Source: Halosimplex halophilum
Lineage (GTDB): Archaea; Halobacteriota; Halobacteria; Halobacteriales; Haloarculaceae
Length of the DNA stretch: 64,000 nucleotides
Reading direction: 5' to 3'
NCBI RefSeq assembly: GCF_004698125.1
Contig: NZ_SRHV01000005.1
Location: 186,001-250,000 of the forward strand
Positions 1 to 64,000 of this stretch are shown here, piece by piece; the stretch's first letter is position 1, and every line of letters begins with the position of its first letter. Position numbers and translations under genes: made by a program. The notes beneath the pieces are model-generated. The model searched no databases, was not told the DNA's origin, and worked only from the letters and a program-made list of their open reading frames with translations.

Positions 1-218
1 ATCGAGGGTGTCAGCGACGGCGTCGCCCGCTGGCGCCCGTTCTCGTCGCAGTCAGTTGCGGGCCGCGACTCCGCGTGCTCGCGGACGCTCCGCGAGGATC
101 GACACATCGACGGACGTGTCCCGGAGCGGCGCGACAGCCGCGGGTCGCGCCGTCCGCACCGCCGGGCTCCACGGTTCGGGACGTGGCGCCGTTGCAGTTC
201 GGACGTGACGCAGTACGT

Positions 219-226
219 GGAGGTGA
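219..226 (+). promoter_or_regulatory. Shine-Dalgarno site deciding the PiT start
   Basis: GGAGGTGA lies five bases before the GTG at 232. This is a strong anti-16S match and favours 232 over the in-frame GTGs at 205 and 223. Confidence 0.6.
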
Positions 227-231
227 CGACA

Positions 232-1284
232 GTGAACGTGCTCCTCGGACTCGCGATCGCGGTCGCGGTGTTCGTCGGCGTGAACATCGGCGGCTCCTCG
301 ACGGGCGCGGCGTTCGGGCCGGCGACCGGCGGGGGCGTCGTCTCGATGCGCCAGGCGTCGGCGCTGATGGCGGCCTTCGCCCTGCTGGGCGGGTTCACCG
401 TCGGGACCAACGTCGTCGACACGCTCGGGACGGGCTTCGTCCCCGGGTCGTACTTCACGCCCGCCACGTCGGCGGTCGTGTTGCTGTTCGTCGGCCTGGG
501 CATCCTGCTGGGGAACGTCCTGGGCGTCTCGACGAGCACCAGCATCACGGCCGTCGCGACGGTCGTCGGGATGGGCGCCGCGCTGGGCGGGCTCGACTGG
601 GCGACCGTCGGCACCGTCGTCGTCTGGTGGCTCGTCGCCCCGGTCCTCGCCTTCTGGGTGTGCGCGTTCCTCGGCCGGTACCTCTACGACGACGTGGTGG
701 GCCGGCTCGACGACCTCGCCGGCGACCGCGACGGGATAGTGGAACTGCTCGTGATCGGTATCGGCTGTTACATGGCGTTCTCGGCGGGCGCGAGCAACGT
801 CGCCAACGCCGTCGCGCCGCTGGTCGGCTCGGGCGCGGTCGGGATGACCCCCGGCGTCGCGCTCGGCGGCGCGGCCATCGGCGCCGGCGCCTTTCTGCTG
901 GGGCCGCGGACGATGGAGACGGTCGGCGACGACATCACCGACCTGTCGCTGGAGGCGGCGCTGGTCGTCGAGACCGTCGCCGCCACGGTCATCACCGGCC
1001 TGAGCTGGGCGGGCATCCCGGCGAGCCTGGCGATCATGCTGACGACCTGCGTGATCGGCCTCGGGTGGGGCCGGGCCAGCCGCCGGGTCCCGCTGTCGGC
1101 GCTGGTCAGCCCCGAGGGCCTCGGCAAGGCCGAGCGCGCGACGTGGGCCAGCGACCAGCTGGACCTGTTTGACCCGCGGACGGTCAAGCGGGTGGTCGCA
1201 ACCTGGGTCGCCTCCCCGACGGTCGCCGGGCTGGTCTCGTTCGCGACGTTCGAGGCCGCCCAGCGGCTCCACCTCGTCGGGTGA
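232..1284 (+). CDS. PiT-family inorganic phosphate permease
   Basis: Predicted inner-membrane phosphate (or sulfate) permease of the PiT family, about 350 residues. Hydrophobic segments alternate with Gly-rich loops through the whole protein. The two family repeats are visible: VNIGGSSTGAAFG near the N terminus and SAGASNVANAVAPLVG in the middle, which correspond to the duplicated GANDxANxxxPxxGS motif. The N-terminal copy has lost the canonical Asp (GGSSTG instead of GANDxA), a divergence seen in many archaeal PiT proteins. The last codons overlap the next gene by four bases (GTGA), so the two are probably translated together. Start chosen at GTG 232 because of the Shine-Dalgarno site just upstream. 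PiT family assignment is firm; the transported anion is inferred. Confidence 0.88.
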   Translation: MNVLLGLAIAVAVFVGVNIGGSSTGAAFGPATGGGVVSMRQASALMAAFALLGGFTVGTNVVDTLGTGFVPGSYFTPATSAVVLLFVGLGILLGNVLGVSTSTSITAVATVVGMGAALGGLDWATVGTVVVWWLVAPVLAFWVCAFLGRYLYDDVVGRLDDLAGDRDGIVELLVIGIGCYMAFSAGASNVANAVAPLVGSGAVGMTPGVALGGAAIGAGAFLLGPRTMETVGDDITDLSLEAALVVETVAATVITGLSWAGIPASLAIMLTTCVIGLGWGRASRRVPLSALVSPEGLGKAERATWASDQLDLFDPRTVKRVVATWVASPTVAGLVSFATFEAAQRLHLVG

Positions 1285-1910
1285 ACCGGACCGTCACTGC
1301 CACCATGATCGGACCGCTATCGCGACGCGGCGAACGCACCGAGCGCGAGACACAGTTCTACGTCGAGCTGGCCTACGGCCTGCTGTTCATCGGCGGGTTC
1401 GCGTTCCTCGCCGTCCGCGTCGACCCGCGGGTGGCCGCCTTCGAGGGCGGGCTCGTCGTCGGCTACCTCCTGCGGGTCTACGAGAAGATGGCCATCTACG
1501 AGCGCGTCCTCGAATCCGCCGTCTCCGCCGAGGCCGAGAGCCAGGTCGCCGAGGCCGTCGACGACCAGGTCGGCGACGCCGTCGCGGCCGAACTCGACGA
1601 CCGCGTCGAGACCGAGGTCGCGGCCGAAGTCGACGACGCCGTCGCCGAAGAGGTCGAGGACGCCGTGGCGGCGGAGGTCGACGCCGAACTCGACGACGCG
1701 GTGGAGGCCGAAGTCCGGGCGGAACTGGACGACGCCGTGGCCGAGGAGGTCGAAGCGGAACTGGACGATGCGGTCGCCGAGGAGGTCGAAGCGGAACTGG
1801 ACGATGCGGTCGCCGAGGAGGTCGAAGCGGAACTGGACCGGCGCGACATCGACGGCGACGGTGACGGCGCCGCGGCGGAGGCCGACGGCGCGGAGAGCGG
1901 GGACGGGTAG
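1281..1910 (+). CDS. Membrane-anchored acidic 12-residue repeat protein
   Basis: Not a family I recognise. The product (209 residues, or 201 from the ATG at 1305) has one or two N-terminal hydrophobic segments (about residues 28-66, FYVELAYGLLFIGGF and FEGGLVVGYLLRVYEKM). These are followed by a long, almost purely Ala/Val/Glu/Asp region built from repeats of the type DDAVAEEVEAEL with a period of 12 residues, which should form a very acidic helix or coiled coil. The start overlaps the stop of the PiT permease gene (GTGA), so it is probably coupled to it and may be an accessory or regulatory subunit. That role is inferred from position only. The repeat DNA at the 3' end is near-identical between copies, so copy number may vary. 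Confidence 0.7.
   Translation: MNRTVTATMIGPLSRRGERTERETQFYVELAYGLLFIGGFAFLAVRVDPRVAAFEGGLVVGYLLRVYEKMAIYERVLESAVSAEAESQVAEAVDDQVGDAVAAELDDRVETEVAAEVDDAVAEEVEDAVAAEVDAELDDAVEAEVRAELDDAVAEEVEAELDDAVAEEVEAELDDAVAEEVEAELDRRDIDGDGDGAAAEADGAESGDG
1740..1838 (+). repeat. 36-bp tandem repeat inside the acidic repeat gene
   Basis: Units starting at 1740, 1776 and 1812 are identical over about 27-36 bases and encode AEEVEAELDDAV. The third copy is cut short by the end of the repeat domain. Less perfect copies extend upstream to about 1560. Confidence 0.85.
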
Positions 1911-1911
1911 C

Positions 1912-3324
1912 TCAGTCGCCGAACGGGCCGCCGCCACCGCCGCCGCCCATGCCGCCCATACCGCCCATGCCGCCACCGCCGCCGCCCTGCATCTGCTTCA
2001 TCATCCGCTCCATGTCGGCGTCGCCCATGCCCTGGAACTGGTCGAGCATCTGGCGCATGGCGTTGTACTGTTCGAGCAGCTCGCGGATCCGCTCCTCGGG
2101 CTTGCCCGAGCCGCGGGCGATGCGCTCGATGCGGCTCTTGCCGACGACGCGCGGATTTTCGAGTTCCTCGTCGGTCATCGAGTCCATGACCACCTCGAAG
2201 TCGTGCAGGCGCTCCTGGGTCACGTCCATCGCGTCGTCGGGCAGCTGGTCCATGAGCCCGCCGCCCATCCCCGGGATCATGTCCATCACCTGGTCGAGCG
2301 GCCCCATCTTGTTCATCGTCTCCATCTGCTTGCGCATGTCGTGGAGGGTGAACTTCCCCTCCATCATGTCCTCGGGGTCCCACTCCTCTTCCTCCTCGCC
2401 CGTCTCCTCCATCGCCCGCTCGACGCGCTCGGTCAGCTGCTTCAGGTCGCCCATCCCGAGCAGCCGGGAGATGAACCCCGACGGCTCGAAGCGCTCGATG
2501 TCCTGGACCGTCTCGCCGGTCCCGAGGAAGGCGATCGACGAGCCGGTCTCGTTGACGGCGGCGAGGGCGCCCCCGCCCTTCGCCGTCCCGTCGAGCTTCG
2601 TGATGACGACGCCGTCGATACCGATCGAGTCCTCGAACTCCTGGGCCTGATCCTTGGCCGACTGGCCCATCGCCGCGTCGAGGACGAGCAGGTCCCGATC
2701 CGGCTGGACCTCCTCCTCGATGTCCTCGATCTGGTCGATGAGTTCCTCGTTGAGCCCGTCGCGGCCCGCCGTGTCGACGATGCGCACGTCGGCGTCCTCG
2801 GTGGCCTCCAGGCCCTCGCGGGCGATCTGGACGGGGTCGTCGGCGTCGGGGTCGCCGTAGAAGTCGACCTCGGCGCGCTCGGCCATCTCCTTGGACTGGT
2901 CGTAGGCGCCGGGGCGGTCGGTGTCGGTCTGGATGATGGCCGGCCGGAGCCCCTTCTTGGAGAACCACCACGCCATCTTGGCGGAGGTGGTGGTCTTCCC
3001 CGACCCGTAGAGGCCGGCGAGCATGATCGTCTGCGATTCGAGCGGGAGTTCCGTGGAGTCTCCGACGAGGTCGACGAGTTCGTCGTAGACGACCCGGAGC
3101 ACCCAGTCGTGGGCGGAGGTGCCGGCGGGCGGCTCCTCCTCCAGCGCGCGGGTCTTGATGGAGTCCGACAGCTCCATCACCAGGTCCACGTCCACGTCGG
3201 CCTGCAGCAGCGACCGCTGGATGTCCTTGACGACCTCCTCGACGTCCTCCTCGGAGATGCGGGACTGGCCCCGGAGGTCGTTGAGGGTGCTCCGGAGCGA
3301 CGTTCCCAGATCGTCGAGTACCAT
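1912..3324 (-). CDS. srp54: Signal recognition particle GTPase SRP54/Ffh
   Basis: Cytosolic GTPase that binds signal sequences and 7S RNA and docks ribosomes at FtsY. The 470 residues match the archaeal SRP54 length. The N domain (about 1-95) is followed by the G domain with P-loop [10 protein letters not shown] (104-113), DTDRPGA (134-140), DTAGR (184-188) and TKLDG (242-246). The C-terminal M domain is very rich in Met (for example [20 protein letters not shown] and [12 protein letters not shown]). The protein ends in a low-complexity Gly/Met tail ([11 protein letters not shown]) typical of halophile versions. It is divergent from the ABC operon beginning at 3507 and convergent with the repeat-protein gene. 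The assignment is secure. Confidence 0.97.
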
Positions 3325-3466
3325 TTGCGAGCGAGTACGCGGCCGGCCCGGTAAAGGCTTCGCCCTCGCGGGCGGCGGGACCGCGGCGCCGACGAGTGGC
3401 GACCGCCCGGCCGCCGGACCGGGGGAGGGAGCGACCCAGCGACGCCGTCCGGTCGTGTGCGTAGAT

Positions 3467-3502
3467 TAATGATGACGGAGACGTATTTTCGGAGCAATAC
3501 GT
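3467..3502 (+). promoter_or_regulatory. TATA-like box and inverted-repeat operator of ABC operon 1
   Basis: A TTAAT element near 3467 is followed by the perfect inverted repeat ACGTATT-N8-AATACGT (3481-3487 and 3496-3502). The repeat would cover the transcription start, four bases before the ATG at 3507, so it looks like a repressor site. No regulator gene is adjacent. Confidence 0.45.
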
Positions 3503-3506
3503 ACCG

Positions 3507-4445
3507 ATGGCTGTCATCAACCTGGACGGAGTCACCAAGGAGTACGGCGGGACGACGGCGGTCGAGGACCTCGACCTCGAAGTGGCGGCGGGCGAGGCCT
3601 ACGGCTTCCTCGGGCCGAACGGCGCCGGCAAGTCGACGACGATCAACGTCATGCTGGGGTACGCCACGGCGACGGCGGGCAGCGCGACGGTGTTCGGGCT
3701 GGACGCCGGGCGCGAGTCGACGGCCGTCCGCGAGCGGACCGGGATCCTCCCGGAGGGATACGCCCTCTACGACCGGCTGACGGGGCGCGAGCACATCGAG
3801 CTGGCGAACGACCTCCAGGGCGCCGACGACGACCCCGACGCGGTCCTGGAGCGGGTCGGCCTGGCCCCCGAGGACAGGGACCGGCGCGTCGGCGGCTACT
3901 CGACGGGGATGACCCAGCGGACCGCCCTCGGGATGGCACTGGTGGGCGACCCCGACCTGCTCGTGCTCGACGAGCCCTCCAGCGGGCTGGACCCCAACGG
4001 GATGGCCGACCTGCGGGGGATCGTCCGCGAGGAACTGGAGCGGGGGACGACCGTCTTCTTCTCCAGTCACATCCTCGACCAGGTCGAGGGGCTCTGCGAC
4101 CGGGTGGGCATCCTCCGCGACGGCGAGCTCATCGCCGAGGACACCCTGGCCGGGCTCCGGGGGGCGCTGGGCGCCGAGTCCCGGGTCGCCGTACACGTCG
4201 ACGAGGTCCGGCCGGTCGAGTTCGACGACATCGAGGGCGTCACCGGGCGAACGACCGGCGACGGCACCCTCCGGGTCCGCTGCCGCGACCCGGCCGCGAA
4301 GGCGGCGGTGATCCGGCGGGTCGAGTCGGCGGGCATGGCGGCCGAGGACGTGACGGTCCGGGACCCGTCGCTGGAGGACCTGTTCGCCGCCTACACCGAC
4401 CGGGAATCCGGGAGCGGGACCGCGGTCGCGGAGGGACGGCCGTGA
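3507..4445 (+). CDS. ABC transporter ATP-binding protein (ABC-2/NatA type)
   Basis: ATPase subunit of an exporter-type ABC system, 312 residues. Visible motifs: Walker A GPNGAGKST (36-44), signature GGYSTGMTQR (129-138, with YSTGM in place of LSGGQ), Walker B LLVLDEPSSGLDP (151-163) and the H-loop SSHILDQVE. The C-terminal extension of about 90 residues is typical of multidrug/NatA-type subunits. The stop overlaps the permease start by four bases (GTGA at 4442), so the two genes form an operon. It is closely similar in sequence to the ATPase encoded at 8314-9240, which suggests that the two operons are paralogues. The substrate is unknown. Confidence 0.93.
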   Translation: MAVINLDGVTKEYGGTTAVEDLDLEVAAGEAYGFLGPNGAGKSTTINVMLGYATATAGSATVFGLDAGRESTAVRERTGILPEGYALYDRLTGREHIELANDLQGADDDPDAVLERVGLAPEDRDRRVGGYSTGMTQRTALGMALVGDPDLLVLDEPSSGLDPNGMADLRGIVREELERGTTVFFSSHILDQVEGLCDRVGILRDGELIAEDTLAGLRGALGAESRVAVHVDEVRPVEFDDIEGVTGRTTGDGTLRVRCRDPAAKAAVIRRVESAGMAAEDVTVRDPSLEDLFAAYTDRESGSGTAVAEGRP

Positions 4446-6160
4446 ACGCGCTGACGGTCGCTCACAAGGAAGTCCGCGAGGCCCGGCGGTCGCGGCTGGT
4501 GTGGGCGCTGGTCGGGCTGATCGGGGTCGTCACCCTCCCGCTGGTCGCGCGGGCCTCGGAACGGCTGTTCGCGAACTCCTCGGTGGACCGCATGGCGCTC
4601 GTGTTGCTGAACGGCTTCGAGCGGCCGGTGGCCCTGGCGGCGATACTGGTCGGCGCGCTCGCGGTGGCCGCCGAGCGCGAGCGCGGCAGCCTGCGCGTCC
4701 TCTCGGGGGTCTCGCTGGCCCGGCGCGACCTGGTCGTCGGGAAGGTCCTCGGCCGGGGCCTCGTCCTGGCGGCGGTCGTCCTGGCCGCGAAGGCGCTGGC
4801 CGTCGGGATCCTCGTCGTCCGCCTCGACGGGGTCTCGCCGTCCGCGCTCGGGCTCGCGACCGCGCTGACGCTCCTGTTGGCGCTGGCGTACTTCGGCATC
4901 GCCGTCGGCGCCTCGCTGGTCACGGGCACGCGCCTCCGCGCGCTCGCGCTGGCGCTGGGCGTGTACGTCTTCTTCGCGAACTACTGGGAGGGTGTCGTCG
5001 TCCGCCCGGTCTTCCGGTTCCTGAACGGGCGTCCCCCGGTCCAGGGCGAGCTGGATTTCGTCATCGCGGCCGACCCGGAGGCGATCCAGTACCTCCAGGT
5101 GCTCAACCCGAACAACGCCTACACCGGCGCGAACCACTTCCATGGGGCCATCGACTGGTTCTCGCTCGGCGTGCTGGTCGCGTGGGGCGTCGTGCCGGTC
5201 GCGGTCGGCTACCTCCGGTTCCGGAACCGGGACCTCGACGCCGGGGCGGGCGGCCGACTCGCGGCGCTCCGCCGGCGGCTCGACGCGGTCTCGGTGTCTC
5301 GACCGCAACTCCCGACGCCCTCGCTCCCGGTGTCGGTCCGGGACCGCCCGGCGCTGAGCTACGCGCTGGCCGACCTGGCCGCGATCGGGCGGTCCTGGCT
5401 GGTCCCGGCGCTGGTGGTCGTGCTGGTCGGCGAGTTCGTCCTCGCCGCGCTGCGCGTGCCGGGGCCGAGCGCGGCGGCGGAGGCGTCGCTCCCCGCGCTG
5501 GGGACGGCGTACGGCCCGCTGTTCGGCGAACTCGGGACGCCGTATCCGGTCGTCATCGCGACGGTCCTGCTCGGCGCACTCGCTATCGTCGACGAGACGG
5601 AGACCGGCCGCCTCAAGGTCGTGACCGAGTATCCGGTCACGCGGCGGGACGTGGTCGTCGGGAAGCTGGCCGGTCGAGCGGCGCTCTACGTCGCCGCGGT
5701 GCTCGTCGGCGCCCTCGCGGCGGTGGCCATCCTGTGGGTCCGGCCGACGGCGGTCGACCCCGGGCCGCTCGCGCTGGGGGTCGCCGCCATGGCGGGGGTC
5801 GGGCTCTCCCTGTTCGGGATCTCGGTCGGCATCTCCGCGTTCGCCGGCGGGCGGATCACGGCTATCGGGGCGTCGTTCGGCGCGATCCTGGTGATAACCA
5901 GGCTGTGGCGGACACTCGTCGGCGTCCCCTACTGGCTGGTCGAGGGGGAGTTCCCGCGAGGCGGCGACCTCGCGTACGCCCCCGGGTCGCCGCCGGAGTG
6001 GTACCACTACCTCCAGTGGGCCAACCCCGCGAACGCCTACGGCTCGCTGGGGATCGTCTCGGGGTCGCGCCGCTTGCTGCTGGCGGGCGTGCTCGCGTTC
6101 TGGTTCGTCGTCCCGGTCGCCGTCGGCTACTGGCGCTTCCGGTCGCGCGACATCGAGTGA
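4442..6160 (+). CDS. ABC-2 permease, tandem-duplicated
   Basis: Membrane partner of the ATPase at 3507, 572 residues and about twelve hydrophobic segments. The two halves are homologous. RGSLRVLSGVSLARRDLVVG near residue 80 matches TGRLKVVTEYPVTRRDVVVG near 385. YLQVLNPNNAYTG matches YLQWANPANAYGS. Each half ends with VVPVAVGYxRFRxRD (first copy near 255-275, second at the very C terminus). ABC-2 permeases normally carry one such unit and dimerise, so this gene looks like an in-frame fusion of two copies. The single-unit relative is encoded at 7469-8317. GTG start, coupled to the upstream gene. Confidence 0.9.
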   Translation: MNALTVAHKEVREARRSRLVWALVGLIGVVTLPLVARASERLFANSSVDRMALVLLNGFERPVALAAILVGALAVAAERERGSLRVLSGVSLARRDLVVGKVLGRGLVLAAVVLAAKALAVGILVVRLDGVSPSALGLATALTLLLALAYFGIAVGASLVTGTRLRALALALGVYVFFANYWEGVVVRPVFRFLNGRPPVQGELDFVIAADPEAIQYLQVLNPNNAYTGANHFHGAIDWFSLGVLVAWGVVPVAVGYLRFRNRDLDAGAGGRLAALRRRLDAVSVSRPQLPTPSLPVSVRDRPALSYALADLAAIGRSWLVPALVVVLVGEFVLAALRVPGPSAAAEASLPALGTAYGPLFGELGTPYPVVIATVLLGALAIVDETETGRLKVVTEYPVTRRDVVVGKLAGRAALYVAAVLVGALAAVAILWVRPTAVDPGPLALGVAAMAGVGLSLFGISVGISAFAGGRITAIGASFGAILVITRLWRTLVGVPYWLVEGEFPRGGDLAYAPGSPPEWYHYLQWANPANAYGSLGIVSGSRRLLLAGVLAFWFVVPVAVGYWRFRSRDIE

Positions 6161-6215
6161 GCGCGGCTCCGTGGCTGCGGGCCCGCGGAGCGCCCACGAT
6201 CCGAACTCCGACCGG

Positions 6216-7301
6216 TTACCGGACCGCGATCAGTTCCGGATCGCCGCGGACCAGTTCGCGACCCACCGGCGACGTGAGCGCGTCGACCACGGCCGCCTCG
6301 CGCTCGTCGGGCGGCCCGCGGGTGTAGACCGCAACGGGATCGGTCGTCGGGTATCCCGGATCGCGCACGCCGTGGGCCGTCCCGTCGACGGCGACGGCCG
6401 GCGCCTCGAACCGGTCGGCGGCCGCGCCGACGCCCAGGTACGCGACCGCGTCGTCGCGCTCCTCGACGATCTTCGCGCGGCCGTCGTGCCGCCCGAACCG
6501 AACGTCGACCCCATCCATCGGCCGCGCTCCGAAGAACTCGCGTTCGATCCGCGGGTCCGGCGTTCCCGTCGGCCCCGCGACGACGTAGGGTTCGCGGTCG
6601 GGACCGCCGACGGGGGCCCAGCTTCCGACCTCGCCGGCGTAGAGGTCGCGGATCTCGGCGACGGTCAGCCGCGTCACCCCCGCCTGGGTCAGCGCGGGGC
6701 TGACGACGAACGCCTGCCCCTCGCGCGCGACGGTGTGGCCGACCGGGTCCGGCCAGTCCTCGCTTTCGGACGCGACACGGTCGACCGCTCCCCGGTCTGT
6801 CTCGCCGGCGTCCACGCGGCCGGCCGCGAGGTCGCGGGCGGTCGGTTCCGGGGCGGCGACCGACGTGAGGAGGCCGAACGGTGGGTCCGAACGGGTCCCC
6901 GTCGGGTCGATCCCGTGTTCGGCCGCGAAGTGGTCGGCGAGCCGCGCCTCCGCGTCGAGCGCCTCGGCGGCGCCCGACCAGATCCCCCCGCCCTCCGGCG
7001 ACCGGTTGGCGTTCCACGCCCGCGCCAGGTAGCCGACCACCGGCCAGAGGTCGCCCGTGACCTGCAGGTGGACCGGCCCGACCGGCCGAGCCGTGGCGGT
7101 GGGCGTCCGCGCCGGGGAACTCCGTTCGGCCGGGCCGCTGCTCGCTGTCTCGGACGGCGGGGACGACCGATGGGGCGGCGTCCGGGTGTCGGCCGGTTCG
7201 GTCCCGACGAGGCCCGAACAGCCCGCGAGCGACGCCAGGAGGGCGGCGCCGGACCCGAGCACCGCGCGCCTGCTCGGTCCCCTCGGGTTGTTCGCTGTCA
7301 T
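6216..7301 (-). CDS. PstS-like substrate-binding lipoprotein
   Basis: Predicted extracytoplasmic solute-binding protein of the phosphate-binding (PBP-like) fold, 361 residues. It has a Tat twin-arginine signal (RRAVLG, 11-16) and lipobox LAGC with lipidated Cys28, then a Thr/Pro/Ser-rich linker. The binding domain begins at VHLQVTGDLWPVVGYLARAW, in the position of the family's GSSTV segment, and includes TVAEIRDLYAGEVGSWAPVG, the usual PstS-like 'L..I..G.I..W' region. The genes around it are ABC-2 exporters rather than Pst permease genes, so it may work alone or with a distant permease. It is convergent with ABC operon 1. Confidence 0.78.
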   Translation of the reverse strand: MTANNPRGPSRRAVLGSGAALLASLAGCSGLVGTEPADTRTPPHRSSPPSETASSGPAERSSPARTPTATARPVGPVHLQVTGDLWPVVGYLARAWNANRSPEGGGIWSGAAEALDAEARLADHFAAEHGIDPTGTRSDPPFGLLTSVAAPEPTARDLAAGRVDAGETDRGAVDRVASESEDWPDPVGHTVAREGQAFVVSPALTQAGVTRLTVAEIRDLYAGEVGSWAPVGGPDREPYVVAGPTGTPDPRIEREFFGARPMDGVDVRFGRHDGRAKIVEERDDAVAYLGVGAAADRFEAPAVAVDGTAHGVRDPGYPTTDPVAVYTRGPPDEREAAVVDALTSPVGRELVRGDPELIAVR

Positions 7302-7468
7302 CGGCGGATCGCTCGCCCGCCTCGGCCTTGTAACCGGATACTCGCGGCTATTGAGGGCTATTGAGTCGAGCCAGTCCGAGGGCTCCGCGGACCCGGGGCT
7401 CGCCCCGTCGCCCCGCCCGTCCCCGAGACGAGCCCACCACCCCGCCGGACCGGACGGCGCGACCGCCC

Positions 7469-8317
7469 TCAGAGGTCTGCGGCGTCGAAGCGGAAGTACC
7501 CGACCGCGAGCGGGACGACCAGCCAGAACGCGAGGACGGCGAACCCGACCTCGGGGACGGCGTAGAAGGCGTCGACGCCCTGGCCGGCGAACGTCCGGGT
7601 CGGCAGCGAGTCGGCAACGCCGGGCAACAGTGCGGTGAGGGCGGCGGTGTAGGCCGTCGACGGCGGCACCTGCATCACGAGGACCGTCCAGTCGGGCATC
7701 TGCCGGGGGAGCGCGAAGCCGTTGGCGACGTAGACGGCGGCGATCGGCACCACGTCCCAGAGGAACTCGAAGACGACGAAGAAGCCGATAGCCAGCGTCG
7801 TCGCCCGCGAGGTCGAGCCGGTCGTCGCCGAGATGCCGACCACGACGGAGACGTACACCGCCGCGAACAGCAGCGTCACGGCCAGAAAGGAGAGAACGGT
7901 CGTCGCGTCCAGCGATCCCAGCATGGCGAAGGCGAACCCGAAGCCGACGGCCAGGCCGACCGCCAGCGCCAGCGAGAGGACGGCCGTCCGGCCCAGCAGC
8001 TTCCCGAAGAGCACGTCCCGTCGGCGGTGGGGAAGCGCGAGCAGGAGCTTGACGCTGCCGATCTCCCGCTCGCCGGCGATGGCCCTGTAGCCGATCACGA
8101 TGGCCGACAGCGAGACGAACAGGCTGACGATCCCCGCCGTGAAGAAGACCAGCCCGCCGAGCGACGGGTCGGCCCCGGGGCTGACCAGCGCCGGGAACTC
8201 GACGTAGGCGTACGTGAGCGCGACCGAGAGGACGACGAAGACGGCCAGTAGCCCCCACAGCGCCCGCGACTGGACGGCGTCGCGGAAGTCCTTCTTCGCG
8301 ACGGCGAGGGTGCTCAC
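7469..8317 (-). CDS. ABC-2 permease (single unit)
   Basis: Six-segment exporter permease of 282 residues, partner of the ATPase at 8314-9240. Conserved features shared with the duplicated permease at 4442: GSVKLLLALPHRRRDVLFGK in the first cytoplasmic loop and the C-terminal AFWLVVPLAVGYFRF. The GTG start at 8317 overlaps the stop of the ATPase gene (GTGA), which also rules out more upstream starts. The family resembles NosY-like permeases, but nothing nearby points to copper or nitrous oxide metabolism. The substrate is unknown. Confidence 0.9.
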   Translation of the reverse strand: MSTLAVAKKDFRDAVQSRALWGLLAVFVVLSVALTYAYVEFPALVSPGADPSLGGLVFFTAGIVSLFVSLSAIVIGYRAIAGEREIGSVKLLLALPHRRRDVLFGKLLGRTAVLSLALAVGLAVGFGFAFAMLGSLDATTVLSFLAVTLLFAAVYVSVVVGISATTGSTSRATTLAIGFFVVFEFLWDVVPIAAVYVANGFALPRQMPDWTVLVMQVPPSTAYTAALTALLPGVADSLPTRTFAGQGVDAFYAVPEVGFAVLAFWLVVPLAVGYFRFDAADL

Positions 8318-9240
8318 TGGGACACCTCCTGTCGCTCGGTCGTGTACTCGGCGAAGAGGTCCTCCAGCGAGGACTCGTCGATCGAGAAGTCGCGGATCTC
8401 GACGCCGCGCTCGTCGAGGGCCTTCAGCACCGCGAACTTCGAGCCGTCGCGGGTCAGCGTCACCTCCAGCCGGTCGCCCGCCAGCGTCGCGCTCGTGACG
8501 TAGATGCGGTTGCGGATCGCCTCGGCGTCCTCGCCGTCGGCGCCGCCCACGTCGATTTCGAGCGTCGTGACCGTCTCGGTCTGGCCGCGCAACCCGTCGA
8601 TGGAGTCGACGGCCACGAGCCGCCCGCGGTTGATGATCGCCACGCGGTCGCAGATCGCCTCGACCTGCTCCATGATGTGGCTGGAGAAGAAGACGGTCGT
8701 CCCGCGGTCGTTCTCGGCCTCGATTATCTCCCGCATCTGTCGGGCACCGTTGGGATCCAGCCCCGTCGAGGGCTCGTCGAGGATCAGCAGATCCGGGTCG
8801 CCCAGCAGCGCCATCGCGAGGACGAGCCGCTGGCGCATCCCCTTCGAGTAGCCGCCGGCCCTCCGGTCGGCCGCCTCGGCGATCGACACCCGTTCCAGGA
8901 TTTCGTCGATGTCCGCTCCGGCGACGTCCTTCGAGTCGACGACGAACTCCAGGTGCTGGCGCCCGGTGAGGCGGTCGTAGACGTGGTAGGCGTCGGGGAG
9001 GACGCCGATCCGCCGGCGGACCGCCAGGCTGTCGGTCTGTGCGTCCAGGCCCAGGACCGTCGCCGACCCCACGGTAGGCCGAACGAAATCCAGCAGCACG
9101 TCGATAGTCGTCGACTTCCCGGCGCCGTTCGGGCCCAGGAAGCCGAATATCTCGCCCTCCTCGACTTCCAGGTCGAGGTCGTCGACCGCCAGCACGTCGC
9201 CGTAGCGCTTGGTCAGCCCGTCGAGTTCGATCGCCGCCAT
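8314..9240 (-). CDS. ABC transporter ATP-binding protein
   Basis: ATPase of the second ABC exporter operon, 308 residues. Walker A GPNGAGKST, signature GGYSKGMRQR, Walker B LLILDEPSTGLDP and the H-loop SSHIMEQVE are all present. It aligns nearly motif for motif with the ATPase at 3507. The start is the ATG at 9240 (MAAIELDG), where the homology begins; longer readings run into the promoter region. The permease start overlaps its stop, so the two genes are a tight operon. Confidence 0.93.
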   Translation of the reverse strand: MAAIELDGLTKRYGDVLAVDDLDLEVEEGEIFGFLGPNGAGKSTTIDVLLDFVRPTVGSATVLGLDAQTDSLAVRRRIGVLPDAYHVYDRLTGRQHLEFVVDSKDVAGADIDEILERVSIAEAADRRAGGYSKGMRQRLVLAMALLGDPDLLILDEPSTGLDPNGARQMREIIEAENDRGTTVFFSSHIMEQVEAICDRVAIINRGRLVAVDSIDGLRGQTETVTTLEIDVGGADGEDAEAIRNRIYVTSATLAGDRLEVTLTRDGSKFAVLKALDERGVEIRDFSIDESSLEDLFAEYTTERQEVSQ

Positions 9241-9599
9241 CAGCCATCGTCCTCCGTACGCGTCCCGCCGGCCGCACCGTCCGCGCTCGTTGTCCCGTTC
9301 ACACACCCACTCCGTCGATAGTCGCGATAAGTATTATCGAGTTATCTACACGTAACGGGCGGTTTACCCGGTGGTCGGTACGTACTACAGGAGCGATCGT
9401 ACGTTCGTCCGTATCTGGGGCTAACGACCGATAAGTCGACCCTATCCCCACAACGAGGGCTCCCCCGGGGGGCTACACTCATAGCGTGGGGGGTCGCCCA
9501 GGGGTAACAGGCATTGAAGGGATACTTACCCCCGAACGGATCCTACCCGTATCCGAAGCGCTCACGGGGCGACCACCCGTGACTGTCCCCTCGATCACA
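9241..9599. other. Divergent intergenic region of 359 bases
   Basis: This stretch holds the leftward promoter of ABC operon 2 and the rightward promoter of the 56-residue gene. AT-rich elements lie at about 9322-9350. A TATA-like GATACTTA near 9521 would serve the rightward gene. No further ORF with coding character was seen. Confidence 0.6.
9325..9339. promoter_or_regulatory. Palindrome CGATAA-GTA-TTATCG, putative operator/TATA of ABC operon 2
   Basis: A perfect inverted repeat with a three-base centre lies about 85 bases upstream of the ATPase start. Its ATAAGTATTAT core could double as the TATA box of the leftward operon. Confidence 0.4.
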
Positions 9600-9770
9600 A
9601 TGACCGACACGACACACCACGACGCGACGCACGACCACGACGAACAGGGACGCCAGCGGTACATCACGACCCAGTACGGCCACGGCGACGACGAGATCAC
9701 GCTCGTCCACGACACCGAGAACGACCAGGCCTGGCTCCAGTCCGACGCCGCGGTCGCCGTCGAGCGGTAA
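9600..9770 (+). CDS. Small acidic haloarchaeal protein, 56 residues
   Basis: Function unknown. Starts at the ATG at 9600 (MTDTTHHDATHDHDEQ). A His/Asp-rich N terminus precedes a compact segment (YITTQYGHGDDEITLVHDTENDQAWLQSDAAVAVE) that reads as alternating beta strands. Proteins of this size ending in an 'AW(V/L)QSD' segment are, from memory, common in haloarchaea. The third-position G/C bias is strong, which supports coding. Monocistronic, with a TATA-like box near 9521. Confidence 0.72.
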   Translation: MTDTTHHDATHDHDEQGRQRYITTQYGHGDDEITLVHDTENDQAWLQSDAAVAVER

Positions 9771-10053
9771 CCCACCGCGACGGACACCCCGGCACCCCTC
9801 CACGATTTTCGTCGCCTTCGGGGCGATCTTCTCGGCTTGCTCCCACCAGCGAGGGCTCGGTGGATAATTTGGCGCGTCGGACCGCTGGCTGTGGCTGTTT
9901 CGATAGTAGCAACGAGAGCGTACTCGGTGGGTATGTACTGTTCAGCGTCCCGGCGTTCGTGGACTGATGCGTGACGCTACGTCACACGCCGGCCCGGGAG
10001 TCGTAACGTATTTCAATTCTACCCGGCTATCCCGATACGCCTCGACGGAGCGT

Positions 10054-10126
10054 GTCCGGGTTGGGGTAGTGGTTATCCTTCAGCCTTGTGGAGGCTGAGA
10101 CGCGGGTTCGATTCTCGCACCCGGAC
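10054..10126 (+). tRNA. tRNA-His, anticodon GTG
   Basis: Folds as a cloverleaf. G-1 (10054) pairs with discriminator C73 (10126), the acceptor stem is TCCGGGT/ACCCGGA, the anticodon arm CAGCC-TTGTGGA-GGCTG carries GTG, and the T arm is GCGGG-TTCGATT-CTCGC. The genome-encoded G-1 opposite C73 is the histidine identity element. CCA is not encoded and there is no intron. The G+C drop and the accessory-looking gene cluster begin directly downstream. Confidence 0.96.
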
Positions 10127-10135
10127 TCAGAAATA

Positions 10136-10152
10136 AAGGCCCTCACGGCCTT
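10136..10152 (+). terminator. Hairpin after tRNA-His
   Basis: AAGGCC-CTCAC-GGCCTT forms a six-base-pair stem ten bases after the tRNA and is followed by a T-rich run (TTGTTCTTCGGTTT). It is plausible as a transcript end, although archaeal termination relies mainly on the T-rich stretch. Confidence 0.4.
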
Positions 10153-10575
10153 GTTCTTCGGTTTCGATATCGTGGCTAGCCGCGGGTGTGCTATTCGTCG
10201 TCGAGATGAAGGGGTCGTGTTCTCCTGTTGGAATCGTCAATGATCGGGTTGCCGATTGGAGCGGATCGGTGATGCCCGACCGGATCCCGACTGTCGAAAC
10301 GACCGCGACAGTCTGTCCCGAGTGCGGGACGCGGGCCCCTGCAGGCCATCACGATAATGAGCGATGTGATCTAATTTCCCAAACACAGGCCTCAATCAAG
10401 TTGATCTGTGTGATTGGTTCGGTTGTCCGAGTCGAGCCTCCTGACATTGCCTCCCAAGTCGTAACAAAGCCTTTACCAGATGAACCGGAAGATGTGCTGT
10501 CAACGGGGAATCTTCGGTGGGTTAGCTGTCATCTACGACGAGGTTCGGGTCAGTTCGGGTTCGCGGTAAGCGTTC
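10153..10575. other. Lower-G+C gap between tRNA-His and the AAA gene; possible gene relic
   Basis: About 420 bases with markedly less G+C than the flanks. A + frame from 10188 (running on to 10652, into the AAA gene) contains a CPECGTR zinc-ribbon-like motif but no recognisable domain after it, and it overlaps the AAA gene in another frame. I read the stretch as non-coding or as the remains of a gene. It should also hold the promoter of the AAA/VWA cluster, but I cannot single out a convincing TATA box. Confidence 0.35.
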
Positions 10576-11523
10576 ATGGAACGAATGACGAACGGAAATT
10601 CAGTGAATTCGATGGCGAACGAGACTACGGCAGTCGGGTCACGCACGGGTGAGTCGTTTAGTGAACTGTCGATCTTGGCCGATACTGGCCACGAGAACAT
10701 CCCATCGCTCGAACAGGACGCGTATCATCACCGACAGATCGAAGGTGATCGGACGGATGTCGAGATCGTCACCCGGGCGCTGGAACTGGAGATGAACGTC
10801 GTGCTCAAGGGCCCGCCGGGGGTCGGGAAGAGCTTCCTCACACGGTATATCTGCGCGATGACCAACCGGCCGCTGTACCGCGTGACGCTCTCCGAGACGA
10901 CGTACAAGGAGGACCTGCTGGGTCACCTCCATCTGGTGAGTTCCGACGGCGGGGACACGGTCACGGAGTGGATCGACGGGCCGCTCACCCGGGCCGTTCG
11001 AGCGGGTGGGGTCCTGTTGCTCGACGAGATCAACGCGGCGGACGCCAACACCGTGGCGGCGCTGAACGCCGTGATGGAACAACGGGCGACCCGCTCGCTC
11101 ACCATCCCCCAGACCGGCGAACAGATCACGCCCCACGAGGAGTTCCGCGTCGTCGCAACGTCCAACCCGGGCTATCAGGGCACCTACGAGCTGAACGACG
11201 CCTTCGAGGACCGGTTCCGGCACGTGAAACTCTCGTACCTGCCCCAGTCGGTCGAAGCGGACCTGATCTTCGACCGGACAGACCTGGACAGGGGGAAAGA
11301 AGCGCAGATCGCCGAGCTGGTGTCCTTCGCGAGTCGGCTCCGCGAGGCGTACATGGACGGCGAGCTCTCGACGCCGGTCACGACGCGAGAGCTAGTGCGG
11401 ATCGCCCGGTTCATGGAGGACGACTTCATGCCGCTGCAGGAGGCGGCGCGGAGCGAACTCGTCGCCCGCGTCGACGAGTACGACGAATCGCTCGTCCGAA
11501 CGCTCATCGACAAGCGACTGTAG
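10576..11523 (+). CDS. MoxR/CbbQ-type AAA+ ATPase (first copy)
   Basis: AAA+ ATPase of the MoxR/CbbQ/GvpN group (AAA_5), 315 residues. Walker A GPPGVGKS (79-86), Walker B VLLLDEIN (146-153), sensor-1 ATSNPGYQGTYELNDAFEDRF with the Arg that normally acts as finger. Enzymes of this group act as chaperone-like motors and nearly always work with a VWA-domain partner that recruits a client. The next gene is such a partner and begins on the base after this stop (TAGATG). Starts at 10585 and 10612 are also possible; the first 25 residues look disordered. It is first of six co-oriented genes. It is clearly different from the second AAA protein of the cluster (21494), so it is not a recent duplicate. 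Confidence 0.9.
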   Translation: MERMTNGNSVNSMANETTAVGSRTGESFSELSILADTGHENIPSLEQDAYHHRQIEGDRTDVEIVTRALELEMNVVLKGPPGVGKSFLTRYICAMTNRPLYRVTLSETTYKEDLLGHLHLVSSDGGDTVTEWIDGPLTRAVRAGGVLLLDEINAADANTVAALNAVMEQRATRSLTIPQTGEQITPHEEFRVVATSNPGYQGTYELNDAFEDRFRHVKLSYLPQSVEADLIFDRTDLDRGKEAQIAELVSFASRLREAYMDGELSTPVTTRELVRIARFMEDDFMPLQEAARSELVARVDEYDESLVRTLIDKRL

Positions 11524-13419
11524 ATGCACCTGACAGAGGAGACCAGCACCGCCGACCTCGCCGCGCTTTCGACGCCCGAGCGGGCGTCCAAGGAGCGCCG
11601 CCGCGAACTCGAACGTCTCGCGTCGCTCTGTACGGACCGGGGGACGAACGTGACTGTCGCGCTTGACGAAGACCGGGCGCTGGCACGACCCGACGAGGAG
11701 GGACACGATGAGGCGTACGAGATCCTGATCCCCACGGAGAAATACGAGCAGTACGGAACCGACCTTCCACAGGGGCTCTGGGACCGGTCACTGCAGGTGG
11801 CGTTCCTGTTCCACGAACTCGGCCACGTCTACTACTCCGATTTCGACCGGTTCGGCGAGTGTCTGGAGACCGTCGGCGGCCGGTGGCGCGACCTGTTCCG
11901 GATGGTGTACAACACGGTCGAGGACGCGGTCGTCGAAACCCAGGTGGCCAACGAGTTCAACGTCACCGGCGATTTCGTCGTCCTCAACGAAGTGCTCGCC
12001 GAGCGCGCCGACCGCCGACACCGCCAGTACGTCGAACTGTTCGACCTCGAGACGGTCGACGCCGACCCCGTCCAGTCCTACACCGTCTTCGAAGCGCTGG
12101 CGGTCGGGCTGCTCGACCGGGGGTTCGTGGACAGCGGGCGGTTCGAGGCGATCGTCGACCCGGCGAACGAGCGGCGCGTCGTCCACAACGGCCGGCGAGC
12201 GGCGCTCGTCGACCTGGTTCCGGCGATGGACGACTACGTGACCGAGATGCTGTCCGAACCCAGCGGGACGAGACGCGTCGACCGGGCGCGCGAGTTCTTC
12301 GAGACCGCGAGAGCCGCGTTCGAGTCGCTCCCGCCGCTGCAGAGCACCCGACTCCAGACGGCACCGGTCCGTCCCGCGGATGCGCGGGCACGGCAGCGCT
12401 GGGGCGTCGAGCCGGCGGACGAACTCCCCGATAGACGAGCGGCCAGCGAACACGTCACCGGCGACCGACGCGGCGAGCGGGCGACACAGCCTAGAACCGG
12501 GCGGGGGACCGAGGCGGGTGCTCCTGATGACCACCGTCCGCCCGGAACGCTCGAAGACGAGACTGTTCGCCGCGTCGCTCGGCAGCGAACGCGGGCGCAG
12601 GCCTCACGGGGAACCGCGAGGCGGTCGCCGCTTGAACGGGAGGCACGGCGACTGCTCGGGATCGTCGACGACACGACGGACCTCGAAAAAGTCGTTGTCG
12701 TCGATCCGGTCGAGGAAGGGGATACGGAGCGATGGACCGCGGCCGTCGATCGGTCGCGCAAGCTCCAGCAGGACCTGGCGACGCAGCTCAGGCGCGAGCG
12801 GCGGCCCCGGGACACGGGCGGGCACCGCACCGGTCGCCTCGACGGCCGACGACTGGTCGCGGCGACCCGCGGAACCCAGCGCGTGTTCACTCGCCGCGAG
12901 TCCGGCACGATGAAAGACTACTCCTGTCTCGTCGTCCTCGACCGGTCCGGGTCGATGGACGGCGACCCGATCCGAACGGCCGAGACGGCGACCGCGCAGC
13001 TCGCACACGCGTTGTTCGAAGTGGGCGTCGACGTCTCCGTCCTGTCGGTCTGGGAGGGCCATCCCTGTCTCGAAGTCCCGTTCGGCGCACGCCCCGCGGA
13101 CCACGTCGACCGCCTGATGACCGAGCGCGCGAACTGGGGGACGCCGCTGTCGACAGCGGTCGCGGTGAGTCGACAACGGATCGACCGCGGCGACGGCTCG
13201 TACCCGTTCGTCGTCGTCGTTACCGACGGTGAACCCGACGACCCGACGCGGTACCGGTCGGAGCTCGAAAAGTGTACGTTCCCGGTGTTCGGCGTGTACA
13301 TCGGGGCGGAACCGGGAGCGCACACCGAGTTCTTCGACCAGATCATCTACGCGGATACGGACTCGCTCGAACGGACGCTCCAGCGGCTCGTCAGGACGCT
13401 GCTCTCGACGGAGGCCTGA
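11524..13419 (+). CDS. VWA-domain protein with N-terminal HELGH metallopeptidase-like domain
   Basis: 631 residues. The N-terminal half contains FHELGHVYYSDF with HELGH at 97-101, a zinc-protease HExxH motif in a helical domain. The middle (about 290-400) is Arg/Gly/Thr-rich and probably disordered. The C-terminal VWA domain starts at about 463 with an intact MIDAS: D473-R-S475-G-S477, and TDGEPDD with Asp568. The architecture resembles proteins of the putative-metallopeptidase plus VWA-like (DUF2201) type, which are usually encoded beside MoxR ATPases, as here (start abuts the AAA stop). Probable role: client-binding partner of the ATPase. Whether the HELGH site is catalytic is unknown. Confidence 0.85.
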   Translation: MHLTEETSTADLAALSTPERASKERRRELERLASLCTDRGTNVTVALDEDRALARPDEEGHDEAYEILIPTEKYEQYGTDLPQGLWDRSLQVAFLFHELGHVYYSDFDRFGECLETVGGRWRDLFRMVYNTVEDAVVETQVANEFNVTGDFVVLNEVLAERADRRHRQYVELFDLETVDADPVQSYTVFEALAVGLLDRGFVDSGRFEAIVDPANERRVVHNGRRAALVDLVPAMDDYVTEMLSEPSGTRRVDRAREFFETARAAFESLPPLQSTRLQTAPVRPADARARQRWGVEPADELPDRRAASEHVTGDRRGERATQPRTGRGTEAGAPDDHRPPGTLEDETVRRVARQRTRAQASRGTARRSPLEREARRLLGIVDDTTDLEKVVVVDPVEEGDTERWTAAVDRSRKLQQDLATQLRRERRPRDTGGHRTGRLDGRRLVAATRGTQRVFTRRESGTMKDYSCLVVLDRSGSMDGDPIRTAETATAQLAHALFEVGVDVSVLSVWEGHPCLEVPFGARPADHVDRLMTERANWGTPLSTAVAVSRQRIDRGDGSYPFVVVVTDGEPDDPTRYRSELEKCTFPVFGVYIGAEPGAHTEFFDQIIYADTDSLERTLQRLVRTLLSTEA

Positions 13420-13423
13420 TCCC

Positions 13424-16400
13424 GTGACGGGCGAATCACCGAGACAACTACGCGCCGCACTCGCGACCGGACGTTCGACGCCCGACGACGTTATCGACCG
13501 CGCGCTCGCGCACCTCGACGCCGAACCAGACCCGGTACGCGAACAGGCGCTCCGGACCCTCGTCGCGGCGACGGAGACGCGTCCGGACCGCGTCATCGAC
13601 GCCGTCGACACGGTCGAGTCATCGTTACGTCCGGGGCGCGCACTGACCCCCGAGGAACTGGCCGCGCTGCGCGGTCTCGCCCGTCGACGGCCGCGCGCCC
13701 TCTCGCCGCTGGTGGACTCGCTCGGAACGGCGCTCTCGAACCCCGCCGAGTCAGAAGTCCGTCCCGCGCTCGCTGCTGCGCTCCTCGGTGACCTCGGTGA
13801 GGCTGCGCCAGGCGTCGTGAAACCGGCTCTCGGGCCGCTCGTGGGCCTCACCGAGAGTGCGGTGACGGACACCGCGGTCGAGGCGGCGTGGGCCGTGACG
13901 AGAACCGCGACGGACGAACCCGCGATGCTCCGTCCGGTCATCGCCGGTCGAGTCTGGGACCTCGACAGTGACGACCCCGCGACTATCGTCGACGCGCTCG
14001 AAACCCTCGGCCGGATCGGGTGGATCCTTCCCGACCACCTCGCCGGTCTTGACGAGGTCGCGGCGCGTGTCGACCACCCCGTATCCGATGTGCGGGCAAC
14101 GGCGATTGAAGCGCTGGGGCGTGTCGCGGACATCCAGCGAACCGCGACGCTCGGAACCCCCCGTCCGGACCGCGTCGAACCGTATCTGGACCGGATCGCC
14201 GCTCGGCTGGCGGATCCGGACTCCGACGTCCGAGGCGCGGCCGCGATCGCGCTGAAGCAGGTCGCTCGCCAGAACTCCAGCGCAGTCCGCGAATACCGCG
14301 ACGACCTCCTGCGGGTGACCGATGACGACGACTGGGAAGTCCGTCACGCCGCGCTCAAAGCACTCGAGTACACGTTCGATCCCGCCACCGTCGACTTACA
14401 CCGGTTACGGGAACGAGTCCTCCCGCGTCTCGCCGACGGCGACGGCGATGTCGAGGGGGCTGCGATCAGCCTGCTCCTGACCGTCGTCGAGGAGATCCGG
14501 ACGGATTCCCCCGACATCGCGGCCCACGTTGTCGACATGCTGGTCTGGGCTCAATTCACGTCGCAAGGCCTCTTCGAGACCCTGAACCCGCTCTACGAAC
14601 TCGAGGACCGCGGCGTTACGCTCCCCGACATCCCGCGGTACGTGGAACTCGCCCGAGCGATCTCCGAGATGGGCGGCTTCGCGGACCAGCAGGCGACGGC
14701 GAAACTGTGCGGCGTTATCGCTCGCCAGTCACCCGACCACCGATTGGCGGCGATCGGGATACTACAGTCGCTCCTCGCGGACGACGGTGAAGGGGCTCGC
14801 AGACAGGTGCTCGAAGAGTTCGAGACGCTCGTCGAAGCCGATCCGGCCGTCGCTCCCACGCTCTGGCACGTTACCGAGAGCGTCTTCAAATACGACCCCA
14901 CAGTGAGAGACGATGCGGCGCGCGTACTGACGGCGTGTGACACGCGGAACCCGGCGTTCCTCGGCGATGCTATCGAATTGCAGCGTCGCTTCCTTCGAGA
15001 CGAGCTGGAGAGCGACGGCGAATCCGAGGACGAAGACGAGGACGGGGACGGTGACCTGGGCGATCTGTTCGGCTCCGAACCGAGTGGGCCTTCGCTCGAG
15101 CCGTTCGTCGACGCGTCACCACAGCTCGTAACTGACGCCGCGCTGACGCTGCTGGGCTCTTTCCCGACCGGACATGACTCTACGGAGTCCAGCGCGCAAC
15201 TGCTCGCCCGGGCCGTTGCGAACGGCGGCACTATCGACCGGGAAACTGCCGAAACCCTCGGGGATATCGTCCGTGCCGAAGACACGTCACCGCCGGCCGT
15301 CGCGTGGCTCTCTACGGGTCTTCTCCTCGGCACAGCGGACACGGAGATACGCGACCGGGCTATCGACCGGCTTCACTCGTTCGCCGAACGCGACGAGGAC
15401 ACACCGACCCTCGCCTGTCTCCGCCTCCTCGCGGACCACACACCGAGATTTGCCGCCCGTATTCTGGTAAATCACCCGCCGATCGCTACGCTGCCGGAAA
15501 TGAACGCCGAAACCCTGGCGGAGATCGTCACCGCTCATCCCCGCCTGTATCTCCGCTGTCGGGGCCGCGAATCGCCGTTCGGCGCCCGTCCGATAGCCCC
15601 TGGATACGCGAACGACACGGGATGGCTCGGCGGACTCGCCGAGACCATTCCCCAGACGGTCCCCGCGGCGAAGTGGCTCCGGGACGGGTTCTGGAGCGAC
15701 GACGGCGAGCTCACGGCGAGTTTACTCGAAGCCGTCGGCCGTGATGCTGCCGCGCCCGGTGACGGCGAACTGGCACCGTGGACCGCACACCCGAGCCCCG
15801 ATGTCCGCCGTGCTGCCACCGCCCTCGGCGAAGACGGCGCTGAACCTTCGGAGTCCTTGCCCACCCATCTCGAGGGCCCCGAAGACGCCACGATGGAGCA
15901 GGTCGACGAGATCGCGACCCATCTCGCGGCGACCGATCCCGACCACTGCCGGCGTGGGGCCGAACTGCTGGTAACTATCGGCGCCCACGATCCGGACCTT
16001 CGTCCCTACGTTCGCCAGCACCTCCTCGCGAGCGCCGTCGCCCTCGACGAGGCGGCGGCACCGGACACGCTCTTCGGGGCGCTCGCAACTCTCGCGCCCG
16101 AGCCCGCGGGTGGTTCCGCACCGGGGCTCGAATCGATCCCGCCCGGCGCTGTCGGACGAGACGCGCTCTCCCCCGTGATACGGCGGTACGCGCGATTCGG
16201 GACGCCGCCCGTCCGAGACGTTGCACTGTGTACGTTGCGCTCGCTCCCAGCGGAAACGGCCGATTCACCGGTCGAAGACGTGCTCGTCGAACGACTGCGC
16301 GACCCGGACGCCGTCGTCCGCGCGCAAGCCGCGCGAACAGTGGCTCACCTCGTCGGCGACGGACTCGATGTCACGACGCCGCTCGTCGACGCGGCCGCGG

Positions 16401-17863
16401 ACGCGCTCGACGGGCCGCGCCACGTCACGATCGCCTGCTGCGAAGCGCTGGGTCACTGTGGAGCCGTCGACCCGACCGTCACTGACCGCGCCGTGTCGGA
16501 ACTCGAAACCCGGCTTCGCGCCCGCGAACGAGGCGTCCGACGGGCCGCAGCCACCGCGATCGCCCACATCGGTGACGTCGAAGCCGGCGCGCTCGCGCCT
16601 ATCACAGACACGCTCACCGAACGGTTCTGCCGGGACCGTGTCGTCCGGGGCGCACTCCTCCCGGCGCTAGCGACGCTTCCCCCGGACGAGATTCCGAGAC
16701 GCGACCGCGTTGCCGAGACGGCGCTCGCGGCACTCGTAGAGACGGACCGTCCACCAGTCAGTCAAGCCGCCGGCCGCCTCCTCGCCGCCATCGCCGACGG
16801 CTCTCCCGGGTCGGTACGCAGACATCTCGACGCCATGTCCGACCGTCTGGAGGACCGATACGACGACGCGATCGTCTCTGATCTCGCTGACGTGGAGGTG
16901 CCACCGCTCTCGCTGTACTGGCTGCTTCGAGTCGTCGGCACCTGTACACGGGACAGTCCTCCCGTCGCCGACCGGTTCGACTGGCTGATCTCGGAAGCAG
17001 TTGGTTACATGGACGGCTCGGCCGCTGGCGGAACGTACGGAGTGTCCAGCGACGACCACGTCACCGCACGCGCCCTGGCTCGGGCTACGGCACGCGTGGC
17101 GGCGCTCGGTGGATTAGACTGCTACGAGACGGTACTCGAACGCTGGCCCCAAGACCCGACGAAACCGGACCCGGAACCGGCAGAGACTGCACACTTCCTC
17201 ACGATCACGGAAGGGGCGTCCCGCACGGACACGCTAGAAACGTTCGTCGAGCACGCGTCGTCGGATCGCGTCGACTCTGTCATCGCGGAACTCCTCGATC
17301 ACGAGATAACGCTCAATCGAAACGAAGCGATCTTCGACTCCCTCACAACGCTGCTCCCGCTCACAGGGGACAGACGGCTTCACCGGAGCGGTATCTCGGT
17401 CCTGCTCGACGCTAGCTCCGACCGCAACTGGGGAATTCGTGTCGATGCCATCGAAACGCTGACCGAACTCGGTGAGACAGATGTCGTCCCTGCTGACGAA
17501 GTCATCGCACACCTTTTCGGTCTGTTCAGCGATGGGACTCGGGTCCGCGAAACTGTCGTCGAAGCGGTGGTGAACCTGTTACAGCACGCGGAACTCGACC
17601 CCGAGACGGTGCTCACAGCTTCAGTCGAGTACTACAGTGAGTCGCGCGACCGGGGGAACGTGCGAAAGACGGCAATTCGTCTCGTCGGTGAACTCGGCAC
17701 GCGTTACCCTGCCGTCCGTGACCGGGCAGTGACGACGCTTCTGGAGGCGGTCTCGGACGACGACCGACAGGTTCGCCGGCAGGCGGCCGACTGTCTCGCG
17801 GAACTGGAAGCCGTCGGGCAGGACCCACTCCCGCCGTATCAGGACCGTATCGAAGACCGCTAG
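13424..17863 (+). CDS. Giant HEAT-repeat-like protein, 1479 residues
   Basis: Almost entirely helical repeats of the HEAT/armadillo-like type. Units end in segments such as DPDSDVRGAAAIALKQVA, DDDWEVRHAALKALEYTF, DPDAVVRAQAARTVAHLV and DDDRQVRRQAADCLAELE, with a period of about 40 residues, from the N terminus to the last residues. One acidic insert (SEDEDEDGDGDLGDLFG) interrupts the array near 600. No enzyme motif or membrane segment was seen. Such solenoids are scaffolds or large binding surfaces. The GTG at 13424 lies four bases after the VWA stop, so the gene is in the same operon. G+C is somewhat lower than in the housekeeping genes. The repeat class is certain enough; the partner is unknown. 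Confidence 0.85.
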   Translation: MTGESPRQLRAALATGRSTPDDVIDRALAHLDAEPDPVREQALRTLVAATETRPDRVIDAVDTVESSLRPGRALTPEELAALRGLARRRPRALSPLVDSLGTALSNPAESEVRPALAAALLGDLGEAAPGVVKPALGPLVGLTESAVTDTAVEAAWAVTRTATDEPAMLRPVIAGRVWDLDSDDPATIVDALETLGRIGWILPDHLAGLDEVAARVDHPVSDVRATAIEALGRVADIQRTATLGTPRPDRVEPYLDRIAARLADPDSDVRGAAAIALKQVARQNSSAVREYRDDLLRVTDDDDWEVRHAALKALEYTFDPATVDLHRLRERVLPRLADGDGDVEGAAISLLLTVVEEIRTDSPDIAAHVVDMLVWAQFTSQGLFETLNPLYELEDRGVTLPDIPRYVELARAISEMGGFADQQATAKLCGVIARQSPDHRLAAIGILQSLLADDGEGARRQVLEEFETLVEADPAVAPTLWHVTESVFKYDPTVRDDAARVLTACDTRNPAFLGDAIELQRRFLRDELESDGESEDEDEDGDGDLGDLFGSEPSGPSLEPFVDASPQLVTDAALTLLGSFPTGHDSTESSAQLLARAVANGGTIDRETAETLGDIVRAEDTSPPAVAWLSTGLLLGTADTEIRDRAIDRLHSFAERDEDTPTLACLRLLADHTPRFAARILVNHPPIATLPEMNAETLAEIVTAHPRLYLRCRGRESPFGARPIAPGYANDTGWLGGLAETIPQTVPAAKWLRDGFWSDDGELTASLLEAVGRDAAAPGDGELAPWTAHPSPDVRRAATALGEDGAEPSESLPTHLEGPEDATMEQVDEIATHLAATDPDHCRRGAELLVTIGAHDPDLRPYVRQHLLASAVALDEAAAPDTLFGALATLAPEPAGGSAPGLESIPPGAVGRDALSPVIRRYARFGTPPVRDVALCTLRSLPAETADSPVEDVLVERLRDPDAVVRAQAARTVAHLVGDGLDVTTPLVDAAADALDGPRHVTIACCEALGHCGAVDPTVTDRAVSELETRLRARERGVRRAAATAIAHIGDVEAGALAPITDTLTERFCRDRVVRGALLPALATLPPDEIPRRDRVAETALAALVETDRPPVSQAAGRLLAAIADGSPGSVRRHLDAMSDRLEDRYDDAIVSDLADVEVPPLSLYWLLRVVGTCTRDSPPVADRFDWLISEAVGYMDGSAAGGTYGVSSDDHVTARALARATARVAALGGLDCYETVLERWPQDPTKPDPEPAETAHFLTITEGASRTDTLETFVEHASSDRVDSVIAELLDHEITLNRNEAIFDSLTTLLPLTGDRRLHRSGISVLLDASSDRNWGIRVDAIETLTELGETDVVPADEVIAHLFGLFSDGTRVRETVVEAVVNLLQHAELDPETVLTASVEYYSESRDRGNVRKTAIRLVGELGTRYPAVRDRAVTTLLEAVSDDDRQVRRQAADCLAELEAVGQDPLPPYQDRIEDR

Positions 17864-18053
17864 CTGGTGTGGCGGAGCCGCGTTTCGGCCCGACTCTCCT
17901 CTTCGACGGTCCGTTTTGCGGCGGTCCAGTCGGGCACCGCTCGCCGCAGGCGAGGCGGTCCACGGAGCGATCGGTCGCCAGTGACCGGTGATCTAACAGT
18001 CCGCCCATCGAGCGAGACCGCGATCAGGTCTGTCCTTTGTCACTACCCGTACC

Positions 18054-18059
18054 TATAAG
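18054..18059 (+). promoter_or_regulatory. TATA box of the tubulin-like gene
   Basis: TATAAG preceded by CC. It predicts transcription from about 18080-18083, downstream of the ATG at 18073 and just before the ATG at 18085, so a leaderless message starting at 18085 is likely. It also shows that the tubulin-like gene has its own promoter, separate from the upstream three genes. Confidence 0.55.
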
Positions 18060-18084
18060 TCGCTAAATTGTAATGTGTCGTAGG

Positions 18085-21000
18085 ATGGCTGTTCAGGACG
18101 AGTTCATCGATTTTCCGGATGTCGTTGTCGGTATCGGGGGTGCAGGAAAAAGCGTTGTTTACGACGCATTAAATACGGACTGGATTCTGGAGGCGGGACT
18201 CGATGACCAGCAGGGAAGCGGGCTGTTCGACGCGTACGTACTCGATACTGACCGGAGTCAGAGATCAACCGATCTAGACCAGATCGACGAAATTTCACGA
18301 CGGATCGAAGAGACTGCACAGGCCCTCGGACAGGGGGGCGTTTCCCATCGGCTGGAGTATCTCGATCTAGCCGATGCCGCAGATGCGGTCGCAAATACAG
18401 ACCTGCTCAGACAGGACCAGATCGCCCAACAGGTCATCGATTCCAGTGGACTTTCGACGTGGTGGCTGACTGCCGACGACACCGAGTGGGGTCTCGAGTC
18501 GTTCGCCCACGGAACGATACGTAAACGGGCGATCGCCAAGGGACTGTTTCACGCCGCGAAAGCGCGCGACGGGATGGACAGCTTACTGTCCTCCCTCAAC
18601 GCGGGCGAAGACGCCGTCATTGTCGCCGGGCTGGGCGGGGGCACGGGATCCGGTGTGGCGTTAGATCTCGCGCGAGAAGCGGCGGCTGGAGCGAGTATCC
18701 ACCTGTTGGGACTGCTCCCATCTCGGGATAGCAGCTCGGACGCACTGATCAACGCCTATACGACGCTTTCGGAACTCGAATACTGCTTTCTAACTGATCG
18801 ATCCCCGTTCGAGAGCGTCGTGCTCGTCGATCCGCCCGGTGATGACTGGAGCGAAACGACGACGGTCGCAGTCAACGCCTTAGTCGGACACGCCAATCTA
18901 TCACGCGGAGCTCGACGGCTGAACTCCTCCCTCGATGTGGGTCCCCCCAGGCATGCTCCATTTACCGTTGCGACTGCTGGTATCTCACAGTACACGACCC
19001 CGTCAATTGCGGAGTCTGAGGCGGTGTTTACTCAATTCCTCGAGGATAGAACCGAGTCTCTCGACCACGAGCTACAGTTCTACGGAGCGCTCGAGGCGGA
19101 ATTACCGAATTACCTCGATACATACGAGACGGGTGATACCGGCGTGGAAACGGTCTTCGACGAGGGGCAACCGGAGCACCAGAACGTGGTTTTCTCTCGA
19201 TTACAGGACCTGGAGGTGTTTGACCTGACCGAGCGAATTGAACACGTCCGTTCGCTACTCGAGGATGAGGTGCTCGGATCGGTTGCGACCGGTGCGATCG
19301 AAGACTGGCTGCACTGGTTCGATCAACTCGAGAGTAGTGTAACCGCGCCCAAATCTGATCTGTCGCCGTCCGAAGAGCGTCGCAGGAAACTGCGGATCAT
19401 CTACGACAGGGACCCGGATATCGCGCCGGAGAAGTACGACGACATCACGTCGCAGAAGCTGACGGAATGCTTGAATTCCGAGCTTGCGGCTATCCGAGCG
19501 CGCGCTCGCCTGGTCGCAAGCGCACGGCTATTCGAAGCGGACCGCCCTCAAGACCTGCTCCGGGCGATACTCGACCGCGAGCATGGTCCCATCGTGCCGC
19601 AGCTGTTCGATGCGCGAGACGAGCTCCGCGACCGACTCGATGAGCTTTCGGACCGAGCTACAACGATCGAGCAAACTCGAGACGAGGTGGCGCATCTCGT
19701 CGAAGACGCTTCGCACGACTGGCTAGCAGACGTGCATACCGATCTCGAGTGGGTAGCCGCGTTCGAGAGCAATTATCGCAGGCTGGAAGAGCTACATACC
19801 GCGCTAGAGGAAGCGCTCGAACGCTTCGCTCACGATATCACGCAAGCCAGCTCTCCGGAAAACAGCCCGGAGTTGGAATTCACCCAGTTTCGGGAGCTGA
19901 ACGACTTACGGCGGGAACTGGGTATGGAACCGATAGACGAGACTCGTATTCGGAACAACCTCGAAGCAGTCAGAGCAGCCAGGGAAATATATCTCAGCTC
20001 TGAACAGGCACACCTGCTGAAACGGTGGCTACGCGGGGACGAGTTACGCGACCAATATCACGACGCTATCCGGGGGATTCAGGACGACCTGTTCGAAGTC
20101 GAACCGAACGAACCGTTCGAAAGCCGATTTCGCTGTCGGTTCGTCGGTGGCTTCGACGCATCTAGGGTTCGAGATAAGTACGAGAAACGCATTGATCGAA
20201 TCCTCACAGCGCTCGATGAACGTCGCGAAGCGCTTCGGGACGAACTCCTCGACAGGGTTCCCGACGAAGTAAACGGTGTTCGGTGGCCACCCGACGCCGA
20301 ACGAGTCGGCCCCGAGCTTGAATCGGCGATTCAATCGCTGGAAACGGACTCGGACATCGAATCCGAGATCCGGACGATTGCGGAGCGTCGTCTGCGCGTT
20401 CAGTGGGTCGAACCGTTTGACGAGGCGCTCGACGCTACCGACGACCGGCTCGCCGATCTCGAACAGCGGCTCGAATTTCTCCGGGCCGTAGAGGAGATCA
20501 ATCAAACGCATGCGACCGAGTTCACGCGCCGAGATGAGGATCACTGGGAGCACATCCGTTCGGAACTCGATGCGGTGATGTCGACCGACGATACGGAGAT
20601 CTTCCGGCAGCTCTCTCCCGGGAGTCCAGAACGTTTCGTACAAGCGTCAGCACTGGCTGATGTCGAACTACGGGACGAAGACCGAGCGGCTCTGGAGGAG
20701 GCCCTTGCTGACTCTGTTTTCGCACAGGCCGACCGACTTCCGGTCGTGGAGGAGACGTACCACTCCGAGGGACAGCGAGTCGATCACCGGCGGGTCGAAT
20801 CGGTATTCCTGAGTTCCGGGTTCGAACCCGGTGGCCCGCTCGACGGGCTAGAACTGTCCGAGGTCGGGGGGCCTCTGCGCCAGCGGTTCGAGGCCGACGG
20901 AGACACGTATCGGTCAACTGCTCTCCCCGGTGGCCCTCCGTGGGGCGTATCCGCGATGACTTTTGTCGGTGGCGTCTCGCTGGACGATCTCGAACCGGTC

Positions 21001-21273
21001 GCCGGTTCGGGAGGGTACAAACAAGCGTACGAGAGAGCCGTCGAGCGGGCGGACCCACCATTACTTCACCACGCGTACGGGTTGGACGGCGACGATACCC
21101 GGTTCGTCGAGGAGGGCGACGGGATGGTCGTCGCTCGGCAGTCGTTGCTGGACCTCACTGACGAGCGGGACCTGCAGTTACTACGAGACCCCGATGTTGC
21201 CGACTCTCTTCTCGAGGATCACTATCGGTTCACACCGTTCCATAGCAGCGTTACGGCCGGATCTGAACAGTAG
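18085..21273 (+). CDS. Large tubulin/FtsZ-superfamily protein
   Basis: 1062 residues (1066 if started at 18073). The N-terminal part is a tubulin-like GTPase. VVVGIGGAGKSVVYDAL near 14-30 occupies the first nucleotide loop. AGLGGGTGSGVALDLAREA (G-box GGGTGSG at 184-190, counted from 18085) is the tubulin/FtsZ signature. The remaining roughly 650 residues are highly charged and helical, with coiled-coil-like stretches, and no membrane segment. The size and layout fit the 'tubulin-like' family (PF13809-type/FtsZ-like 1), not FtsZ or CetZ, which are about 350-400 residues. G+C is visibly lower (about 50-60% in many stretches). The flanking MoxR-VWA pairs suggest a multiprotein machine. Filament formation and GTP use are inferred from the family. 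Confidence 0.85.
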   Translation: MAVQDEFIDFPDVVVGIGGAGKSVVYDALNTDWILEAGLDDQQGSGLFDAYVLDTDRSQRSTDLDQIDEISRRIEETAQALGQGGVSHRLEYLDLADAADAVANTDLLRQDQIAQQVIDSSGLSTWWLTADDTEWGLESFAHGTIRKRAIAKGLFHAAKARDGMDSLLSSLNAGEDAVIVAGLGGGTGSGVALDLAREAAAGASIHLLGLLPSRDSSSDALINAYTTLSELEYCFLTDRSPFESVVLVDPPGDDWSETTTVAVNALVGHANLSRGARRLNSSLDVGPPRHAPFTVATAGISQYTTPSIAESEAVFTQFLEDRTESLDHELQFYGALEAELPNYLDTYETGDTGVETVFDEGQPEHQNVVFSRLQDLEVFDLTERIEHVRSLLEDEVLGSVATGAIEDWLHWFDQLESSVTAPKSDLSPSEERRRKLRIIYDRDPDIAPEKYDDITSQKLTECLNSELAAIRARARLVASARLFEADRPQDLLRAILDREHGPIVPQLFDARDELRDRLDELSDRATTIEQTRDEVAHLVEDASHDWLADVHTDLEWVAAFESNYRRLEELHTALEEALERFAHDITQASSPENSPELEFTQFRELNDLRRELGMEPIDETRIRNNLEAVRAAREIYLSSEQAHLLKRWLRGDELRDQYHDAIRGIQDDLFEVEPNEPFESRFRCRFVGGFDASRVRDKYEKRIDRILTALDERREALRDELLDRVPDEVNGVRWPPDAERVGPELESAIQSLETDSDIESEIRTIAERRLRVQWVEPFDEALDATDDRLADLEQRLEFLRAVEEINQTHATEFTRRDEDHWEHIRSELDAVMSTDDTEIFRQLSPGSPERFVQASALADVELRDEDRAALEEALADSVFAQADRLPVVEETYHSEGQRVDHRRVESVFLSSGFEPGGPLDGLELSEVGGPLRQRFEADGDTYRSTALPGGPPWGVSAMTFVGGVSLDDLEPVAGSGGYKQAYERAVERADPPLLHHAYGLDGDDTRFVEEGDGMVVARQSLLDLTDERDLQLLRDPDVADSLLEDHYRFTPFHSSVTAGSEQ

Positions 21274-21493
21274 AGGGCGCATGTATACGCGGCGACGCTC
21301 GCTATCTCTGTTTCGATCGGTGTCTCGCGCCTGCGACCGGTATCGCCGTTTTGAAGTGGTAACCTGATTCTCACACAACTGAATGGATCGGGGACCGTTC
21401 CATCGAGGGTGGGAATATCTCTATCAGTGAGTCGAAAACTGTTGGTAAACTACGAAGACACCCGACGGTGACACCATCGATCCGGCGTTTACA

Positions 21494-22546
21494 ATGACCG
21501 CACAGGAAAGCCAGAGCGGGGAACTGATACCCCACAGGAGGCGCGAGGATTTCGATTACGCGGTCCCGGAGAGCGTGCCGCCGTTTCACGACACGGGTCA
21601 GTTGCGGCGGGTGAAGACAGTCGTTCGGAACGCCCGTGACGTCGAGAAACTCCCGCGGTTCTGGTTCACCGGGCCGACGGGCTGCGGGAAGACGACGGCG
21701 GTCCGCCGGCTCGCCCAGGACCTGGACGCGCCGCTGTTCACGGTGCAGGGGCTGTACGACATCCGCGAGACCGACCTGCTCGGCAGTCCGACGATGCTCG
21801 ACGGGACGGTCTACTGGCAGGACGGGCCGGTGACCAGAGCGCTCAGGTCGAGCCAGCAGCGCCGGACGGTCCTCCTGTTCGACGAGGTGAACCGGGCTCG
21901 ACCGGAGGCGAAGGGTATCCTGTTCCCGATCCTCGACGGGCGTGCCAAAGTTCACACCGGGCGAGGGAACGAGATCGTCGAGGCCGACCCGTACAACCTG
22001 GTCGTCGTCGTCACGACCAACGAGGGCCCGGAGTACTTCGTCGAACAGCTCGATCTCGCCGAGCAACGCCGTTACGGCAGCAAGTTCGAGATGACGTACC
22101 TCGCGCAGTCGGACTTCGAGGCCGCGGTCGAACTGGTCACGAACCGGACGGCGGTTCCCGGGCCGCTCGTACGGGTCGTCCTCACCGCAGTCAACGAGGT
22201 ACGTGACACCGCGGCGCGCGCGGGGTCGTCGGTCGAGCGGGGGATCCCGACGGCGCTGGTGCTCGAGTGGCTGAAGACCGCCCGCATCTACGACGACGAG
22301 GGGATCGACGACCCGATGATGACCGCTTTCCGAGACGCGCTACTCCGGCCGTTCTACGACGAGCCGGACGCAGTCTCCACGGTCGTCTCGACGGTCCGGT
22401 CGTACGTCCAGAGCGCCCCGCTCGGCGAGGACGCCGCCAGGGAGTGGGTGGCGTCCGACCTCGCCGGCCGCGTCTCGGGCGACGACCGCTCGACGCTCGT
22501 CGAGAACGTGCTCGCCGGGAGCGCGATCGACGAGGACGACATCTGA
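21494..22546 (+). CDS. MoxR-type AAA+ ATPase (second copy)
   Basis: 350 residues. Walker A GPTGCGKTT (60-68), Walker B VLLFDEVNRA with D130-E131, sensor-1 VVTTNEGPEYFVEQLDLAEQRR. The core resembles AAA_5/MoxR proteins, but the sequence around the motifs differs from the first AAA of the cluster (GPTGCGKTT against GPPGVGKS, DEVNRA against DEINAA). The two probably serve different VWA partners. Its stop is three bases before the start of the second VWA gene. A TATA-like GGTAAACT near 21441 indicates a separate promoter. G+C returns to about 68-70% here. Confidence 0.9.
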   Translation: MTAQESQSGELIPHRRREDFDYAVPESVPPFHDTGQLRRVKTVVRNARDVEKLPRFWFTGPTGCGKTTAVRRLAQDLDAPLFTVQGLYDIRETDLLGSPTMLDGTVYWQDGPVTRALRSSQQRRTVLLFDEVNRARPEAKGILFPILDGRAKVHTGRGNEIVEADPYNLVVVVTTNEGPEYFVEQLDLAEQRRYGSKFEMTYLAQSDFEAAVELVTNRTAVPGPLVRVVLTAVNEVRDTAARAGSSVERGIPTALVLEWLKTARIYDDEGIDDPMMTAFRDALLRPFYDEPDAVSTVVSTVRSYVQSAPLGEDAAREWVASDLAGRVSGDDRSTLVENVLAGSAIDEDDI

Positions 22547-22549
22547 CCG

Positions 22550-25462
22550 ATGACCGCGGGCGAGGACGGTTCCGACGCCGGGCGGGCGCAACTCCGGCGC
22601 GTGCTCGAGAGCCTCGGGTCGGTGTACGGCGACGACGAGGTCGACATCGACTTCGGCGACGAGCTCGGGGTCGAGGAGCGGCGAACGTGGGAGGACGGTC
22701 CGTCTCACGAGTTCGTACTCCCGGCCAGGGTCGACGAGTACCTCGACGCCGACCTCTCGCGCGAGCGGGAGTACGAACTGCTGCTCGACACGGTCAACCA
22801 CCTGTCGTACTGTCGGCGGGTGGACAGCTGGGACCGGACCGAGTCGTTCGCGGCGGGGACCGCCCACCCGGAACCGGTCGCGACGTTCGTCCACCGGATG
22901 GTCGAGCACGCCCACGTCACCGCGGCCCGCCTCTCGGAGTACCGGGGGCTCGCGGGGGCATACGCCCGGCGGATGGAGGCGACGTTCGACGAGCAGCCCC
23001 GCGTGGACGGGCTCCGGGAGGACGCCGCGCTGCTCGAGGGCGTCCGCGAGCTTGCCTACACCGGGCGGGTCGCGGGGCTGGAGTCGGCCTCCGAGAACGT
23101 CCGCGGGACGCTGTCGTACGTCGGGACGGAACTCGACCGCGTCCGCGAACCCGGGGCCTCCGCCGAGCTCCGTGACGAGGTCGCGAACCGGGTGCTGGAG
23201 ACGGTGGTCGACCGGCTGTACCATCCCCGGACGGCCGAGCGACACCTCCGCGAGGAGCTGGACCTCCCGTTTCAACACGCCGCGACGCTGGCTCCGGAGA
23301 CGGACGCCGAACCGCGGGAGACCGGATCGGAGGAGTCCGACGAGCCGACCACGGCGAGCGACATCGTCGAGCTGATCGGGACGGTCCCGCTCCTCCCCGT
23401 CGTCCTCGCGGCACCGTACCTCGGCTTCGAGGACGCGCTCGAATCGTTCTACAGGCCGCTCCCCCAGGGGCCGTTCAACCTGCTCTTCCTCCTCTATCCG
23501 CTCCTGTTCCCGGTCTTCGTCGTCTGGGGGGCGTGTCGGTCCGTTACGGGACGCCTCGGCTACTGGGAGCCGATAGTCGACCGCGCCTCCGGCGCGTGGA
23601 ACGGCATCACGGACGCGACCGCCCGGCTCCGGGGGGGCCTCAGGGGCGGGATCGAACGGGTTCGGAGCGCCGTCGCCTCGTCCGCGGGCGGGGCCGCCGA
23701 CGCCGTAAACGCCCGTCTCCCCGGCGATCGGGCGGTCGATCTGGACTCGCTGCTGATGGGGTACACCCTGCTGTTCGTGCTTCCGTACGAACTCGCCGAG
23801 CACGTCGTCGGTGAGGACCACGTCGACCCGTTCCTCGAACCGTTCGCGGACTGGGGGCCGTCGGAGGGCATCGCGGTTGTCCCGTACGTGCTCTTCGTGC
23901 CGCCCCTGGTCGCCGCTCTGTTCCCGGTGTTCCTGGTCTGGCTGCTCGTCCGGCTGGCGGCGCTCGCCGCCGGCGTCTGGGAGCCGCTCGTCGCTCGCGC
24001 GGCGGGGCTGTGGGACGCCGCCGTGGCGACGCTCCGTCGGTTCGGGAACGCGGTCCGGGCGGGACTGCGCCGCGTCCCGGCGCTGATCGGATCCGCTCTG
24101 CGCCGAACGGCCGAACTACTGCGCCGGTGGTGGAACGGGCTCGTCTACGTCGCTCGGCGCGGCCTCGCGCGTGCCCGCGGCGACCACTGGAAGCGCGATC
24201 TCCCCGAACGCCTCGACGAAGAGCGTCTCGCGGCTCAGACCGGGGACGACACGGCCGCCGTTGCCGAACCCGGGCGGGGCGAGACCAACGGTTCCGACGG
24301 GAAAAACGGGGGCCGCGACGAAGACGACCCCGGAAGCGGCGACGGGGACGCGGCAACGGAGTCGGCGCCCGGGGACGCGACGACCGACGGCGTCGAGACC
24401 GACGAGGAGGACGTGGTCGCCGAGGCGGGCGAGTCGAACGAACGGAGGGACGACGCGTCGGTCGCCGCCGGGGATCCCGCGGAAACGGCCCCGGCGGGCG
24501 CTGGTGACGCCGATTTCACCGAGCGGCTCCTGGCCGACGCGGAGCGGCGGTCGGCATCGTCGCGGGGGGAAGTGAGCATCGTGGACGTCGAATACGAGGA
24601 GAGCGACGGGACGGTCATCGACGACGCGCTGGGCGACCTCGCGAGCCTGGACCGGCGGACGAGCAGCGAACTGCAGGGGCTCAGGGCCGACCGCGACGAC
24701 CGGATCGGCGGGCACGGCGACCCACAGGAGGTGCTGGACGCGATGAGCGAGCGGGGGCTCGACGAGACGATCCGGGAACTGCTCGCGCAGTTCCCGCCGG
24801 AGGAGCGCCGCGAGGTGCGGGCACACACCGGCCATCGGCTCGACCTGCCGGCGGTCGCGCGGTCGGCGGGCGGGCGCCTCCCGAACGACGGCCTGTTCAC
24901 TCGCCGCCGTCACACCGGGACCGGGTCGCGGTGTCTCGGCGTGGCGATCGATCTCAGCGGCAGCATGGACGGGTTCGAGGCGAAAGTCGCCCTCGCGTCG
25001 CTCGCAAGCGCGGCCGACCTCCTCGGCGACGAGTTCGTCGCCGCCGGGTTCCACGGGCGGGACCGTTCGGTCCCGCTCGTGACCGGCCCGAACGAACCGT
25101 TCGAGCCCGCGCACCTCTCCTCGGTCGGAACCGGCGGGAGCACTCCGCTCGCGGACGGGATCCGGGAAGGGCGCCGACTGCTGCGCGGCGCGAACGCGAA
25201 CGAACGGATACTGCTAGTGGTCACGGACGGCGCGCCGAACGTCGGCCTGTCGGACAGTTCGGACCCGAAGTCGGACGCCCGCGAACAGATCGAACGGAGC
25301 CGACGGGACGGGATCGGGGTCATCGGCGTCGGCGTCGACTCGGCGTACGGGATGTCGGAGCTCTTCGGTGACGACGCCTACGTCGAAGTGAACGACCGGG
25401 CGTTCGCGGACCGTCTGTTGGACGTCTATCGCGACCAGGTCCTCCGGACGCAGCGTCACTGA
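22550..25462 (+). CDS. Membrane-embedded VWA-domain protein, 970 residues
   Basis: The N-terminal helical domain (1-270) carries HxxxxH-like and charged segments but no clear enzyme motif. Hydrophobic stretches follow at about 273-292, 309-328, 399-415 and 440-476. Two of them head an internal repeat: GYWEPIVDRASGAWNGI (about 337-353) matches GVWEPLVARAAGLWDAA (about 475-491). A long acidic disordered linker (about 550-680) leads to a C-terminal VWA domain with intact MIDAS D801-L-S803-G-S805 and TDGAPN. Probably the membrane-bound partner of the AAA ATPase at 21494, with which it is cotranscribed. It would tie the machine to the membrane. The function is inferred from the family and neighbours. 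Confidence 0.87.
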   Translation: MTAGEDGSDAGRAQLRRVLESLGSVYGDDEVDIDFGDELGVEERRTWEDGPSHEFVLPARVDEYLDADLSREREYELLLDTVNHLSYCRRVDSWDRTESFAAGTAHPEPVATFVHRMVEHAHVTAARLSEYRGLAGAYARRMEATFDEQPRVDGLREDAALLEGVRELAYTGRVAGLESASENVRGTLSYVGTELDRVREPGASAELRDEVANRVLETVVDRLYHPRTAERHLREELDLPFQHAATLAPETDAEPRETGSEESDEPTTASDIVELIGTVPLLPVVLAAPYLGFEDALESFYRPLPQGPFNLLFLLYPLLFPVFVVWGACRSVTGRLGYWEPIVDRASGAWNGITDATARLRGGLRGGIERVRSAVASSAGGAADAVNARLPGDRAVDLDSLLMGYTLLFVLPYELAEHVVGEDHVDPFLEPFADWGPSEGIAVVPYVLFVPPLVAALFPVFLVWLLVRLAALAAGVWEPLVARAAGLWDAAVATLRRFGNAVRAGLRRVPALIGSALRRTAELLRRWWNGLVYVARRGLARARGDHWKRDLPERLDEERLAAQTGDDTAAVAEPGRGETNGSDGKNGGRDEDDPGSGDGDAATESAPGDATTDGVETDEEDVVAEAGESNERRDDASVAAGDPAETAPAGAGDADFTERLLADAERRSASSRGEVSIVDVEYEESDGTVIDDALGDLASLDRRTSSELQGLRADRDDRIGGHGDPQEVLDAMSERGLDETIRELLAQFPPEERREVRAHTGHRLDLPAVARSAGGRLPNDGLFTRRRHTGTGSRCLGVAIDLSGSMDGFEAKVALASLASAADLLGDEFVAAGFHGRDRSVPLVTGPNEPFEPAHLSSVGTGGSTPLADGIREGRRLLRGANANERILLVVTDGAPNVGLSDSSDPKSDAREQIERSRRDGIGVIGVGVDSAYGMSELFGDDAYVEVNDRAFADRLLDVYRDQVLRTQRH

Positions 25463-25491
25463 CGGACCGACTTCGGCGGGAACCGCAGTGG

Positions 25492-26082
25492 TCAGTCAGC
25501 GGCGTCCGCCGGTGTCCAGACGTAGATCCCAGCGGAGCACTCGCAGGGCGTCCCGCAATCGGGGCACTCGCGCTCGTCGTCGAGCGAGCGGTAGAAGTCC
25601 TCGACAGTGTCCATCCGCTCGAAACCCATCTTCTCGAAGAGGGCCGACGAATCGACGGTGTGAGGCCGGAGCCACGCCGTCCCGACGGCCGAGTCGACGC
25701 CGGCGCTCCGGGCGAACCGGAGCCTCGCGTCCATCAGGGCCGAACCGATGCCGTTGCCCTCCCAGCCTTCGCGAACGGCGCTGGCGTGAAAGATCGCGAC
25801 CTCCTCCCCCAGCGGGTACTCGGACAGCGAGACATCGAAGCGCTCGACGGCGTCCGCTCTGGATACACAGATCACGACTCCGAACCCGAGCACGGTTTCG
25901 ACTCTCGTCGCGACGAAGCCGTAGGCCGGCTTCTCGTCGTGGAACACGGCGTCCAGTACCCGAGCGATCCCGAGCCCGGTCCGGGACTCCCAGAGCGATT
26001 CGATCTCGCGTCTATCGATCGCCTCGGCCGCCCGTACCTCGACACCGGCCGGCAGGACGATCGGGTCGTCGGGACCTTCCAT
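25492..26082 (-). CDS. GNAT-family N-acetyltransferase with C-terminal Cys cluster
   Basis: 196 residues. The acetyl-CoA site is visible as VREGWEGNGIGSALM (103-117, R-x2-G-x-G type) with the later LFEKMGFE (149-156) of the GNAT fold. After the catalytic domain comes a short tail with C173-x2-C176-x3-C180-x-C182, which could bind zinc or a metal cluster and is not usual for GNAT proteins. The substrate cannot be told. Convergent with the VWA gene at 22550. Confidence 0.85.
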   Translation of the reverse strand: MEGPDDPIVLPAGVEVRAAEAIDRREIESLWESRTGLGIARVLDAVFHDEKPAYGFVATRVETVLGFGVVICVSRADAVERFDVSLSEYPLGEEVAIFHASAVREGWEGNGIGSALMDARLRFARSAGVDSAVGTAWLRPHTVDSSALFEKMGFERMDTVEDFYRSLDDERECPDCGTPCECSAGIYVWTPADAAD

Positions 26083-26325
26083 AGTAGCTCAGATCCGGAT
26101 CGTTGGTTGCTGTAGCCGGGATGCGTTTCAACCACCGATATCGAATCGGTCCTCCCGTAAATCTCTATCCCCGGGACGGGTCCGAGTTCACTGGCCGACC
26201 GCCAGCCGGGGGCCGTGCAGCGTCGCTACCGGGTTCGCGTCCCGCCGGCGCCCCGGTCTACGGACGGTCCGCGATCCGAGACCACGACGCCGTGGCCCCT
26301 CGCGGCAGCCGCCGACCGGACCGGC

Positions 26326-27318
26326 TCACTCGATAGTCCGGTCGAGGAACCGCCGGATAGCCTCGGGGCCCGCGGGCGGGAGGTCGGCGAGCAGGGGGTC
26401 GGGCGACCCGCCCTCGACGTGTGTCGCCTCGTAGACCGACTGGGCGTGGGTCGGGTCCGCCGCGAGCAGGTCCATCGCCACGCGCTCGGACTCGATGTCC
26501 TCGACGTCCTCGACCCAGACGTGGTTCAGGTCGCGCAACTCGTAGAAGACCGCGTCCACGCCGGCCTCCTCCAGGGCGTCGAAAAAGCGGCGGCTGTGTT
26601 CCACGTCGACCACCTCGTCCTCGCGGCCGTGCATCAACAGCGTCGGTGGGCTCTCGGGCGTGACGTGCGTGACGGGGCTAGCCTGTGCCCACCGCTCGGG
26701 GTGTTCGGACTGGGGGCCGCCCAGCAACAGCGGAATGAGCCCGTCGCCCTCTTCGTCCCCATCATCGACGATCCTGAAGTCGGCGGCGCCGTACCAGCTG
26801 ACGACGGCCTGTACGGCACCGGACTCGCCGGGCGCGACGGTCTGCTCGACCTCGTCGGCGAAGGCGTCCCCCAGGTCGGTGATGTCGTCGACGACGCCAG
26901 CGAGGAGGGCGAGATGCCCACCCGCCGAGGAGCCCCACGCGGCGATCTGCTCGGCGTCGTAGCCGTACTCGCCGGCGTGAGCGCGCAGCCATCGGATCGC
27001 GGCTTTCACGTCGACGAAGTGGTCGGGGAAGGCGCCCCGCGGGGTGGGGTTCGACGGATCGTACATCTCCTCGACGGCCGCCCCGTCGGGGACCGTCTGG
27101 AGTCGGTAGCTGACGCTGGCGATCGCACAGCCCCACTCGGCGGCGTACCGCTCGGGATCGGGGATGTTCGCGCGCGTCTCCGCGACCCACCCCCCGCCGT
27201 GAACGTAGACGACGAGCGGTGGGTTCTCCTGCTCCGGGAGGTAGAGGTCGAGTTTCAGCTCGCCGGTCTCGCGGTCGGCGTACGTGATCCCTTCGCGGAC
27301 GGTGACGTCGGCCGTCAT
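26326..27318 (-). CDS. Alpha/beta hydrolase, esterase/BD-FAE-like
   Basis: 330 residues, predicted cytosolic carboxylesterase or lipase-like hydrolase. Oxyanion-hole HGGGW (40-44), nucleophile elbow G129-S-S131-A-G133, acid near GREDEVVD and the histidine in DLNHVW. The fold and motifs match the hormone-sensitive-lipase/BD-FAE type. No signal peptide. Monocistronic; the intergenic space on both sides is about 250 bases. The substrate is not predictable. Confidence 0.88.
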   Translation of the reverse strand: MTADVTVREGITYADRETGELKLDLYLPEQENPPLVVYVHGGGWVAETRANIPDPERYAAEWGCAIASVSYRLQTVPDGAAVEEMYDPSNPTPRGAFPDHFVDVKAAIRWLRAHAGEYGYDAEQIAAWGSSAGGHLALLAGVVDDITDLGDAFADEVEQTVAPGESGAVQAVVSWYGAADFRIVDDGDEEGDGLIPLLLGGPQSEHPERWAQASPVTHVTPESPPTLLMHGREDEVVDVEHSRRFFDALEEAGVDAVFYELRDLNHVWVEDVEDIESERVAMDLLAADPTHAQSVYEATHVEGGSPDPLLADLPPAGPEAIRRFLDRTIE

Positions 27319-27585
27319 GATATCCGAAGAGGACGACCAGTCGGTATAGAACTACGGTTTCCGGAACCGCCCCGACCGGGGCGGGCCGGCCCCGGGATCC
27401 GGCCCGGCGGCTCGACGGTTCGGACGGGCGCTCCGGGGCCACGTCGGCGGCGGTTCGACGCCGGGCCGTCGGCGGGTACCGCCCAGCGACGGGACGGCCT
27501 GCCGCGGGAGCCGACCGCCGCTCGCGCACTCAGCGTTGATAGCTGCGACCCAACGCTTATTCGAGCGTTCGATCGAGTATCGCGA

Positions 27586-29445
27586 ATGCAACCGTCGACG
27601 TCGATATCGGGGGGGATTCGGGTACTCCACGTCGATGACGACCCGGATCTCGGGGATCTCGTGGCGACCTATCTCGAACGCGAAGCCGAGCGACTCACCG
27701 TCGAGACGGCGACGAGCGTCGCCGACGGGCTGGCCCGACTCGACGAGGGGGCTATCGACTGCGTCGTCTCCGACTACGACATGCCCGGTCGGAACGGGCT
27801 CGAGTTCCTCGAGGTCGTTCGGTCGGACCGCCCCGAGTTGCCCTTTATCCTGTTCACGGGCAAGGGGAGCGAGGAGATCGCGAGCGACGCCATCTCGGCC
27901 GGCGTCACCGACTACCTCCAGAAGGAGACGGGCACCGAACAGTACGCCCTGCTCGCCAACCGCGTCGTCAACGCCGTCGAGCGAGCGCGGGCGGAACAGA
28001 CCGAGCAACGGCACCTCCGGGCGATCGAGACCGCCCAGGAGGGCATCAGTATCCTCGACGCGGACGGCGAGTTCATCTACGTCAACGAGGCCTACGCCGA
28101 GCTCTACGGGTACGAGCGGACGGAACTGCTCGGCGCGCACTGGTCGCTCCTCTACCCCGACCGGGACACGCAGGAGATCCAGACGGAGATCCTTCCGGCC
28201 GTGCGGGAACACGGGTTCTGGCGGGGCGAGACGACCGGTCTCCGCGCGGACGGGAGCACGTTCGTCGAGGACCACCGGCTCGCCACGACCGACCACGGCG
28301 AGCTCGTCTGCACGGTGCTCGATACGACCGACCACCGGCGACACCGGGCGGCGATCGAGGAACTGCACAGCACCGCCCGCGCGTTCATCCAGGCCGAGAC
28401 CGCCGAGGAGGTCGCGGAGATCGCCGTCACCGCGGTCCGCGACATCCTCGACATGCCCGCCAACGGGGTCCACCGCTACGACGAGGCGGCCGACGGACTG
28501 GTCCCGGTCGCGTGGACCGACCGGACGGAGGAACTCGTCGGCGAACCGCCGGTCTTCGAACCGGGCGAGGGGATCGCCTGGAACGCGTTCGCGTCGGGCG
28601 AACCGCTGGTGCACGACGACATCGCGACGAACGACGACCGGTACAACCCGGACACGCCGATCCGGAGCCAGTTGGCCCTCCCGCTCGACGACCGCGGCGT
28701 CCACCTCGTCGGGTCGCCCGACCCCGCCGCCTTCGACGAGACGGACGTGTCGCTCGCGAAAACGGTCGCCGCGCACGCGACAGCGGCGCTCGAACGCGTC
28801 GAACGCGAGCGGGAACTCGCCCGACAGAACGAACGGCTCGCGACGTTCACCGACATCGTGAGCCACGACCTGCGAAACCCACTCAACGTCGCGATCGGCC
28901 GCCTGGAGTTGGCAGAAGACGCGTGTGACTGCCCGCATCTCGGGGAGGTCGACCAGGCACTGCAGCGGACGGAGACACTACTCGACGATCTCCATGCGTT
29001 CGCCCAGGCCGGGACGACGACGCTTGAGCCTGAAAACGTCAATCTCTCGAACATCAGTCGATCGTGCTGGGAGCACGTCGAGACGGGCCCGGCGACGCTC
29101 GTCACCGACGCCCGGCAGGTGATCAACGCCGACCGGAGCCGCCTTCAAGAACTGTTGGAGAATCTCTTTCGCAATGCGGTCGAACACGGGGGGGATGCAG
29201 TGACCATCACCGTCGGTGATCTTGAAGACGGGTTCTACGTCGCCGACGACGGGCCCGGGATTTCGGCCGAGGACACGGATGTCGTGTTCGACTACGGGTA
29301 TTCGACCAGCGAGGACGGAACGGGGTTCGGGCTCTCGATCGTCCGGGAGATCGCCGACGCTCACGGGTGGGAGCTTCGCGTCACCGACAGCGACGCGGGC
29401 GGCGCGCGCTTCGAGATCCGCGACGTCGAGACCAGCGGGTCGTGA
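27586..29445 (+). CDS. Hybrid sensor: REC-PAS-GAF-histidine kinase
   Basis: 619 residues in the order typical of haloarchaeal kinases. An N-terminal receiver (about 11-125, HVDDDPD with phosphoacceptor D63 in VSDYDMPG and the Lys in FTGKG) is followed by a PAS domain (about 135-250), a GAF-like domain (about 260-415), a dimerisation helix with H427 in VSHDLRNPLN, and an ATPase domain with N box, DDGPGIS and GTGFGLSIV. No membrane segments, so it senses a cytoplasmic signal. A TATA-like CTTATT about 30 bases before the ATG at 27586 implies a leaderless message. No partner regulator gene is adjacent. Confidence 0.93.
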   Translation: MQPSTSISGGIRVLHVDDDPDLGDLVATYLEREAERLTVETATSVADGLARLDEGAIDCVVSDYDMPGRNGLEFLEVVRSDRPELPFILFTGKGSEEIASDAISAGVTDYLQKETGTEQYALLANRVVNAVERARAEQTEQRHLRAIETAQEGISILDADGEFIYVNEAYAELYGYERTELLGAHWSLLYPDRDTQEIQTEILPAVREHGFWRGETTGLRADGSTFVEDHRLATTDHGELVCTVLDTTDHRRHRAAIEELHSTARAFIQAETAEEVAEIAVTAVRDILDMPANGVHRYDEAADGLVPVAWTDRTEELVGEPPVFEPGEGIAWNAFASGEPLVHDDIATNDDRYNPDTPIRSQLALPLDDRGVHLVGSPDPAAFDETDVSLAKTVAAHATAALERVERERELARQNERLATFTDIVSHDLRNPLNVAIGRLELAEDACDCPHLGEVDQALQRTETLLDDLHAFAQAGTTTLEPENVNLSNISRSCWEHVETGPATLVTDARQVINADRSRLQELLENLFRNAVEHGGDAVTITVGDLEDGFYVADDGPGISAEDTDVVFDYGYSTSEDGTGFGLSIVREIADAHGWELRVTDSDAGGARFEIRDVETSGS

Positions 29446-29672
29446 CCGATCCCGCGGCGCGGGCCAGCGACGTGAACCGGACGACCGCCGCCGCGAACCG
29501 GTACCCCTGCGAACGGCACCCGGGGCGGGTGGACACTGTCGCTGGCCGGGTGTCGGCGACGGTTTCGGGTTCGGGGTCGAGTTCTCGGGACTCGGTCGGA
29601 AGCCGGGGACCGCTCGCCCGCCGTCCGGTGGCTGTCGCGCGACTCGATCCTGACGGCGGCCCCGTCGAGGAG

Positions 29673-30431
29673 CTACCGGTGATCTGCCCCCTCGCCGACG
29701 GATCCGGGTGCGCTCGGTCGCGCCGTGACGGTCGTGATGACGCCGAGGAAGGCGGTGGCGGCGGACTCGACGGTCAGTCCAGCCTCGTCGACGAGGGCGA
29801 GCGGTTCCTGCGTCCACCGACAGCCCATCCTCTCGTAGTGGGCGTCCGCGCGCCACTCCTGGAAGCGGGCGAGCGGACCAACGTCGCTGCGGCCGTGTTC
29901 GACGAGCCGGATCTCCCCGCCCGGGCGACAGACCCGCTCCATCTCCCGCAGCGCGGCGACGGGGTCGGGGAACGTACAGGTCGACAGCGCCGAGACGACC
30001 GTGTCGAAGCTGTCGTCCGGGAACTCGAGCGCCTGCGCGTCCATCCGGCGGAGCGTCCCGCCCACTTCCAGTCCGTCGAGCGTCGCCGCGGCGCTCTCCA
30101 GCATCTCCGGGCTGATGTCGATCCCGACGAGGTCGACGTCGGCGGGGAGATAGCGGAAGTTCGTCCCGGTGCCGCAGGCGACGTCGAGCACGCGTCCGGT
30201 CGCGTCCCCGAACTGCCGGCGGCGGAACCGGCCGGTCACCAGCCGGTCGACCGCCTCGAAGCGGTCGATCCGGTCGGCGTACGTCGCGTAGATGTCCTCG
30301 ATGTCCCCGGCCGACATCGACCGCTCGCCTGCGGGGTCGTCGGCGTCGGGGTCGCCGTCGAGCGAGCGGTCGGAGCGATCGCGGGAGGGCTGTTCGCGGC
30401 GACCGACGGGGGCGGTCTCGCCTGCGTCCAT
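29673..30431 (-). CDS. Class I SAM-dependent methyltransferase
   Basis: 252 residues, UbiE/Methyltransf_11-like. Motif I VLDVACGTGT (81-90), motif II GIDISPEM, and motif III-like LREMERVCRPGGEIRLVEH. The first 38 residues are polar and could be lost if translation begins at the internal Met (30317). An AT-rich promoter (ATAAAATATTCGATAATACTT on the minus strand, about 30463-30481) fits a start at 30431. The substrate, a quinone, lipid or small molecule, is unknown. Confidence 0.87.
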   Translation of the reverse strand: MDAGETAPVGRREQPSRDRSDRSLDGDPDADDPAGERSMSAGDIEDIYATYADRIDRFEAVDRLVTGRFRRRQFGDATGRVLDVACGTGTNFRYLPADVDLVGIDISPEMLESAAATLDGLEVGGTLRRMDAQALEFPDDSFDTVVSALSTCTFPDPVAALREMERVCRPGGEIRLVEHGRSDVGPLARFQEWRADAHYERMGCRWTQEPLALVDEAGLTVESAATAFLGVITTVTARPSAPGSVGEGADHR

Positions 30432-30631
30432 ACCGATCGGTTCCGCCGCTACCGACGTAAGTATTATCGAATATTTTATGAATTAACGGCGCCGTTTCAA
30501 AACTGTCGTTGAGCGGTCGCCCGGTGTCGGGCCGGGGTTGGGGCGGGTTGGCGCTGTCGGCGACTCGGGTCGGGACGGTTCGGCTCAACCGCGCTTTCGT
30601 AATCGTTTCGAGGGGTTCGTCCCGCGGCGGG

Positions 30632-31534
30632 TCACCTGCGCCGGACGCGCTCGGTCCGCTGGACGGTCGCGGACGCGTCGAGGCGACAGCGGAGCGCGTC
30701 GTCCCCGTGGCGCAGGACGACCTCGTACTCGGCGGGGTCGGTGGCGACGCGTTCGGCGGTCCACCGCCCCTCGTAGAGGTGGTCGTTGAACGTCCAGAGC
30801 CCGCGGGTCGCGATGTCGACGCCGCGTTCCCGGTGGAACGCGACCGACGCGGGGTGGTAGGCGACGCCGTAGGTCAGCAGGGCGGTGTACCCGCGCAGAC
30901 ACTCCCGGCAGCGGTCGACGGCGAGCAGCGAGTCGGCGTCGGGAAAGGGTGACTCGTCGATGTCCCGGACCTCGGTCGACAGCGGCCCGGCGCACTGGGG
31001 ACAGACGCCCCGGCGGACCTGCGCGTAGTCCATGGCCTGTTTCCGCTCGACGCTCCGGACCAGTTCCTCCCCCTCCAGCGACCGGACCTGCGCCGGCGTC
31101 ACCGTGTAGTTCGAGACCGGCCGCTCGCAGGCCGGACACTCGACGAGGAAGAACTGGTGGTGCAGTCGGGCCCTGAGCGACCGCTCGCCGCAGAACGGGC
31201 ACCGTCCGTCGGTCTCGACCGGCTCGAATTCCGGGGGGCGCTCGTAGTTCCCCGAGAGGACGAACCGGACGACCCGCTCGCCGGCGTGAGTCAGCGAGTA
31301 GCCGCTCTCGCCCTTCCGGAGGAAGGTCCCGGTCAGTTCCCCGAGGTGGTAGGAGAGCTTCGAGGTGTTGCCCACGTCGACGCGGTCGTACACCTCCGAG
31401 AACGCCAGTTCGGTGGGGCCCGCGTTCACCTCGTCGAGTTCCGCCTGGGCTCGCGCGACGGCCCGGAGGATCGCGACGCGCGTCTCGTCGGACAGCAGCG
31501 CGAACGCGTCGGCGGCCGACCGGCCCGAGCCCAT
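30632..31534 (-). CDS. ArsR-like winged-helix regulator with zinc ribbons
   Basis: 300 residues. The N-terminal winged helix (ALLSDETRVAILRAV, then GNTSKLSYHLGELTG) is ArsR/HTH_20-like and binds DNA. It is followed by two Cys pairs (CPFCGER with VECPACER, then CPQC with CRECL) that look like zinc ribbons, then a C-terminal domain of about 80 residues. This layout is a common haloarchaeal regulator type whose ligands are not known to me. Start at 31534, after which the wHTH homology begins at once. Divergent from the oxidoreductase at 31720, which it may control. Confidence 0.85.
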   Translation of the reverse strand: MGSGRSAADAFALLSDETRVAILRAVARAQAELDEVNAGPTELAFSEVYDRVDVGNTSKLSYHLGELTGTFLRKGESGYSLTHAGERVVRFVLSGNYERPPEFEPVETDGRCPFCGERSLRARLHHQFFLVECPACERPVSNYTVTPAQVRSLEGEELVRSVERKQAMDYAQVRRGVCPQCAGPLSTEVRDIDESPFPDADSLLAVDRCRECLRGYTALLTYGVAYHPASVAFHRERGVDIATRGLWTFNDHLYEGRWTAERVATDPAEYEVVLRHGDDALRCRLDASATVQRTERVRRR

Positions 31535-31719
31535 CCGTCTCGGTGTACCCAGGGGGGCGGGACGGAAAAAGATTTCAGCCGGCGGTGGCGGGTTCGTCCC
31601 TCCGGTACCGGATACGTCCGCGGGTTCGGGGGCCACGGTGGCGTCCGCGCCGCCGCCGGTCGCTCCGTCGCGAAGCCGGCGACCGCCGAGGTTTTCCCCG
31701 GCCGCACCCGAGCGCCGGC

Positions 31720-32748
31720 ATGGATCTGTCCGCCGTCGACCTCTCGCCAGTCCCCGAGGGCGGGACCGCGACCGAGGCGTACGAGCAGACCGTCGAGGCC
31801 GCACAGCAGGCCGAGCGACTGGGCTACACCCGGTTCTGGGTGGCCGAGCACCACGGCCGCGCCCGGACGCTCGCGGGGACGACCCCAGAGGTGTTGCTCG
31901 GCAACCTGGCCGCCGAGACCGACGCCATCCGGATCGGGTCGGGCGCCGTCCTGCTCAACCACTACAGCCCGCTGAAGGTCGCCGAGCAGTTCGGCGCGCT
32001 GGACGCGCTCGCGCCGGGCCGGGTCGACGCCGGGCTCGGGCGCGCCAACGAGTCGCCGGCGGTCGACCGGGCGCTGGGGACCGACCGCCGCGTCGAGGAC
32101 CCCGACGCGGACCACCGCGAGAAGGTCGAGGCGGTCGCCTCGCACCTCTACGACGACTTCCCCGCCGACCACCCCTACGGCGACATCGAGATCCCGGGGT
32201 CGGCCGAGGGGCCGGCCGTCCCGTGGGTGCTGGGTTCGAGCCCGTCGAGCGCGGAGATCGCGGCCGAACTCGGGCTTCCCTACTGCTTCGCTGCGTTCAT
32301 CCGCCCGGGGTTCGCCGTCCCCGCCTTCGAGACCTACCGCGAACGGTTCGAGCCCTCGGACCTGGCCGGCGGGGTCGACGAGCCGCGGGGGATCGTCGCC
32401 GTCAACGCCGTCTGCGCCGAGACCGACCGGGAGGCCGCGCGGCTACGCGCGGTCGCCGAGGCGGTCTTCCGCCGGATGGCCCGCGGCGACGGCGGGGTCC
32501 CCTCCACCGTCGAGGAGGCGGTCGACGAACTCGGCGGCGTCCCCGAGCCGACGCCGGAGCGGCTCGACGACGGCGAGTGGCCGCGGGCGATATCCGGGAG
32601 TCCGGAGACGCTCGCGGGCCTGCTCGACCAGCTCGCCGACCGCGCCGGCGTCGACGAGGTGATGATACAGCACGCGGTGCCCGACCACGACGACGCGCTG
32701 CGCTCCCACGAGCTGATCGCCGAGGGCGTCGGCCTCTCGGAGCGGTGA
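31720..32748 (+). CDS. LLM-class flavin-dependent oxidoreductase
   Basis: 342 residues, bacterial-luciferase-like monooxygenase fold of the MsnO8 type. Typical segments: GYTRFWVAEHHG (about 36-47), RIGSGAVLLNHYSPLKVAEQF (about 71-91), LAPGRVDAGLGRANE and the C-terminal ISGSPETLAGLLDQLADRAGVDEVMI. Uses FMN or F420 in other members; the cofactor here is unresolved. The ATG at 31720 is chosen because homology begins there (MDLSAVDLSPV). Monocistronic, divergent from the regulator at 30632. Confidence 0.9.
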   Translation: MDLSAVDLSPVPEGGTATEAYEQTVEAAQQAERLGYTRFWVAEHHGRARTLAGTTPEVLLGNLAAETDAIRIGSGAVLLNHYSPLKVAEQFGALDALAPGRVDAGLGRANESPAVDRALGTDRRVEDPDADHREKVEAVASHLYDDFPADHPYGDIEIPGSAEGPAVPWVLGSSPSSAEIAAELGLPYCFAAFIRPGFAVPAFETYRERFEPSDLAGGVDEPRGIVAVNAVCAETDREAARLRAVAEAVFRRMARGDGGVPSTVEEAVDELGGVPEPTPERLDDGEWPRAISGSPETLAGLLDQLADRAGVDEVMIQHAVPDHDDALRSHELIAEGVGLSER

Positions 32749-32818
32749 CGGCCGAAGTCGAGCGTGACGGCGGCGGTACTCGGGACGGCGTCGAGGGCCG
32801 GAGGAGCGGCGTCCAGTG

Positions 32819-32846
32819 GGTTTATTATCGTAACTTGCCAATTACG
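32819..32846 (+). promoter_or_regulatory. TATA box and inverted repeat before the first module gene
   Basis: GGTTTATTATCG (TATA-like, 32819-32830) ends in an inverted repeat CGTAA-N8-TTACG (32829-32833 and 32842-32846). Spacing from the TATA box to the ATG at 32852 predicts a leaderless message; the repeat would overlap the initiation region. Confidence 0.45.
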
Positions 32847-32851
32847 TACCG

Positions 32852-34174
32852 ATGACACCGGACCCGCTGTACGTCGCGTCCGTCGCGGAAACGGTCCGGA
32901 CTTCGCTGCGGAACACCGACGACCCGGGCGAGATCCGCAGGTACCTGTACGAACTCCGAGATGCGCTCTACGAGGCGGAGTTCGACGGCGACCTGTCCGA
33001 GGAACTGCTCGACGAACTGGAAGGAGACATCGACAGACTGAGCCGCGAGTCGCTCGGTCCGGTCGAGGAGTCCTTCCGGAGCAAGGTGGTGGACCACGTG
33101 TACCGCGTCGAGCGGTTCTGTCAGCGCCGCCGGGACGACGGGTCGAGTCCGGACGGGTCGGACCGCGGCGGGTCCGGCGGGAGCGGGTCCAGCGGGAGCG
33201 AACCGGACGAGACGGACGGTCGGACGGTCACGTCGACCGACCAGACGGTCAGGTCGACCAGCAGTCAGAACATCACGATCAACTTCGGCCCCTCGGGGGA
33301 CGGCCCGTCGTTCGACGGCGATGACTGGGAGTCCGATGACGGGGCGGGTTCGTCCGGGGCGGTCGACTGGAACACCGGAAGCACGGGGTCGACCGAAACG
33401 GGATCGACGTTCGGGGACGACGACGACGGGTCGCCCTCGCCGGGGTCGAACGGGAGTTTCGACGACGATGCGCAGTTTCCGGATCCGCTCGAACCGCACG
33501 AGTTCGAGGTCAGGGACGTTCAGTTCGACACCGCGAAAGCGGTGGAGGTCGTCAACGACTACGCCGAGGGTAGCCCGTACACGTACAACACCTCACCGAT
33601 CGGCCCCGACCCCTCGGCGTACGACCTCGGGCAGTTCGCACCGGCGCTGAAGCAATACGTCGAACTGATCAACATGGGCGCGGGAGCCGACAGCAGCGAC
33701 TCCTACCTGTATCCCGACAAGGAGTGGCCCAGGAAGCTCCGCCAGTGGGAGGCGTTCAGGGAGTACAGATACGGCAACGCGGGCGCGTCGGTGGCGAGCC
33801 AGTTCGGCGCCTCGCTGCTACACAGCCTGGACCTCCCGTGGGTCGTAAAAAAGGAGGAGGAGGTGGGCGGCGACGGGTGGACATCGACCGAGTACATCAC
33901 GTACGTCGGGATCCGGTCCGGCGAGCTGTGGAACTTCAAGCGCGGACTGAAACGGTGTTACGACGGATTCCAGTCGAGCCACACGTGCCACGACGGGATG
34001 GACTACGTGGACACGTTCTTCGAGCGACGGGGCTACGAGTTCCTGCCGATCCTCGGCTCGTGGGCGGTGAAGATGCCGGGCGTGTTCAGCGTCGCGGGGC
34101 GGCCCGGGGTGGCGGACGGCTCCCCGATCCGGTACGACGAGGTCGAGGAGATGGCGAGCTGGGAACGGTTCTGA
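32852..34174 (+). CDS. Unknown protein with locus-specific N-terminal module (left copy)
   Basis: 440 residues, no known domain recognised. Residues 1-100 (DPLYVASVAETVR, RRYLYELRDAL, VVDHVYRVERFCQRR) are clearly homologous to the N terminus of the protein encoded at 39507-40322 at the other end of this locus. A Ser/Gly/Asp/Thr-rich disordered stretch (about 105-210) separates this helical module from a C-terminal domain of about 220 residues that contains many aromatic residues and no membrane segment. The gene points into the locus and is convergent with the coiled-coil gene at 34253. The shared module suggests an adaptor for assembly with its sister protein or a common partner. The C-terminal function is unknown. 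Confidence 0.8.
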   Translation: MTPDPLYVASVAETVRTSLRNTDDPGEIRRYLYELRDALYEAEFDGDLSEELLDELEGDIDRLSRESLGPVEESFRSKVVDHVYRVERFCQRRRDDGSSPDGSDRGGSGGSGSSGSEPDETDGRTVTSTDQTVRSTSSQNITINFGPSGDGPSFDGDDWESDDGAGSSGAVDWNTGSTGSTETGSTFGDDDDGSPSPGSNGSFDDDAQFPDPLEPHEFEVRDVQFDTAKAVEVVNDYAEGSPYTYNTSPIGPDPSAYDLGQFAPALKQYVELINMGAGADSSDSYLYPDKEWPRKLRQWEAFREYRYGNAGASVASQFGASLLHSLDLPWVVKKEEEVGGDGWTSTEYITYVGIRSGELWNFKRGLKRCYDGFQSSHTCHDGMDYVDTFFERRGYEFLPILGSWAVKMPGVFSVAGRPGVADGSPIRYDEVEEMASWERF

Positions 34175-34252
34175 CGCGACGACCCCGACTGAGGGCCGTA
34201 GCGAGCGGACTGCGCGACCGCAGCGACCGAACTGACCGAGCGGGCCGTGTGG

Positions 34253-36391
34253 TCAGACGAGGTCGAAGCTGATCATCAGGCCGCGGTCGGCGTCGATCTG
34301 TCGCCCGACGCCGCGGTCTTCGAGGCGGTCGAACGCGCGTTTGACGACGTGGGGGTCGTATTCGCGGTCGGCGACGACGTCGTCGAGGCGGACGCGCTCG
34401 CGGTCGGGGTCCTCGCGGGCGGCCCGTTCGAGTTCGTCGGCGCAGTCGACGACGGCCTCGGTCGGGAGTTCGTGTGCGAACAGCGAGCGGTTGTCGCGGA
34501 GGACGGGGTCCCGGTCGTGGAAGAACCGTTCGTCCGTCCGGAGGTCGACGAGGCAGACGCTCACGTCGGGGTCGAACACGGCGCCGGCCTCGATCTCGTC
34601 GACGACGCGGTCGCGCCAGCCGGTGGGCGAGCCGACCACCAGCAGGTGGTGGGCGTCGTCCTGCTGGCGGGAGTAACTCCGGTCGAGCGCCTCGCCGACG
34701 ACGCCGTGTAGTTCCGACAGCGTCGCGGGCGCCCAGTCGGACCCCCGGTCGGCGTACGTGTCGAGCCTCGTGAGAGTGAGCCCCTCGACTACCAGCTCCG
34801 TGCGTTCGGCGTGGCCGAGCAGTCCCGTCGACTCGACGGTGGCGTACCGGACCCACGGTCGCTCGGGGTAGCGACGGACCCGGGCGTCGTCGGGCAGCTG
34901 CGAGCGGAGCGCGCCCTGGAACGACCCCCGTTCGACCCGCGAGTCGGCGTCCCAGTACCCCGGCTCGACGGCGAGCGTCTCGCCGTCGGGCAGCGTCAGT
35001 TCCGATACCGCTCGAAGCGAGCGTTCGATGCGGGCGAGGAAGTCCTGTTCGGACAGGCGCGCGACGCTGGCGGGGACGACCGCCGACCCCGCCACGGCCT
35101 CGCCGGTCTCGTCGACGGGCTCGGGCGGGGCAGGCGCCGTCTCCAGCGAGTCGACCTCCGCTTCGAGGCGCGCCCGCTCGCGCTCGAACCGGTCGACCAG
35201 CGCGTCCAGTTGCTGACGCCGCTCGTCGAGCTGGTCGAGTTCGCTGTCGATGAGCGTCTCGACCGCCTCCTGTGCGACGGACTCGCGGTGTCGCTTCACG
35301 CCCTCGATGGTGCCGTTCAGTTCCCGCTGGCGCTCGCGCAGCGTCGCCAGCTGGTCGTCGATCCGGTCGCGGGACTCCGAGAGCGACCGTTCGAGGCTGT
35401 CGACGATGTCGTCGCGCTGCTCGCTGAGGAGCGCGGCCACGTCCTCGGGTGTGAGCGTCTCAGCGTCGGCGTCGGACCGCCGCCGGAGCTCCTCGGAGAG
35501 GAACTCGCGGTGTTCCCGGAAGGCCCACTGCAGCTTGCCCGTCACGTCGTCGAGGCGGTCGTCGAACCGGTCGGCAGAGAGCAGCTCCGCCTCCAGCCGT
35601 CCGGTCGCCGCCTCGAGTTCGCTCACGTAGCGCTCGTGCTGGGTACGCAGCGCCCACTGGATCTGGTCCTCCAAGTCGGCGATCTCGGTCTCGATCGTCT
35701 CGGTGATCCGCCGGCGCGTCTCGGCGGCCTCGGCCGTTTCGAGGACCGCTTCCTCGAAGGTTTCGAGGATCTCGTAGAGGGTGTTGTCGGCGACGTACTG
35801 CTGGACGGCGGCCGACATCTTCGCCTGTCGGGTCTCGAGGACTCCCTGGAGGAACGACACCTCGCGGTCGTTCTCCAGCGCCGATTCGGGGACGTTGAGG
35901 TCCTGGATGCTGTCCTTGGTGTCGGTGACCTCCCGTTCGAGCAGGCGGTGGAGTTCGTCGTCCTCGTTTTCGATCAGGTGCGCGATCTGGTCCTCGTCGT
36001 ACTCGTCGAGGACGCTGTAGCGGTCGAGTTCGAGGACGAACGCCGCGACCTCGGGCGCCTTCTGGTCGTACCGGTCACCGACCAGCCGGCTGTCGGCGCC
36101 GCGGTCATCGTAGCCCGCCGCGGCGAGGTAGAGGACCGCGCCGGCCATGGTCTCGAGGTCGTCGCGCTTGATCGACTCGCCGATGGCCTCGCGGAACTCC
36201 GAGCCGGCCGAGCCGTACCGCTCCCGGTACTCCTCGCGGTTGCGCAGGATCCGGTCGAACATCTCCCGTCGACCCGTCACGGGTTCGTCCGTCCCGTCGG
36301 CGGGCCTGTCGTTGGCCCAGAAGCCGACGCCGTCGTCGACGACGCGCTCGGCGGGGCCGACCAGGTCCTGGCGGTCGTCGTAGGCGGTCAC
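34253..36391 (-). CDS. Long coiled-coil protein, 712 residues
   Basis: No family recognised. The N-terminal region (1-160) is helical and contains GYDDRGADSRLVGDRYDQ. A very long charged coiled coil of roughly 300 residues follows (for example SLSESRDRIDDQLATLRERQ and ELDQLDERRQQLDALVDRFE), comparable to SMC/tropomyosin-like rods. The C-terminal third is globular: beta-rich LPDGETLAVEPG onward, then LLVVGSPTGWRDRVVDEI, and a last 60 residues (RVRLDDVVADREYDPHVVKRAFDRL) that read like a winged helix. The GTG start at 36391 overlaps the stop of the 200-residue gene (GTGA), so the two are translationally coupled. A structural or scaffolding subunit of the locus is likely. Confidence 0.85.
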   Translation of the reverse strand: MTAYDDRQDLVGPAERVVDDGVGFWANDRPADGTDEPVTGRREMFDRILRNREEYRERYGSAGSEFREAIGESIKRDDLETMAGAVLYLAAAGYDDRGADSRLVGDRYDQKAPEVAAFVLELDRYSVLDEYDEDQIAHLIENEDDELHRLLEREVTDTKDSIQDLNVPESALENDREVSFLQGVLETRQAKMSAAVQQYVADNTLYEILETFEEAVLETAEAAETRRRITETIETEIADLEDQIQWALRTQHERYVSELEAATGRLEAELLSADRFDDRLDDVTGKLQWAFREHREFLSEELRRRSDADAETLTPEDVAALLSEQRDDIVDSLERSLSESRDRIDDQLATLRERQRELNGTIEGVKRHRESVAQEAVETLIDSELDQLDERRQQLDALVDRFERERARLEAEVDSLETAPAPPEPVDETGEAVAGSAVVPASVARLSEQDFLARIERSLRAVSELTLPDGETLAVEPGYWDADSRVERGSFQGALRSQLPDDARVRRYPERPWVRYATVESTGLLGHAERTELVVEGLTLTRLDTYADRGSDWAPATLSELHGVVGEALDRSYSRQQDDAHHLLVVGSPTGWRDRVVDEIEAGAVFDPDVSVCLVDLRTDERFFHDRDPVLRDNRSLFAHELPTEAVVDCADELERAAREDPDRERVRLDDVVADREYDPHVVKRAFDRLEDRGVGRQIDADRGLMISFDLV

Positions 36392-36990
36392 GCGTCGAAC
36401 ACCTCCAGCGCTTCGGGGAGGAGATACCCGAGATCGCGGAGCATCCCGTCTTTCACCGCGTTCGGCGCCGGAGTCGGTCCGGTGAGCGCGAGTTCGAGCC
36501 GCGACCCCTGCTGGGCGTCGATCAGGTGGTACTCGACGGTCACGGTCGCCTCGCCAGAGTCGGGGGTGACCTCGTAGGTCGTCCCCTCGCGCTCCGAGGC
36601 CGACCACTTGTCGAGGAGGCTCTGGACCGCCCACTCCAGGCGGTCGAGCTCGACGCCGTAGACGCGGTCGATGCGAACGGTCCGTTCCTCCGAGGAGGGC
36701 GCGATGTCCTCCAGTTCGTACACCGAGAGGTGACTGGGATCGTCGACCGTCTCCTGAAGCGTCTCGTAGAGGTCGTAGAACTCCTCTCCGCCGACGATCC
36801 GCGTCATGCGCGGGGGCTTGCTCACCGACCCCGCGTAGTTCTCCAGCCGGTACTCGACGCGCCGGCGCTCCGAGCGCTCTTCGTAGTCGAGGCCGACCAG
36901 AAACCGCGTCCCGTCCTCGACCGTGCCGCCGTCGGCGCGTTCGCCCGACTCGTCCCGCTCGTCCGTCGCCTGTGGGTGGTTCCTCGACAT
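36388..36990 (-). CDS. Unknown 200-residue protein coupled to the coiled-coil gene
   Basis: No family recognised. A polar N terminus (1-28) is followed by a single alpha/beta domain starting TRFLVGLDYEERSERRRVEYRL. It contains YDLYETLQETVDD and a beta-rich middle (TTYEVTPDSGEATVTVEYHL), and ends in a helix (LLPEALEVFDA). Start chosen at 36990 (MSRNHPQ), preceded by a GGAGGT on the minus strand about 13 bases away. First gene of the leftward operon that leaves the divergent promoter at about 37060-37105. No membrane segment. Confidence 0.78.
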   Translation of the reverse strand: MSRNHPQATDERDESGERADGGTVEDGTRFLVGLDYEERSERRRVEYRLENYAGSVSKPPRMTRIVGGEEFYDLYETLQETVDDPSHLSVYELEDIAPSSEERTVRIDRVYGVELDRLEWAVQSLLDKWSASEREGTTYEVTPDSGEATVTVEYHLIDAQQGSRLELALTGPTPAPNAVKDGMLRDLGYLLPEALEVFDA

Positions 36991-37059
36991 CTGCCGGTCT
37001 CTACCTCCACCGTTCGTCCCGCACGGACAAGATTGTTTCCCCACTCACTCCCCGGTGTA

Positions 37060-37105
37060 TTTCTATACACAAATCTGTGTTCTTGGAACAAATTTATATG
37101 TATGA
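37060..37105. promoter_or_regulatory. AT-rich divergent promoter at the centre of the locus
   Basis: This is the most AT-rich spot of the region. AAATTTATATGTA (about 37091) is a TATA box for the rightward operon, about 30 bases before the ATG at 37128. An inverted repeat ACACA-AATC-TGTGT (37067-37080) lies between the two transcription directions and could bind a regulator that controls both operons. Confidence 0.5.
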
Positions 37106-37127
37106 AGTACCAAGTAGTGGGTGTAGC

Positions 37128-37415
37128 ATGACAGTCGAACTCCGGCTACTGGGACTGGTGGCACTGGTGAACGTGCTGGGAGGGGTCGTCGTCGGCCTCC
37201 TGGTACTCAAGGGTCAGGAGGCGGCCCCGCGGATCGCGCCGCTGCCCGGGCTGGCGTTCGGCGGCTTCGCCGTCTGGGGGCAGCTGGTCGTCGGCGACCG
37301 GCTGAACCCGACGGTCCCGGAACTGGAGTCGCTCGTACTGGTCGCGGTCGCGAGCGCGCTCGTCGGCCTCGTCGGCGTCTTCTCGACGCTCGAAGCGGAA
37401 GCCGCCGGACGCTAA
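37128..37415 (+). CDS. Small membrane protein, 95 residues
   Basis: Two or three hydrophobic segments (LLGLVALVNVLGGVVVGLLVL, LAFGGFAVWGQLVVG and LVLVAVASALVGLVGVF) and short polar loops; no enzyme motif and no family recognised. First gene of the rightward operon, 37 bases before the 211-residue helical protein, with a TATA box at the expected distance. Probably a membrane anchor for the other products, an inference from context. Confidence 0.75.
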   Translation: MTVELRLLGLVALVNVLGGVVVGLLVLKGQEAAPRIAPLPGLAFGGFAVWGQLVVGDRLNPTVPELESLVLVAVASALVGLVGVFSTLEAEAAGR

Positions 37416-37452
37416 CGACCGACGAAACGCACGACACTCACGACACAGACAC

Positions 37453-38088
37453 ATGAACTGGACGAACTTCATCCGGACGCTCGGCTTCGACGAACCGACT
37501 TCGCTGCTCTCCCCCGCAGCCTACTCCGAGGAGGAGATCGAGGAGGACCTGCTGGACTTGGAGATGGACAAACGGCACGCTCGCAACATGGTCGAACGGA
37601 AGGGCGACCAGTACGACGCGAAGCTGGACGAGGCCGCGCAGGCCCCCGAGTGGATGGTCGAGGACCTGCTCCGGGAGGCCGACGACATCGAGCGCGAGAA
37701 GGAGGACTGGCAGGACGAGTGGCGCCAGCACGCCGACCGGCGGCGTCTCGTCAAGTCCGTCAAGTCCTTCCGTCGCCGCATCCGCTCGGGCGAGCGGGAC
37801 CTCAACGTCTCGGAGCTGATAGCCGACACCGACGACAGCGAGGTGCGCCGGACGCTCCACGACGCGCTGAAAGACCACATGCGCTCGACGAAGCAGGTGA
37901 ACGACCTGCTGCAGCTGTTCACCGACGGCCGCGACCTCGACCGCTCGCGGGCCGACGGCAACGCCCGCGACCTGAGCAAACACGAGGAGCGGATGCGCGA
38001 GCGCCAGTCCGGCGCGAGCACCGGCGCCGCCGAGTCGCGCGAGCGCGACGAGCGCCGCTCGCCGAGCCGCGCGGGCGCCGACGACTAG
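37453..38088 (+). CDS. Charged helical protein of ESCRT-III-like size, 211 residues
   Basis: No family recognised by motif. The sequence is almost wholly charged helix: acidic YSEEEIEEDLLDLEMDK (24-40), then mixed and basic helices through VKSFRRRIRSGERDLN (103-118) and a polar tail after about 160. Length, helix content and the position directly upstream of a Vps4-like ATPase recall CHMP/CdvB proteins. However, the N terminus is not basic as in Snf7 domains, and no MIM motif can be proven by eye. It could equally be an unrelated substrate or adaptor of the ATPase. The ATG at 37453 is the only sensible start. Confidence 0.75.
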   Translation: MNWTNFIRTLGFDEPTSLLSPAAYSEEEIEEDLLDLEMDKRHARNMVERKGDQYDAKLDEAAQAPEWMVEDLLREADDIEREKEDWQDEWRQHADRRRLVKSVKSFRRRIRSGERDLNVSELIADTDDSEVRRTLHDALKDHMRSTKQVNDLLQLFTDGRDLDRSRADGNARDLSKHEERMRERQSGASTGAAESRERDERRSPSRAGADD

Positions 38089-38189
38089 CGGCCCTCGCCA
38101 CGCCGCGGGGACGACGGACGCCCCGCGAGTGTGAACGCAGACACACGGCCCGCGGTTCGCGGGCGCGCCGTCGACGCGGACACGAGAGC

Positions 38190-39425
38190 ATGAGCACGAA
38201 CGGTTCCGACTACGACCGGTGGGTCGCACAGGGCTACAGAGACGACGCCGAGGCCGCCGAGGCGGCCGCGGAGGACCACCTCGACGCGGACGAGCCGGCC
38301 GCCGCCGCCGCCGAGTTCGAGCGGGCCGCCGACTGCCTCCGGGCGTACGAGGACTACACCGGCAACTCCCGGAGCGACGAGATCGACCGGCTCCGCCGGC
38401 GCGCCGCGGCCGCCCGTCCCCAGTCGAGCGACGACGGCGGAGCCGGGAGCGGCGGGGAGGCGGCGTCCGGGGCCGACTCGGACCGGCTCCGTCGGCGCGT
38501 CGAGTCGTTCGAGACGACGACGGGGGTCGACTGGGAGGACATCGGCGGGCTCGAAGAGACGAAAGAGCGGATCTGCCACGAGATCGGCCTCGGCGCGGCC
38601 GCGGGGCTGCCCGAGGCGGTGCAGCCGTCGGACCGGCTCCTCCTGTTCGGGCCGCCGGGAACGGGGAAGACGCTGCTGGCCAGCGCCGTCGCCAGCGGGA
38701 CCGAGACGACGTTCTTCAACGTCGAGCTGGGCGGCATCCTGTCGAAGTGGCACGGGGAGTCCTCGCAGCTCGTCTCCACGCTGTTCGACGTGGCCCGCGA
38801 ACACACGCCCGCGGTCGTGTTCGTCGACGAGATCGACGCGCTCACGCAGTCCAGAGGGGACGGCTCCGACTCGGCAAGCCGGCGCGTGTTGAACTCGCTG
38901 CTGACGGAGCTGGACGGGATCGGCGGGGACGCCGACGGGTTCCTGATGGTCGTCGGCAGCTCCAACCGACCGATGGACCTCGACGACGCCGTGGTTCGGC
39001 GGTTCGACACGCGGATCTACGTGCCGCTCCCCGACGTCGACGGCGCCGCCGAGATCGTCCGGATCCACACCGTCGACGGCGGCGTCGAGTTCGAGGGGAC
39101 GCCGGCGGCGTACGCGTTCGGGCGGACCGATCCGGCGGACAGCGTCGAGCACACGCTGGCCGGCGCCTGCGTCGAGCGCGGGTTCACCGGCAGCGACATC
39201 GAGACGCTGTGTCGGACGGCGATCTCCGAGATGGTGCGCGAGCGGAACCCGGAGCTGGCCGAGCGGGCCCGCGATGACCTCGGCGCCCGCGACGACGGGA
39301 GCGTCGACCTGCGACCGTTGCGCCCCGACGACTTCCGCGTCGCCTTCGACACGGTGTCGGCCTCCGTTCCCGAATCGACCGTTCGCGAGTGTCGGTCGTG
39401 GGCCGAGGAGTTCGGGTCCGGATGA
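38190..39425 (+). CDS. Vps4/CdvC-like AAA ATPase with helical N-terminal region
   Basis: 411 residues. The N-terminal 75 residues are two or three helices (YDRWVAQGYRDDAEAAEAAAE, AAAAAEFERAADCLRAYEDY), in the place and size of an MIT domain. A Gly/Ser linker follows. The AAA module starts at VDWEDIGGLEETK (113-125), with Walker A GPPGTGKT (154-161), pore loop SKWHGESSQLV, Walker B VVFVDEIDAL with D213-E214, sensor-1 SSNRP, arginine fingers R270-R271-F and IYVPLPD. SKW-GES, SRR and RRF-RIYVPLPD are characteristic of the meiotic/Vps4 clade. Only one AAA domain is present, unlike Cdc48. It likely disassembles or remodels a protein polymer; the adjacent 211-residue protein is the obvious candidate. 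Clade placement is by motif only. Confidence 0.85.
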   Translation: MSTNGSDYDRWVAQGYRDDAEAAEAAAEDHLDADEPAAAAAEFERAADCLRAYEDYTGNSRSDEIDRLRRRAAAARPQSSDDGGAGSGGEAASGADSDRLRRRVESFETTTGVDWEDIGGLEETKERICHEIGLGAAAGLPEAVQPSDRLLLFGPPGTGKTLLASAVASGTETTFFNVELGGILSKWHGESSQLVSTLFDVAREHTPAVVFVDEIDALTQSRGDGSDSASRRVLNSLLTELDGIGGDADGFLMVVGSSNRPMDLDDAVVRRFDTRIYVPLPDVDGAAEIVRIHTVDGGVEFEGTPAAYAFGRTDPADSVEHTLAGACVERGFTGSDIETLCRTAISEMVRERNPELAERARDDLGARDDGSVDLRPLRPDDFRVAFDTVSASVPESTVRECRSWAEEFGSG

Positions 39426-39506
39426 GAGGGCGAGCGCGACGGGCGCGACGGGCAGTCGACGGACGTGGCCGCCCGACGCGCCGTCCCGGCGGTCCGAACC
39501 GGGGAC

Positions 39507-40322
39507 TCAGGGGCCCCGTTCGAATATCCGTTCGAGCTCGGTCCTGTGTGGGCCGTCTCCTACGACCGGCTGCCCCCGCCAGTTGACGACGTACTTGTTC
39601 CCGGCCTTGCGGACGTAGTTTCGGCCGACCTCGTCGACCGCGACGTCGAACCCGGCGTCGGCGAGCCGTGCGGGCAGCGACGCGGTGTCGCCCGGGCTCG
39701 ACCCGCCGAACGAACAGCCCCAGCCGTCCTCCCCCTCCTCGGGGTAGGAGTGACGGACGACGGTGTCACCGTCCCAGTTCCGACAGCGCCGAAACTCCCG
39801 GAACGCGTCGTCGACCATCCGGTCGACCGCGTCCGGCTCGCCGCCGGTGTCGAGGCTGCCCGTCCGGTCGGTCACGGTGACGCCGTCGCGGTCCGTCGCG
39901 TCGCCGCTGTCGCCCGACGCGCCGCCGGTCGATGTGGCGTCAGTCGTCTCGACGGGATCGGCCGGCGAACGCTCGGCCGGCTGGCCGTCGGGCGTATCGG
40001 ACGGCCGGTCGGACTCGTCGCCGGCGCGACGCTGGCAGAGCCGCTCGATACGGTACGTGTCGTCGACGATCCGCTGTCTGCGCTCGTCGTCGACCGGGGC
40101 GGCCCCGTCGTCACCGCCCGAGGAGACGTACGACCGCTCGATGTGGGACTCGACGGCGTCCAGCAACTCCTCGTACAGTTCGCCCGACAGCGACGACTCT
40201 TCGAGCACGTCCCGGAGTTCGTACAGGTAGCGGCGGAAGTCGGCGGGCGAACTCGACTGCTCCACCGTCGAGCGCACGTTCTCGGCGACGGACGCGACGT
40301 AGAGCGGATCGGGCCGGGACAT
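39507..40322 (-). CDS. Unknown protein with locus-specific N-terminal module (right copy)
   Basis: 271 residues. Residues 1-100 (DPLYVASVAENVRS, RRYLYELRDVLEE, IVDDTYRIERLCQRR) match the N-terminal module of the protein encoded at 32852. A disordered Asp/Ser/Gly-rich linker (about 105-165) and a different C-terminal domain of about 100 residues follow (DAVDRMVDDAFREFRRC, GWGCSFGG, NYVRKAGNKYVVNWRGQPVV). A TATA-like CTTTATC on the minus strand about 27 bases upstream supports the start at 40322. The gene points into the locus and converges on the Vps4-like gene. The shared module and differing C-terminal domains suggest two outputs plugged into one machine. Confidence 0.8.
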   Translation of the reverse strand: MSRPDPLYVASVAENVRSTVEQSSSPADFRRYLYELRDVLEESSLSGELYEELLDAVESHIERSYVSSGGDDGAAPVDDERRQRIVDDTYRIERLCQRRAGDESDRPSDTPDGQPAERSPADPVETTDATSTGGASGDSGDATDRDGVTVTDRTGSLDTGGEPDAVDRMVDDAFREFRRCRNWDGDTVVRHSYPEEGEDGWGCSFGGSSPGDTASLPARLADAGFDVAVDEVGRNYVRKAGNKYVVNWRGQPVVGDGPHRTELERIFERGP

Positions 40323-40344
40323 ACGCGTGCGTTTGCGGAGCATC

Positions 40345-40354
40345 GGATAAAGAT
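40345..40354 (-). promoter_or_regulatory. TATA box of the right module gene
   Basis: TCTTTATCCG on the minus strand, centred about 27 bases upstream of the ATG at 40322, implying a leaderless transcript and fixing that start. Confidence 0.5.
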
Positions 40355-40523
40355 GGTGGCACTCGGCGGAGCGGTCGAGCCGGTACGCGGGATGCGCCGC
40401 GACCCCGCTGGTCACGCGGCGCCGTCGGCCCCCGGAAGCCGGCACCTCCCGGTCGGGTCGCCGCTACCCGGTTACGTCGATGTCGCCCGAGATACATAGG
40501 ACCTCGACTCCAACGTTCGAGCC

Positions 40524-41405
40524 ATGGACGACGCTCCCGAGCGCGAGGGCCCGGTGATCCCGGCGACGGCACGGATGGGGCGGACGGCGCTGACCGTCGC
40601 GGACCTGGACGGGACGGTCGCGTTCTACCGCGATGCCGTCGGACTCACGGTTCAGAGCCGGAGCGAACGGGCGGCGACGCTCGGCGCCGGCGGGCGGTCG
40701 GTGCTCGAACTGCGCCGGGACGCGGACGCGCCCCCGAGAGCCCGGGGACAGGCGGGACTCTTTCACAACGCTTTCCGGGTCCCCGACCGGACGGCGCTCG
40801 GCGCCGCGCTGGAACGCATCCGCGACCGCGGGACGCTGGACGGCGCCTCGGACCACCACGTCAGCGAGGCGCTGTACTGCACCGACCCGGAGGGCAACGG
40901 CGTGGAGGTGTACGCCGACAGGCCGCGGGAAGCGTGGCCCCGGGCGGACGACGGCACGGTCGAGATCGGGACGGTCCCGCTCGACCTGCAGGCCCTCGCC
41001 GCCGAGTCCGACGGCGCCGACGCGGCCCCGCCGGGGACGGACCTGGGCCACGTCCACCTGGAGGTGTCGTCGCTCGACCGGGCGCGGGCGTTCTACGCCG
41101 ACCGGCTGGGGCTCGGAGTCCAGACCGAGACGCGGGGGGCCTCGTTCCTCGCGGCGGGCGACTACCACCACCACGTCGGCGTCAACACCTGGAACGGCTG
41201 GACCGACCCGGCTGGCGGCCGCGGGCTGGCGTGGTTCGAGTTCCTGCTGCCCGACGCCGAGGCGGTCGCGGCCGCCCGCAGTCGGCTCTCGGCCGCCGAC
41301 GTTCCGGTGACCGACCGCGAGACCGGCTTCGAGGTCGCCGACCCCGACGGGATCGCCGTCCGGGTCCGGGCTGTTTCGGAGTCGGCGGGGTCGTCGGGGC
41401 CGTAG
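40524..41405 (+). CDS. VOC-family protein, CatE-like (two-domain glyoxalase/dioxygenase fold)
   Basis: 293 residues with two vicinal-oxygen-chelate repeats. The first begins GRTALTVADLDGTVAFYRDAVGL and the second GHVHLEVSSLDRARAFYADRLGL. Candidate metal ligands are the His in FHNAFRV, His in GHVHLEV and Glu in LEVSSL/WFEFLL. The layout matches CatE-type catechol-2,3-dioxygenase-like proteins of Bacillus and haloarchaea. The real substrate is uncertain. TATA-like GATACATA about 30 bases before the ATG implies a leaderless message. Monocistronic. Confidence 0.9.
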   Translation: MDDAPEREGPVIPATARMGRTALTVADLDGTVAFYRDAVGLTVQSRSERAATLGAGGRSVLELRRDADAPPRARGQAGLFHNAFRVPDRTALGAALERIRDRGTLDGASDHHVSEALYCTDPEGNGVEVYADRPREAWPRADDGTVEIGTVPLDLQALAAESDGADAAPPGTDLGHVHLEVSSLDRARAFYADRLGLGVQTETRGASFLAAGDYHHHVGVNTWNGWTDPAGGRGLAWFEFLLPDAEAVAAARSRLSAADVPVTDRETGFEVADPDGIAVRVRAVSESAGSSGP

Positions 41406-41534
41406 TCTCCCTCCGGGAGCGAGAACGCGCATCGGCCGGGGACGGAGCCTGGGTCGGCCGCGGATCGGCGGGGTTCGTTCACTTCCGCCGCGCTTGCCGA
41501 ACGTTGATACCGGCGGGGGCGATACCCACCAGTG

Positions 41535-42056
41535 ATGTACGCCGTCGTGGGCTGTAGCGACTGTTCGATGCTCTGGGTCGTCGAGGGGCGGCCGGAGACC
41601 AGCCAGTGTCCCCGCTGCGGGACGACTCGTCAGTACGCCAAACGCAAGAAGTTCGTCTCCACCGAGGAGGAGGACCACGCCCGCGAGGTGCGCGCGTCGA
41701 TGCTCGCCAACCGGCAGGGCCACGGCGACGCCTTCGCCGAACTCGACTCGTTCACCGAGATGGAAGGACAGATCGACGACGCCGGCCCCTCCGACGAGGA
41801 GTACCTGGAGGGGTCGGGGCTGGACGCCGACGCGGTCGCCGAGGCGGGCGAGGCGGCGATGGACTCGGGCGGGTCGAAGAGCCGCAAGGAACGGGTCCGC
41901 GAGGCCGTCCGCGAACTCGACGAGGCGACGGCGGACGCGGTCGTCGACTACGCCGCCGAGCGCGGCGTCGACGCCCAGTACACCCGGAAGACGCTCGAAA
42001 AACTGGTCCGCGCCGGCGAGGCGACCGAGAACCGGGGCGTCTACCGCCTGCTGTAG
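41535..42056 (+). CDS. Zinc-ribbon plus winged-helix protein, haloarchaeal
   Basis: 173 residues (GTG at 41532 would add one). The N-terminal zinc ribbon has CSDC and CPRC pairs (about 8-30). The middle is acidic and probably disordered. The C-terminal 60 residues (KERVREAVRELDEATADAVVDYAAERG, TRKTLEKLVRAGEATENRGVYRLL) are a winged helix. I believe this matches a conserved haloarchaeal family annotated DUF5817, from memory. Likely nucleic-acid binding, perhaps transcription or replication linked. Monocistronic. Confidence 0.85.
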   Translation: MYAVVGCSDCSMLWVVEGRPETSQCPRCGTTRQYAKRKKFVSTEEEDHAREVRASMLANRQGHGDAFAELDSFTEMEGQIDDAGPSDEEYLEGSGLDADAVAEAGEAAMDSGGSKSRKERVREAVRELDEATADAVVDYAAERGVDAQYTRKTLEKLVRAGEATENRGVYRLL

Positions 42057-42122
42057 GTCCCCGCTCCAGACAAGTCAACAGAACGGAAAGACACTTGCGG
42101 CGGCCGACCCAACCGTCGCTCG

Positions 42123-42497
42123 ATGGATCCCGACTCGCTACGGGCGCTCGGTCGGCGGTTCTGGTACGCGTGGGGGGCGGCGACGCTGGCGAGCATCGCC
42201 GCCGTGCTCGCCGCGACGGTCGTCGTCGCGCCCGAGGACGCGTGGCTGGTCGCGCTCACCGGGGTACTCGCGGTCGTCTTCGTCGCGCTCGCCGCGGTGT
42301 CGCTGACGCAGGGCGACAGGCTCGACGCGGCGGGGATGGTCGTCGCGGCCGTCGGCTGGGCGGTCTGGAGCGTCGGCGCGGCGGTCGGGTTCCCCGGCCG
42401 GACCTTCTGGACGGGGTGGGCGCTCGTCGCCGTCGGCGCCGCGGTCGGGCTCTGGGCCGACCACGGCCACCGCGTCCGGGCCGCCGTGGGCGTCTAG
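42123..42497 (+). CDS. Small membrane protein, four segments
   Basis: 124 residues with four hydrophobic helices (AATLASIAAVLAATVVV, LVALTGVLAVVFVALAAV, AAGMVVAAVGWAVWSVGAAVG and GWALVAVGAAVGLW). No family recognised. Converges on the 127-residue membrane protein two bases away; nothing else ties it to a process. Confidence 0.75.
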   Translation: MDPDSLRALGRRFWYAWGAATLASIAAVLAATVVVAPEDAWLVALTGVLAVVFVALAAVSLTQGDRLDAAGMVVAAVGWAVWSVGAAVGFPGRTFWTGWALVAVGAAVGLWADHGHRVRAAVGV

Positions 42498-42499
42498 CC

Positions 42500-42883
42500 T
42501 CAGACGATGAACAGCAGCGCGAACACCGGGACGGCGACGAAGTAGACCAGCCCGAAGACGAACAGGTTCGTGGGGATCTTCCCCTCCTCTTTCTCCTCGT
42601 CGAGCGTCTCGTGGTCGATGGCGTCGTGGAACTGCGCGGGGATGTCCTCGCGGACGGTGGCCCGCGTGCGGAACCGGTCGAGCGGGTCCCACCCAGTGAG
42701 GCCGAGCTTCCAGGCCGCCGAGACGATCCAGACGATCCCGAGGACGGGCACGAGAAAGAGGAGCACGAGCCCGACGACCGGGTGGACGACGCCGGCGTCG
42801 ATGGCGCCCCCCACCAGCGAGACGGTCGCGACCGGCAACACGATCCCCCCGGCCGCCGCGTAGATCGGCGCCCTGTCGTCCAT
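42500..42883 (-). CDS. Small membrane protein, three segments
   Basis: 127 residues. Hydrophobic segments near 7-28, 33-58 and 105-127 flank a cytoplasmic loop (RTRATVREDIPAQFHDAIDH, ETLDEEKEEGKIPTN). No recognised family and no motif. Strong halophile codon bias supports coding. Confidence 0.75.
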   Translation of the reverse strand: MDDRAPIYAAAGGIVLPVATVSLVGGAIDAGVVHPVVGLVLLFLVPVLGIVWIVSAAWKLGLTGWDPLDRFRTRATVREDIPAQFHDAIDHETLDEEKEEGKIPTNLFVFGLVYFVAVPVFALLFIV

Positions 42884-42980
42884 GGTCGGGTACCAGGGCG
42901 GCGACGGGCAAAGGCGTTTCTCCGGTGGGAAGGGCGTCGACGGCGGCCACAGAGGGGCGACCGCGGCGTCGGCCCGAACG

Positions 42981-43298
42981 CTACACCAGGCCGAGCGCCT
43001 TCGCGGCGCCGGCGAGGGCGGCCAGCGTCGTCGCCGCGAGTTTCACCAGTCGCATGATCCGGGTCGCGCGGCGCACCGGCGCGTCGGCGTCGGCCCCGTC
43101 GTCGCACTCGCTACGGCGATCGGTGGACCCTCCGTGGTCTCCCCCGGTTCCGTAGTTCCTCCTGGATTCGCTATTCCCCCTGGTCCCCCGGTTCTTCCCG
43201 TCCCCCCGATCCACGCGGTCCCGACCCTCCCCGTCGTTCGCGGGAGCGCTGCGGTCGGTCGTGCGGACGCCGCGGTCCGCGGTGCTGTTCGTGGGCAT
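42981..43298 (-). CDS. Hypothetical polar protein with C-terminal hydrophobic helix
   Basis: 105 residues. The first 75 are very polar (Arg/Asp/Gly/Asn), probably disordered. The last 25 (MRLVKLAATTLAALAGAAKALGLV) form one hydrophobic helix, as in a tail-anchored protein. An internal Met at the helix would give a 24-residue membrane peptide instead. Coding support is moderate only. Confidence 0.4.
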   Translation of the reverse strand: MPTNSTADRGVRTTDRSAPANDGEGRDRVDRGDGKNRGTRGNSESRRNYGTGGDHGGSTDRRSECDDGADADAPVRRATRIMRLVKLAATTLAALAGAAKALGLV

Positions 43299-43483
43299 GG
43301 GTGTGGGCGCGCCCGCCGGGGCTCCCGGCCGGACGCACTCGAACTACCGGGGGACGACAGGTAAACGCCAGCCGTCACCGGAGCGGAAGTGAAACCGGAA
43401 CCGATGCTCCGGACTGAAAAGATCTGTGGCTGTCAGGTGCCGATCCACGTCCGGTGCGTTCGGGGTCGAGGTCGGGGCCGGAG

Positions 43484-44743
43484 TCACCGACCGAGTTCCT
43501 CGTGGGCGCTGGAGAGGTGCCGGGAGGCCAGCGCCGAGACTAAGGAAAGCTCGCCGGCGAGCGCGCCGGCGGCGATGACCTCCGCGAGCGCGTCCGCGTT
43601 CGACCCGACCGGATCGCCGCCGCCGCCGACGCCGATCACGTCGAGCATCTCCGACTGGGTGGCCAGGTCGGTGCCGCCGCCGACCGTGCCGACCTGCAGG
43701 CTCGCGAGGTTGACGCTGGCGTACAGTTCGTCCTCGCGGGCCTCGACGGTGGTGATGCAGTTGGACCCCTCGACGACGTGGGCCTCGTCCTGGCCGGTGG
43801 CGATGAAGACGCCGGCGACGACGTTGGCCGCCTGGGCGTTGAACCCCAGGCTCCCCGCCTTCGCACTTCCGACGAGGTTCTTGCGGGTGTTGGCCTCCTC
43901 GATGGCCTCGGGCGTGGTGCCCAAGCGCTCCTCGACGACCTCGCGGGGGATGGTCACGTCCGCGGTGACGGTGTGGCCCCGGCCCTCGACGGCGTTGATG
44001 GCCGCGGGCTTCTTGTCGACGCAGAGGTTGCCCGACAGCGCGACCAGGGAGGCGGGGGTCTCGTCCTCGACGACCTCGGCCGCGGCGCGGGTAGCGATGG
44101 TCGCCATGTTCATCCCGTTGGCGTCGCCCGTGTCGTAGGAGAAGCGCAGGAACACGGAGTCGCCGACGAGGTAGGGCGTCACCGACTGGAGGCGGCCGTG
44201 ACCGGTCGTCGACTCGGCGGCCTCGGCGAGGCGGTCCTCGTTGGCCTCGACCCACTCGGCGACTTCGGCACCCTCGGCGACGCCGTCGACGCGGAAGACC
44301 GGCGCGCGGGTCATCCCGCGCTTGGTCACGCGGGCGGTCGCGCCGCCGGCCGCGGAGATGGCCGAACAGCCGCGGTTGACGCTGGCGACCAGCGCACCCT
44401 CGGTGGTGGCGATGGGGAGGTAGAAGTCGCCGTCGGCCGATTCGCCGTGGACCGCGACGGGCCCGGCGACGCCGACGGGGAGTTGCGTCCCGCCGACGAG
44501 GTTCTCGATGTTCGACTCGGCCGACTCGGCGGCGAACGCGTAGTCGCCGGTCGCCGAGAGGTCGACGCCCGTCTCGCGCTCGACGACCAGCCGGCGGGCC
44601 GTCGCGGCCGTCTCGGCGTCGGCGCGGTCGTCGAGTTCGTAGAGCCGCAGGTCGCCGTCGGCGACGCGGTCGGCCAGCGCCTCGGGGTCGGTCCCCCCGT
44701 CGGTGGCCGCCTCGGCGGCGTCGCCCTCGGAGTCGTCTGTCAT
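43484..44743 (-). CDS. hmgA: HMG-CoA reductase, class I
   Basis: Makes mevalonate from HMG-CoA with NADPH, the committed step toward archaeal isoprenoid lipids. 419 residues, soluble, usual for archaea (no sterol-sensing domain). Signatures: NIENLVGGTQLPVGVAGP, LPIATTEGALVASVNRGC, the dinucleotide-binding DANGMNMATIATR, CVDKKPAAIN with the catalytic Lys, TIATGQD-type FIATGQDEAHVVE and QVGTVGGGTDLATQ. The catalytic His is expected in the C-terminal SSAHEELG segment, which is present. The N-terminal 20 residues are an acidic tail. Monocistronic. Target of statin-type inhibitors in halophiles. Confidence 0.97.
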   Translation of the reverse strand: MTDDSEGDAAEAATDGGTDPEALADRVADGDLRLYELDDRADAETAATARRLVVERETGVDLSATGDYAFAAESAESNIENLVGGTQLPVGVAGPVAVHGESADGDFYLPIATTEGALVASVNRGCSAISAAGGATARVTKRGMTRAPVFRVDGVAEGAEVAEWVEANEDRLAEAAESTTGHGRLQSVTPYLVGDSVFLRFSYDTGDANGMNMATIATRAAAEVVEDETPASLVALSGNLCVDKKPAAINAVEGRGHTVTADVTIPREVVEERLGTTPEAIEEANTRKNLVGSAKAGSLGFNAQAANVVAGVFIATGQDEAHVVEGSNCITTVEAREDELYASVNLASLQVGTVGGGTDLATQSEMLDVIGVGGGGDPVGSNADALAEVIAAGALAGELSLVSALASRHLSSAHEELGR

Positions 44744-44870
44744 GCCCGGAGCCTCGCGGGCGACGCCCCTAACAGTTGCTGTCGCCGGCGGCGGTCGCGG
44801 TCGCCGCCCGTGGCGGTCGCTCCCGGATCACTCGCCGGCGGCGGTCGCAGCCTGCGGGGCCGCTCGGCGT

Positions 44871-45416
44871 TCAGCGGTCGCGGTCACCGCCGGTGAGGCG
44901 CCCGAGCGCCTCGACGAGGCGGTCCAGCGGCTGACTCGTGAGCAGCGAGACGAGCCGCTCGCTGCGGTCGTAGACCCGCTGGAGTTCCCGCACCTGTTCG
45001 AGGTGGTACCGGGCGCGCTCGCCCTCGGCGTCCTCGAGCGCCGCCTCGGCCTCGTCGAGCGCGCGGGTCATGATCCGGATCTCGCGGGTGACCTCCTGGC
45101 TCAGGAACTGCTGGAAGACATACCACAGGTCCGTCTCCGCCTCGAAGAAGGCCTTCTTGCCCTCGCCGGGCAGCGACCGCCGGTGGACGAGGTGGAACCG
45201 CTCAAGGGTGTTCATCGCAGTGCTGACCGTCGACTTCGCGTAGCCGCTCTCCTCGACGAGCTCGTCCAGCGAGACGGGGTCGGGCTCGAACAGCAGGATG
45301 CCGAACAGCCGCCCGTAGCTCCGCTTGGCGCCGTAGACCTCCGCGCTGCGCTCGACGGCGTCGATGACCGCCGCACGCGCCGATTCGACCGGGTCCTCGG
45401 AGTCTGTGTCGCTCAT
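44871..45416 (-). CDS. GbsR/MarR-type transcriptional regulator
   Basis: 181 residues. The winged-helix part SYGRLFGILLFEPDPVSLDELVEESG, YAKSTVSTAMNTLERFHLV and the C-terminal helical dimerisation part match the GbsR family, whose best-known member controls glycine betaine genes. The predicted TATA box (TTTAAGC, minus strand, about 45483) lies downstream of a longer reading and so fixes the start at 45416. It is divergent from the three-gene ABC operon starting at 45564 with an inverted repeat between, so it is probably that operon's repressor. Confidence 0.87.
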   Translation of the reverse strand: MSDTDSEDPVESARAAVIDAVERSAEVYGAKRSYGRLFGILLFEPDPVSLDELVEESGYAKSTVSTAMNTLERFHLVHRRSLPGEGKKAFFEAETDLWYVFQQFLSQEVTREIRIMTRALDEAEAALEDAEGERARYHLEQVRELQRVYDRSERLVSLLTSQPLDRLVEALGRLTGGDRDR

Positions 45417-45499
45417 TGGTTGGTCCGCGGCCCCGACCGCTCGGCGGCCGCCTGGATACCCGACACTCGTGGCCCCCAACGCTTAAATCGTTCTCTACA

Positions 45500-45525
45500 G
45501 AATATTTTGTATATGCCGAATATTC
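45500..45525. promoter_or_regulatory. Inverted repeat GAATATT-N12-AATATTC, putative GbsR-like operator
   Basis: Perfect seven-base arms at 45500-45506 and 45519-45525, centres 19 bases apart, in the AT-rich space between the regulator gene and the ABC operon. The repeat overlaps a TATA-like ATTTTGTATAT, so binding would block the operon promoter. Confidence 0.6.
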
Positions 45526-45563
45526 CGATTGTCGGAAGCGGTAGCGACGGCGGCCGCGTCGCG

Positions 45564-46373
45564 ATGACGGACGGGTCGGGCCGCGACGAGGGCGAATTCG
45601 AGAACGGTGGCCGGTCCGGCGGGGGCGACGGAGAAGCCAGCGGCGACGGCGGCGACGGCGAGGGCTCCGTCGTTCTACGCGGGACCGGCATCGAGAAGTC
45701 CTACGACTCGCGGCTCCCGTGGGGGCGCAGTGTGGAGGTGCTCGACGGCGTCGACGTCGAGATCCGCGCGGGCGAGATCGTGGGGATCGTCGGCGCCAAC
45801 GGGTCGGGGAAGTCGACGCTGATGCAGATACTCGTGGGGGCGCTCGACGCCGACGCGGGGTCGGTCGACCGCTCCGGCCGCGTCGGCTGGTGTCCCCAGG
45901 AGTCGCTGCTGTACGACCGGCTGACCGTCGCGGAGACGTTCGACCTGTTCGGCGCCGCGTACGGCCTGGCCGACGAGGAGATAGCCGACGCGCGCGACCG
46001 GCTCGCCGACCGCCTCGACTTCGAGCAGTTCCTCGACTATCAGGTCCGGAACCTCAGTGGCGGCAACCGCCAGAAGGTCAACCTCGCCGTCGCGCTGCTG
46101 CACGACCCCGACGTGCTCCTGCTCGACGAACCGTACACCGGCTTCGACTGGGAGACCTACCTCGCGTTCTGGGAGCTCACCGAGGAACTGACCGACGGCG
46201 GGACCGCCATCGCCGTCATCTCCCACTTCGTCAGCGAGCGCGAGCGCTTCGACCGGATCTACGAACTTCGGGACGGCGACCTCGTCGAGACCGACGCAGA
46301 GAGCGGCCGCGCCGCGGCTGACCGCGACGGAGGCGGCGAGGGACCCGTCGCCGATCCGACGGAGGTAGCGTAG
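45564..46373 (+). CDS. ABC transporter ATP-binding protein (regulated exporter)
   Basis: ATPase of a GbsR-controlled exporter, about 269 residues from the ATG at 45564 (45513 is an alternative start but falls within the operator). A Gly/Asp/Glu-rich N terminus of about 35 residues precedes the domain. Walker A GANGSGKST, Q-loop GWCPQES, signature NLSGGNRQKV and Walker B VLLLDEPYTGFDW; the H-loop is VISHFVSE. Followed without a gap by two permease genes. The substrate is unknown. Confidence 0.9.
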   Translation: MTDGSGRDEGEFENGGRSGGGDGEASGDGGDGEGSVVLRGTGIEKSYDSRLPWGRSVEVLDGVDVEIRAGEIVGIVGANGSGKSTLMQILVGALDADAGSVDRSGRVGWCPQESLLYDRLTVAETFDLFGAAYGLADEEIADARDRLADRLDFEQFLDYQVRNLSGGNRQKVNLAVALLHDPDVLLLDEPYTGFDWETYLAFWELTEELTDGGTAIAVISHFVSERERFDRIYELRDGDLVETDAESGRAAADRDGGGEGPVADPTEVA

Positions 46374-47165
46374 ATGAGCGGGGGCGCGAACGCCGCCGGC
46401 GACCGGGTGGCCGGCGACCCCGCCGGCGGCCGCACCCGCCGCGACCGGCTGACGACCGGCCTGCTCGCGCACGTCCGCGAGTTCCTCCGGGAACCCGTCC
46501 ACGTCGTCCTGCTGGTCGCGCTCCCGCCGCTGGTCGTCGAGGGCTACGGCCGCGCGATGGCCTCGTTCCCGGAGTTCCCCTACATGACGGCGGTCCCGGC
46601 GACGCTCGGCCGGGTCAACGGCGCCGTCTTCGCCGCCGCCTTCCTCGCGGGCCTGATCGGCCTCTTCCAGGTCGTCAGCGCCGTGCAGGCCGACGGCCGC
46701 CTCGCGGTCTGTGGCTTCTCCCGGGCCGAGATCTTCGTCTCCCGGCTGGGGACCGTCCTCGCGGTGAGCGTCGGCTCGGCGGCCGTCACGTTCGGCGCGC
46801 TGTGGTGGCGCGTCGACGTGGCCGCCCCCGCGGCCGCCTTCGGGGCGCTGGCGCTCGCGGCGCTGACCTACGGCCTCATCGGCGTGCTCGTCGGGACCGT
46901 CCTCCCGCGCGAACTGGAGGGGTCGCTCGTGCTCGTGTTCGTCGCCGACTTCGACGACTTTCTCGCCAGCGGGATCGTCGACGTCGACTCCCCGGTCGTG
47001 AACTTCCTCCCGCTGCACTATCCCCACGCCCTCTTCCGGTCGGCCGTGCTGGAGGGATCGGTCCCGACCGACGACGTGCTGGCGGGGCTGGCGTACCTCG
47101 CGGTCCTGTTCGCGCTCGTCCTCGGCGCGTACGTCCGCGTCGCGAACGGGGGTGAGGGCGCGTGA
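46374..47165 (+). CDS. ABC-2 type permease, first of two
   Basis: 263 residues, six hydrophobic segments. The N-terminal cytosolic stretch is polar; MTAVPATLGRVNGAVFAAAFLAGL opens the membrane part. The cytoplasmic loop ADGRLAVCGFSRAEIFVSR corresponds to the coupling region of ABC-2 permeases. Starts on the base after the ATPase stop and overlaps the second permease start. A heterodimeric permease with the next product is likely. Confidence 0.85.
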   Translation: MSGGANAAGDRVAGDPAGGRTRRDRLTTGLLAHVREFLREPVHVVLLVALPPLVVEGYGRAMASFPEFPYMTAVPATLGRVNGAVFAAAFLAGLIGLFQVVSAVQADGRLAVCGFSRAEIFVSRLGTVLAVSVGSAAVTFGALWWRVDVAAPAAAFGALALAALTYGLIGVLVGTVLPRELEGSLVLVFVADFDDFLASGIVDVDSPVVNFLPLHYPHALFRSAVLEGSVPTDDVLAGLAYLAVLFALVLGAYVRVANGGEGA

Positions 47166-47941
47166 GCGTCGACGGCGCCCCCGGGTCGCCGGCCGGTTCC
47201 GGGAGCCGCCGCTCGACGGCGCTGGCCGCCTTCGCGAGCGGCGTCCGCGAGTACGCCCGCACGCCCGTCCTGCTGGCCCTGTTCGTCTTCCTCCCCGCCT
47301 ACCTGATCGGCGCGTTCACCCGGCTGGTGCCCGCGACGACCGCGCCGCTGGACGTGCCGGGCGGCGGGACGCAGACGGTCGAGTTGGCGAGCGTCTATGC
47401 GGTGTTCATGGTCCCGCTCGTCGGCGCGCTCGTCGGCGCGCTGGCGGGCGTGTTCCTGATGCAGACGGCCCGCGACGCCGACGCCCGCCTCGTCGTCGCC
47501 GGCGCCAGTCCCGCGTCGGTTCTGCTCGCCCGCTTCGGCCTGCTGGCCGTCGTCGGGACCGTCGTCGCCGCCGTCTCCGCGGGGACGGCCGCGACCGTCT
47601 TCGTCCCCGAACGGCCGATCGTCCTCGCCGGCGCGACCCTGCTGGCCGCCCTCGTCTACGGCCTGCTCGGCGTGCTCGCCGGCCTCGTCGTCGACCGGCT
47701 GGCCGGCGTCTACCTCGCGCTGTTCGGCACGATGCTCGATATCTTCCTCGTCCAGAACCCGCTGGCGGACCCGCCCGAGTACGCGGCCCTCCTCCCCGGC
47801 CACGCGCCCGTCGAACTCGCCGTCGACGCCGGCTTCTCCGCCGACGTGGCGCTCTCGGTCGCCGGCGAGGGGCTCGCCTACCTGCTCGTCGTCGGCACTG
47901 TGACGGCCATCGCGCTGTACGGCTCGATGCGCGTCTCGTAG
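47162..47941 (+). CDS. ABC-2 type permease, second of two
   Basis: 259 residues, six hydrophobic segments, similar in layout to the previous permease. The loop TARDADARLVVAGASPASVLLAR matches the other's ADGRLAVCGFSRAEIFVSR, so the pair probably arose by duplication. GTG start overlapping the preceding stop (GTGA), last gene of the operon. Confidence 0.85.
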   Translation: MSVDGAPGSPAGSGSRRSTALAAFASGVREYARTPVLLALFVFLPAYLIGAFTRLVPATTAPLDVPGGGTQTVELASVYAVFMVPLVGALVGALAGVFLMQTARDADARLVVAGASPASVLLARFGLLAVVGTVVAAVSAGTAATVFVPERPIVLAGATLLAALVYGLLGVLAGLVVDRLAGVYLALFGTMLDIFLVQNPLADPPEYAALLPGHAPVELAVDAGFSADVALSVAGEGLAYLLVVGTVTAIALYGSMRVS

Positions 47942-48000
47942 CGCATTGCGGTCCGGCGGGCGCCCGAACGCTTACCACCGACAGCGCCGCAACTGGGACC

Positions 48001-49590
48001 ATGACAGCGGCCGCGGACCTGGTGCTCACGAACGCGGAGATACACACGCTGACCGACCCCGACGAGACGGCCGAGGCCCTCGCGGTTCGGGACGGCCGGA
48101 TCGTCGCCGTCGGGTCGGCCTTCGACGTGGACCACCTCGCGGGCGTCGAGACGACAGTCCGCGACTGCGGGGGACGGGTCGTCCTCCCGGGGTTCGTCGA
48201 CGCCCACACGCACCTGCCGATGGTCGGGCGGCGGCTGGTCAACGCCGACCTCTCGGCGGCCGACTCGCCCGCTGAGGCCGTCGACCTCCTCGCGGCCCGC
48301 GCGGCCGAACTCGCCGCCGCGGACGGCCCCGACCGCGAGTGGGTGCTGGGCTTCGGCTACGACGAGAGCGCGTGGGACGACGACCGGTATCTCACCGCCG
48401 CCGACCTCGATGGGGTGGACACGGACCGGCCGGTCGCTGCCGTCCGCGAGGACATGCACCTCGCGTCGCTCGACTCGACGGCCCTCGACCGCCTGCGCGG
48501 GGAGATGCCCGATTCGGACGTGCACACACGAGCGGGCGAACCGACGGGGGTCGTCGTCGAGGGCGCCCTCGACGAACTCTGGGCCGCTATCGAACCCGAC
48601 CGGCCCGCGATGCGGCGGGCGGTCCACGCCGCCACCGAACGGGCGACCGAACTGGGCGTCGTCGGCGTCCACGACATGGTCCGCCGGTCGGAAGCACCCG
48701 CCGTCTACCGCGAGCTCGACCGGGTTGGCGAACTGCCGATCCGGGTCCGGCTCAACTACTGGAGCGACCACCTCGACGCGGTCGAGGAGCTCGGCCTCCG
48801 GACCAACCACGGGAGCGACCGCGTTCGCGCGGGTGCGATCAAGACCTACACCGACGGCTCCATCGGCGGCCGCACCGCGAAGCTCTCCCAGCCGTACGCC
48901 GATAGCGAGCGCGCGGACGGCGACTCGGGAGAAACCGGCGAGAGTACTCGCGGCCAGTGGGTCGTCGACCCGGCGGAGCTCCGCGATATCGTCGCCCGCG
49001 CGACGGCGGCGGACCTGCAGGTGGCCGTCCACGCCATCGGCGACGAGGCGGTCCGCGAGACGCTGGACGTCCTCGAATCCGCCGACGGCGCCCGCCACCG
49101 GATCGAACACGCCGAGGTGCTGACCGACGACCTGGTCGACCGGCTCGCTGCGAGCGATGTCGTCGCGTCGATGCAGCCGAACTTCCTGAAGTGGGCCCGC
49201 GAGGGCGGGCTGTACGCCGAGCGACTCGGCGACGAGCGGCGGCTGGCCTCGAACCGCTTCGGCGACCTGCTCGACGCGGGCGCGAACCTGGCGTTCGGGA
49301 GCGACTGCATGCCGCTGGACCCGCTGTTCGGCGTCGAACAGGCCGTCACGGCGCCCGACGACCGCCAGCGACTCTCGGTCACCGAGGCGCTGCGGGCGTA
49401 CACGAGCGGCGCGACCTACGCGGGCTTCGACGAGGACCGCCTCGGCACCGTCGAACAGGGCAAACTCGCCGATCTGGTCGTCCTCGACCGGTCGCCGTGG
49501 GCCGTCGACCCCGACGAGGTCGCCGACATCGACGTGCGGACGACGGTGGTCGGCGGCGAGGTCGTCTTCGACCGGGACGCCGCCAGGTGA
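48001..49590 (+). CDS. Amidohydrolase, YtcJ-like
   Basis: 529 residues, metal-dependent hydrolase of the amidohydrolase_3 group. First metal motif VDAHTHLPM (about 63-71), GAIKTYTDGSIGGRTAKLS with the conserved Lys region, AVHAIGDEAVR and HRIEHAEVL with later His ligands, and FGSDCMPLDPL with the final Asp. It probably hydrolyses amides or cyclic amides or acts as an N-substituted formamide deformylase; the substrate is unknown. No signal peptide. Separate promoter, 60 bases after the permease operon. Confidence 0.9.
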   Translation: MTAAADLVLTNAEIHTLTDPDETAEALAVRDGRIVAVGSAFDVDHLAGVETTVRDCGGRVVLPGFVDAHTHLPMVGRRLVNADLSAADSPAEAVDLLAARAAELAAADGPDREWVLGFGYDESAWDDDRYLTAADLDGVDTDRPVAAVREDMHLASLDSTALDRLRGEMPDSDVHTRAGEPTGVVVEGALDELWAAIEPDRPAMRRAVHAATERATELGVVGVHDMVRRSEAPAVYRELDRVGELPIRVRLNYWSDHLDAVEELGLRTNHGSDRVRAGAIKTYTDGSIGGRTAKLSQPYADSERADGDSGETGESTRGQWVVDPAELRDIVARATAADLQVAVHAIGDEAVRETLDVLESADGARHRIEHAEVLTDDLVDRLAASDVVASMQPNFLKWAREGGLYAERLGDERRLASNRFGDLLDAGANLAFGSDCMPLDPLFGVEQAVTAPDDRQRLSVTEALRAYTSGATYAGFDEDRLGTVEQGKLADLVVLDRSPWAVDPDEVADIDVRTTVVGGEVVFDRDAAR

Positions 49591-49675
49591 GCCGTCGTCC
49601 GGCGGGAACCGGCGGACAGTTCGGCGGTTCCGGAACCCAAAGGTAGAGGGACGGGCGGTCCCTGCGAACGCCCAC

Positions 49676-51142
49676 ATGGCCGTCCGCCAACGGGTCCGGG
49701 ACGCCCTCTTCCTCTTCCCGGCGCTGCTGGACCGGCTCGGGGTCGCCGACCGCGAGAAGTCCGGCGAGGCGTTCGACCTGGCGCTGCCGGTGATGGTCAC
49801 CGGGGCGCTGCGGGTGCTGTTGCGCGTCGCCGACTTCCTGATGGTCGGGATCGCGCTGGGCGACGCCGCCATCGCCGGCCTGGAACTGGGCTTCCAGTAC
49901 TACTTCATCGGCTTCGGCCTCTCGCTGGCGGTCTCCTCGGGGACGATCAGCGTCGTCTCGCGGCTGCAGGGCGCCGACCAGCCCGACCGGGCGGACCTGG
50001 CGGTCAAGCAGTCGCTGTGGCTGGCGCTCGCGATATCGCTGCCGCTGACGGCCGTCGCGTGGGTGTACGCCGAGCCGCTGGTCGGGCTGTTGACGAGCGA
50101 CGCCGCCGCCGTCGACTACGGGGCGACGTACCTGTCGATCGTGATGCTGTCGATGGCGCCGCGGTTCTGGTCGATGGTCGCCTCGCGGGCGCTGGCCGGT
50201 AGCGCCGACACGCGGACGCCGATGTACGTCCGGCTGACGACGCTGCCGACGAACGTCGTCCTCAACGCCGCGCTCATCTTCGGCCTCGGACCGGCGCCGG
50301 AGCTGGGCATCGCCGGCGCGGCTATCGGGACGGCCGCCGCCAACACGCTCGCGGCCGCGGTCTTCCTCGCGCTGCTGGTCTCGGGCGACTACGCCGTCGC
50401 GCTCCCGCTCGGCGGCCGACAGCTCGACCTCGGGCTCGGCAAGGAGATCCTCCGCGTCGGAGTCCCGCTCTCCGGGATGCGCCTGCTGCAGACGTTCGGG
50501 CGGTTTCCGTTCCTGTTCATCCTCGGCCAGCTGGGCGTCGGCGCGGTCGCCGCCTACGCCATCGGGCGCCGCGTCATGTTGCTGGCGCTGATGCCCGCGT
50601 GGGGCTACTCGACGGCGGCGTCGACGCTCGTCGGCCAGTACGTCGGCTCGGGCGACGACGACGAGGCCACCGAGTACGGCTGGCAGACGCTGCGGATCGC
50701 GCTGGCCACCCAGCTGCTCGTCGCCGCGGTCCTCGTCGCCGCGGCCCGCCCGATCGCCCTCGCCTTCGGCACCGACGAGGTCGACCTGACGGTGCAGTTC
50801 ATCCGGGTGTTCGGCCTCGCGGTCGCCGGGTTCTCCGTCTCCCGGACGATGCGCGGCAGCCTCCGCGGCGCCGGCGACACGCGCTGGCCGCTCTACGGCA
50901 CGATACTCGGCACCTACGTCGTCCGGCTCCCGATCGCGTCGCTCGCGCTGCCCGCCGGGTTCGCCGTCACCGTCCTCGGGGTGTCGGTCCCGCTGGGGGC
51001 GAGCATGGGGTACACGGCCGTCTTCGCGGCCATCGTCGCGGACTTCTACGTGAAGGCGGCGGTCAACACCGGTCGCTTCCGGTCGGGCAAGTGGCGCGAC
51101 GTGGCCCGCGCCTCCGGCGTCGGCGCCGGCGCCGACGACTGA
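49676..51142 (+). CDS. MATE-family efflux transporter
   Basis: 488 residues, twelve hydrophobic segments in two homologous halves, NorM/DinF-type cation- or proton-coupled drug/metabolite exporter. Typical segments: FDLALPVMVTGALRVLLRVADFLMVG in helix 1, LAVSSGTISVVSRLQGA, and in the second half GVPLSGMRLLQTFGRFPFLF and ASTLVGQYVGSGD. Homologue substrates range from dyes and drugs to flavonoids. Ends two bases short of the convergent secreted-protein gene. Confidence 0.93.
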   Translation: MAVRQRVRDALFLFPALLDRLGVADREKSGEAFDLALPVMVTGALRVLLRVADFLMVGIALGDAAIAGLELGFQYYFIGFGLSLAVSSGTISVVSRLQGADQPDRADLAVKQSLWLALAISLPLTAVAWVYAEPLVGLLTSDAAAVDYGATYLSIVMLSMAPRFWSMVASRALAGSADTRTPMYVRLTTLPTNVVLNAALIFGLGPAPELGIAGAAIGTAAANTLAAAVFLALLVSGDYAVALPLGGRQLDLGLGKEILRVGVPLSGMRLLQTFGRFPFLFILGQLGVGAVAAYAIGRRVMLLALMPAWGYSTAASTLVGQYVGSGDDDEATEYGWQTLRIALATQLLVAAVLVAAARPIALAFGTDEVDLTVQFIRVFGLAVAGFSVSRTMRGSLRGAGDTRWPLYGTILGTYVVRLPIASLALPAGFAVTVLGVSVPLGASMGYTAVFAAIVADFYVKAAVNTGRFRSGKWRDVARASGVGAGADD

Positions 51143-52681
51143 TCAGTCGTCGCAGTAGCGTTCGTACAGCGCCGTCCCGCTCAGCGCCGCCAGGGCCGCA
51201 CCGACGCCGAAGCCGGGTCCGTCGCCCGAGGTTGTCCCCGTCGGGTCCGTCCCCGACGACGCCCCGTCGTCCGCGGGTTCGGGCGTCGCGGTCGGCGTGG
51301 GCGAGGGCATCGCTGTGGGTGTCGGCGACGGTGTCGCGGTCGGGGTGGCTGTCGCCGTCGGCGAGGCCGTCGCGGTCGCCGACGGGGTGTCGGTTTCGGG
51401 CCCCGTCGCCGTGACCCGCGGGGCGTCCTCGCCGCCGAGTTTGACGAGCCACGCCTCGCTCCGGGGGTCGGCGCTCCGGGACTGGTACTGCGTGACCCCC
51501 GCGAGTGCGACCCCGCCGTCGCCCGTCGCGATCAGGTCGCGGACGTTGTTGACCGCGCCGACCGAGACCGTCCGGCTCCAGTTCCCGTCCAGCCCCTCGT
51601 CGAGTTCGCCGACCACGCCGACCGCCGCCTGGCTGGTCGCGGACTCGCTGCCCTGGCCCGCGACGACGATCCCCCCGTCGGTCGTCGCGAGCGCGGTGAA
51701 CAGCGTCACGGGCCGGGGCGACAGCCGGCGGGTCGCCCGCCCCTCGCCGCTCCCGTCGACCGAGAGCACCCAGCCGTCTACCGTCTCGAAGCCGCTGTCC
51801 GCCGCGTAGCCGGCCGCGACGTAGCCGTCGCCGTCGGCCACCAGATCGACCAGCTGGTTCTGCGCGAGCGCGTCGCCGTCGGCCGGCGCGGTGAACTCCT
51901 CGCGCCACTGGACCTCGTCGTCGGCGTCCGCGCGGAACAGGACCGACCGGACCGACGCCCCGCCGCCCGACGACGACTGGACGACGGCCGTCCCCACGTA
52001 CCCGTCGCCGTCGGGGACGACGCGCAGGATCTCGGACTGCCGGTCGGTGAACAGCCGCGTCCGCGACCGCTCCTCGCCGTCGGCCCCGACCCTGAGGACG
52101 AGCCCGCTCGCCGAGCGGTTCCGGACGCTCGCGCCGGCGACCAGGTAGCCGTCGCCGGTAGCGATCGCGTCGCGCGCGAGCAGGCGCCCGTCCGACTCGC
52201 CGTCGGTGTCCACCTCGTAGGTCTCCCACCACTGTATCTCCCCCCCGGGACCCGTCCGGACGAGCGAGCCCGTGCCGGACTGGACGTGGAAGCCGACCAG
52301 CGCGTAGCCCTCGCCGTCGACCGCGGGGAGGTGCGTCTGGAACTGCGGCGGCCGGCGGTCCTCGCTCTCGACCGTCGCCATCCACTCGCCCTCTCCGCTC
52401 GTCGCGTCCGTGCCGAACAGCCACCCCGGGATCCCCGACGCCTGGCCCCCCGACTGGCCAAGGACGACGTACCGGTCGCCGTCCTCGACCACCGAGGTCG
52501 CGGCGTTGTACGTGGCGTCGGAGTACGTCCGGTTCCAGCGGAGCGGTAACTCGTCGGCGCCGCTGTCGGAACCGTCCGCACCGTCGCGGCGCGACGCGCC
52601 CGCGGTCCCCCCGAGGGCGACGCCGGCGGCCGCCAGCCCGGCGCCGGTCAGCACCCGTCGTCTCGACAGATCTTCTGTCAT
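51143..52681 (-). CDS. Secreted beta-propeller-like protein, Tat signal and PGF-CTERM anchor (copy 1)
   Basis: 512 residues. Tat signal RRRVLTGAG (7-15) with a hydrophobic h-region; no lipobox Cys. The body is a run of WD/kelch-like strand units of the form 'GDGYVVAG...' (for example ATGDGYLVAGASV, PDGDGYVGTAVVQ, TDGGIVVAGQGS), read as a beta propeller. A Thr/Pro/Ala-rich cell-wall linker follows, then the C-terminal sorting signal GPGFGVGAALAAL with a hydrophobic helix and a polar end (YERYCDD). Archaeosortase A would cleave and lipid-anchor it. Paralogous with the protein at 52925. Function unknown, perhaps surface binding. Confidence 0.85.
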   Translation of the reverse strand: MTEDLSRRRVLTGAGLAAAGVALGGTAGASRRDGADGSDSGADELPLRWNRTYSDATYNAATSVVEDGDRYVVLGQSGGQASGIPGWLFGTDATSGEGEWMATVESEDRRPPQFQTHLPAVDGEGYALVGFHVQSGTGSLVRTGPGGEIQWWETYEVDTDGESDGRLLARDAIATGDGYLVAGASVRNRSASGLVLRVGADGEERSRTRLFTDRQSEILRVVPDGDGYVGTAVVQSSSGGGASVRSVLFRADADDEVQWREEFTAPADGDALAQNQLVDLVADGDGYVAAGYAADSGFETVDGWVLSVDGSGEGRATRRLSPRPVTLFTALATTDGGIVVAGQGSESATSQAAVGVVGELDEGLDGNWSRTVSVGAVNNVRDLIATGDGGVALAGVTQYQSRSADPRSEAWLVKLGGEDAPRVTATGPETDTPSATATASPTATATPTATPSPTPTAMPSPTPTATPEPADDGASSGTDPTGTTSGDGPGFGVGAALAALSGTALYERYCDD

Positions 52682-52808
52682 ACGGTCGTCAGTCGCGGCG
52701 GCCCCGCCATAAATCGCCTCATTCGGCGGCGGGGACGGTCGGTCCGGGCGGGGCCGGTCCGAGCGGACAAACGGGGGCTTTAGGTCACTGGCCGCGGAAT
52801 CGCCGCCC

Positions 52809-52895
52809 ATGAGCTACGCGACGAAGTTCACGCTCGGGACGATCAGCATCGCCGCACTGCTCGCGCTCGCGCTCGTCGTCGTCTTCCTGTCGTAG
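52809..52895 (+). CDS. 28-residue membrane microprotein
   Basis: A short + strand ORF between two secreted-protein genes. It reads MSYATKFTLGTISIAALLAL then ALVVVFLS: six polar residues, one hydrophobic helix, stop at 52893. A TATA-like CTTTAGG at about 52777 lies at the right distance for a leaderless transcript beginning at the ATG. Third-position G/C is high throughout. No family is known to me. Short membrane peptides of this kind often pair with other membrane proteins. Confidence 0.5.
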   Translation: MSYATKFTLGTISIAALLALALVVVFLS

Positions 52896-52924
52896 GTCGA
52901 GCCCCGCGGGGGGACCGCCGCGGG

Positions 52925-54454
52925 TCACTCCCCGTCGGTCGAGTCCCCCCGTAGCCGGGCCAGCAGCGCGCTCCCGCCCAGCGCCGCCAGCGTCGCGCCG
53001 ACGCCGAAGCCGGGGCCGTCCGCGGACGCCGTGGTCGACTGACCGTCCGGGTCGGCGGTCGCGATCGGCGCCGGGCTGGCGGTCGCCTCGGGCGTCGGCG
53101 TCCCGGTCGGCGTCTCGGTCGGCTCCGCGGTGGGCGAGGGAGTCAGCGTCGGCCAGGGCGTCGACGCCTCCGTCTCCGTGGGCGTCGGCGTCGCGGTCTC
53201 GGCCGGGTCGCCGCCGAGCTTCGCCGCGATCGGATACGACCAGCCGTCCGCGTTGAGGTGGTTACCGACGACCGCGACCCCGCCGTCGTCGGTCGCCGCG
53301 GCGTCGGTGAGCGCCGACGGCTGGTCGAGCGGGTCGACGAGCTCCCACTTCGAGGAGAGCGACGCGTCGACGCCGCGGAGCCAGACGTACCCGACCTCCT
53401 CGTCGCGGACCGGGAACGTCGAGCCCGCGAGGACGAACTCGTCGCCGTGGGGGACGACCGCGACGAACTCGCCGGCGCCGTCCCCGCCGGGGCGACGGAG
53501 TGCGCTGTAGAGTCGGTCGCCCGCGGCGTCGGTCGAGAGCGTCCACGCCCGCCCCTCCGCGTCCTCGTCGGCGGGCGAGACGTACCCCGCGAACAGGTAT
53601 CCGTCGTCCGTCTCGGCCACGTCCTCGATGTAGTGGTATTCGCTCGCGTCGCCGACCGACCGCTGCCGGTAGAGCCGCGACCACTGCGGTTCGCCGTCGG
53701 CGCCGGCCTTCGCCACCCAGCCGTCCTGTCGCTCGGCGTCGCGTTGCGATCCGTCGCGGGCGCCCCCGTAGACGAGATACGACCCGGCGGCCGTCCGCTG
53801 GACGCCCCAGGCGTACGTCGCGTAGAACTCGTCGAGCCGCCGCTGCCAGCGGACCGACCCCTCGGTATCGACAGCGACGAACCACGTGTTCGGGTTGCGC
53901 CACGCCTCGGAGTACCCGACGAACACCGGGCCGCCGTCGACCCCGGGCGCCACGTCGGTGACGCGGAAGTCGTCGAACGGCGGCTCGTAGGTCCGGCGCC
54001 ACTCGATCTCGCCGTCGGCGGTCGTCCTGAGGACCATCGGCTCCGTCGTGGCGTCGAAGCTCCCCTGGTCCTCCGTGTATCGCCCGAGGAAGAAGCGACC
54101 GCCGTCGGCCGCCGGCGCCGACCCCTCAGTCAGGAACTGGCCCTCGACGTAGGCGGTCGTCCCGGTCCGGTCCGTGCCGCGGACCGCGTCGACCCCGTAC
54201 TGCCAGGGGTCCGTGTCGTCAGAGTCGTCCCCGGAGAACCCCCCGACGCGAACGCGACCGCCGCCCGCTCGCACCGAGACCGGCCTGGTCACGTCGTCGT
54301 CGTTCTCGACGAGCGCCTGCCAGCGGACCGCCGGCGCCCCGTCCTGGTCCCCCCGGGCGGCCGCCGAACGGGTCCCCAGCTTCGCCGCGATACCCCCCGA
54401 CAGCGCGGCGCCCCCTGCCAGCAGGACGCCCCGCCGCGAAACGTCGTCGACCAT
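52925..54454 (-). CDS. Secreted beta-propeller-like protein, Tat signal and PGF-CTERM anchor (copy 2)
   Basis: 509 residues. Tat signal RRGVLLAGG (7-15). The body has propeller-like strand units (VDGGPVFVGYSEAW, ETDDGYLFAGYVSP, TDDGGVAVVGNHL). Then a Thr/Pro/Glu-rich linker and the sorting signal GPGFGVGATLAALGG with a hydrophobic helix and basic/acidic tail. Same plan as the protein at 51143, but the sequences have drifted far, so an old duplication. TATA-like GTTTAAAAC on the minus strand about 28 bases upstream implies a leaderless message starting at 54454. Confidence 0.85.
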   Translation of the reverse strand: MVDDVSRRGVLLAGGAALSGGIAAKLGTRSAAARGDQDGAPAVRWQALVENDDDVTRPVSVRAGGGRVRVGGFSGDDSDDTDPWQYGVDAVRGTDRTGTTAYVEGQFLTEGSAPAADGGRFFLGRYTEDQGSFDATTEPMVLRTTADGEIEWRRTYEPPFDDFRVTDVAPGVDGGPVFVGYSEAWRNPNTWFVAVDTEGSVRWQRRLDEFYATYAWGVQRTAAGSYLVYGGARDGSQRDAERQDGWVAKAGADGEPQWSRLYRQRSVGDASEYHYIEDVAETDDGYLFAGYVSPADEDAEGRAWTLSTDAAGDRLYSALRRPGGDGAGEFVAVVPHGDEFVLAGSTFPVRDEEVGYVWLRGVDASLSSKWELVDPLDQPSALTDAAATDDGGVAVVGNHLNADGWSYPIAAKLGGDPAETATPTPTETEASTPWPTLTPSPTAEPTETPTGTPTPEATASPAPIATADPDGQSTTASADGPGFGVGATLAALGGSALLARLRGDSTDGE

Positions 54455-54588
54455 ACACCCCCGCTTGGCCCCGTCATCTGTTTTAAACGTTCGCGCCCGA
54501 ACCCGGGACACGGGACCGCGGTCGCGGTGGCCGACTCGGCCGGGCGGGAACCGATGGGGTTTACCCCGGACGGCCCCTGCCGACGGAC

Positions 54589-54669
54589 ATGACCACCTCG
54601 CCGAGCGTCGCACCGGTCGCCGACCGGCGCCGCCCGCCGGAGGCCCCGCTCCCGGGAGGGCGTCGCTGA
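54589..54669 (+). CDS. 26-codon upstream ORF coupled to the next gene
   Basis: ATG at 54589, product MTTSPSVAPVADRRRPPEAP then LPGGRR, with its stop overlapping the next start (TGATG at 54667-54671). The TATA-like GGGTTTACC at about 54555-54565 predicts transcription from about 54586, so this ATG would be the first one read. It is either a translated leader peptide or simply the short leader of the following gene. Confidence 0.4.
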   Translation: MTTSPSVAPVADRRRPPEAPLPGGRR

Positions 54670-55454
54670 TGTTCAGCGACCGGGACCTCCCGCCCGAGCT
54701 GGCGGCCGTCCGCGACGAGCACGCGCCCGGCGCGGTCGTCCTCGACTGCGCGCGGGACTTCGAGACGCTGCCGGCCGCCCAGGCCGAGGACCTGGCGCTG
54801 GTCACCGACGCCTTCGACCCCCGCTCGTACCCCGAGGCGTGGCTCCCGGCCGACGCCCCGGAGCTGCTCCGCCGCTACGCGAGCGACGAGCTGACCGTCG
54901 GCGCGCCCGGCGACGGCGGCGTCGCCTGGACCCGCCAGACCGAGCCGCCGGTCGTCCTCGTCAAGCCCCGGCTGGAGGGGTCGCCCGACGCCTTCGTCGA
55001 CTTCCTCGTCGCCGAAGCGCTCGTCCAGGTCGGCCTCGACCGGCCGGAGCACTTCCTGGGCTTCTTCGGCGAGCGCTACCGCGACCTCGCCGCGGCCGCC
55101 GAGGACCGCCTGGACCCGACGGGCACCTACCAGCTGGCCGCCGCGCTGTACGACGCCTACCTCGGCCTGCACACCCGCGAGACCTTCGCCGGCTGGGCCG
55201 ACGACCACCCCGACCTGTTCGACGCGTGGGTCGACGCCGGGGAACGGCTCGAACCCCGGCTGGCCGACCTCTCGGCGGAACTCGCCCGCGGCGAGACGGG
55301 CTTCGGCGACGCCGCCGAACTCGCCTGCGCCGCCGTCAAACACGGGACCGAACCTCCCACTCCGTTCGGCGCGCTCGACACCGACGCCTACCGCGAGTAC
55401 GGCGCCGACTACGCCGTCCAGTGGGCCGAGAAGACCTTCGACCGGCTCGACTGA
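54669..55454 (+). CDS. Unknown soluble protein, 261 residues
   Basis: No family recognised. Begins MFSDRDLPPELAAVRDEHAP. The body is alpha-rich, with conserved-looking stretches VVLVKPRLEGSPDAFVDFLV, EHFLGFFGERYRDLAAAAED and PTPFGALDTDAYREYGADYA near the C terminus. No signal peptide or membrane segment and no enzyme motif that I can name. The start overlaps a 26-codon ORF. Convergent with the aldo/keto reductase gene. Confidence 0.8.
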   Translation: MFSDRDLPPELAAVRDEHAPGAVVLDCARDFETLPAAQAEDLALVTDAFDPRSYPEAWLPADAPELLRRYASDELTVGAPGDGGVAWTRQTEPPVVLVKPRLEGSPDAFVDFLVAEALVQVGLDRPEHFLGFFGERYRDLAAAAEDRLDPTGTYQLAAALYDAYLGLHTRETFAGWADDHPDLFDAWVDAGERLEPRLADLSAELARGETGFGDAAELACAAVKHGTEPPTPFGALDTDAYREYGADYAVQWAEKTFDRLD

Positions 55455-55623
55455 CGACCCGCTCACCGGCCGTCCGCATACACCTTCGTTTCGTGTGGAA
55501 ACTATGCACACACCTTCGCGATCGAAAACCGGGGGACTGCGACCGTGTGACGGGCGTCTGACGGGGCGGAGTGAAAGTGAAATTCGTGCCGGGGAATCGC
55601 AAGACGTGGGCGGGGTTCGAGTC

Positions 55624-55687
55624 GAAACGAGGGGGTTCGGCGGAAATCGAGCGAGAGCGGCGGTTTGAGGTGAAACGAGGGGGTTCG
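55624..55687. repeat. 16-bp direct repeat GAAACGAGGGGGTTCG, two copies
   Basis: Identical copies at 55624-55639 and 55672-55687, 48 bases apart, in the 257-base gap between two convergent genes. The gap shows no ORF. Each copy contains a partial palindrome (CGAA...TTCG on either strand). May be a protein-binding site, transcription terminator element or a remnant. Confidence 0.6.
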
Positions 55688-55711
55688 TCGATCTGGTGTG
55701 GAAAGGGAGGT

Positions 55712-56776
55712 TCAGTCCCCGGCGGCCTGCTTGTCGATCCCTTCGAGGTCGGCGCCGCCGACCGACGAGCGCAGCGCGTCCATGCCGTCGTCGCGGTCGA
55801 CGCCGAAGTTGTCCTGATACAGCTCCTCGACGCGCTCCATCTCCGCCTCGGAGAGGGGCGGCACGTCGGCGGCGCCGGCCCACTCGTCGATGTCGTCGGT
55901 CGTGCGGAACGTGGGCGTGACCGTCGCCACCTCGTCGTGGCCGAGCAGCCAGCGGATCGACGCCTGGCCCATCGTCCGGGTGCCCTCGGCGTGGTCCGGA
56001 TCTTCGAGGAACCGGAGCGCGTCGACCTTCTCCCAGCCCGTCTCGTACCACTCGTCGGGCCGGTGGGCGCGGTGGTCGCCCTCGCCGAGTTCCGTGTCGG
56101 GGGTGACCTGCTCGTTCAGCAGGCCCGAGGAGTGGGGCACCCGCGGGATGACGCTCGTCTCGGCGTCGAGCTCGCGGATCGCCTCGATGGTGTGCCGACC
56201 GGGCGTCTGCTCGAAGACGTTGAAGACGAGCTGGACGGCGTCGAACCCCTCCTCGACGGCCGTCTCGGCCTCGGCGAGCCAGCCGATCGAGGGGCCCAGC
56301 GCCCAGCCGACCGAGTCGACGCGGCCGGACTCCTGGAGGGCGTCGAGCGTCTCCAGCACGTCCGCGTCGACCTCGTCGACGTTGGCGTTGTGGAGCATCA
56401 GGTGGTCGACGTGCTCCATGTCGAGCCGGTCGAGCGAGCGGTCGAGGGCGGTCTCGACCCACTCGGGGTCGACCCGCTTGGGGAGCTCGCCGTGGCCGGC
56501 CTGGGGGTTGTTGTAGAAGTCGTAGCCGACCTTCGTCGAGATGGTAACCTCGTCGCGGTACTCGCCGAGCGCCTCGCCGACCAGCTCCTCGCTGTCGCCG
56601 TGGCCGTACACGTCGCCGGTGTCGAAGTAAGTGATGCCGCGGTCGACCGCGTGGTGGAGCATCTCGACGGCCTGCTCGCGCGTGCGGTCGCCCCACCAGT
56701 CGGTGCCGACGACCCACGCCCCGAAGCCGACCTCGCTGACTTCGACGCCCGAATCGCCGAGTTCGCGCTGGTTCAT
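55712..56776 (-). CDS. Aldo/keto reductase
   Basis: 354 residues, (beta/alpha)8 NAD(P)H-dependent oxidoreductase. Catalytic tetrad D52, Y57, K82 and H129 (ITYFDTGDVYGHGDSEE, STKVGYD, VDHLMLHN). Cofactor binding in the C-terminal part (TMGQASIRWLLGHDEVATVTP). Length and family agree. The substrate is unspecific or unknown. It is convergent with the 261-residue protein gene. Confidence 0.93.
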   Translation of the reverse strand: MNQRELGDSGVEVSEVGFGAWVVGTDWWGDRTREQAVEMLHHAVDRGITYFDTGDVYGHGDSEELVGEALGEYRDEVTISTKVGYDFYNNPQAGHGELPKRVDPEWVETALDRSLDRLDMEHVDHLMLHNANVDEVDADVLETLDALQESGRVDSVGWALGPSIGWLAEAETAVEEGFDAVQLVFNVFEQTPGRHTIEAIRELDAETSVIPRVPHSSGLLNEQVTPDTELGEGDHRAHRPDEWYETGWEKVDALRFLEDPDHAEGTRTMGQASIRWLLGHDEVATVTPTFRTTDDIDEWAGAADVPPLSEAEMERVEELYQDNFGVDRDDGMDALRSSVGGADLEGIDKQAAGD

Positions 56777-56882
56777 GCCCGCGGATTGGGCGTCGTCGCA
56801 CTTAGCCGCCGCGGTTGCGCGCCGCCGGCGCGAGAACTGTCCACGGGGACCGCGACGGTCGGGGCGTCCGGACCTGGTCCGG

Positions 56883-57137
56883 TCAGTCGCTGGCGGTCCG
56901 GGGCTGGACGGCCGCCGAGTCGGCCCGCCGGTAGTAGGTCGTGCCGGGCTCGTCGGCGCCCACGGTGTCGACGTGGCCGTACTCCTCGAGCTGGTCGAGG
57001 TGCGGCTCCAGCGCGTCGTAGGTGACCGTCACGTCGGCGGTGTACGCGAGCTGTCGCCGGATCGCCGTCGTGTCCGCCCTGGCCCGCTCGTCCAGGAACT
57101 CGAGGATCTCCCGCTGGATCTCGTAGAGGTGTGTCAT
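56883..57137 (-). CDS. Small winged-helix protein, 84 residues
   Basis: Residues MTHLYEIQREILEFLDERAR then TTAIRRQLAYTADVTVTYDALEPHLDQLEEYGHV form a single winged helix (PadR-like length), followed by a short tail GTTYYRRAD. Starts at 57137, the Met where homologous-looking helix begins. DNA binding is likely; target unknown. Monocistronic. Confidence 0.8.
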   Translation of the reverse strand: MTHLYEIQREILEFLDERARADTTAIRRQLAYTADVTVTYDALEPHLDQLEEYGHVDTVGADEPGTTYYRRADSAAVQPRTASD

Positions 57138-57290
57138 TACCAGGAGTGTGGGCACACGGGCTTATAAGCACCCTCTGAGTCGGGTTCGAGTAAAGAATTG
57201 GATCGGGTCGGTGAAAGTCGACGACGGCGGACGGGTCGCCCGTTCGCGGCGGCCGGGCGCGGACTCCCGTTCGGCGACCCGACGGCCGGG

Positions 57291-58259
57291 TCACCGGAGC
57301 GCGTCGAGCCGGCACTCCATCTCCGCTTCGAGCCGCTCGGCCGCCTCGGCCGGCGTCCGGTCGACGTGTTCGACGTGTCTGTCGAAGAAGCCGGCCGTCC
57401 CGAGCAGCCGGACCGCGTCGTACACCGGCGCGCGCTCCGCGTGGCCGTCCGGGAGGGTGTCGGCCCGCCGGCGGTAGCCGTCGCGAAACGCCACGACGAG
57501 GCGCTCGCCGTCGGCGGCGTCGCCCGCGTCGGCCAGCCGGTCCTCGACCCGGTGGAGCTCCCGGGCGGGGTCGCCGACGTGGGCGATCTCCCAGTCGATG
57601 AACCCGACCGCGCTCTCCGAGCGGAAGACGTTCGGCATGGCGGCGTCGCCGTGGACGAGGGCGGCCGGCGCGCGGTCGAGCACCGCGGCGTTCGCTCGGA
57701 CCGCCTCGATCACCTCGTCGAAGTAGTGGTCGTACCGGTCGGTCGAGGCCAGCCGTCGCTCCCGCTCGATCTCGGCGACCAGCGTCTCCGTCCACGAGCC
57801 GGTCTCGACGGTGAGTCCCCCGGCGTCGCCGCCGACGACCCGTCCGTGGCGGTCGAACTCCCGGGCGTGGATCTCGGCGAGCGCGGCCCCGACACGCTCG
57901 ATCTCCGCCGCGCGCTCGTCGGTCGACCAGTCCGCCCAGGGGCGGTGGAAGTTCGCACCGTCCATCGGCGCCGTGGCGAGGTAGGGCGTCGAGGCCGCGG
58001 TCCCCGTCGCGAGTATCCGGGGGACCGCCACGTCGCAGTGTGTCGCCACGTACGGGATCACCGCCCGCTCGGTGGCGATCCGCGACCCGTCGCCGTCGAC
58101 CGCGACCTTCAGGAAGGCCGCGTCGCCGTCGGCGAAGTCGACGCGGACCGTCCGGTTCGCGTCGTTCCAGGAGGGTCCCGTCCCCGACCGCTCCTCGACC
58201 GCTCGACCCGGGAACGCCTCGTCGAGGGCGGCTTCGACCGCCTCCGTTCCGTCGGCCAT
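57291..58259 (-). CDS. Aminoglycoside-phosphotransferase-family kinase
   Basis: 322 residues, protein-kinase-like (APH) fold. Lys51 in AFLKVAVDG for ATP, catalytic loop LVHGDAAMPN (H203, D205, N210), and metal-binding IDWEIAHVGD (D222). Close relatives phosphorylate small metabolites (choline, sugars, homoserine), and resistance is not implied. Substrate unknown. Start at 58259 by homology to MADGTEAVE. Confidence 0.87.
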   Translation of the reverse strand: MADGTEAVEAALDEAFPGRAVEERSGTGPSWNDANRTVRVDFADGDAAFLKVAVDGDGSRIATERAVIPYVATHCDVAVPRILATGTAASTPYLATAPMDGANFHRPWADWSTDERAAEIERVGAALAEIHAREFDRHGRVVGGDAGGLTVETGSWTETLVAEIERERRLASTDRYDHYFDEVIEAVRANAAVLDRAPAALVHGDAAMPNVFRSESAVGFIDWEIAHVGDPARELHRVEDRLADAGDAADGERLVVAFRDGYRRRADTLPDGHAERAPVYDAVRLLGTAGFFDRHVEHVDRTPAEAAERLEAEMECRLDALR

Positions 58260-58332
58260 CGTTGCCACCCCGTTCCCGCGGCCCGGGTTTGAGCGTTGCC
58301 GTCGCGTGGGGGATGGTACCACGCCCGTCCGG

Positions 58333-60585
58333 TCAGTCCTCGCCGTCCGGACCTCGCCGGAGCAACCTGCCGAGCCCGCCGAGCGCGGCCAGCGCACCGC
58401 CGACGCCGAAGCCCGACCCGTCGCCGCTCGTGGTCCCGTCGGCCGTCGCGTCGCCCTCCGCGACCACGGTGGACTCGACCGGTCCGTCGGTCGTCCCGGC
58501 CGGCCGGCCCGCGGTCGCGGTCGGCGAGTCGGTGGCGGCCCCGGCGTTCGCCGTCGTCCCGGTTGGCGACTCGGTGGCCGTCGCGGTGCCGGTCGGCCGC
58601 GCGGTGTCGGTCGGCTCGTCCGCGAACGCGCCGGCGAGCGCCGACTCGCCGCCGGCGACCGGCAGGTCGACGGCGCTGTCGGCCAGCGACAGCGCGACCT
58701 CCCGGTTTCCGGGCGGGTGGAGCGTGAACTCGTGGTCGCTCGCGTAGACGACGACCCCGATCCGCGAGTCGGCCTCGAAGACGTGGTCGGTCGCCTGGAG
58801 CGGGAACTCGACGGTGACCCGCCCGTCGTCGGGCAGCGGGGCGGACTCCCGGAGCGACTGCCGGTAGGCGAGCGGCGTGTCGTAGTCGCGGTAGGCCGGC
58901 CGGTTCAGCGGGTCCGCCCAGCCGCGGGTCACGATGTCGGCCGAGTAGGGGCCGTACTCCACGAGCGCGACGCTGACGACCGTCGGCTCCGCCAGCGACA
59001 GCGACAGCGACGGGACGACCCGCCCGCTGACGTGGACCGGCTCTGCGAGCGGTGGCGTCTCGTAGCGCAGCCGGTGGGGCGACTCGTCGGCGGCGACCAG
59101 CTCCGCCGCCGGCGTCGACGGGTCGTCGACGAGCGACTCCGTGCCGGAGCCCGGGTCGCCCGTCGTCACGCCGCCGCTCGTCGCACCGCCGGACCCGAAC
59201 CGCACGGTGGCGGGCTCGGCGGCCGGGACCGGCCACTCCGCGTAGGTCTCCATCGACCCCTCGGCCGCCGACCGGCCGCCGTGGACGACCGTCACGGGGT
59301 CTTCGTCCATCACGCCGGTGTCCTCGTCTTTCAGCCAGCGGGCCCACCAGCGGTCGAGTGTCCGCTCCCACGCCTCGCCGGCGGGGCCTCTGTGGCCGCC
59401 CTCGTAGAGCCAGAGCTTCAGCGGCACGTCGCGGGCGGCCAGCGTCTCGTACCAGTCGGCGGCGTTGTTCGGCTTGACGATGGGGTCGTCGACCGCGTGG
59501 GCGATCAGGACCGAGCAGTCGACCCCGTCGGCGTCGGCGAGGAACGTCCGCTCGTGCCAGAAGTCGTTGTAGTCGCCCGTCGCCAGGTCCTGCCCGTCCT
59601 CGACGCGGTCGGTCCAGTGGCCGCAGTCGTCGCGCCTGGCGTTGCTGGCCTGGATCCACGTGCCGATGTCGGTGAACCCCTCGCTGCCGTCGGGGACGAC
59701 GGAGACCGGCGTCCCGTTCGAGCGGAAGAGGCCGTACTGGCCGACGTTGGCGGACTGAGGGACGATGGTCTCCAGGCCGTCGACGCCCGTCGTCGCCGTC
59801 CCGTTGGCGAGTTCGCCCAGCGCGGACCCGCCGATCATCCCCGTCCGGCCGTTGGTCCAGTCGGCCGCGACCTCCGCGCCGCCCTCGGGCGCGTCGTAGG
59901 CGGTCGCGCGGCCGTTGAACCAGTCGACGACCGATTCGAGCGCCGAGACCGTCGGCGGCCCGGCGGCGGTGTAACAGCCGGTCGAGCGGGCCGTCCCCAG
60001 CGAAGAGACCCGCGCGACCGCGTACCCCTGGGGGATGTAGCGCCGCTCGATCCGCCGGAGCGCCGACGGGCCGCCGACCGGCGAGTGCGCGGGACCCGGC
60101 CCCCCGGCGCCCGACGGGTCACCGAGCGTCGCCGGTTCGCTCGCGGCTGTCGTCGCAACGGTCGGGTCGTCCCCGTCGGCCGGGTCGTCCGGTGCGGGCG
60201 CGATCGACCGGTCGTAGTACATCTCGGCGGTCGCGTCCCCGTGGGTCTGCTCGCCGTGATAGGGGCTCGCGATCGCGATCACGGGCGGCCGCTCGCCGTC
60301 GCCCGTCGCCTCGGGCCGCGACACTCTGACGTGGATCCGGTCGGGGGTCCCGTCGTCGTCCGTGTCGACGCCCGTCTCGACCCAGGCCTCCTCCCGGACC
60401 GCCCCGCCGGCGTCGTCGGTGGCGTCGGTGCGGTCGGCCGGTGTCGCGGACGCACACCCGGTGAACGCGCTCGTGCCGACCGCCGCCGCCGTCACCGACG
60501 CCAGCACTCGCCGTCTGGACACCGCTCCCGCCGGTGTCGGGCCGGTGGCGCGCTCGCCGTCGCTCCCGTTCGACTGGTCCGTCAT
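58333..60585 (-). CDS. Exported CocE/PepX-type X-Pro hydrolase
   Basis: 750 residues. Tat signal RRRVLASV (24-31) and lipobox FTGC with Cys44 suggest membrane-lipid anchoring. The alpha/beta-hydrolase body shows the Asp-rich NGRTGMIGGSALGEL with the nucleophile Ser (GGSALG, the GxSYxG-like elbow), the acid VLIAHAVDDPIVKP and the His YEGGHRGPAG. The C-terminal jelly-roll is of the PepX_C type (LRYETPPLAEPVHVSG, VVYASDHEFTLHPPGN). Then a linker and a PGF-like C-terminal sorting signal SGFGVGGALAAL. It would remove X-Pro dipeptides or cleave esters outside the cell. The double anchoring is unusual. Confidence 0.88.
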   Translation of the reverse strand: MTDQSNGSDGERATGPTPAGAVSRRRVLASVTAAAVGTSAFTGCASATPADRTDATDDAGGAVREEAWVETGVDTDDDGTPDRIHVRVSRPEATGDGERPPVIAIASPYHGEQTHGDATAEMYYDRSIAPAPDDPADGDDPTVATTAASEPATLGDPSGAGGPGPAHSPVGGPSALRRIERRYIPQGYAVARVSSLGTARSTGCYTAAGPPTVSALESVVDWFNGRATAYDAPEGGAEVAADWTNGRTGMIGGSALGELANGTATTGVDGLETIVPQSANVGQYGLFRSNGTPVSVVPDGSEGFTDIGTWIQASNARRDDCGHWTDRVEDGQDLATGDYNDFWHERTFLADADGVDCSVLIAHAVDDPIVKPNNAADWYETLAARDVPLKLWLYEGGHRGPAGEAWERTLDRWWARWLKDEDTGVMDEDPVTVVHGGRSAAEGSMETYAEWPVPAAEPATVRFGSGGATSGGVTTGDPGSGTESLVDDPSTPAAELVAADESPHRLRYETPPLAEPVHVSGRVVPSLSLSLAEPTVVSVALVEYGPYSADIVTRGWADPLNRPAYRDYDTPLAYRQSLRESAPLPDDGRVTVEFPLQATDHVFEADSRIGVVVYASDHEFTLHPPGNREVALSLADSAVDLPVAGGESALAGAFADEPTDTARPTGTATATESPTGTTANAGAATDSPTATAGRPAGTTDGPVESTVVAEGDATADGTTSGDGSGFGVGGALAALGGLGRLLRRGPDGED

Positions 60586-60676
60586 ACCCGGTGGTAGCGA
60601 GGGGGCCCGTATCGCCGTTCCGAAGGGTGAAACGCGCCTTTTCGTTACCACGGGTGACGCTGCGAGCGGCCGTCGG

Positions 60677-61768
60677 TCACTCGGCGGCCGACTCGTCGCC
60701 GGGTCCGGTGTCGCCGGACGCCGCCGCGGCGCCGTCGCTCGTGCCGTGCCGGAGCCGCGGCCGCGCGACCGACTCGCGCCACCGCAGCTCCCCCTCGCGC
60801 CACCGGACCCAGCCGGCCAGCGCCCCGAACCCGGCGACCAGGGCGCCCAGGGCGACCAGCCCGCCCTCCGGGCCGAACGACCCGCCCGTGAGGACTGCCG
60901 GACCGGACTGCTCGACCGCGACGACGGTCACCGGCGTCGTGAAGCCGCTGACGGGGAAGCCGAACAGGGAGGCGATCGAGAAGTTCCAGGTGACGTGGAG
61001 GCCGACGGCGGCGGCGATCCGGCCGGTCAGGAGGTAGCTGGCGGCGAACAGGCCGCCGAACAGCGCGATGTTGCCCAGCGCCAGGGCGGTGGCGCTGGGG
61101 TTCAGCCCGTGGGCGACGCCGAAGGTGAGGCCCGAGACGGCGGTCGCCCCGGCGAACGCGCCCCCGAGGCCGATCCCCCGCCAGCCGGCGAGCCCCTCGG
61201 CGACGTTGGTCAGCAGGTACCCCCGGAAGAGCAGTTCCTCGAAGACGCCGACGCCGACGAAGTACGCGAGCGTGAGCGCCAGCGCCAGCGCGGGCGCGAC
61301 GCCCGGACCGATGGCGATCGAGGGGTCGGTCCTGGTGACGACGGTGCCGGTCACCCGCAGCAACCCCGCGGCGAGTTCGACGGCGAACACCAGCCCCGGG
61401 AGCGCGACGCCGAGCGCGAGGCCGAACGCGAGGTCGGCCCACCACGCCCGCGAGCGGTCGAGGCCGAGGTCCGAGAGGTAGCGGCGGTCGATCAGCCAGG
61501 CGGCGGCGAGGACGCCGACGACGAACCCGGCGACCTGGAGGGTGCGGGCGGCGACGGTGACGAGCGCGGTCAGCGTCGACCCGGCGGCGCTCGGCGCGAG
61601 CGCTGCCAGCCCGGCGGCGCCGAGGACGCCGCCGACGCCACCGACGACGAGGACGACCAGCGCGAGCCCGAGCCGCCAGGGCGCGCGCGGCCGCCGCTCG
61701 CTGTCGTTCCAGAGGAGCGCGCGGAGCGCGCCGAGCCCGCCGCGTTCGCGACCGTCCGGCGACGACAT
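60677..61768 (-). CDS. CPBP-family intramembrane metalloprotease
   Basis: 363 residues, eight or so hydrophobic segments. Motif 1 FEELLFRGYL (E177, E178, R182), motif 2 FGVAHGLNP (H220) and motif 3 HVTWNF (H258, N262) form the CAAX-protease/bacteriocin-processing glutamate active site. The Ser/Ala-rich C-terminal tail is cytosolic. Substrate unknown; family members process prenylated proteins or bacteriocins. Start at 61768, 146 bases from the divergent acyltransferase gene. Confidence 0.9.
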   Translation of the reverse strand: MSSPDGRERGGLGALRALLWNDSERRPRAPWRLGLALVVLVVGGVGGVLGAAGLAALAPSAAGSTLTALVTVAARTLQVAGFVVGVLAAAWLIDRRYLSDLGLDRSRAWWADLAFGLALGVALPGLVFAVELAAGLLRVTGTVVTRTDPSIAIGPGVAPALALALTLAYFVGVGVFEELLFRGYLLTNVAEGLAGWRGIGLGGAFAGATAVSGLTFGVAHGLNPSATALALGNIALFGGLFAASYLLTGRIAAAVGLHVTWNFSIASLFGFPVSGFTTPVTVVAVEQSGPAVLTGGSFGPEGGLVALGALVAGFGALAGWVRWREGELRWRESVARPRLRHGTSDGAAAASGDTGPGDESAAE

Positions 61769-61913
61769 GGCGGATGGATCGGCCGTCGGTGACTTAAAGC
61801 CACGTCGGTCGGGGTTGCGAACCCACGTCGGACGAGCGGGGAGTGACATCGGTGTCACCGGGTTTCGGACCGGTACGGAAACCCCTATTGTCGGCGGGGC
61901 CGATCCACGGGGT

Positions 61914-62825
61914 ATGACAAAGCGCCACGTCTCGCTGCCGCCCGGCGGCGAGGAGGGTATCCACGCGTTCATCGAGGAGGTCGATCGGCGGCTGTCGGGC
62001 GAGGAGGACACCTGCGACGTGGTCGAGGACGTGCTCGTCGACCTGTTCGGCGACCGGGAGGCCTACGAGCGCTGGCAGTCCGGCGGCGAGGTCTCCCCCG
62101 CCGAGCGCGTCCGCCTCCAGGGCTACGACCCCTGCAACGTCACCCTGGAGAGCGAGTACTACGCCGAGGTCGAGGGGATGGACGAGGGGGAGTTCGAGCG
62201 CACGAAGTACCTCCAGTGGCTCTGGCGCCAGTTCGACGCCACGCCGATGGCCGACAACGTCGAGTTCGCGCTGCGGTTCAGGCGGATGCTCGCCGACCAC
62301 CTCTTCGCCGACGTGGGCGAGGACTGCCGCTTCTTCAAGGGGATCACCTTCACCTACGGCCACAACATCTCCGTCGGCGACAACGTCGTCGTCCACGACG
62401 ACGTGCACCTCGACGACCGCGGCATGCTCACCATCGGCGACCGCGTGTCCATCTCCGACGACGCCCACGTCTACAGCCACGACCACGACATCGTCGACCA
62501 GACCGCCGTCGACAACTACCACACCGTCATCGAGGACGACGCCCGGATCACCTACGACTCGATGGTCCGCGCGGGCGTCCGGATGGGGGAAAACTCCGTG
62601 CTCGCCGCCAAGTCCATCGCCGGCAAGGACGTGCCAGCCCACCACATCGCCGCGGGCACGCCTGCCAAGAGCATCGCAGTCAAGGACGGCTGGGAGCCGG
62701 TCGCCGAGGACCTCGAAGACGCGAACGTCGACCGCCGCGAGTCCCGGAAGATCGACTACGACCTCCCGGAGAACCTCGACGTCTTCGACGAGTTCGGCCG
62801 CGACCGGCAGCCGCCGGGCGAGTAG
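61914..62825 (+). CDS. Hexapeptide-repeat acyltransferase (LbH), extended N terminus
   Basis: 303 residues, of which the C-terminal half (about 145-265) is the left-handed beta helix of maltose/galactoside O-acetyltransferase type (YGHNISVGDNVVVHDDVHLD, IGDRVSISDDAHVYS, VRMGENSVLAAKSIAGKDVP and HHIAAGTPAKSI). The catalytic His lies in HDHDIVD. The first 120 residues, which include VEDVLVDLFGDREAYERWQ, are not part of the normal 185-residue enzymes. They may be a sugar- or acyl-acceptor domain. Probably acts on a cell-surface sugar or lipid. Divergent from the CPBP protease gene. Confidence 0.85.
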   Translation: MTKRHVSLPPGGEEGIHAFIEEVDRRLSGEEDTCDVVEDVLVDLFGDREAYERWQSGGEVSPAERVRLQGYDPCNVTLESEYYAEVEGMDEGEFERTKYLQWLWRQFDATPMADNVEFALRFRRMLADHLFADVGEDCRFFKGITFTYGHNISVGDNVVVHDDVHLDDRGMLTIGDRVSISDDAHVYSHDHDIVDQTAVDNYHTVIEDDARITYDSMVRAGVRMGENSVLAAKSIAGKDVPAHHIAAGTPAKSIAVKDGWEPVAEDLEDANVDRRESRKIDYDLPENLDVFDEFGRDRQPPGE

Positions 62826-62841
62826 CGCCCGCCGGCCCCGT

Positions 62842-63720
62842 TCAGAGCCCGCGGAGCGTCACGTCGCCGTTGGTCGAACGGAGCGTGAGCGTGTGTTCCG
62901 GCTCGCCCTCGCCGAGTCGCCCCTCGATGCGGCGCTCGCCCGAGCTATCGACGGTCGCCGGGACGCCGTCGATGTCGGCGTCGCCGTTGCTCGTCACCAG
63001 GCGCAGGGCCGCCGACAGGTCTTCGGGCACGGCCACGGCCACGTCGCCGTTGGTCGACCGACAGACCGCGTCCGCCGTCATCGCGTGGATCTCGATGTCG
63101 ATGTCACCGTTGGTCGTCTGGGCGCCGCCGACGCCGCCGCCGGTGGCTGACACGTCGCCGTTCGTCGAGCGGAGGTCGGCGCTTCCGTCGATACCCTCGA
63201 CGTCGACGTCGCCGTTCTCGGTCCGGAGCCGCCCCTCGCAGGGCAGGTCGGTCACCGACACGTCGCCGTTGTCCGTCGTCACCTCCAGGACCGTCAGGCC
63301 CGACGGGACCGCCAGGTCCAGGTCGACGGTGACCGCGGCGCCCTCGGGGATCCGCGGCGCGACGATCACGCGGTCGGCCTCGAAGCTCGCCTCGACGGTC
63401 ACGTCGTCGAGGGCGTCCTCGCCGGAGCTGGACTCCTTGCGAACGGTGCCCGAGAGGGTGTCCCCGTCGCCGGCCGAGAGCGTCACGTCGCCGCTTTCGT
63501 TCCTGACGACCAGTTTCCGGGCGTCCTCGGGGTCGAACGAGCGCTCGACCGTCTCGGAGTACGGCGACACCGAGAGCACGCACCCGGCGAGGCCGACGGC
63601 GCCGACGAGGCCGCCGCCCGCGCGGAGGAACGCGCGACGCGAGCGATCCCGTGATCCGCGGCGAGAGCGGTCGGACGACGGGTCGGCCGATCGGTCGGAG
63701 GGGGGGACTGGCGGGGACAT
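62842..63720 (-). CDS. DUF4097-type beta-strand-repeat lipoprotein
   Basis: 292 residues. Tat motif RRAFLR (28-33), lipobox LAGC with Cys47. The mature part is a ladder of strands, each with an N-G-D turn: TTDNGDVSV, TENGDVDV, STNGDVSA, TTNGDIDI, STNGDVAV, TSNGDADI, STNGDVTL, at about 20-residue spacing. This fits the DUF4097/adhesin-like family, presumably a right-handed beta-helix-type fold. Function unknown in archaea; in bacteria such proteins sit at envelope-stress loci. Convergent with the acyltransferase gene. Confidence 0.87.
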   Translation of the reverse strand: MSPPVPPSDRSADPSSDRSRRGSRDRSRRAFLRAGGGLVGAVGLAGCVLSVSPYSETVERSFDPEDARKLVVRNESGDVTLSAGDGDTLSGTVRKESSSGEDALDDVTVEASFEADRVIVAPRIPEGAAVTVDLDLAVPSGLTVLEVTTDNGDVSVTDLPCEGRLRTENGDVDVEGIDGSADLRSTNGDVSATGGGVGGAQTTNGDIDIEIHAMTADAVCRSTNGDVAVAVPEDLSAALRLVTSNGDADIDGVPATVDSSGERRIEGRLGEGEPEHTLTLRSTNGDVTLRGL

Positions 63721-63915
63721 CTTCGTCCGGGGGCGACACGTCTGGCCGGCAAAAGCGTGGCGGTCACAGCGCCGATCTCCGCGTCTCGACGGTCGATGCG
63801 GTCGATCCGCGCCCGGCGTCGCTGCCCGGGAACGGGACGGCGAACACGGCGACGCGGAGGACCGCTTTCGCCTCCCGACCAAACAACCAAGTGTCGTGGC
63901 AACGTACCACACGGT

Positions 63916-64000
63916 ATGGAACCGTGGGGCTGGATCCTCGTCTACCTGGCCGGGTTCACCCTCTTCCAGCTGCTGCTGGTCCGGTACTTCTCGGAGGACC
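63916..64000 (+). CDS. Membrane protein, cut by the window edge
   Basis: Partial: 28 codons from the ATG at 63916, MEPWGWILVYLAGFTLFQLL then LVRYFSED, one hydrophobic segment with a short charged loop at its end. Start of a polytopic protein or of a periplasmic enzyme with a membrane anchor; more cannot be said. Confidence 0.6.
   Translation, partial: MEPWGWILVYLAGFTLFQLLLVRYFSED

Follow-up and report, generated by a model that had tools for sequence, protein, structure and literature searches.

The question raised by the window, as the whole analysed stretch of 64,000 nt is called here, is whether six large co-oriented genes on its + strand (10576-25462; Table 1) form a single machine, and what such an assemblage could be for. 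The first-pass annotation had described them as AAA, VWA (with HELGH), HEAT (1479 aa), tubulin-like, AAA and membrane VWA genes in one cluster, and all six were found to be present. The evidence considered below suggests that they represent an undescribed variant of the predicted archaeal conflict or defence machinery.

Three modules on one strand

The cluster is composed of three separable modules, namely A (AAA1-VWA1-HEAT), B (TUB) and C (AAA2-VWA2), and is not a single machine of fixed order. Genes inside a module are 0-4 nt apart, whereas 209 nt precede TUB and 220 nt precede AAA2. Because of these gaps, the claim of one co-oriented cluster holds for the shared strand but is unconfirmed for a single operon, and the modules probably correspond to three transcription units. 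A fixed six-gene operon was rejected on two grounds, since the gaps between modules exceed 200 nt and the order is unique to this genome among the matches listed. A further AAA gene at 38190-39425 was excluded from the system, as it lies 13 kb away with unrelated genes intervening.

Table 1. Positions of the six genes and of the TATA-like box in the window
Feature	Position	Strand	Remarks
AAA1, MoxR/CobS/GvpN-type AAA+ ATPase	10576-11523	+	315 aa; gene 1 of module A
VWA1, vWA protein with N-terminal HExxH domain	11524-13419	+	631 aa; module A
HEAT, giant HEAT-repeat solenoid	13424-17863	+	1479 aa; gene 3 of module A
TATAAG, TATA-like box	18054-18059	+	28 nt upstream of TUB Met5; inspection of 209-nt gap
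TUB, FtsZl1/Tubulin_2 giant tubulin-like GTPase	18073-21273	+	1066 aa as called; module B
AAA2, second MoxR-type AAA+ ATPase	21494-22546	+	350 aa; module C
VWA2, membrane-anchored vWA protein	22550-25462	+	970 aa; module C

The TATA-like box is a possible leaderless promoter of TUB's own, and its position suggests that the true start of this gene is Met5 at 18085. TUB is also deviant in GC3 (0.654 vs 0.76-0.90 for its neighbours, module C reaching 0.90). The long gaps, the box before TUB and the GC3 contrast between TUB and module C all speak for an explanation in which three independent accessory modules have ended up next to one another in a plastic region and carry out separate tasks, with no joint system. 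We consider this rather unlikely, on account of the recurrent associations described in the following sections.

The MoxR-vWA-HEAT triad and nearby tubulin genes

In module A, AAA1 matched Pfam AAA_5 (4.4e-29) and CbbQ_C and scored 24.5 bits against bpMoxR (cut-off 27), while its best NCBIfam models, GvpN (74.5, cut-off 266.8) and CobS (71.4 bits, cut-off 558.55), were both below threshold. VWA1 carries HELGH at residue 97 and an intact MIDAS (DRSGS) at residue 473, and its HExxH, NxxED and key MIDAS residues are invariant in seven homologues. It matched VWA_2/CobT_C in Pfam and its profile matched CobT structures, with a CobT equivalog score of 20.7 against an NCBI cut-off of 759.05; its AlphaFold model, built from 3 sequences, had a pLDDT of 36.9 and was too poor for a fold search. 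HEAT begins with GTG 4 nt after VWA1 and matched HEAT_2 at 1e-27.

The GvpN, CobS and CbbQ_C matches of AAA1, together with the CobT-like profile of VWA1, would suit an enzyme-activating or cofactor-inserting chaperone of the CbbQO, NorQD or CobST type, with AAA1-VWA1 activating a metabolic complex and HEAT serving as adaptor. However, all equivalog scores lie far under their cut-offs, and no metabolic client gene recurs beside the triad, so that such a role appears very unlikely. The molybdoenzyme genes of Halomicrobium, found 7-12 kb from its triad, are absent at the other triads.

Module A is kept as a unit in at least about seven haloarchaeal lineages, mostly plasmid-borne, according to a census based on plasmid records, one genome-contig scan, from which the listed matches were taken, and a same-family sample. 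It is co-linear in Halosimplex pelagicum, two Halomicrobium plasmids, Natribaculum and Halorubrum BOL3-1, and rearranged in Haloglomus and Halolamina. AAA1 is 96% identical to the H. pelagicum copy and 74-89% identical to plasmid triad copies, and full-length HEAT homologues lie directly 3' of VWA1 in the Halomicrobium plasmids (46.6% identity) and in H. pelagicum (76%). When about 150 kb of H. pelagicum were compared with the first 34 kb of the window, hardly anything matched apart from the DNA of the triad and a GNAT gene some distance away.

A Tubulin_2 gene was found within about 12 kb of module A in four of the six lineages besides the window among the matches listed (H. pelagicum, Natribaculum, Halorubrum BOL3-1 and Halolamina), a proximity whose chance probability was estimated at about 2e-6, or 0.006 when 10-fold gene clumping is allowed, in a statistic that comprises six loci and depends on the assumptions made about clumping. 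The arrangements differ among these four lineages; in Natribaculum luteum, for instance, the Tubulin_2 gene is placed between two MoxR-vWA-HEAT triads. The association of this module with a tubulin-like gene is real: it turns up again in haloarchaea unrelated to one another, far more often than the chance estimate predicts, which argues against mere juxtaposition of independent modules. On the other side, the Halomicrobium and Haloglomus triads have no tubulin gene nearby, and the full A+B+C order was seen only in this genome among the matches listed.

The tubulin-like protein and its putative membrane partner

By its sequence TUB belongs to the FtsZl1/Tubulin_2 family, in line with its description as tubulin-like in the first-pass annotation. 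It scored 32.3 bits against Tubulin_2 (PF13809, cut-off 27) and retains an intact GGGTGSG motif, whose residues are invariant or nearly so across 22 TUB homologues. The profile of these 22 sequences matched TubZ (4.7e-7) and FtsZ (2e-5) structures, and hhalign aligned it to haloarchaeal FtsZ-type proteins with 96.5% probability. In the FtsZl1 family, this domain is followed by an extended coiled coil and an alpha-helical C-terminal region. The single-sequence AlphaFold model of TUB (pLDDT 39.5) was too poor for a fold search; long helices at residues 316-802 appear in this low-confidence model, and profile positions 400-650 gave weak matches to coiled-coil structures. A scan of genome contigs with TUB returned no relatives. 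Its closest tubulin relative was found on a Haloplanus plasmid, where the neighbouring Mrr nuclease has 8 membrane segments.

At 20 of the 21 other tubulin loci, a membrane P-loop-family protein is encoded after the tubulin gene, mostly without MoxR or vWA genes. Weak similarity to DO-GTPase2 (E <= 1) was found for 11 of 26 such membrane proteins; the best value was 0.004, and no listed match exceeded the Pfam cut-off. In the window, this slot is filled by module C. AAA2 matched AAA_5 (8e-22) and is 45% identical to a Haladaptatus MoxR protein adjoining a vWA gene. VWA2 has an intact MIDAS (DLSGS at 801), lacks HExxH, carries 3-4 hydrophobic segments within residues 268-475, and shares 126 of 358 residues with its Haladaptatus homologue over residues 601-964; it scored 20.7 bits against Pfam VWA, slightly below the cut-off, and 1e-6 to 2e-7 against ChlD/cobaltochelatase models. 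The AAA2-VWA2 pair stands alone in Haladaptatus and was seen beside a tubulin gene only in this genome. It is for module C that the explanation by independent modules is strongest, and yet the occupation of the membrane P-loop slot by this very pair argues against it.

Both MoxR-vWA pairs have homologues in haloarchaeal tailed viruses, which raises the possibility that they were captured from such viruses, or are relics of viral genes, and serve an integrated element in virion assembly or superinfection exclusion. AAA1 and VWA1 are homologous to gp59 and gp57 of HVTV-1 (33% over 306 and 556 aa, with HECGH conserved), AAA2 is 33-39% identical to AAA proteins of HCTV-2, HHTV-2 and Hardycor1, and AAA2-VWA2 homologues occur in pNPA70 and Salinigranum plasmids. 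Nevertheless, no capsid, terminase or integrase gene was found in the cluster, scans of viral contigs with the VWA1 and TUB profiles gave no relatives, and the annotation around the HVTV-1 pair shows neither a HEAT giant nor a tubulin gene; such an origin is extremely unlikely.

A possible conflict setting and known systems

The neighbours of module A at other loci include metallophosphoesterases, ubiquitin-like cassettes made up of a ThiF E1 with two E2-like genes (N. longum, Halolamina), and HEAT-kinase and PQQ-kinase genes (Halomicrobium). Such neighbours, together with the Mrr nuclease next to the Haloplanus relative of TUB, favour a putative conflict-system setting over pure membrane remodelling. 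In the six-gene cluster itself, no obvious toxin effector was found, and Pfam searches detected no P-loop GTPase, protein kinase, DO-GTPase or GAP1, nor any VMAP, iSTAND, FtsH or beta-propeller domain fused to vWA in the six proteins. PADLOC returned weak matches only (OloA 4e-13, HEAT-ARM), which were dismissed as HEAT-repeat cross-matches.

A membrane-remodelling or vesicle machine without a defence role, in which the MoxR-vWA pairs would shape tubulin-like filaments at the membrane, must also be weighed. The FtsZl1 family is predicted to act in membrane remodelling (PMC2875224), TUB belongs to it, one of its two vWA partners is membrane-bound, and membrane P-loop partners accompany other tubulin genes. 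However, the triad is patchy in its occurrence and sits largely on plasmids; this and the E1/E2, nuclease and kinase neighbours suit a conflict setting better, and a purely membrane-directed role is decidedly unlikely. The two readings are compatible and not mutually exclusive.

Our tentative preference, held with slightly less than even confidence, is that the cluster may be a composite mobile conflict-type island of three modules, probably directed against viruses. Its mobile character is supported by the plasmid carriage of related triads, by the near restriction of the H. pelagicum match to the triad and by the deviant GC3 of TUB. These sequences would best be read as a hybrid of two predicted kinds of conflict system, the MoxR-vWA and the tubulin/GTPase kind, which would probably act by remodelling membranes or filaments. 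Module A would act as a MoxR-vWA ternary system with the HEAT giant as third subunit: the solenoid may sense or scaffold a target, which VWA1 would hand through its MIDAS to the AAA1 hexamer and which the HExxH domain may cut. TUB, with its putative long helical region, would be expected to polymerise, and AAA2-VWA2 would tether the resulting filaments to the membrane and use ATP to reshape them. In this way, a trigger would cause the membrane or the shape of the cell to be remodelled, and infection would be halted. A further proposal is a tubulin-centred archaeal system in which the membrane MoxR-vWA pair displaced a membrane GTPase and cooperates with the triad, so that AAA+ chaperones would block infection by working on the tubulin-like filaments at the membrane; we regard it as rather unlikely. 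If it is true, the locus would be a direct hybrid of both predicted classes of NTP-dependent conflict systems. The replacement of a GTPase by a MoxR-vWA pair in one and the same position would support these NTPase types as interchangeable regulators.

The giant FtsZl1-type relatives of tubulin have been on record since 2010 (PMC2875224), and the open-licence papers searched contained no functional study of them. The recurrent link to the triad gives these proteins a concrete set of partners for tests in archaeal immunity or membrane remodelling, and cultured species are available, namely Halomicrobium mukohataei (triad) and Halosimplex pelagicum (triad and tubulin).

The families named in the first-pass annotation, from Makarova and Koonin 2010 and Kaur et al. 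2020, were rightly linked to this locus. As in FtsZl1/Tubulin_2 systems (PMC2875224), a giant protein of about 1050 aa combines an N-terminal GTPase domain with a remainder that may be helical here, vWA genes lie nearby (here VWA1 and VWA2 flank TUB) and ordinary FtsZ-type genes occur in the same genome; unlike them, the window cluster has no GTPase or protein kinase, and its two MoxR ATPases and HEAT giant are not described as FtsZl1 components. With the MoxR-vWA ternary systems (PMC7159879) it shares an adjacent MoxR AAA+ and vWA core (0-3 nt apart), a third conserved protein, superstructure-forming repeats and an accessory or mobile setting, but the third component is here a separate HEAT giant in place of VMAP, iSTAND, FtsH or a beta-propeller fusion, VWA1 has an HExxH domain, and a tubulin-like gene and a second MoxR-vWA pair are added. 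The AAA+ plus vWA architecture is also that of CobS/CobT cobaltochelatase, CbbQO, NorQD and GvpN, and AAA1 and VWA1 score best, yet far below equivalog cut-offs, against the CobS, GvpN and CobT models; no CobN chelatase, rubisco or gas-vesicle genes were found in the cluster. The halovirus CobS-CobT-like pairs (HVTV-1 gp59/gp57; Hardycor1, PMC7911831) are homologous to AAA1-VWA1, HExxH included, but the viral pairs are only about 33-39% identical and a HEAT giant or tubulin-like partner was not seen there. Finally, Kaur et al. 2020 (PMC7159879) propose that DO-GTPase systems of this kind are analogous to the MoxR-vWA ones. In DO-GTPase (GAP1)-tubulin systems, as in the window, tubulin-like, membrane and vWA proteins share one mobile neighbourhood, and other haloarchaeal Tubulin_2 loci likewise carry one or two membrane P-loop proteins, whereas the window cluster has neither a DO-GTPase nor GAP1 and holds a MoxR-vWA pair in the GTPase position.

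Three units within the six-gene cluster

The six genes lie, all co-oriented, at the coordinates proposed by the first-pass annotation, and the HEAT protein, read from a GTG start at 13424, has the 1479 aa attributed to it. Since genes are separated by 0, 4 and 3 nt within modules, as opposed to 209 nt between HEAT and TUB and 220 nt between TUB and AAA2, and since a TATAAG box is found in the HEAT-TUB gap, 28 nt 5′ of TUB Met5, three units (modules A, B and C) were read. The GC3 of TUB (0.65) is lower than that of module A (0.76-0.84) and module C (0.90), which is consistent with separate origins of the modules.

Domain-model searches assigned AAA1 and AAA2 to the AAA_5/MoxR-type ATPases, VWA1 to the CobT/CoxE type of vWA domain, and the HEAT protein to the HEAT-repeat solenoids. 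VWA1 combines three motifs: HExxH (HELGH) in its N-terminal part, NxxED, and a MIDAS of sequence DRSGS. The key MIDAS residues are unchanged in seven homologues, and the HExxH domain may be a peptidase. VWA2 scored slightly under the Pfam vWA cut-off, yet its DLSGS MIDAS is intact; it has no HExxH and presents three to four hydrophobic segments. The tubulin-like GTPase TUB exceeded the Tubulin_2 Pfam cut-off. Its aligned homologues (22/22) matched Tubulin_2 as well, and their profile hit TubZ and FtsZ structures; a haloarchaeal FtsZ-type profile was aligned with this profile at 96.5% probability, spanning the T4 loop and the next helix.

Coordinates of the features (L, locus records; G000:C2, contig of the source genome)
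Feature	Location	Strand	Content
Module A	window 10576-17863	+	AAA1-VWA1-HEAT (triad)
Module B	window 18073-21273	+	TUB
Module C	window 21494-25462	+	AAA2-VWA2
Classical AAA ATPase	window 38190-39425		AAA 4e-35
PDPLYV proteins	window 32852-34174 and 39507-40415
Second FtsZl1 locus	G000:C2:94661-98014 (L065, L066)		two membrane P-loop-family proteins, PQQ beta-propeller protein
E1/E2 cassette	L105:34456-37752; L130/L131 (Halolamina)		ThiF E1, two Prok-E2-like, small genes
HEAT-kinase	pHmuk01, L098:6676-9501		HEAT repeats, fused C-terminal protein kinase
VWA2-like piece	H. pelagicum, L128:5931-6095 (about 4.0655 Mb)		55 codons

Module A and its neighborhood

The three genes of module A are conserved together. 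In the congener Halosimplex pelagicum (H. pelagicum), they show 96, 89 and 76% identity to AAA1, VWA1 and HEAT, and the triad was also found on pHmuk01 of Halomicrobium mukohataei, on plasmids of Halomicrobium LC1Hm, Natribaculum luteum and Natribaculum longum, on p117 of Halorubrum BOL3-1 and, among the matches listed, in Haloglomus halophilum (HEAT gene first) and Halolamina pelagica (frames broken, HEAT divergent). Haloglomus, Halolamina and the second Natribaculum copy depart from the AAA-VWA-HEAT order, which the other triads keep. In the Halolamina pelagica CDK2 draft (L111/L130), frame breaks split the AAA, vWA, HEAT and tubulin-like genes, through sequencing errors or decay.

Module A is associated with tubulin-like genes. 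With the window left out, the triad lies near one in four of six lineages among the matches listed; as rough figures from a small sample, P is about 2e-6 if placement is random and 0.006 at 10-fold clumping. In H. pelagicum the triad and the tubulin locus are convergent and <1 kb apart, and the distance is 12 kb in BOL3-1 and about 10 kb in Halolamina. In N. luteum, two MoxR-vWA-HEAT triads flank a Tubulin_2 gene (29.8 bits) of a different, shorter subfamily. No tubulin-like gene was found close to the triad in Haloglomus and Halomicrobium.

Other genes adjoin triads or triad-linked tubulin genes: metallophosphoesterases in BOL3-1, Haloplanus, Haloglomus and Natribaculum, and a ThiF E1 with two E2-like genes in N. 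longum and Halolamina, a shared set that is likely a ubiquitin-like conjugation cassette. A HEAT-kinase and a PQQ-kinase adjoin the Halomicrobium triads. The AAA1-VWA1 pair is homologous to gp59/gp57 of the haloarchaeal tailed virus HVTV-1, with HECGH retained.

Elsewhere in the window lies a classical AAA ATPase gene. Both Halomicrobium plasmids carry homologues of it (46%) at 4-5 kb from their triads, and in BOL3-1 the DNA between the tubulin gene and the triad holds a weaker homologue (35%). Two further window proteins, neither with a Pfam match, have an N-terminal PDPLYV stretch in common and are possibly paralogues.

Partners of TUB and relatives of module C

Of 392 genomes from the order, 40 encode TUB homologues, which share 25-36% identity with TUB. 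The gene directly following these homologues encodes a membrane protein of one family in 20 of the 21 loci examined, with a Walker A motif in some members, and a divergent paralogue often lies on the opposite flank. Makarova and Koonin (PMC2875224) described a membrane GTPase as the FtsZl1 partner, and Kaur et al. (PMC7159879) described DO-GTPases; the membrane protein family, 11/26 members of which show weak DO-GTPase2 similarity, would fit both accounts. The source genome itself holds a second, canonical FtsZl1 locus.

In the window, the slot after TUB is occupied by AAA2-VWA2. In tblastn searches with the window proteins, no relatives of AAA1, VWA1, HEAT, AAA2 or VWA2 were found in TUB-homologue neighborhoods, except in H. 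pelagicum. The nearest TUB relative in the tree (support 96/94, long branches) is on a Haloplanus plasmid, adjoining an Mrr-type nuclease with membrane segments.

Relatives of AAA2-VWA2 occur as stand-alone pairs on Haladaptatus plasmids and as related pairs on virus-like plasmids of Natrinema and Salinigranum, and AAA2 homologues are present in the haloarchaeal tailed viruses HCTV-2, HHTV-2 and Hardycor1. Natrinema pNPA70 (L136) and the Salinigranum plasmid (L135) carry similar strings of S8 peptidase, small proteins, AAA, vWA and more hypotheticals, which resemble a family of virus-like or mobile elements that includes a pair of the AAA2-VWA2 type. In H. pelagicum, all that is left of the pair is a 55-codon piece with 58% identity to the VWA2 C-terminus, about 100 kb from the triad and possibly a remnant of module C. 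The chief doubt concerns module C, which was observed together with TUB in a single genome.

Comparison with proposed conflict systems

The first-pass annotation knew of no description of this combination, and text searches of open-licence papers likewise returned none; the only close accounts there were Makarova and Koonin 2010 and Kaur et al. 2020. A 2023 study (PMC10067837) reported a MoxR/vWA pair in hyphae-forming haloarchaea, tied to Kaur's systems. The cluster was classed neither with Kaur's four ternary systems nor with the DO-GTPase systems, since a check for the third components that define them found none in it. The FtsZl1 assignment was filed for TUB alone. The best supported reading is a composite conflict-type island, in which a MoxR-vWA ternary module, of a new kind with HEAT as its third part, is joined to a tubulin-like GTPase that would have a membrane MoxR-vWA pair in place of its usual P-loop partner at the membrane. 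What the analysis shows is the identity of the genes and their association, from which sensing, cleavage, filament formation and protection are set apart as inferred.
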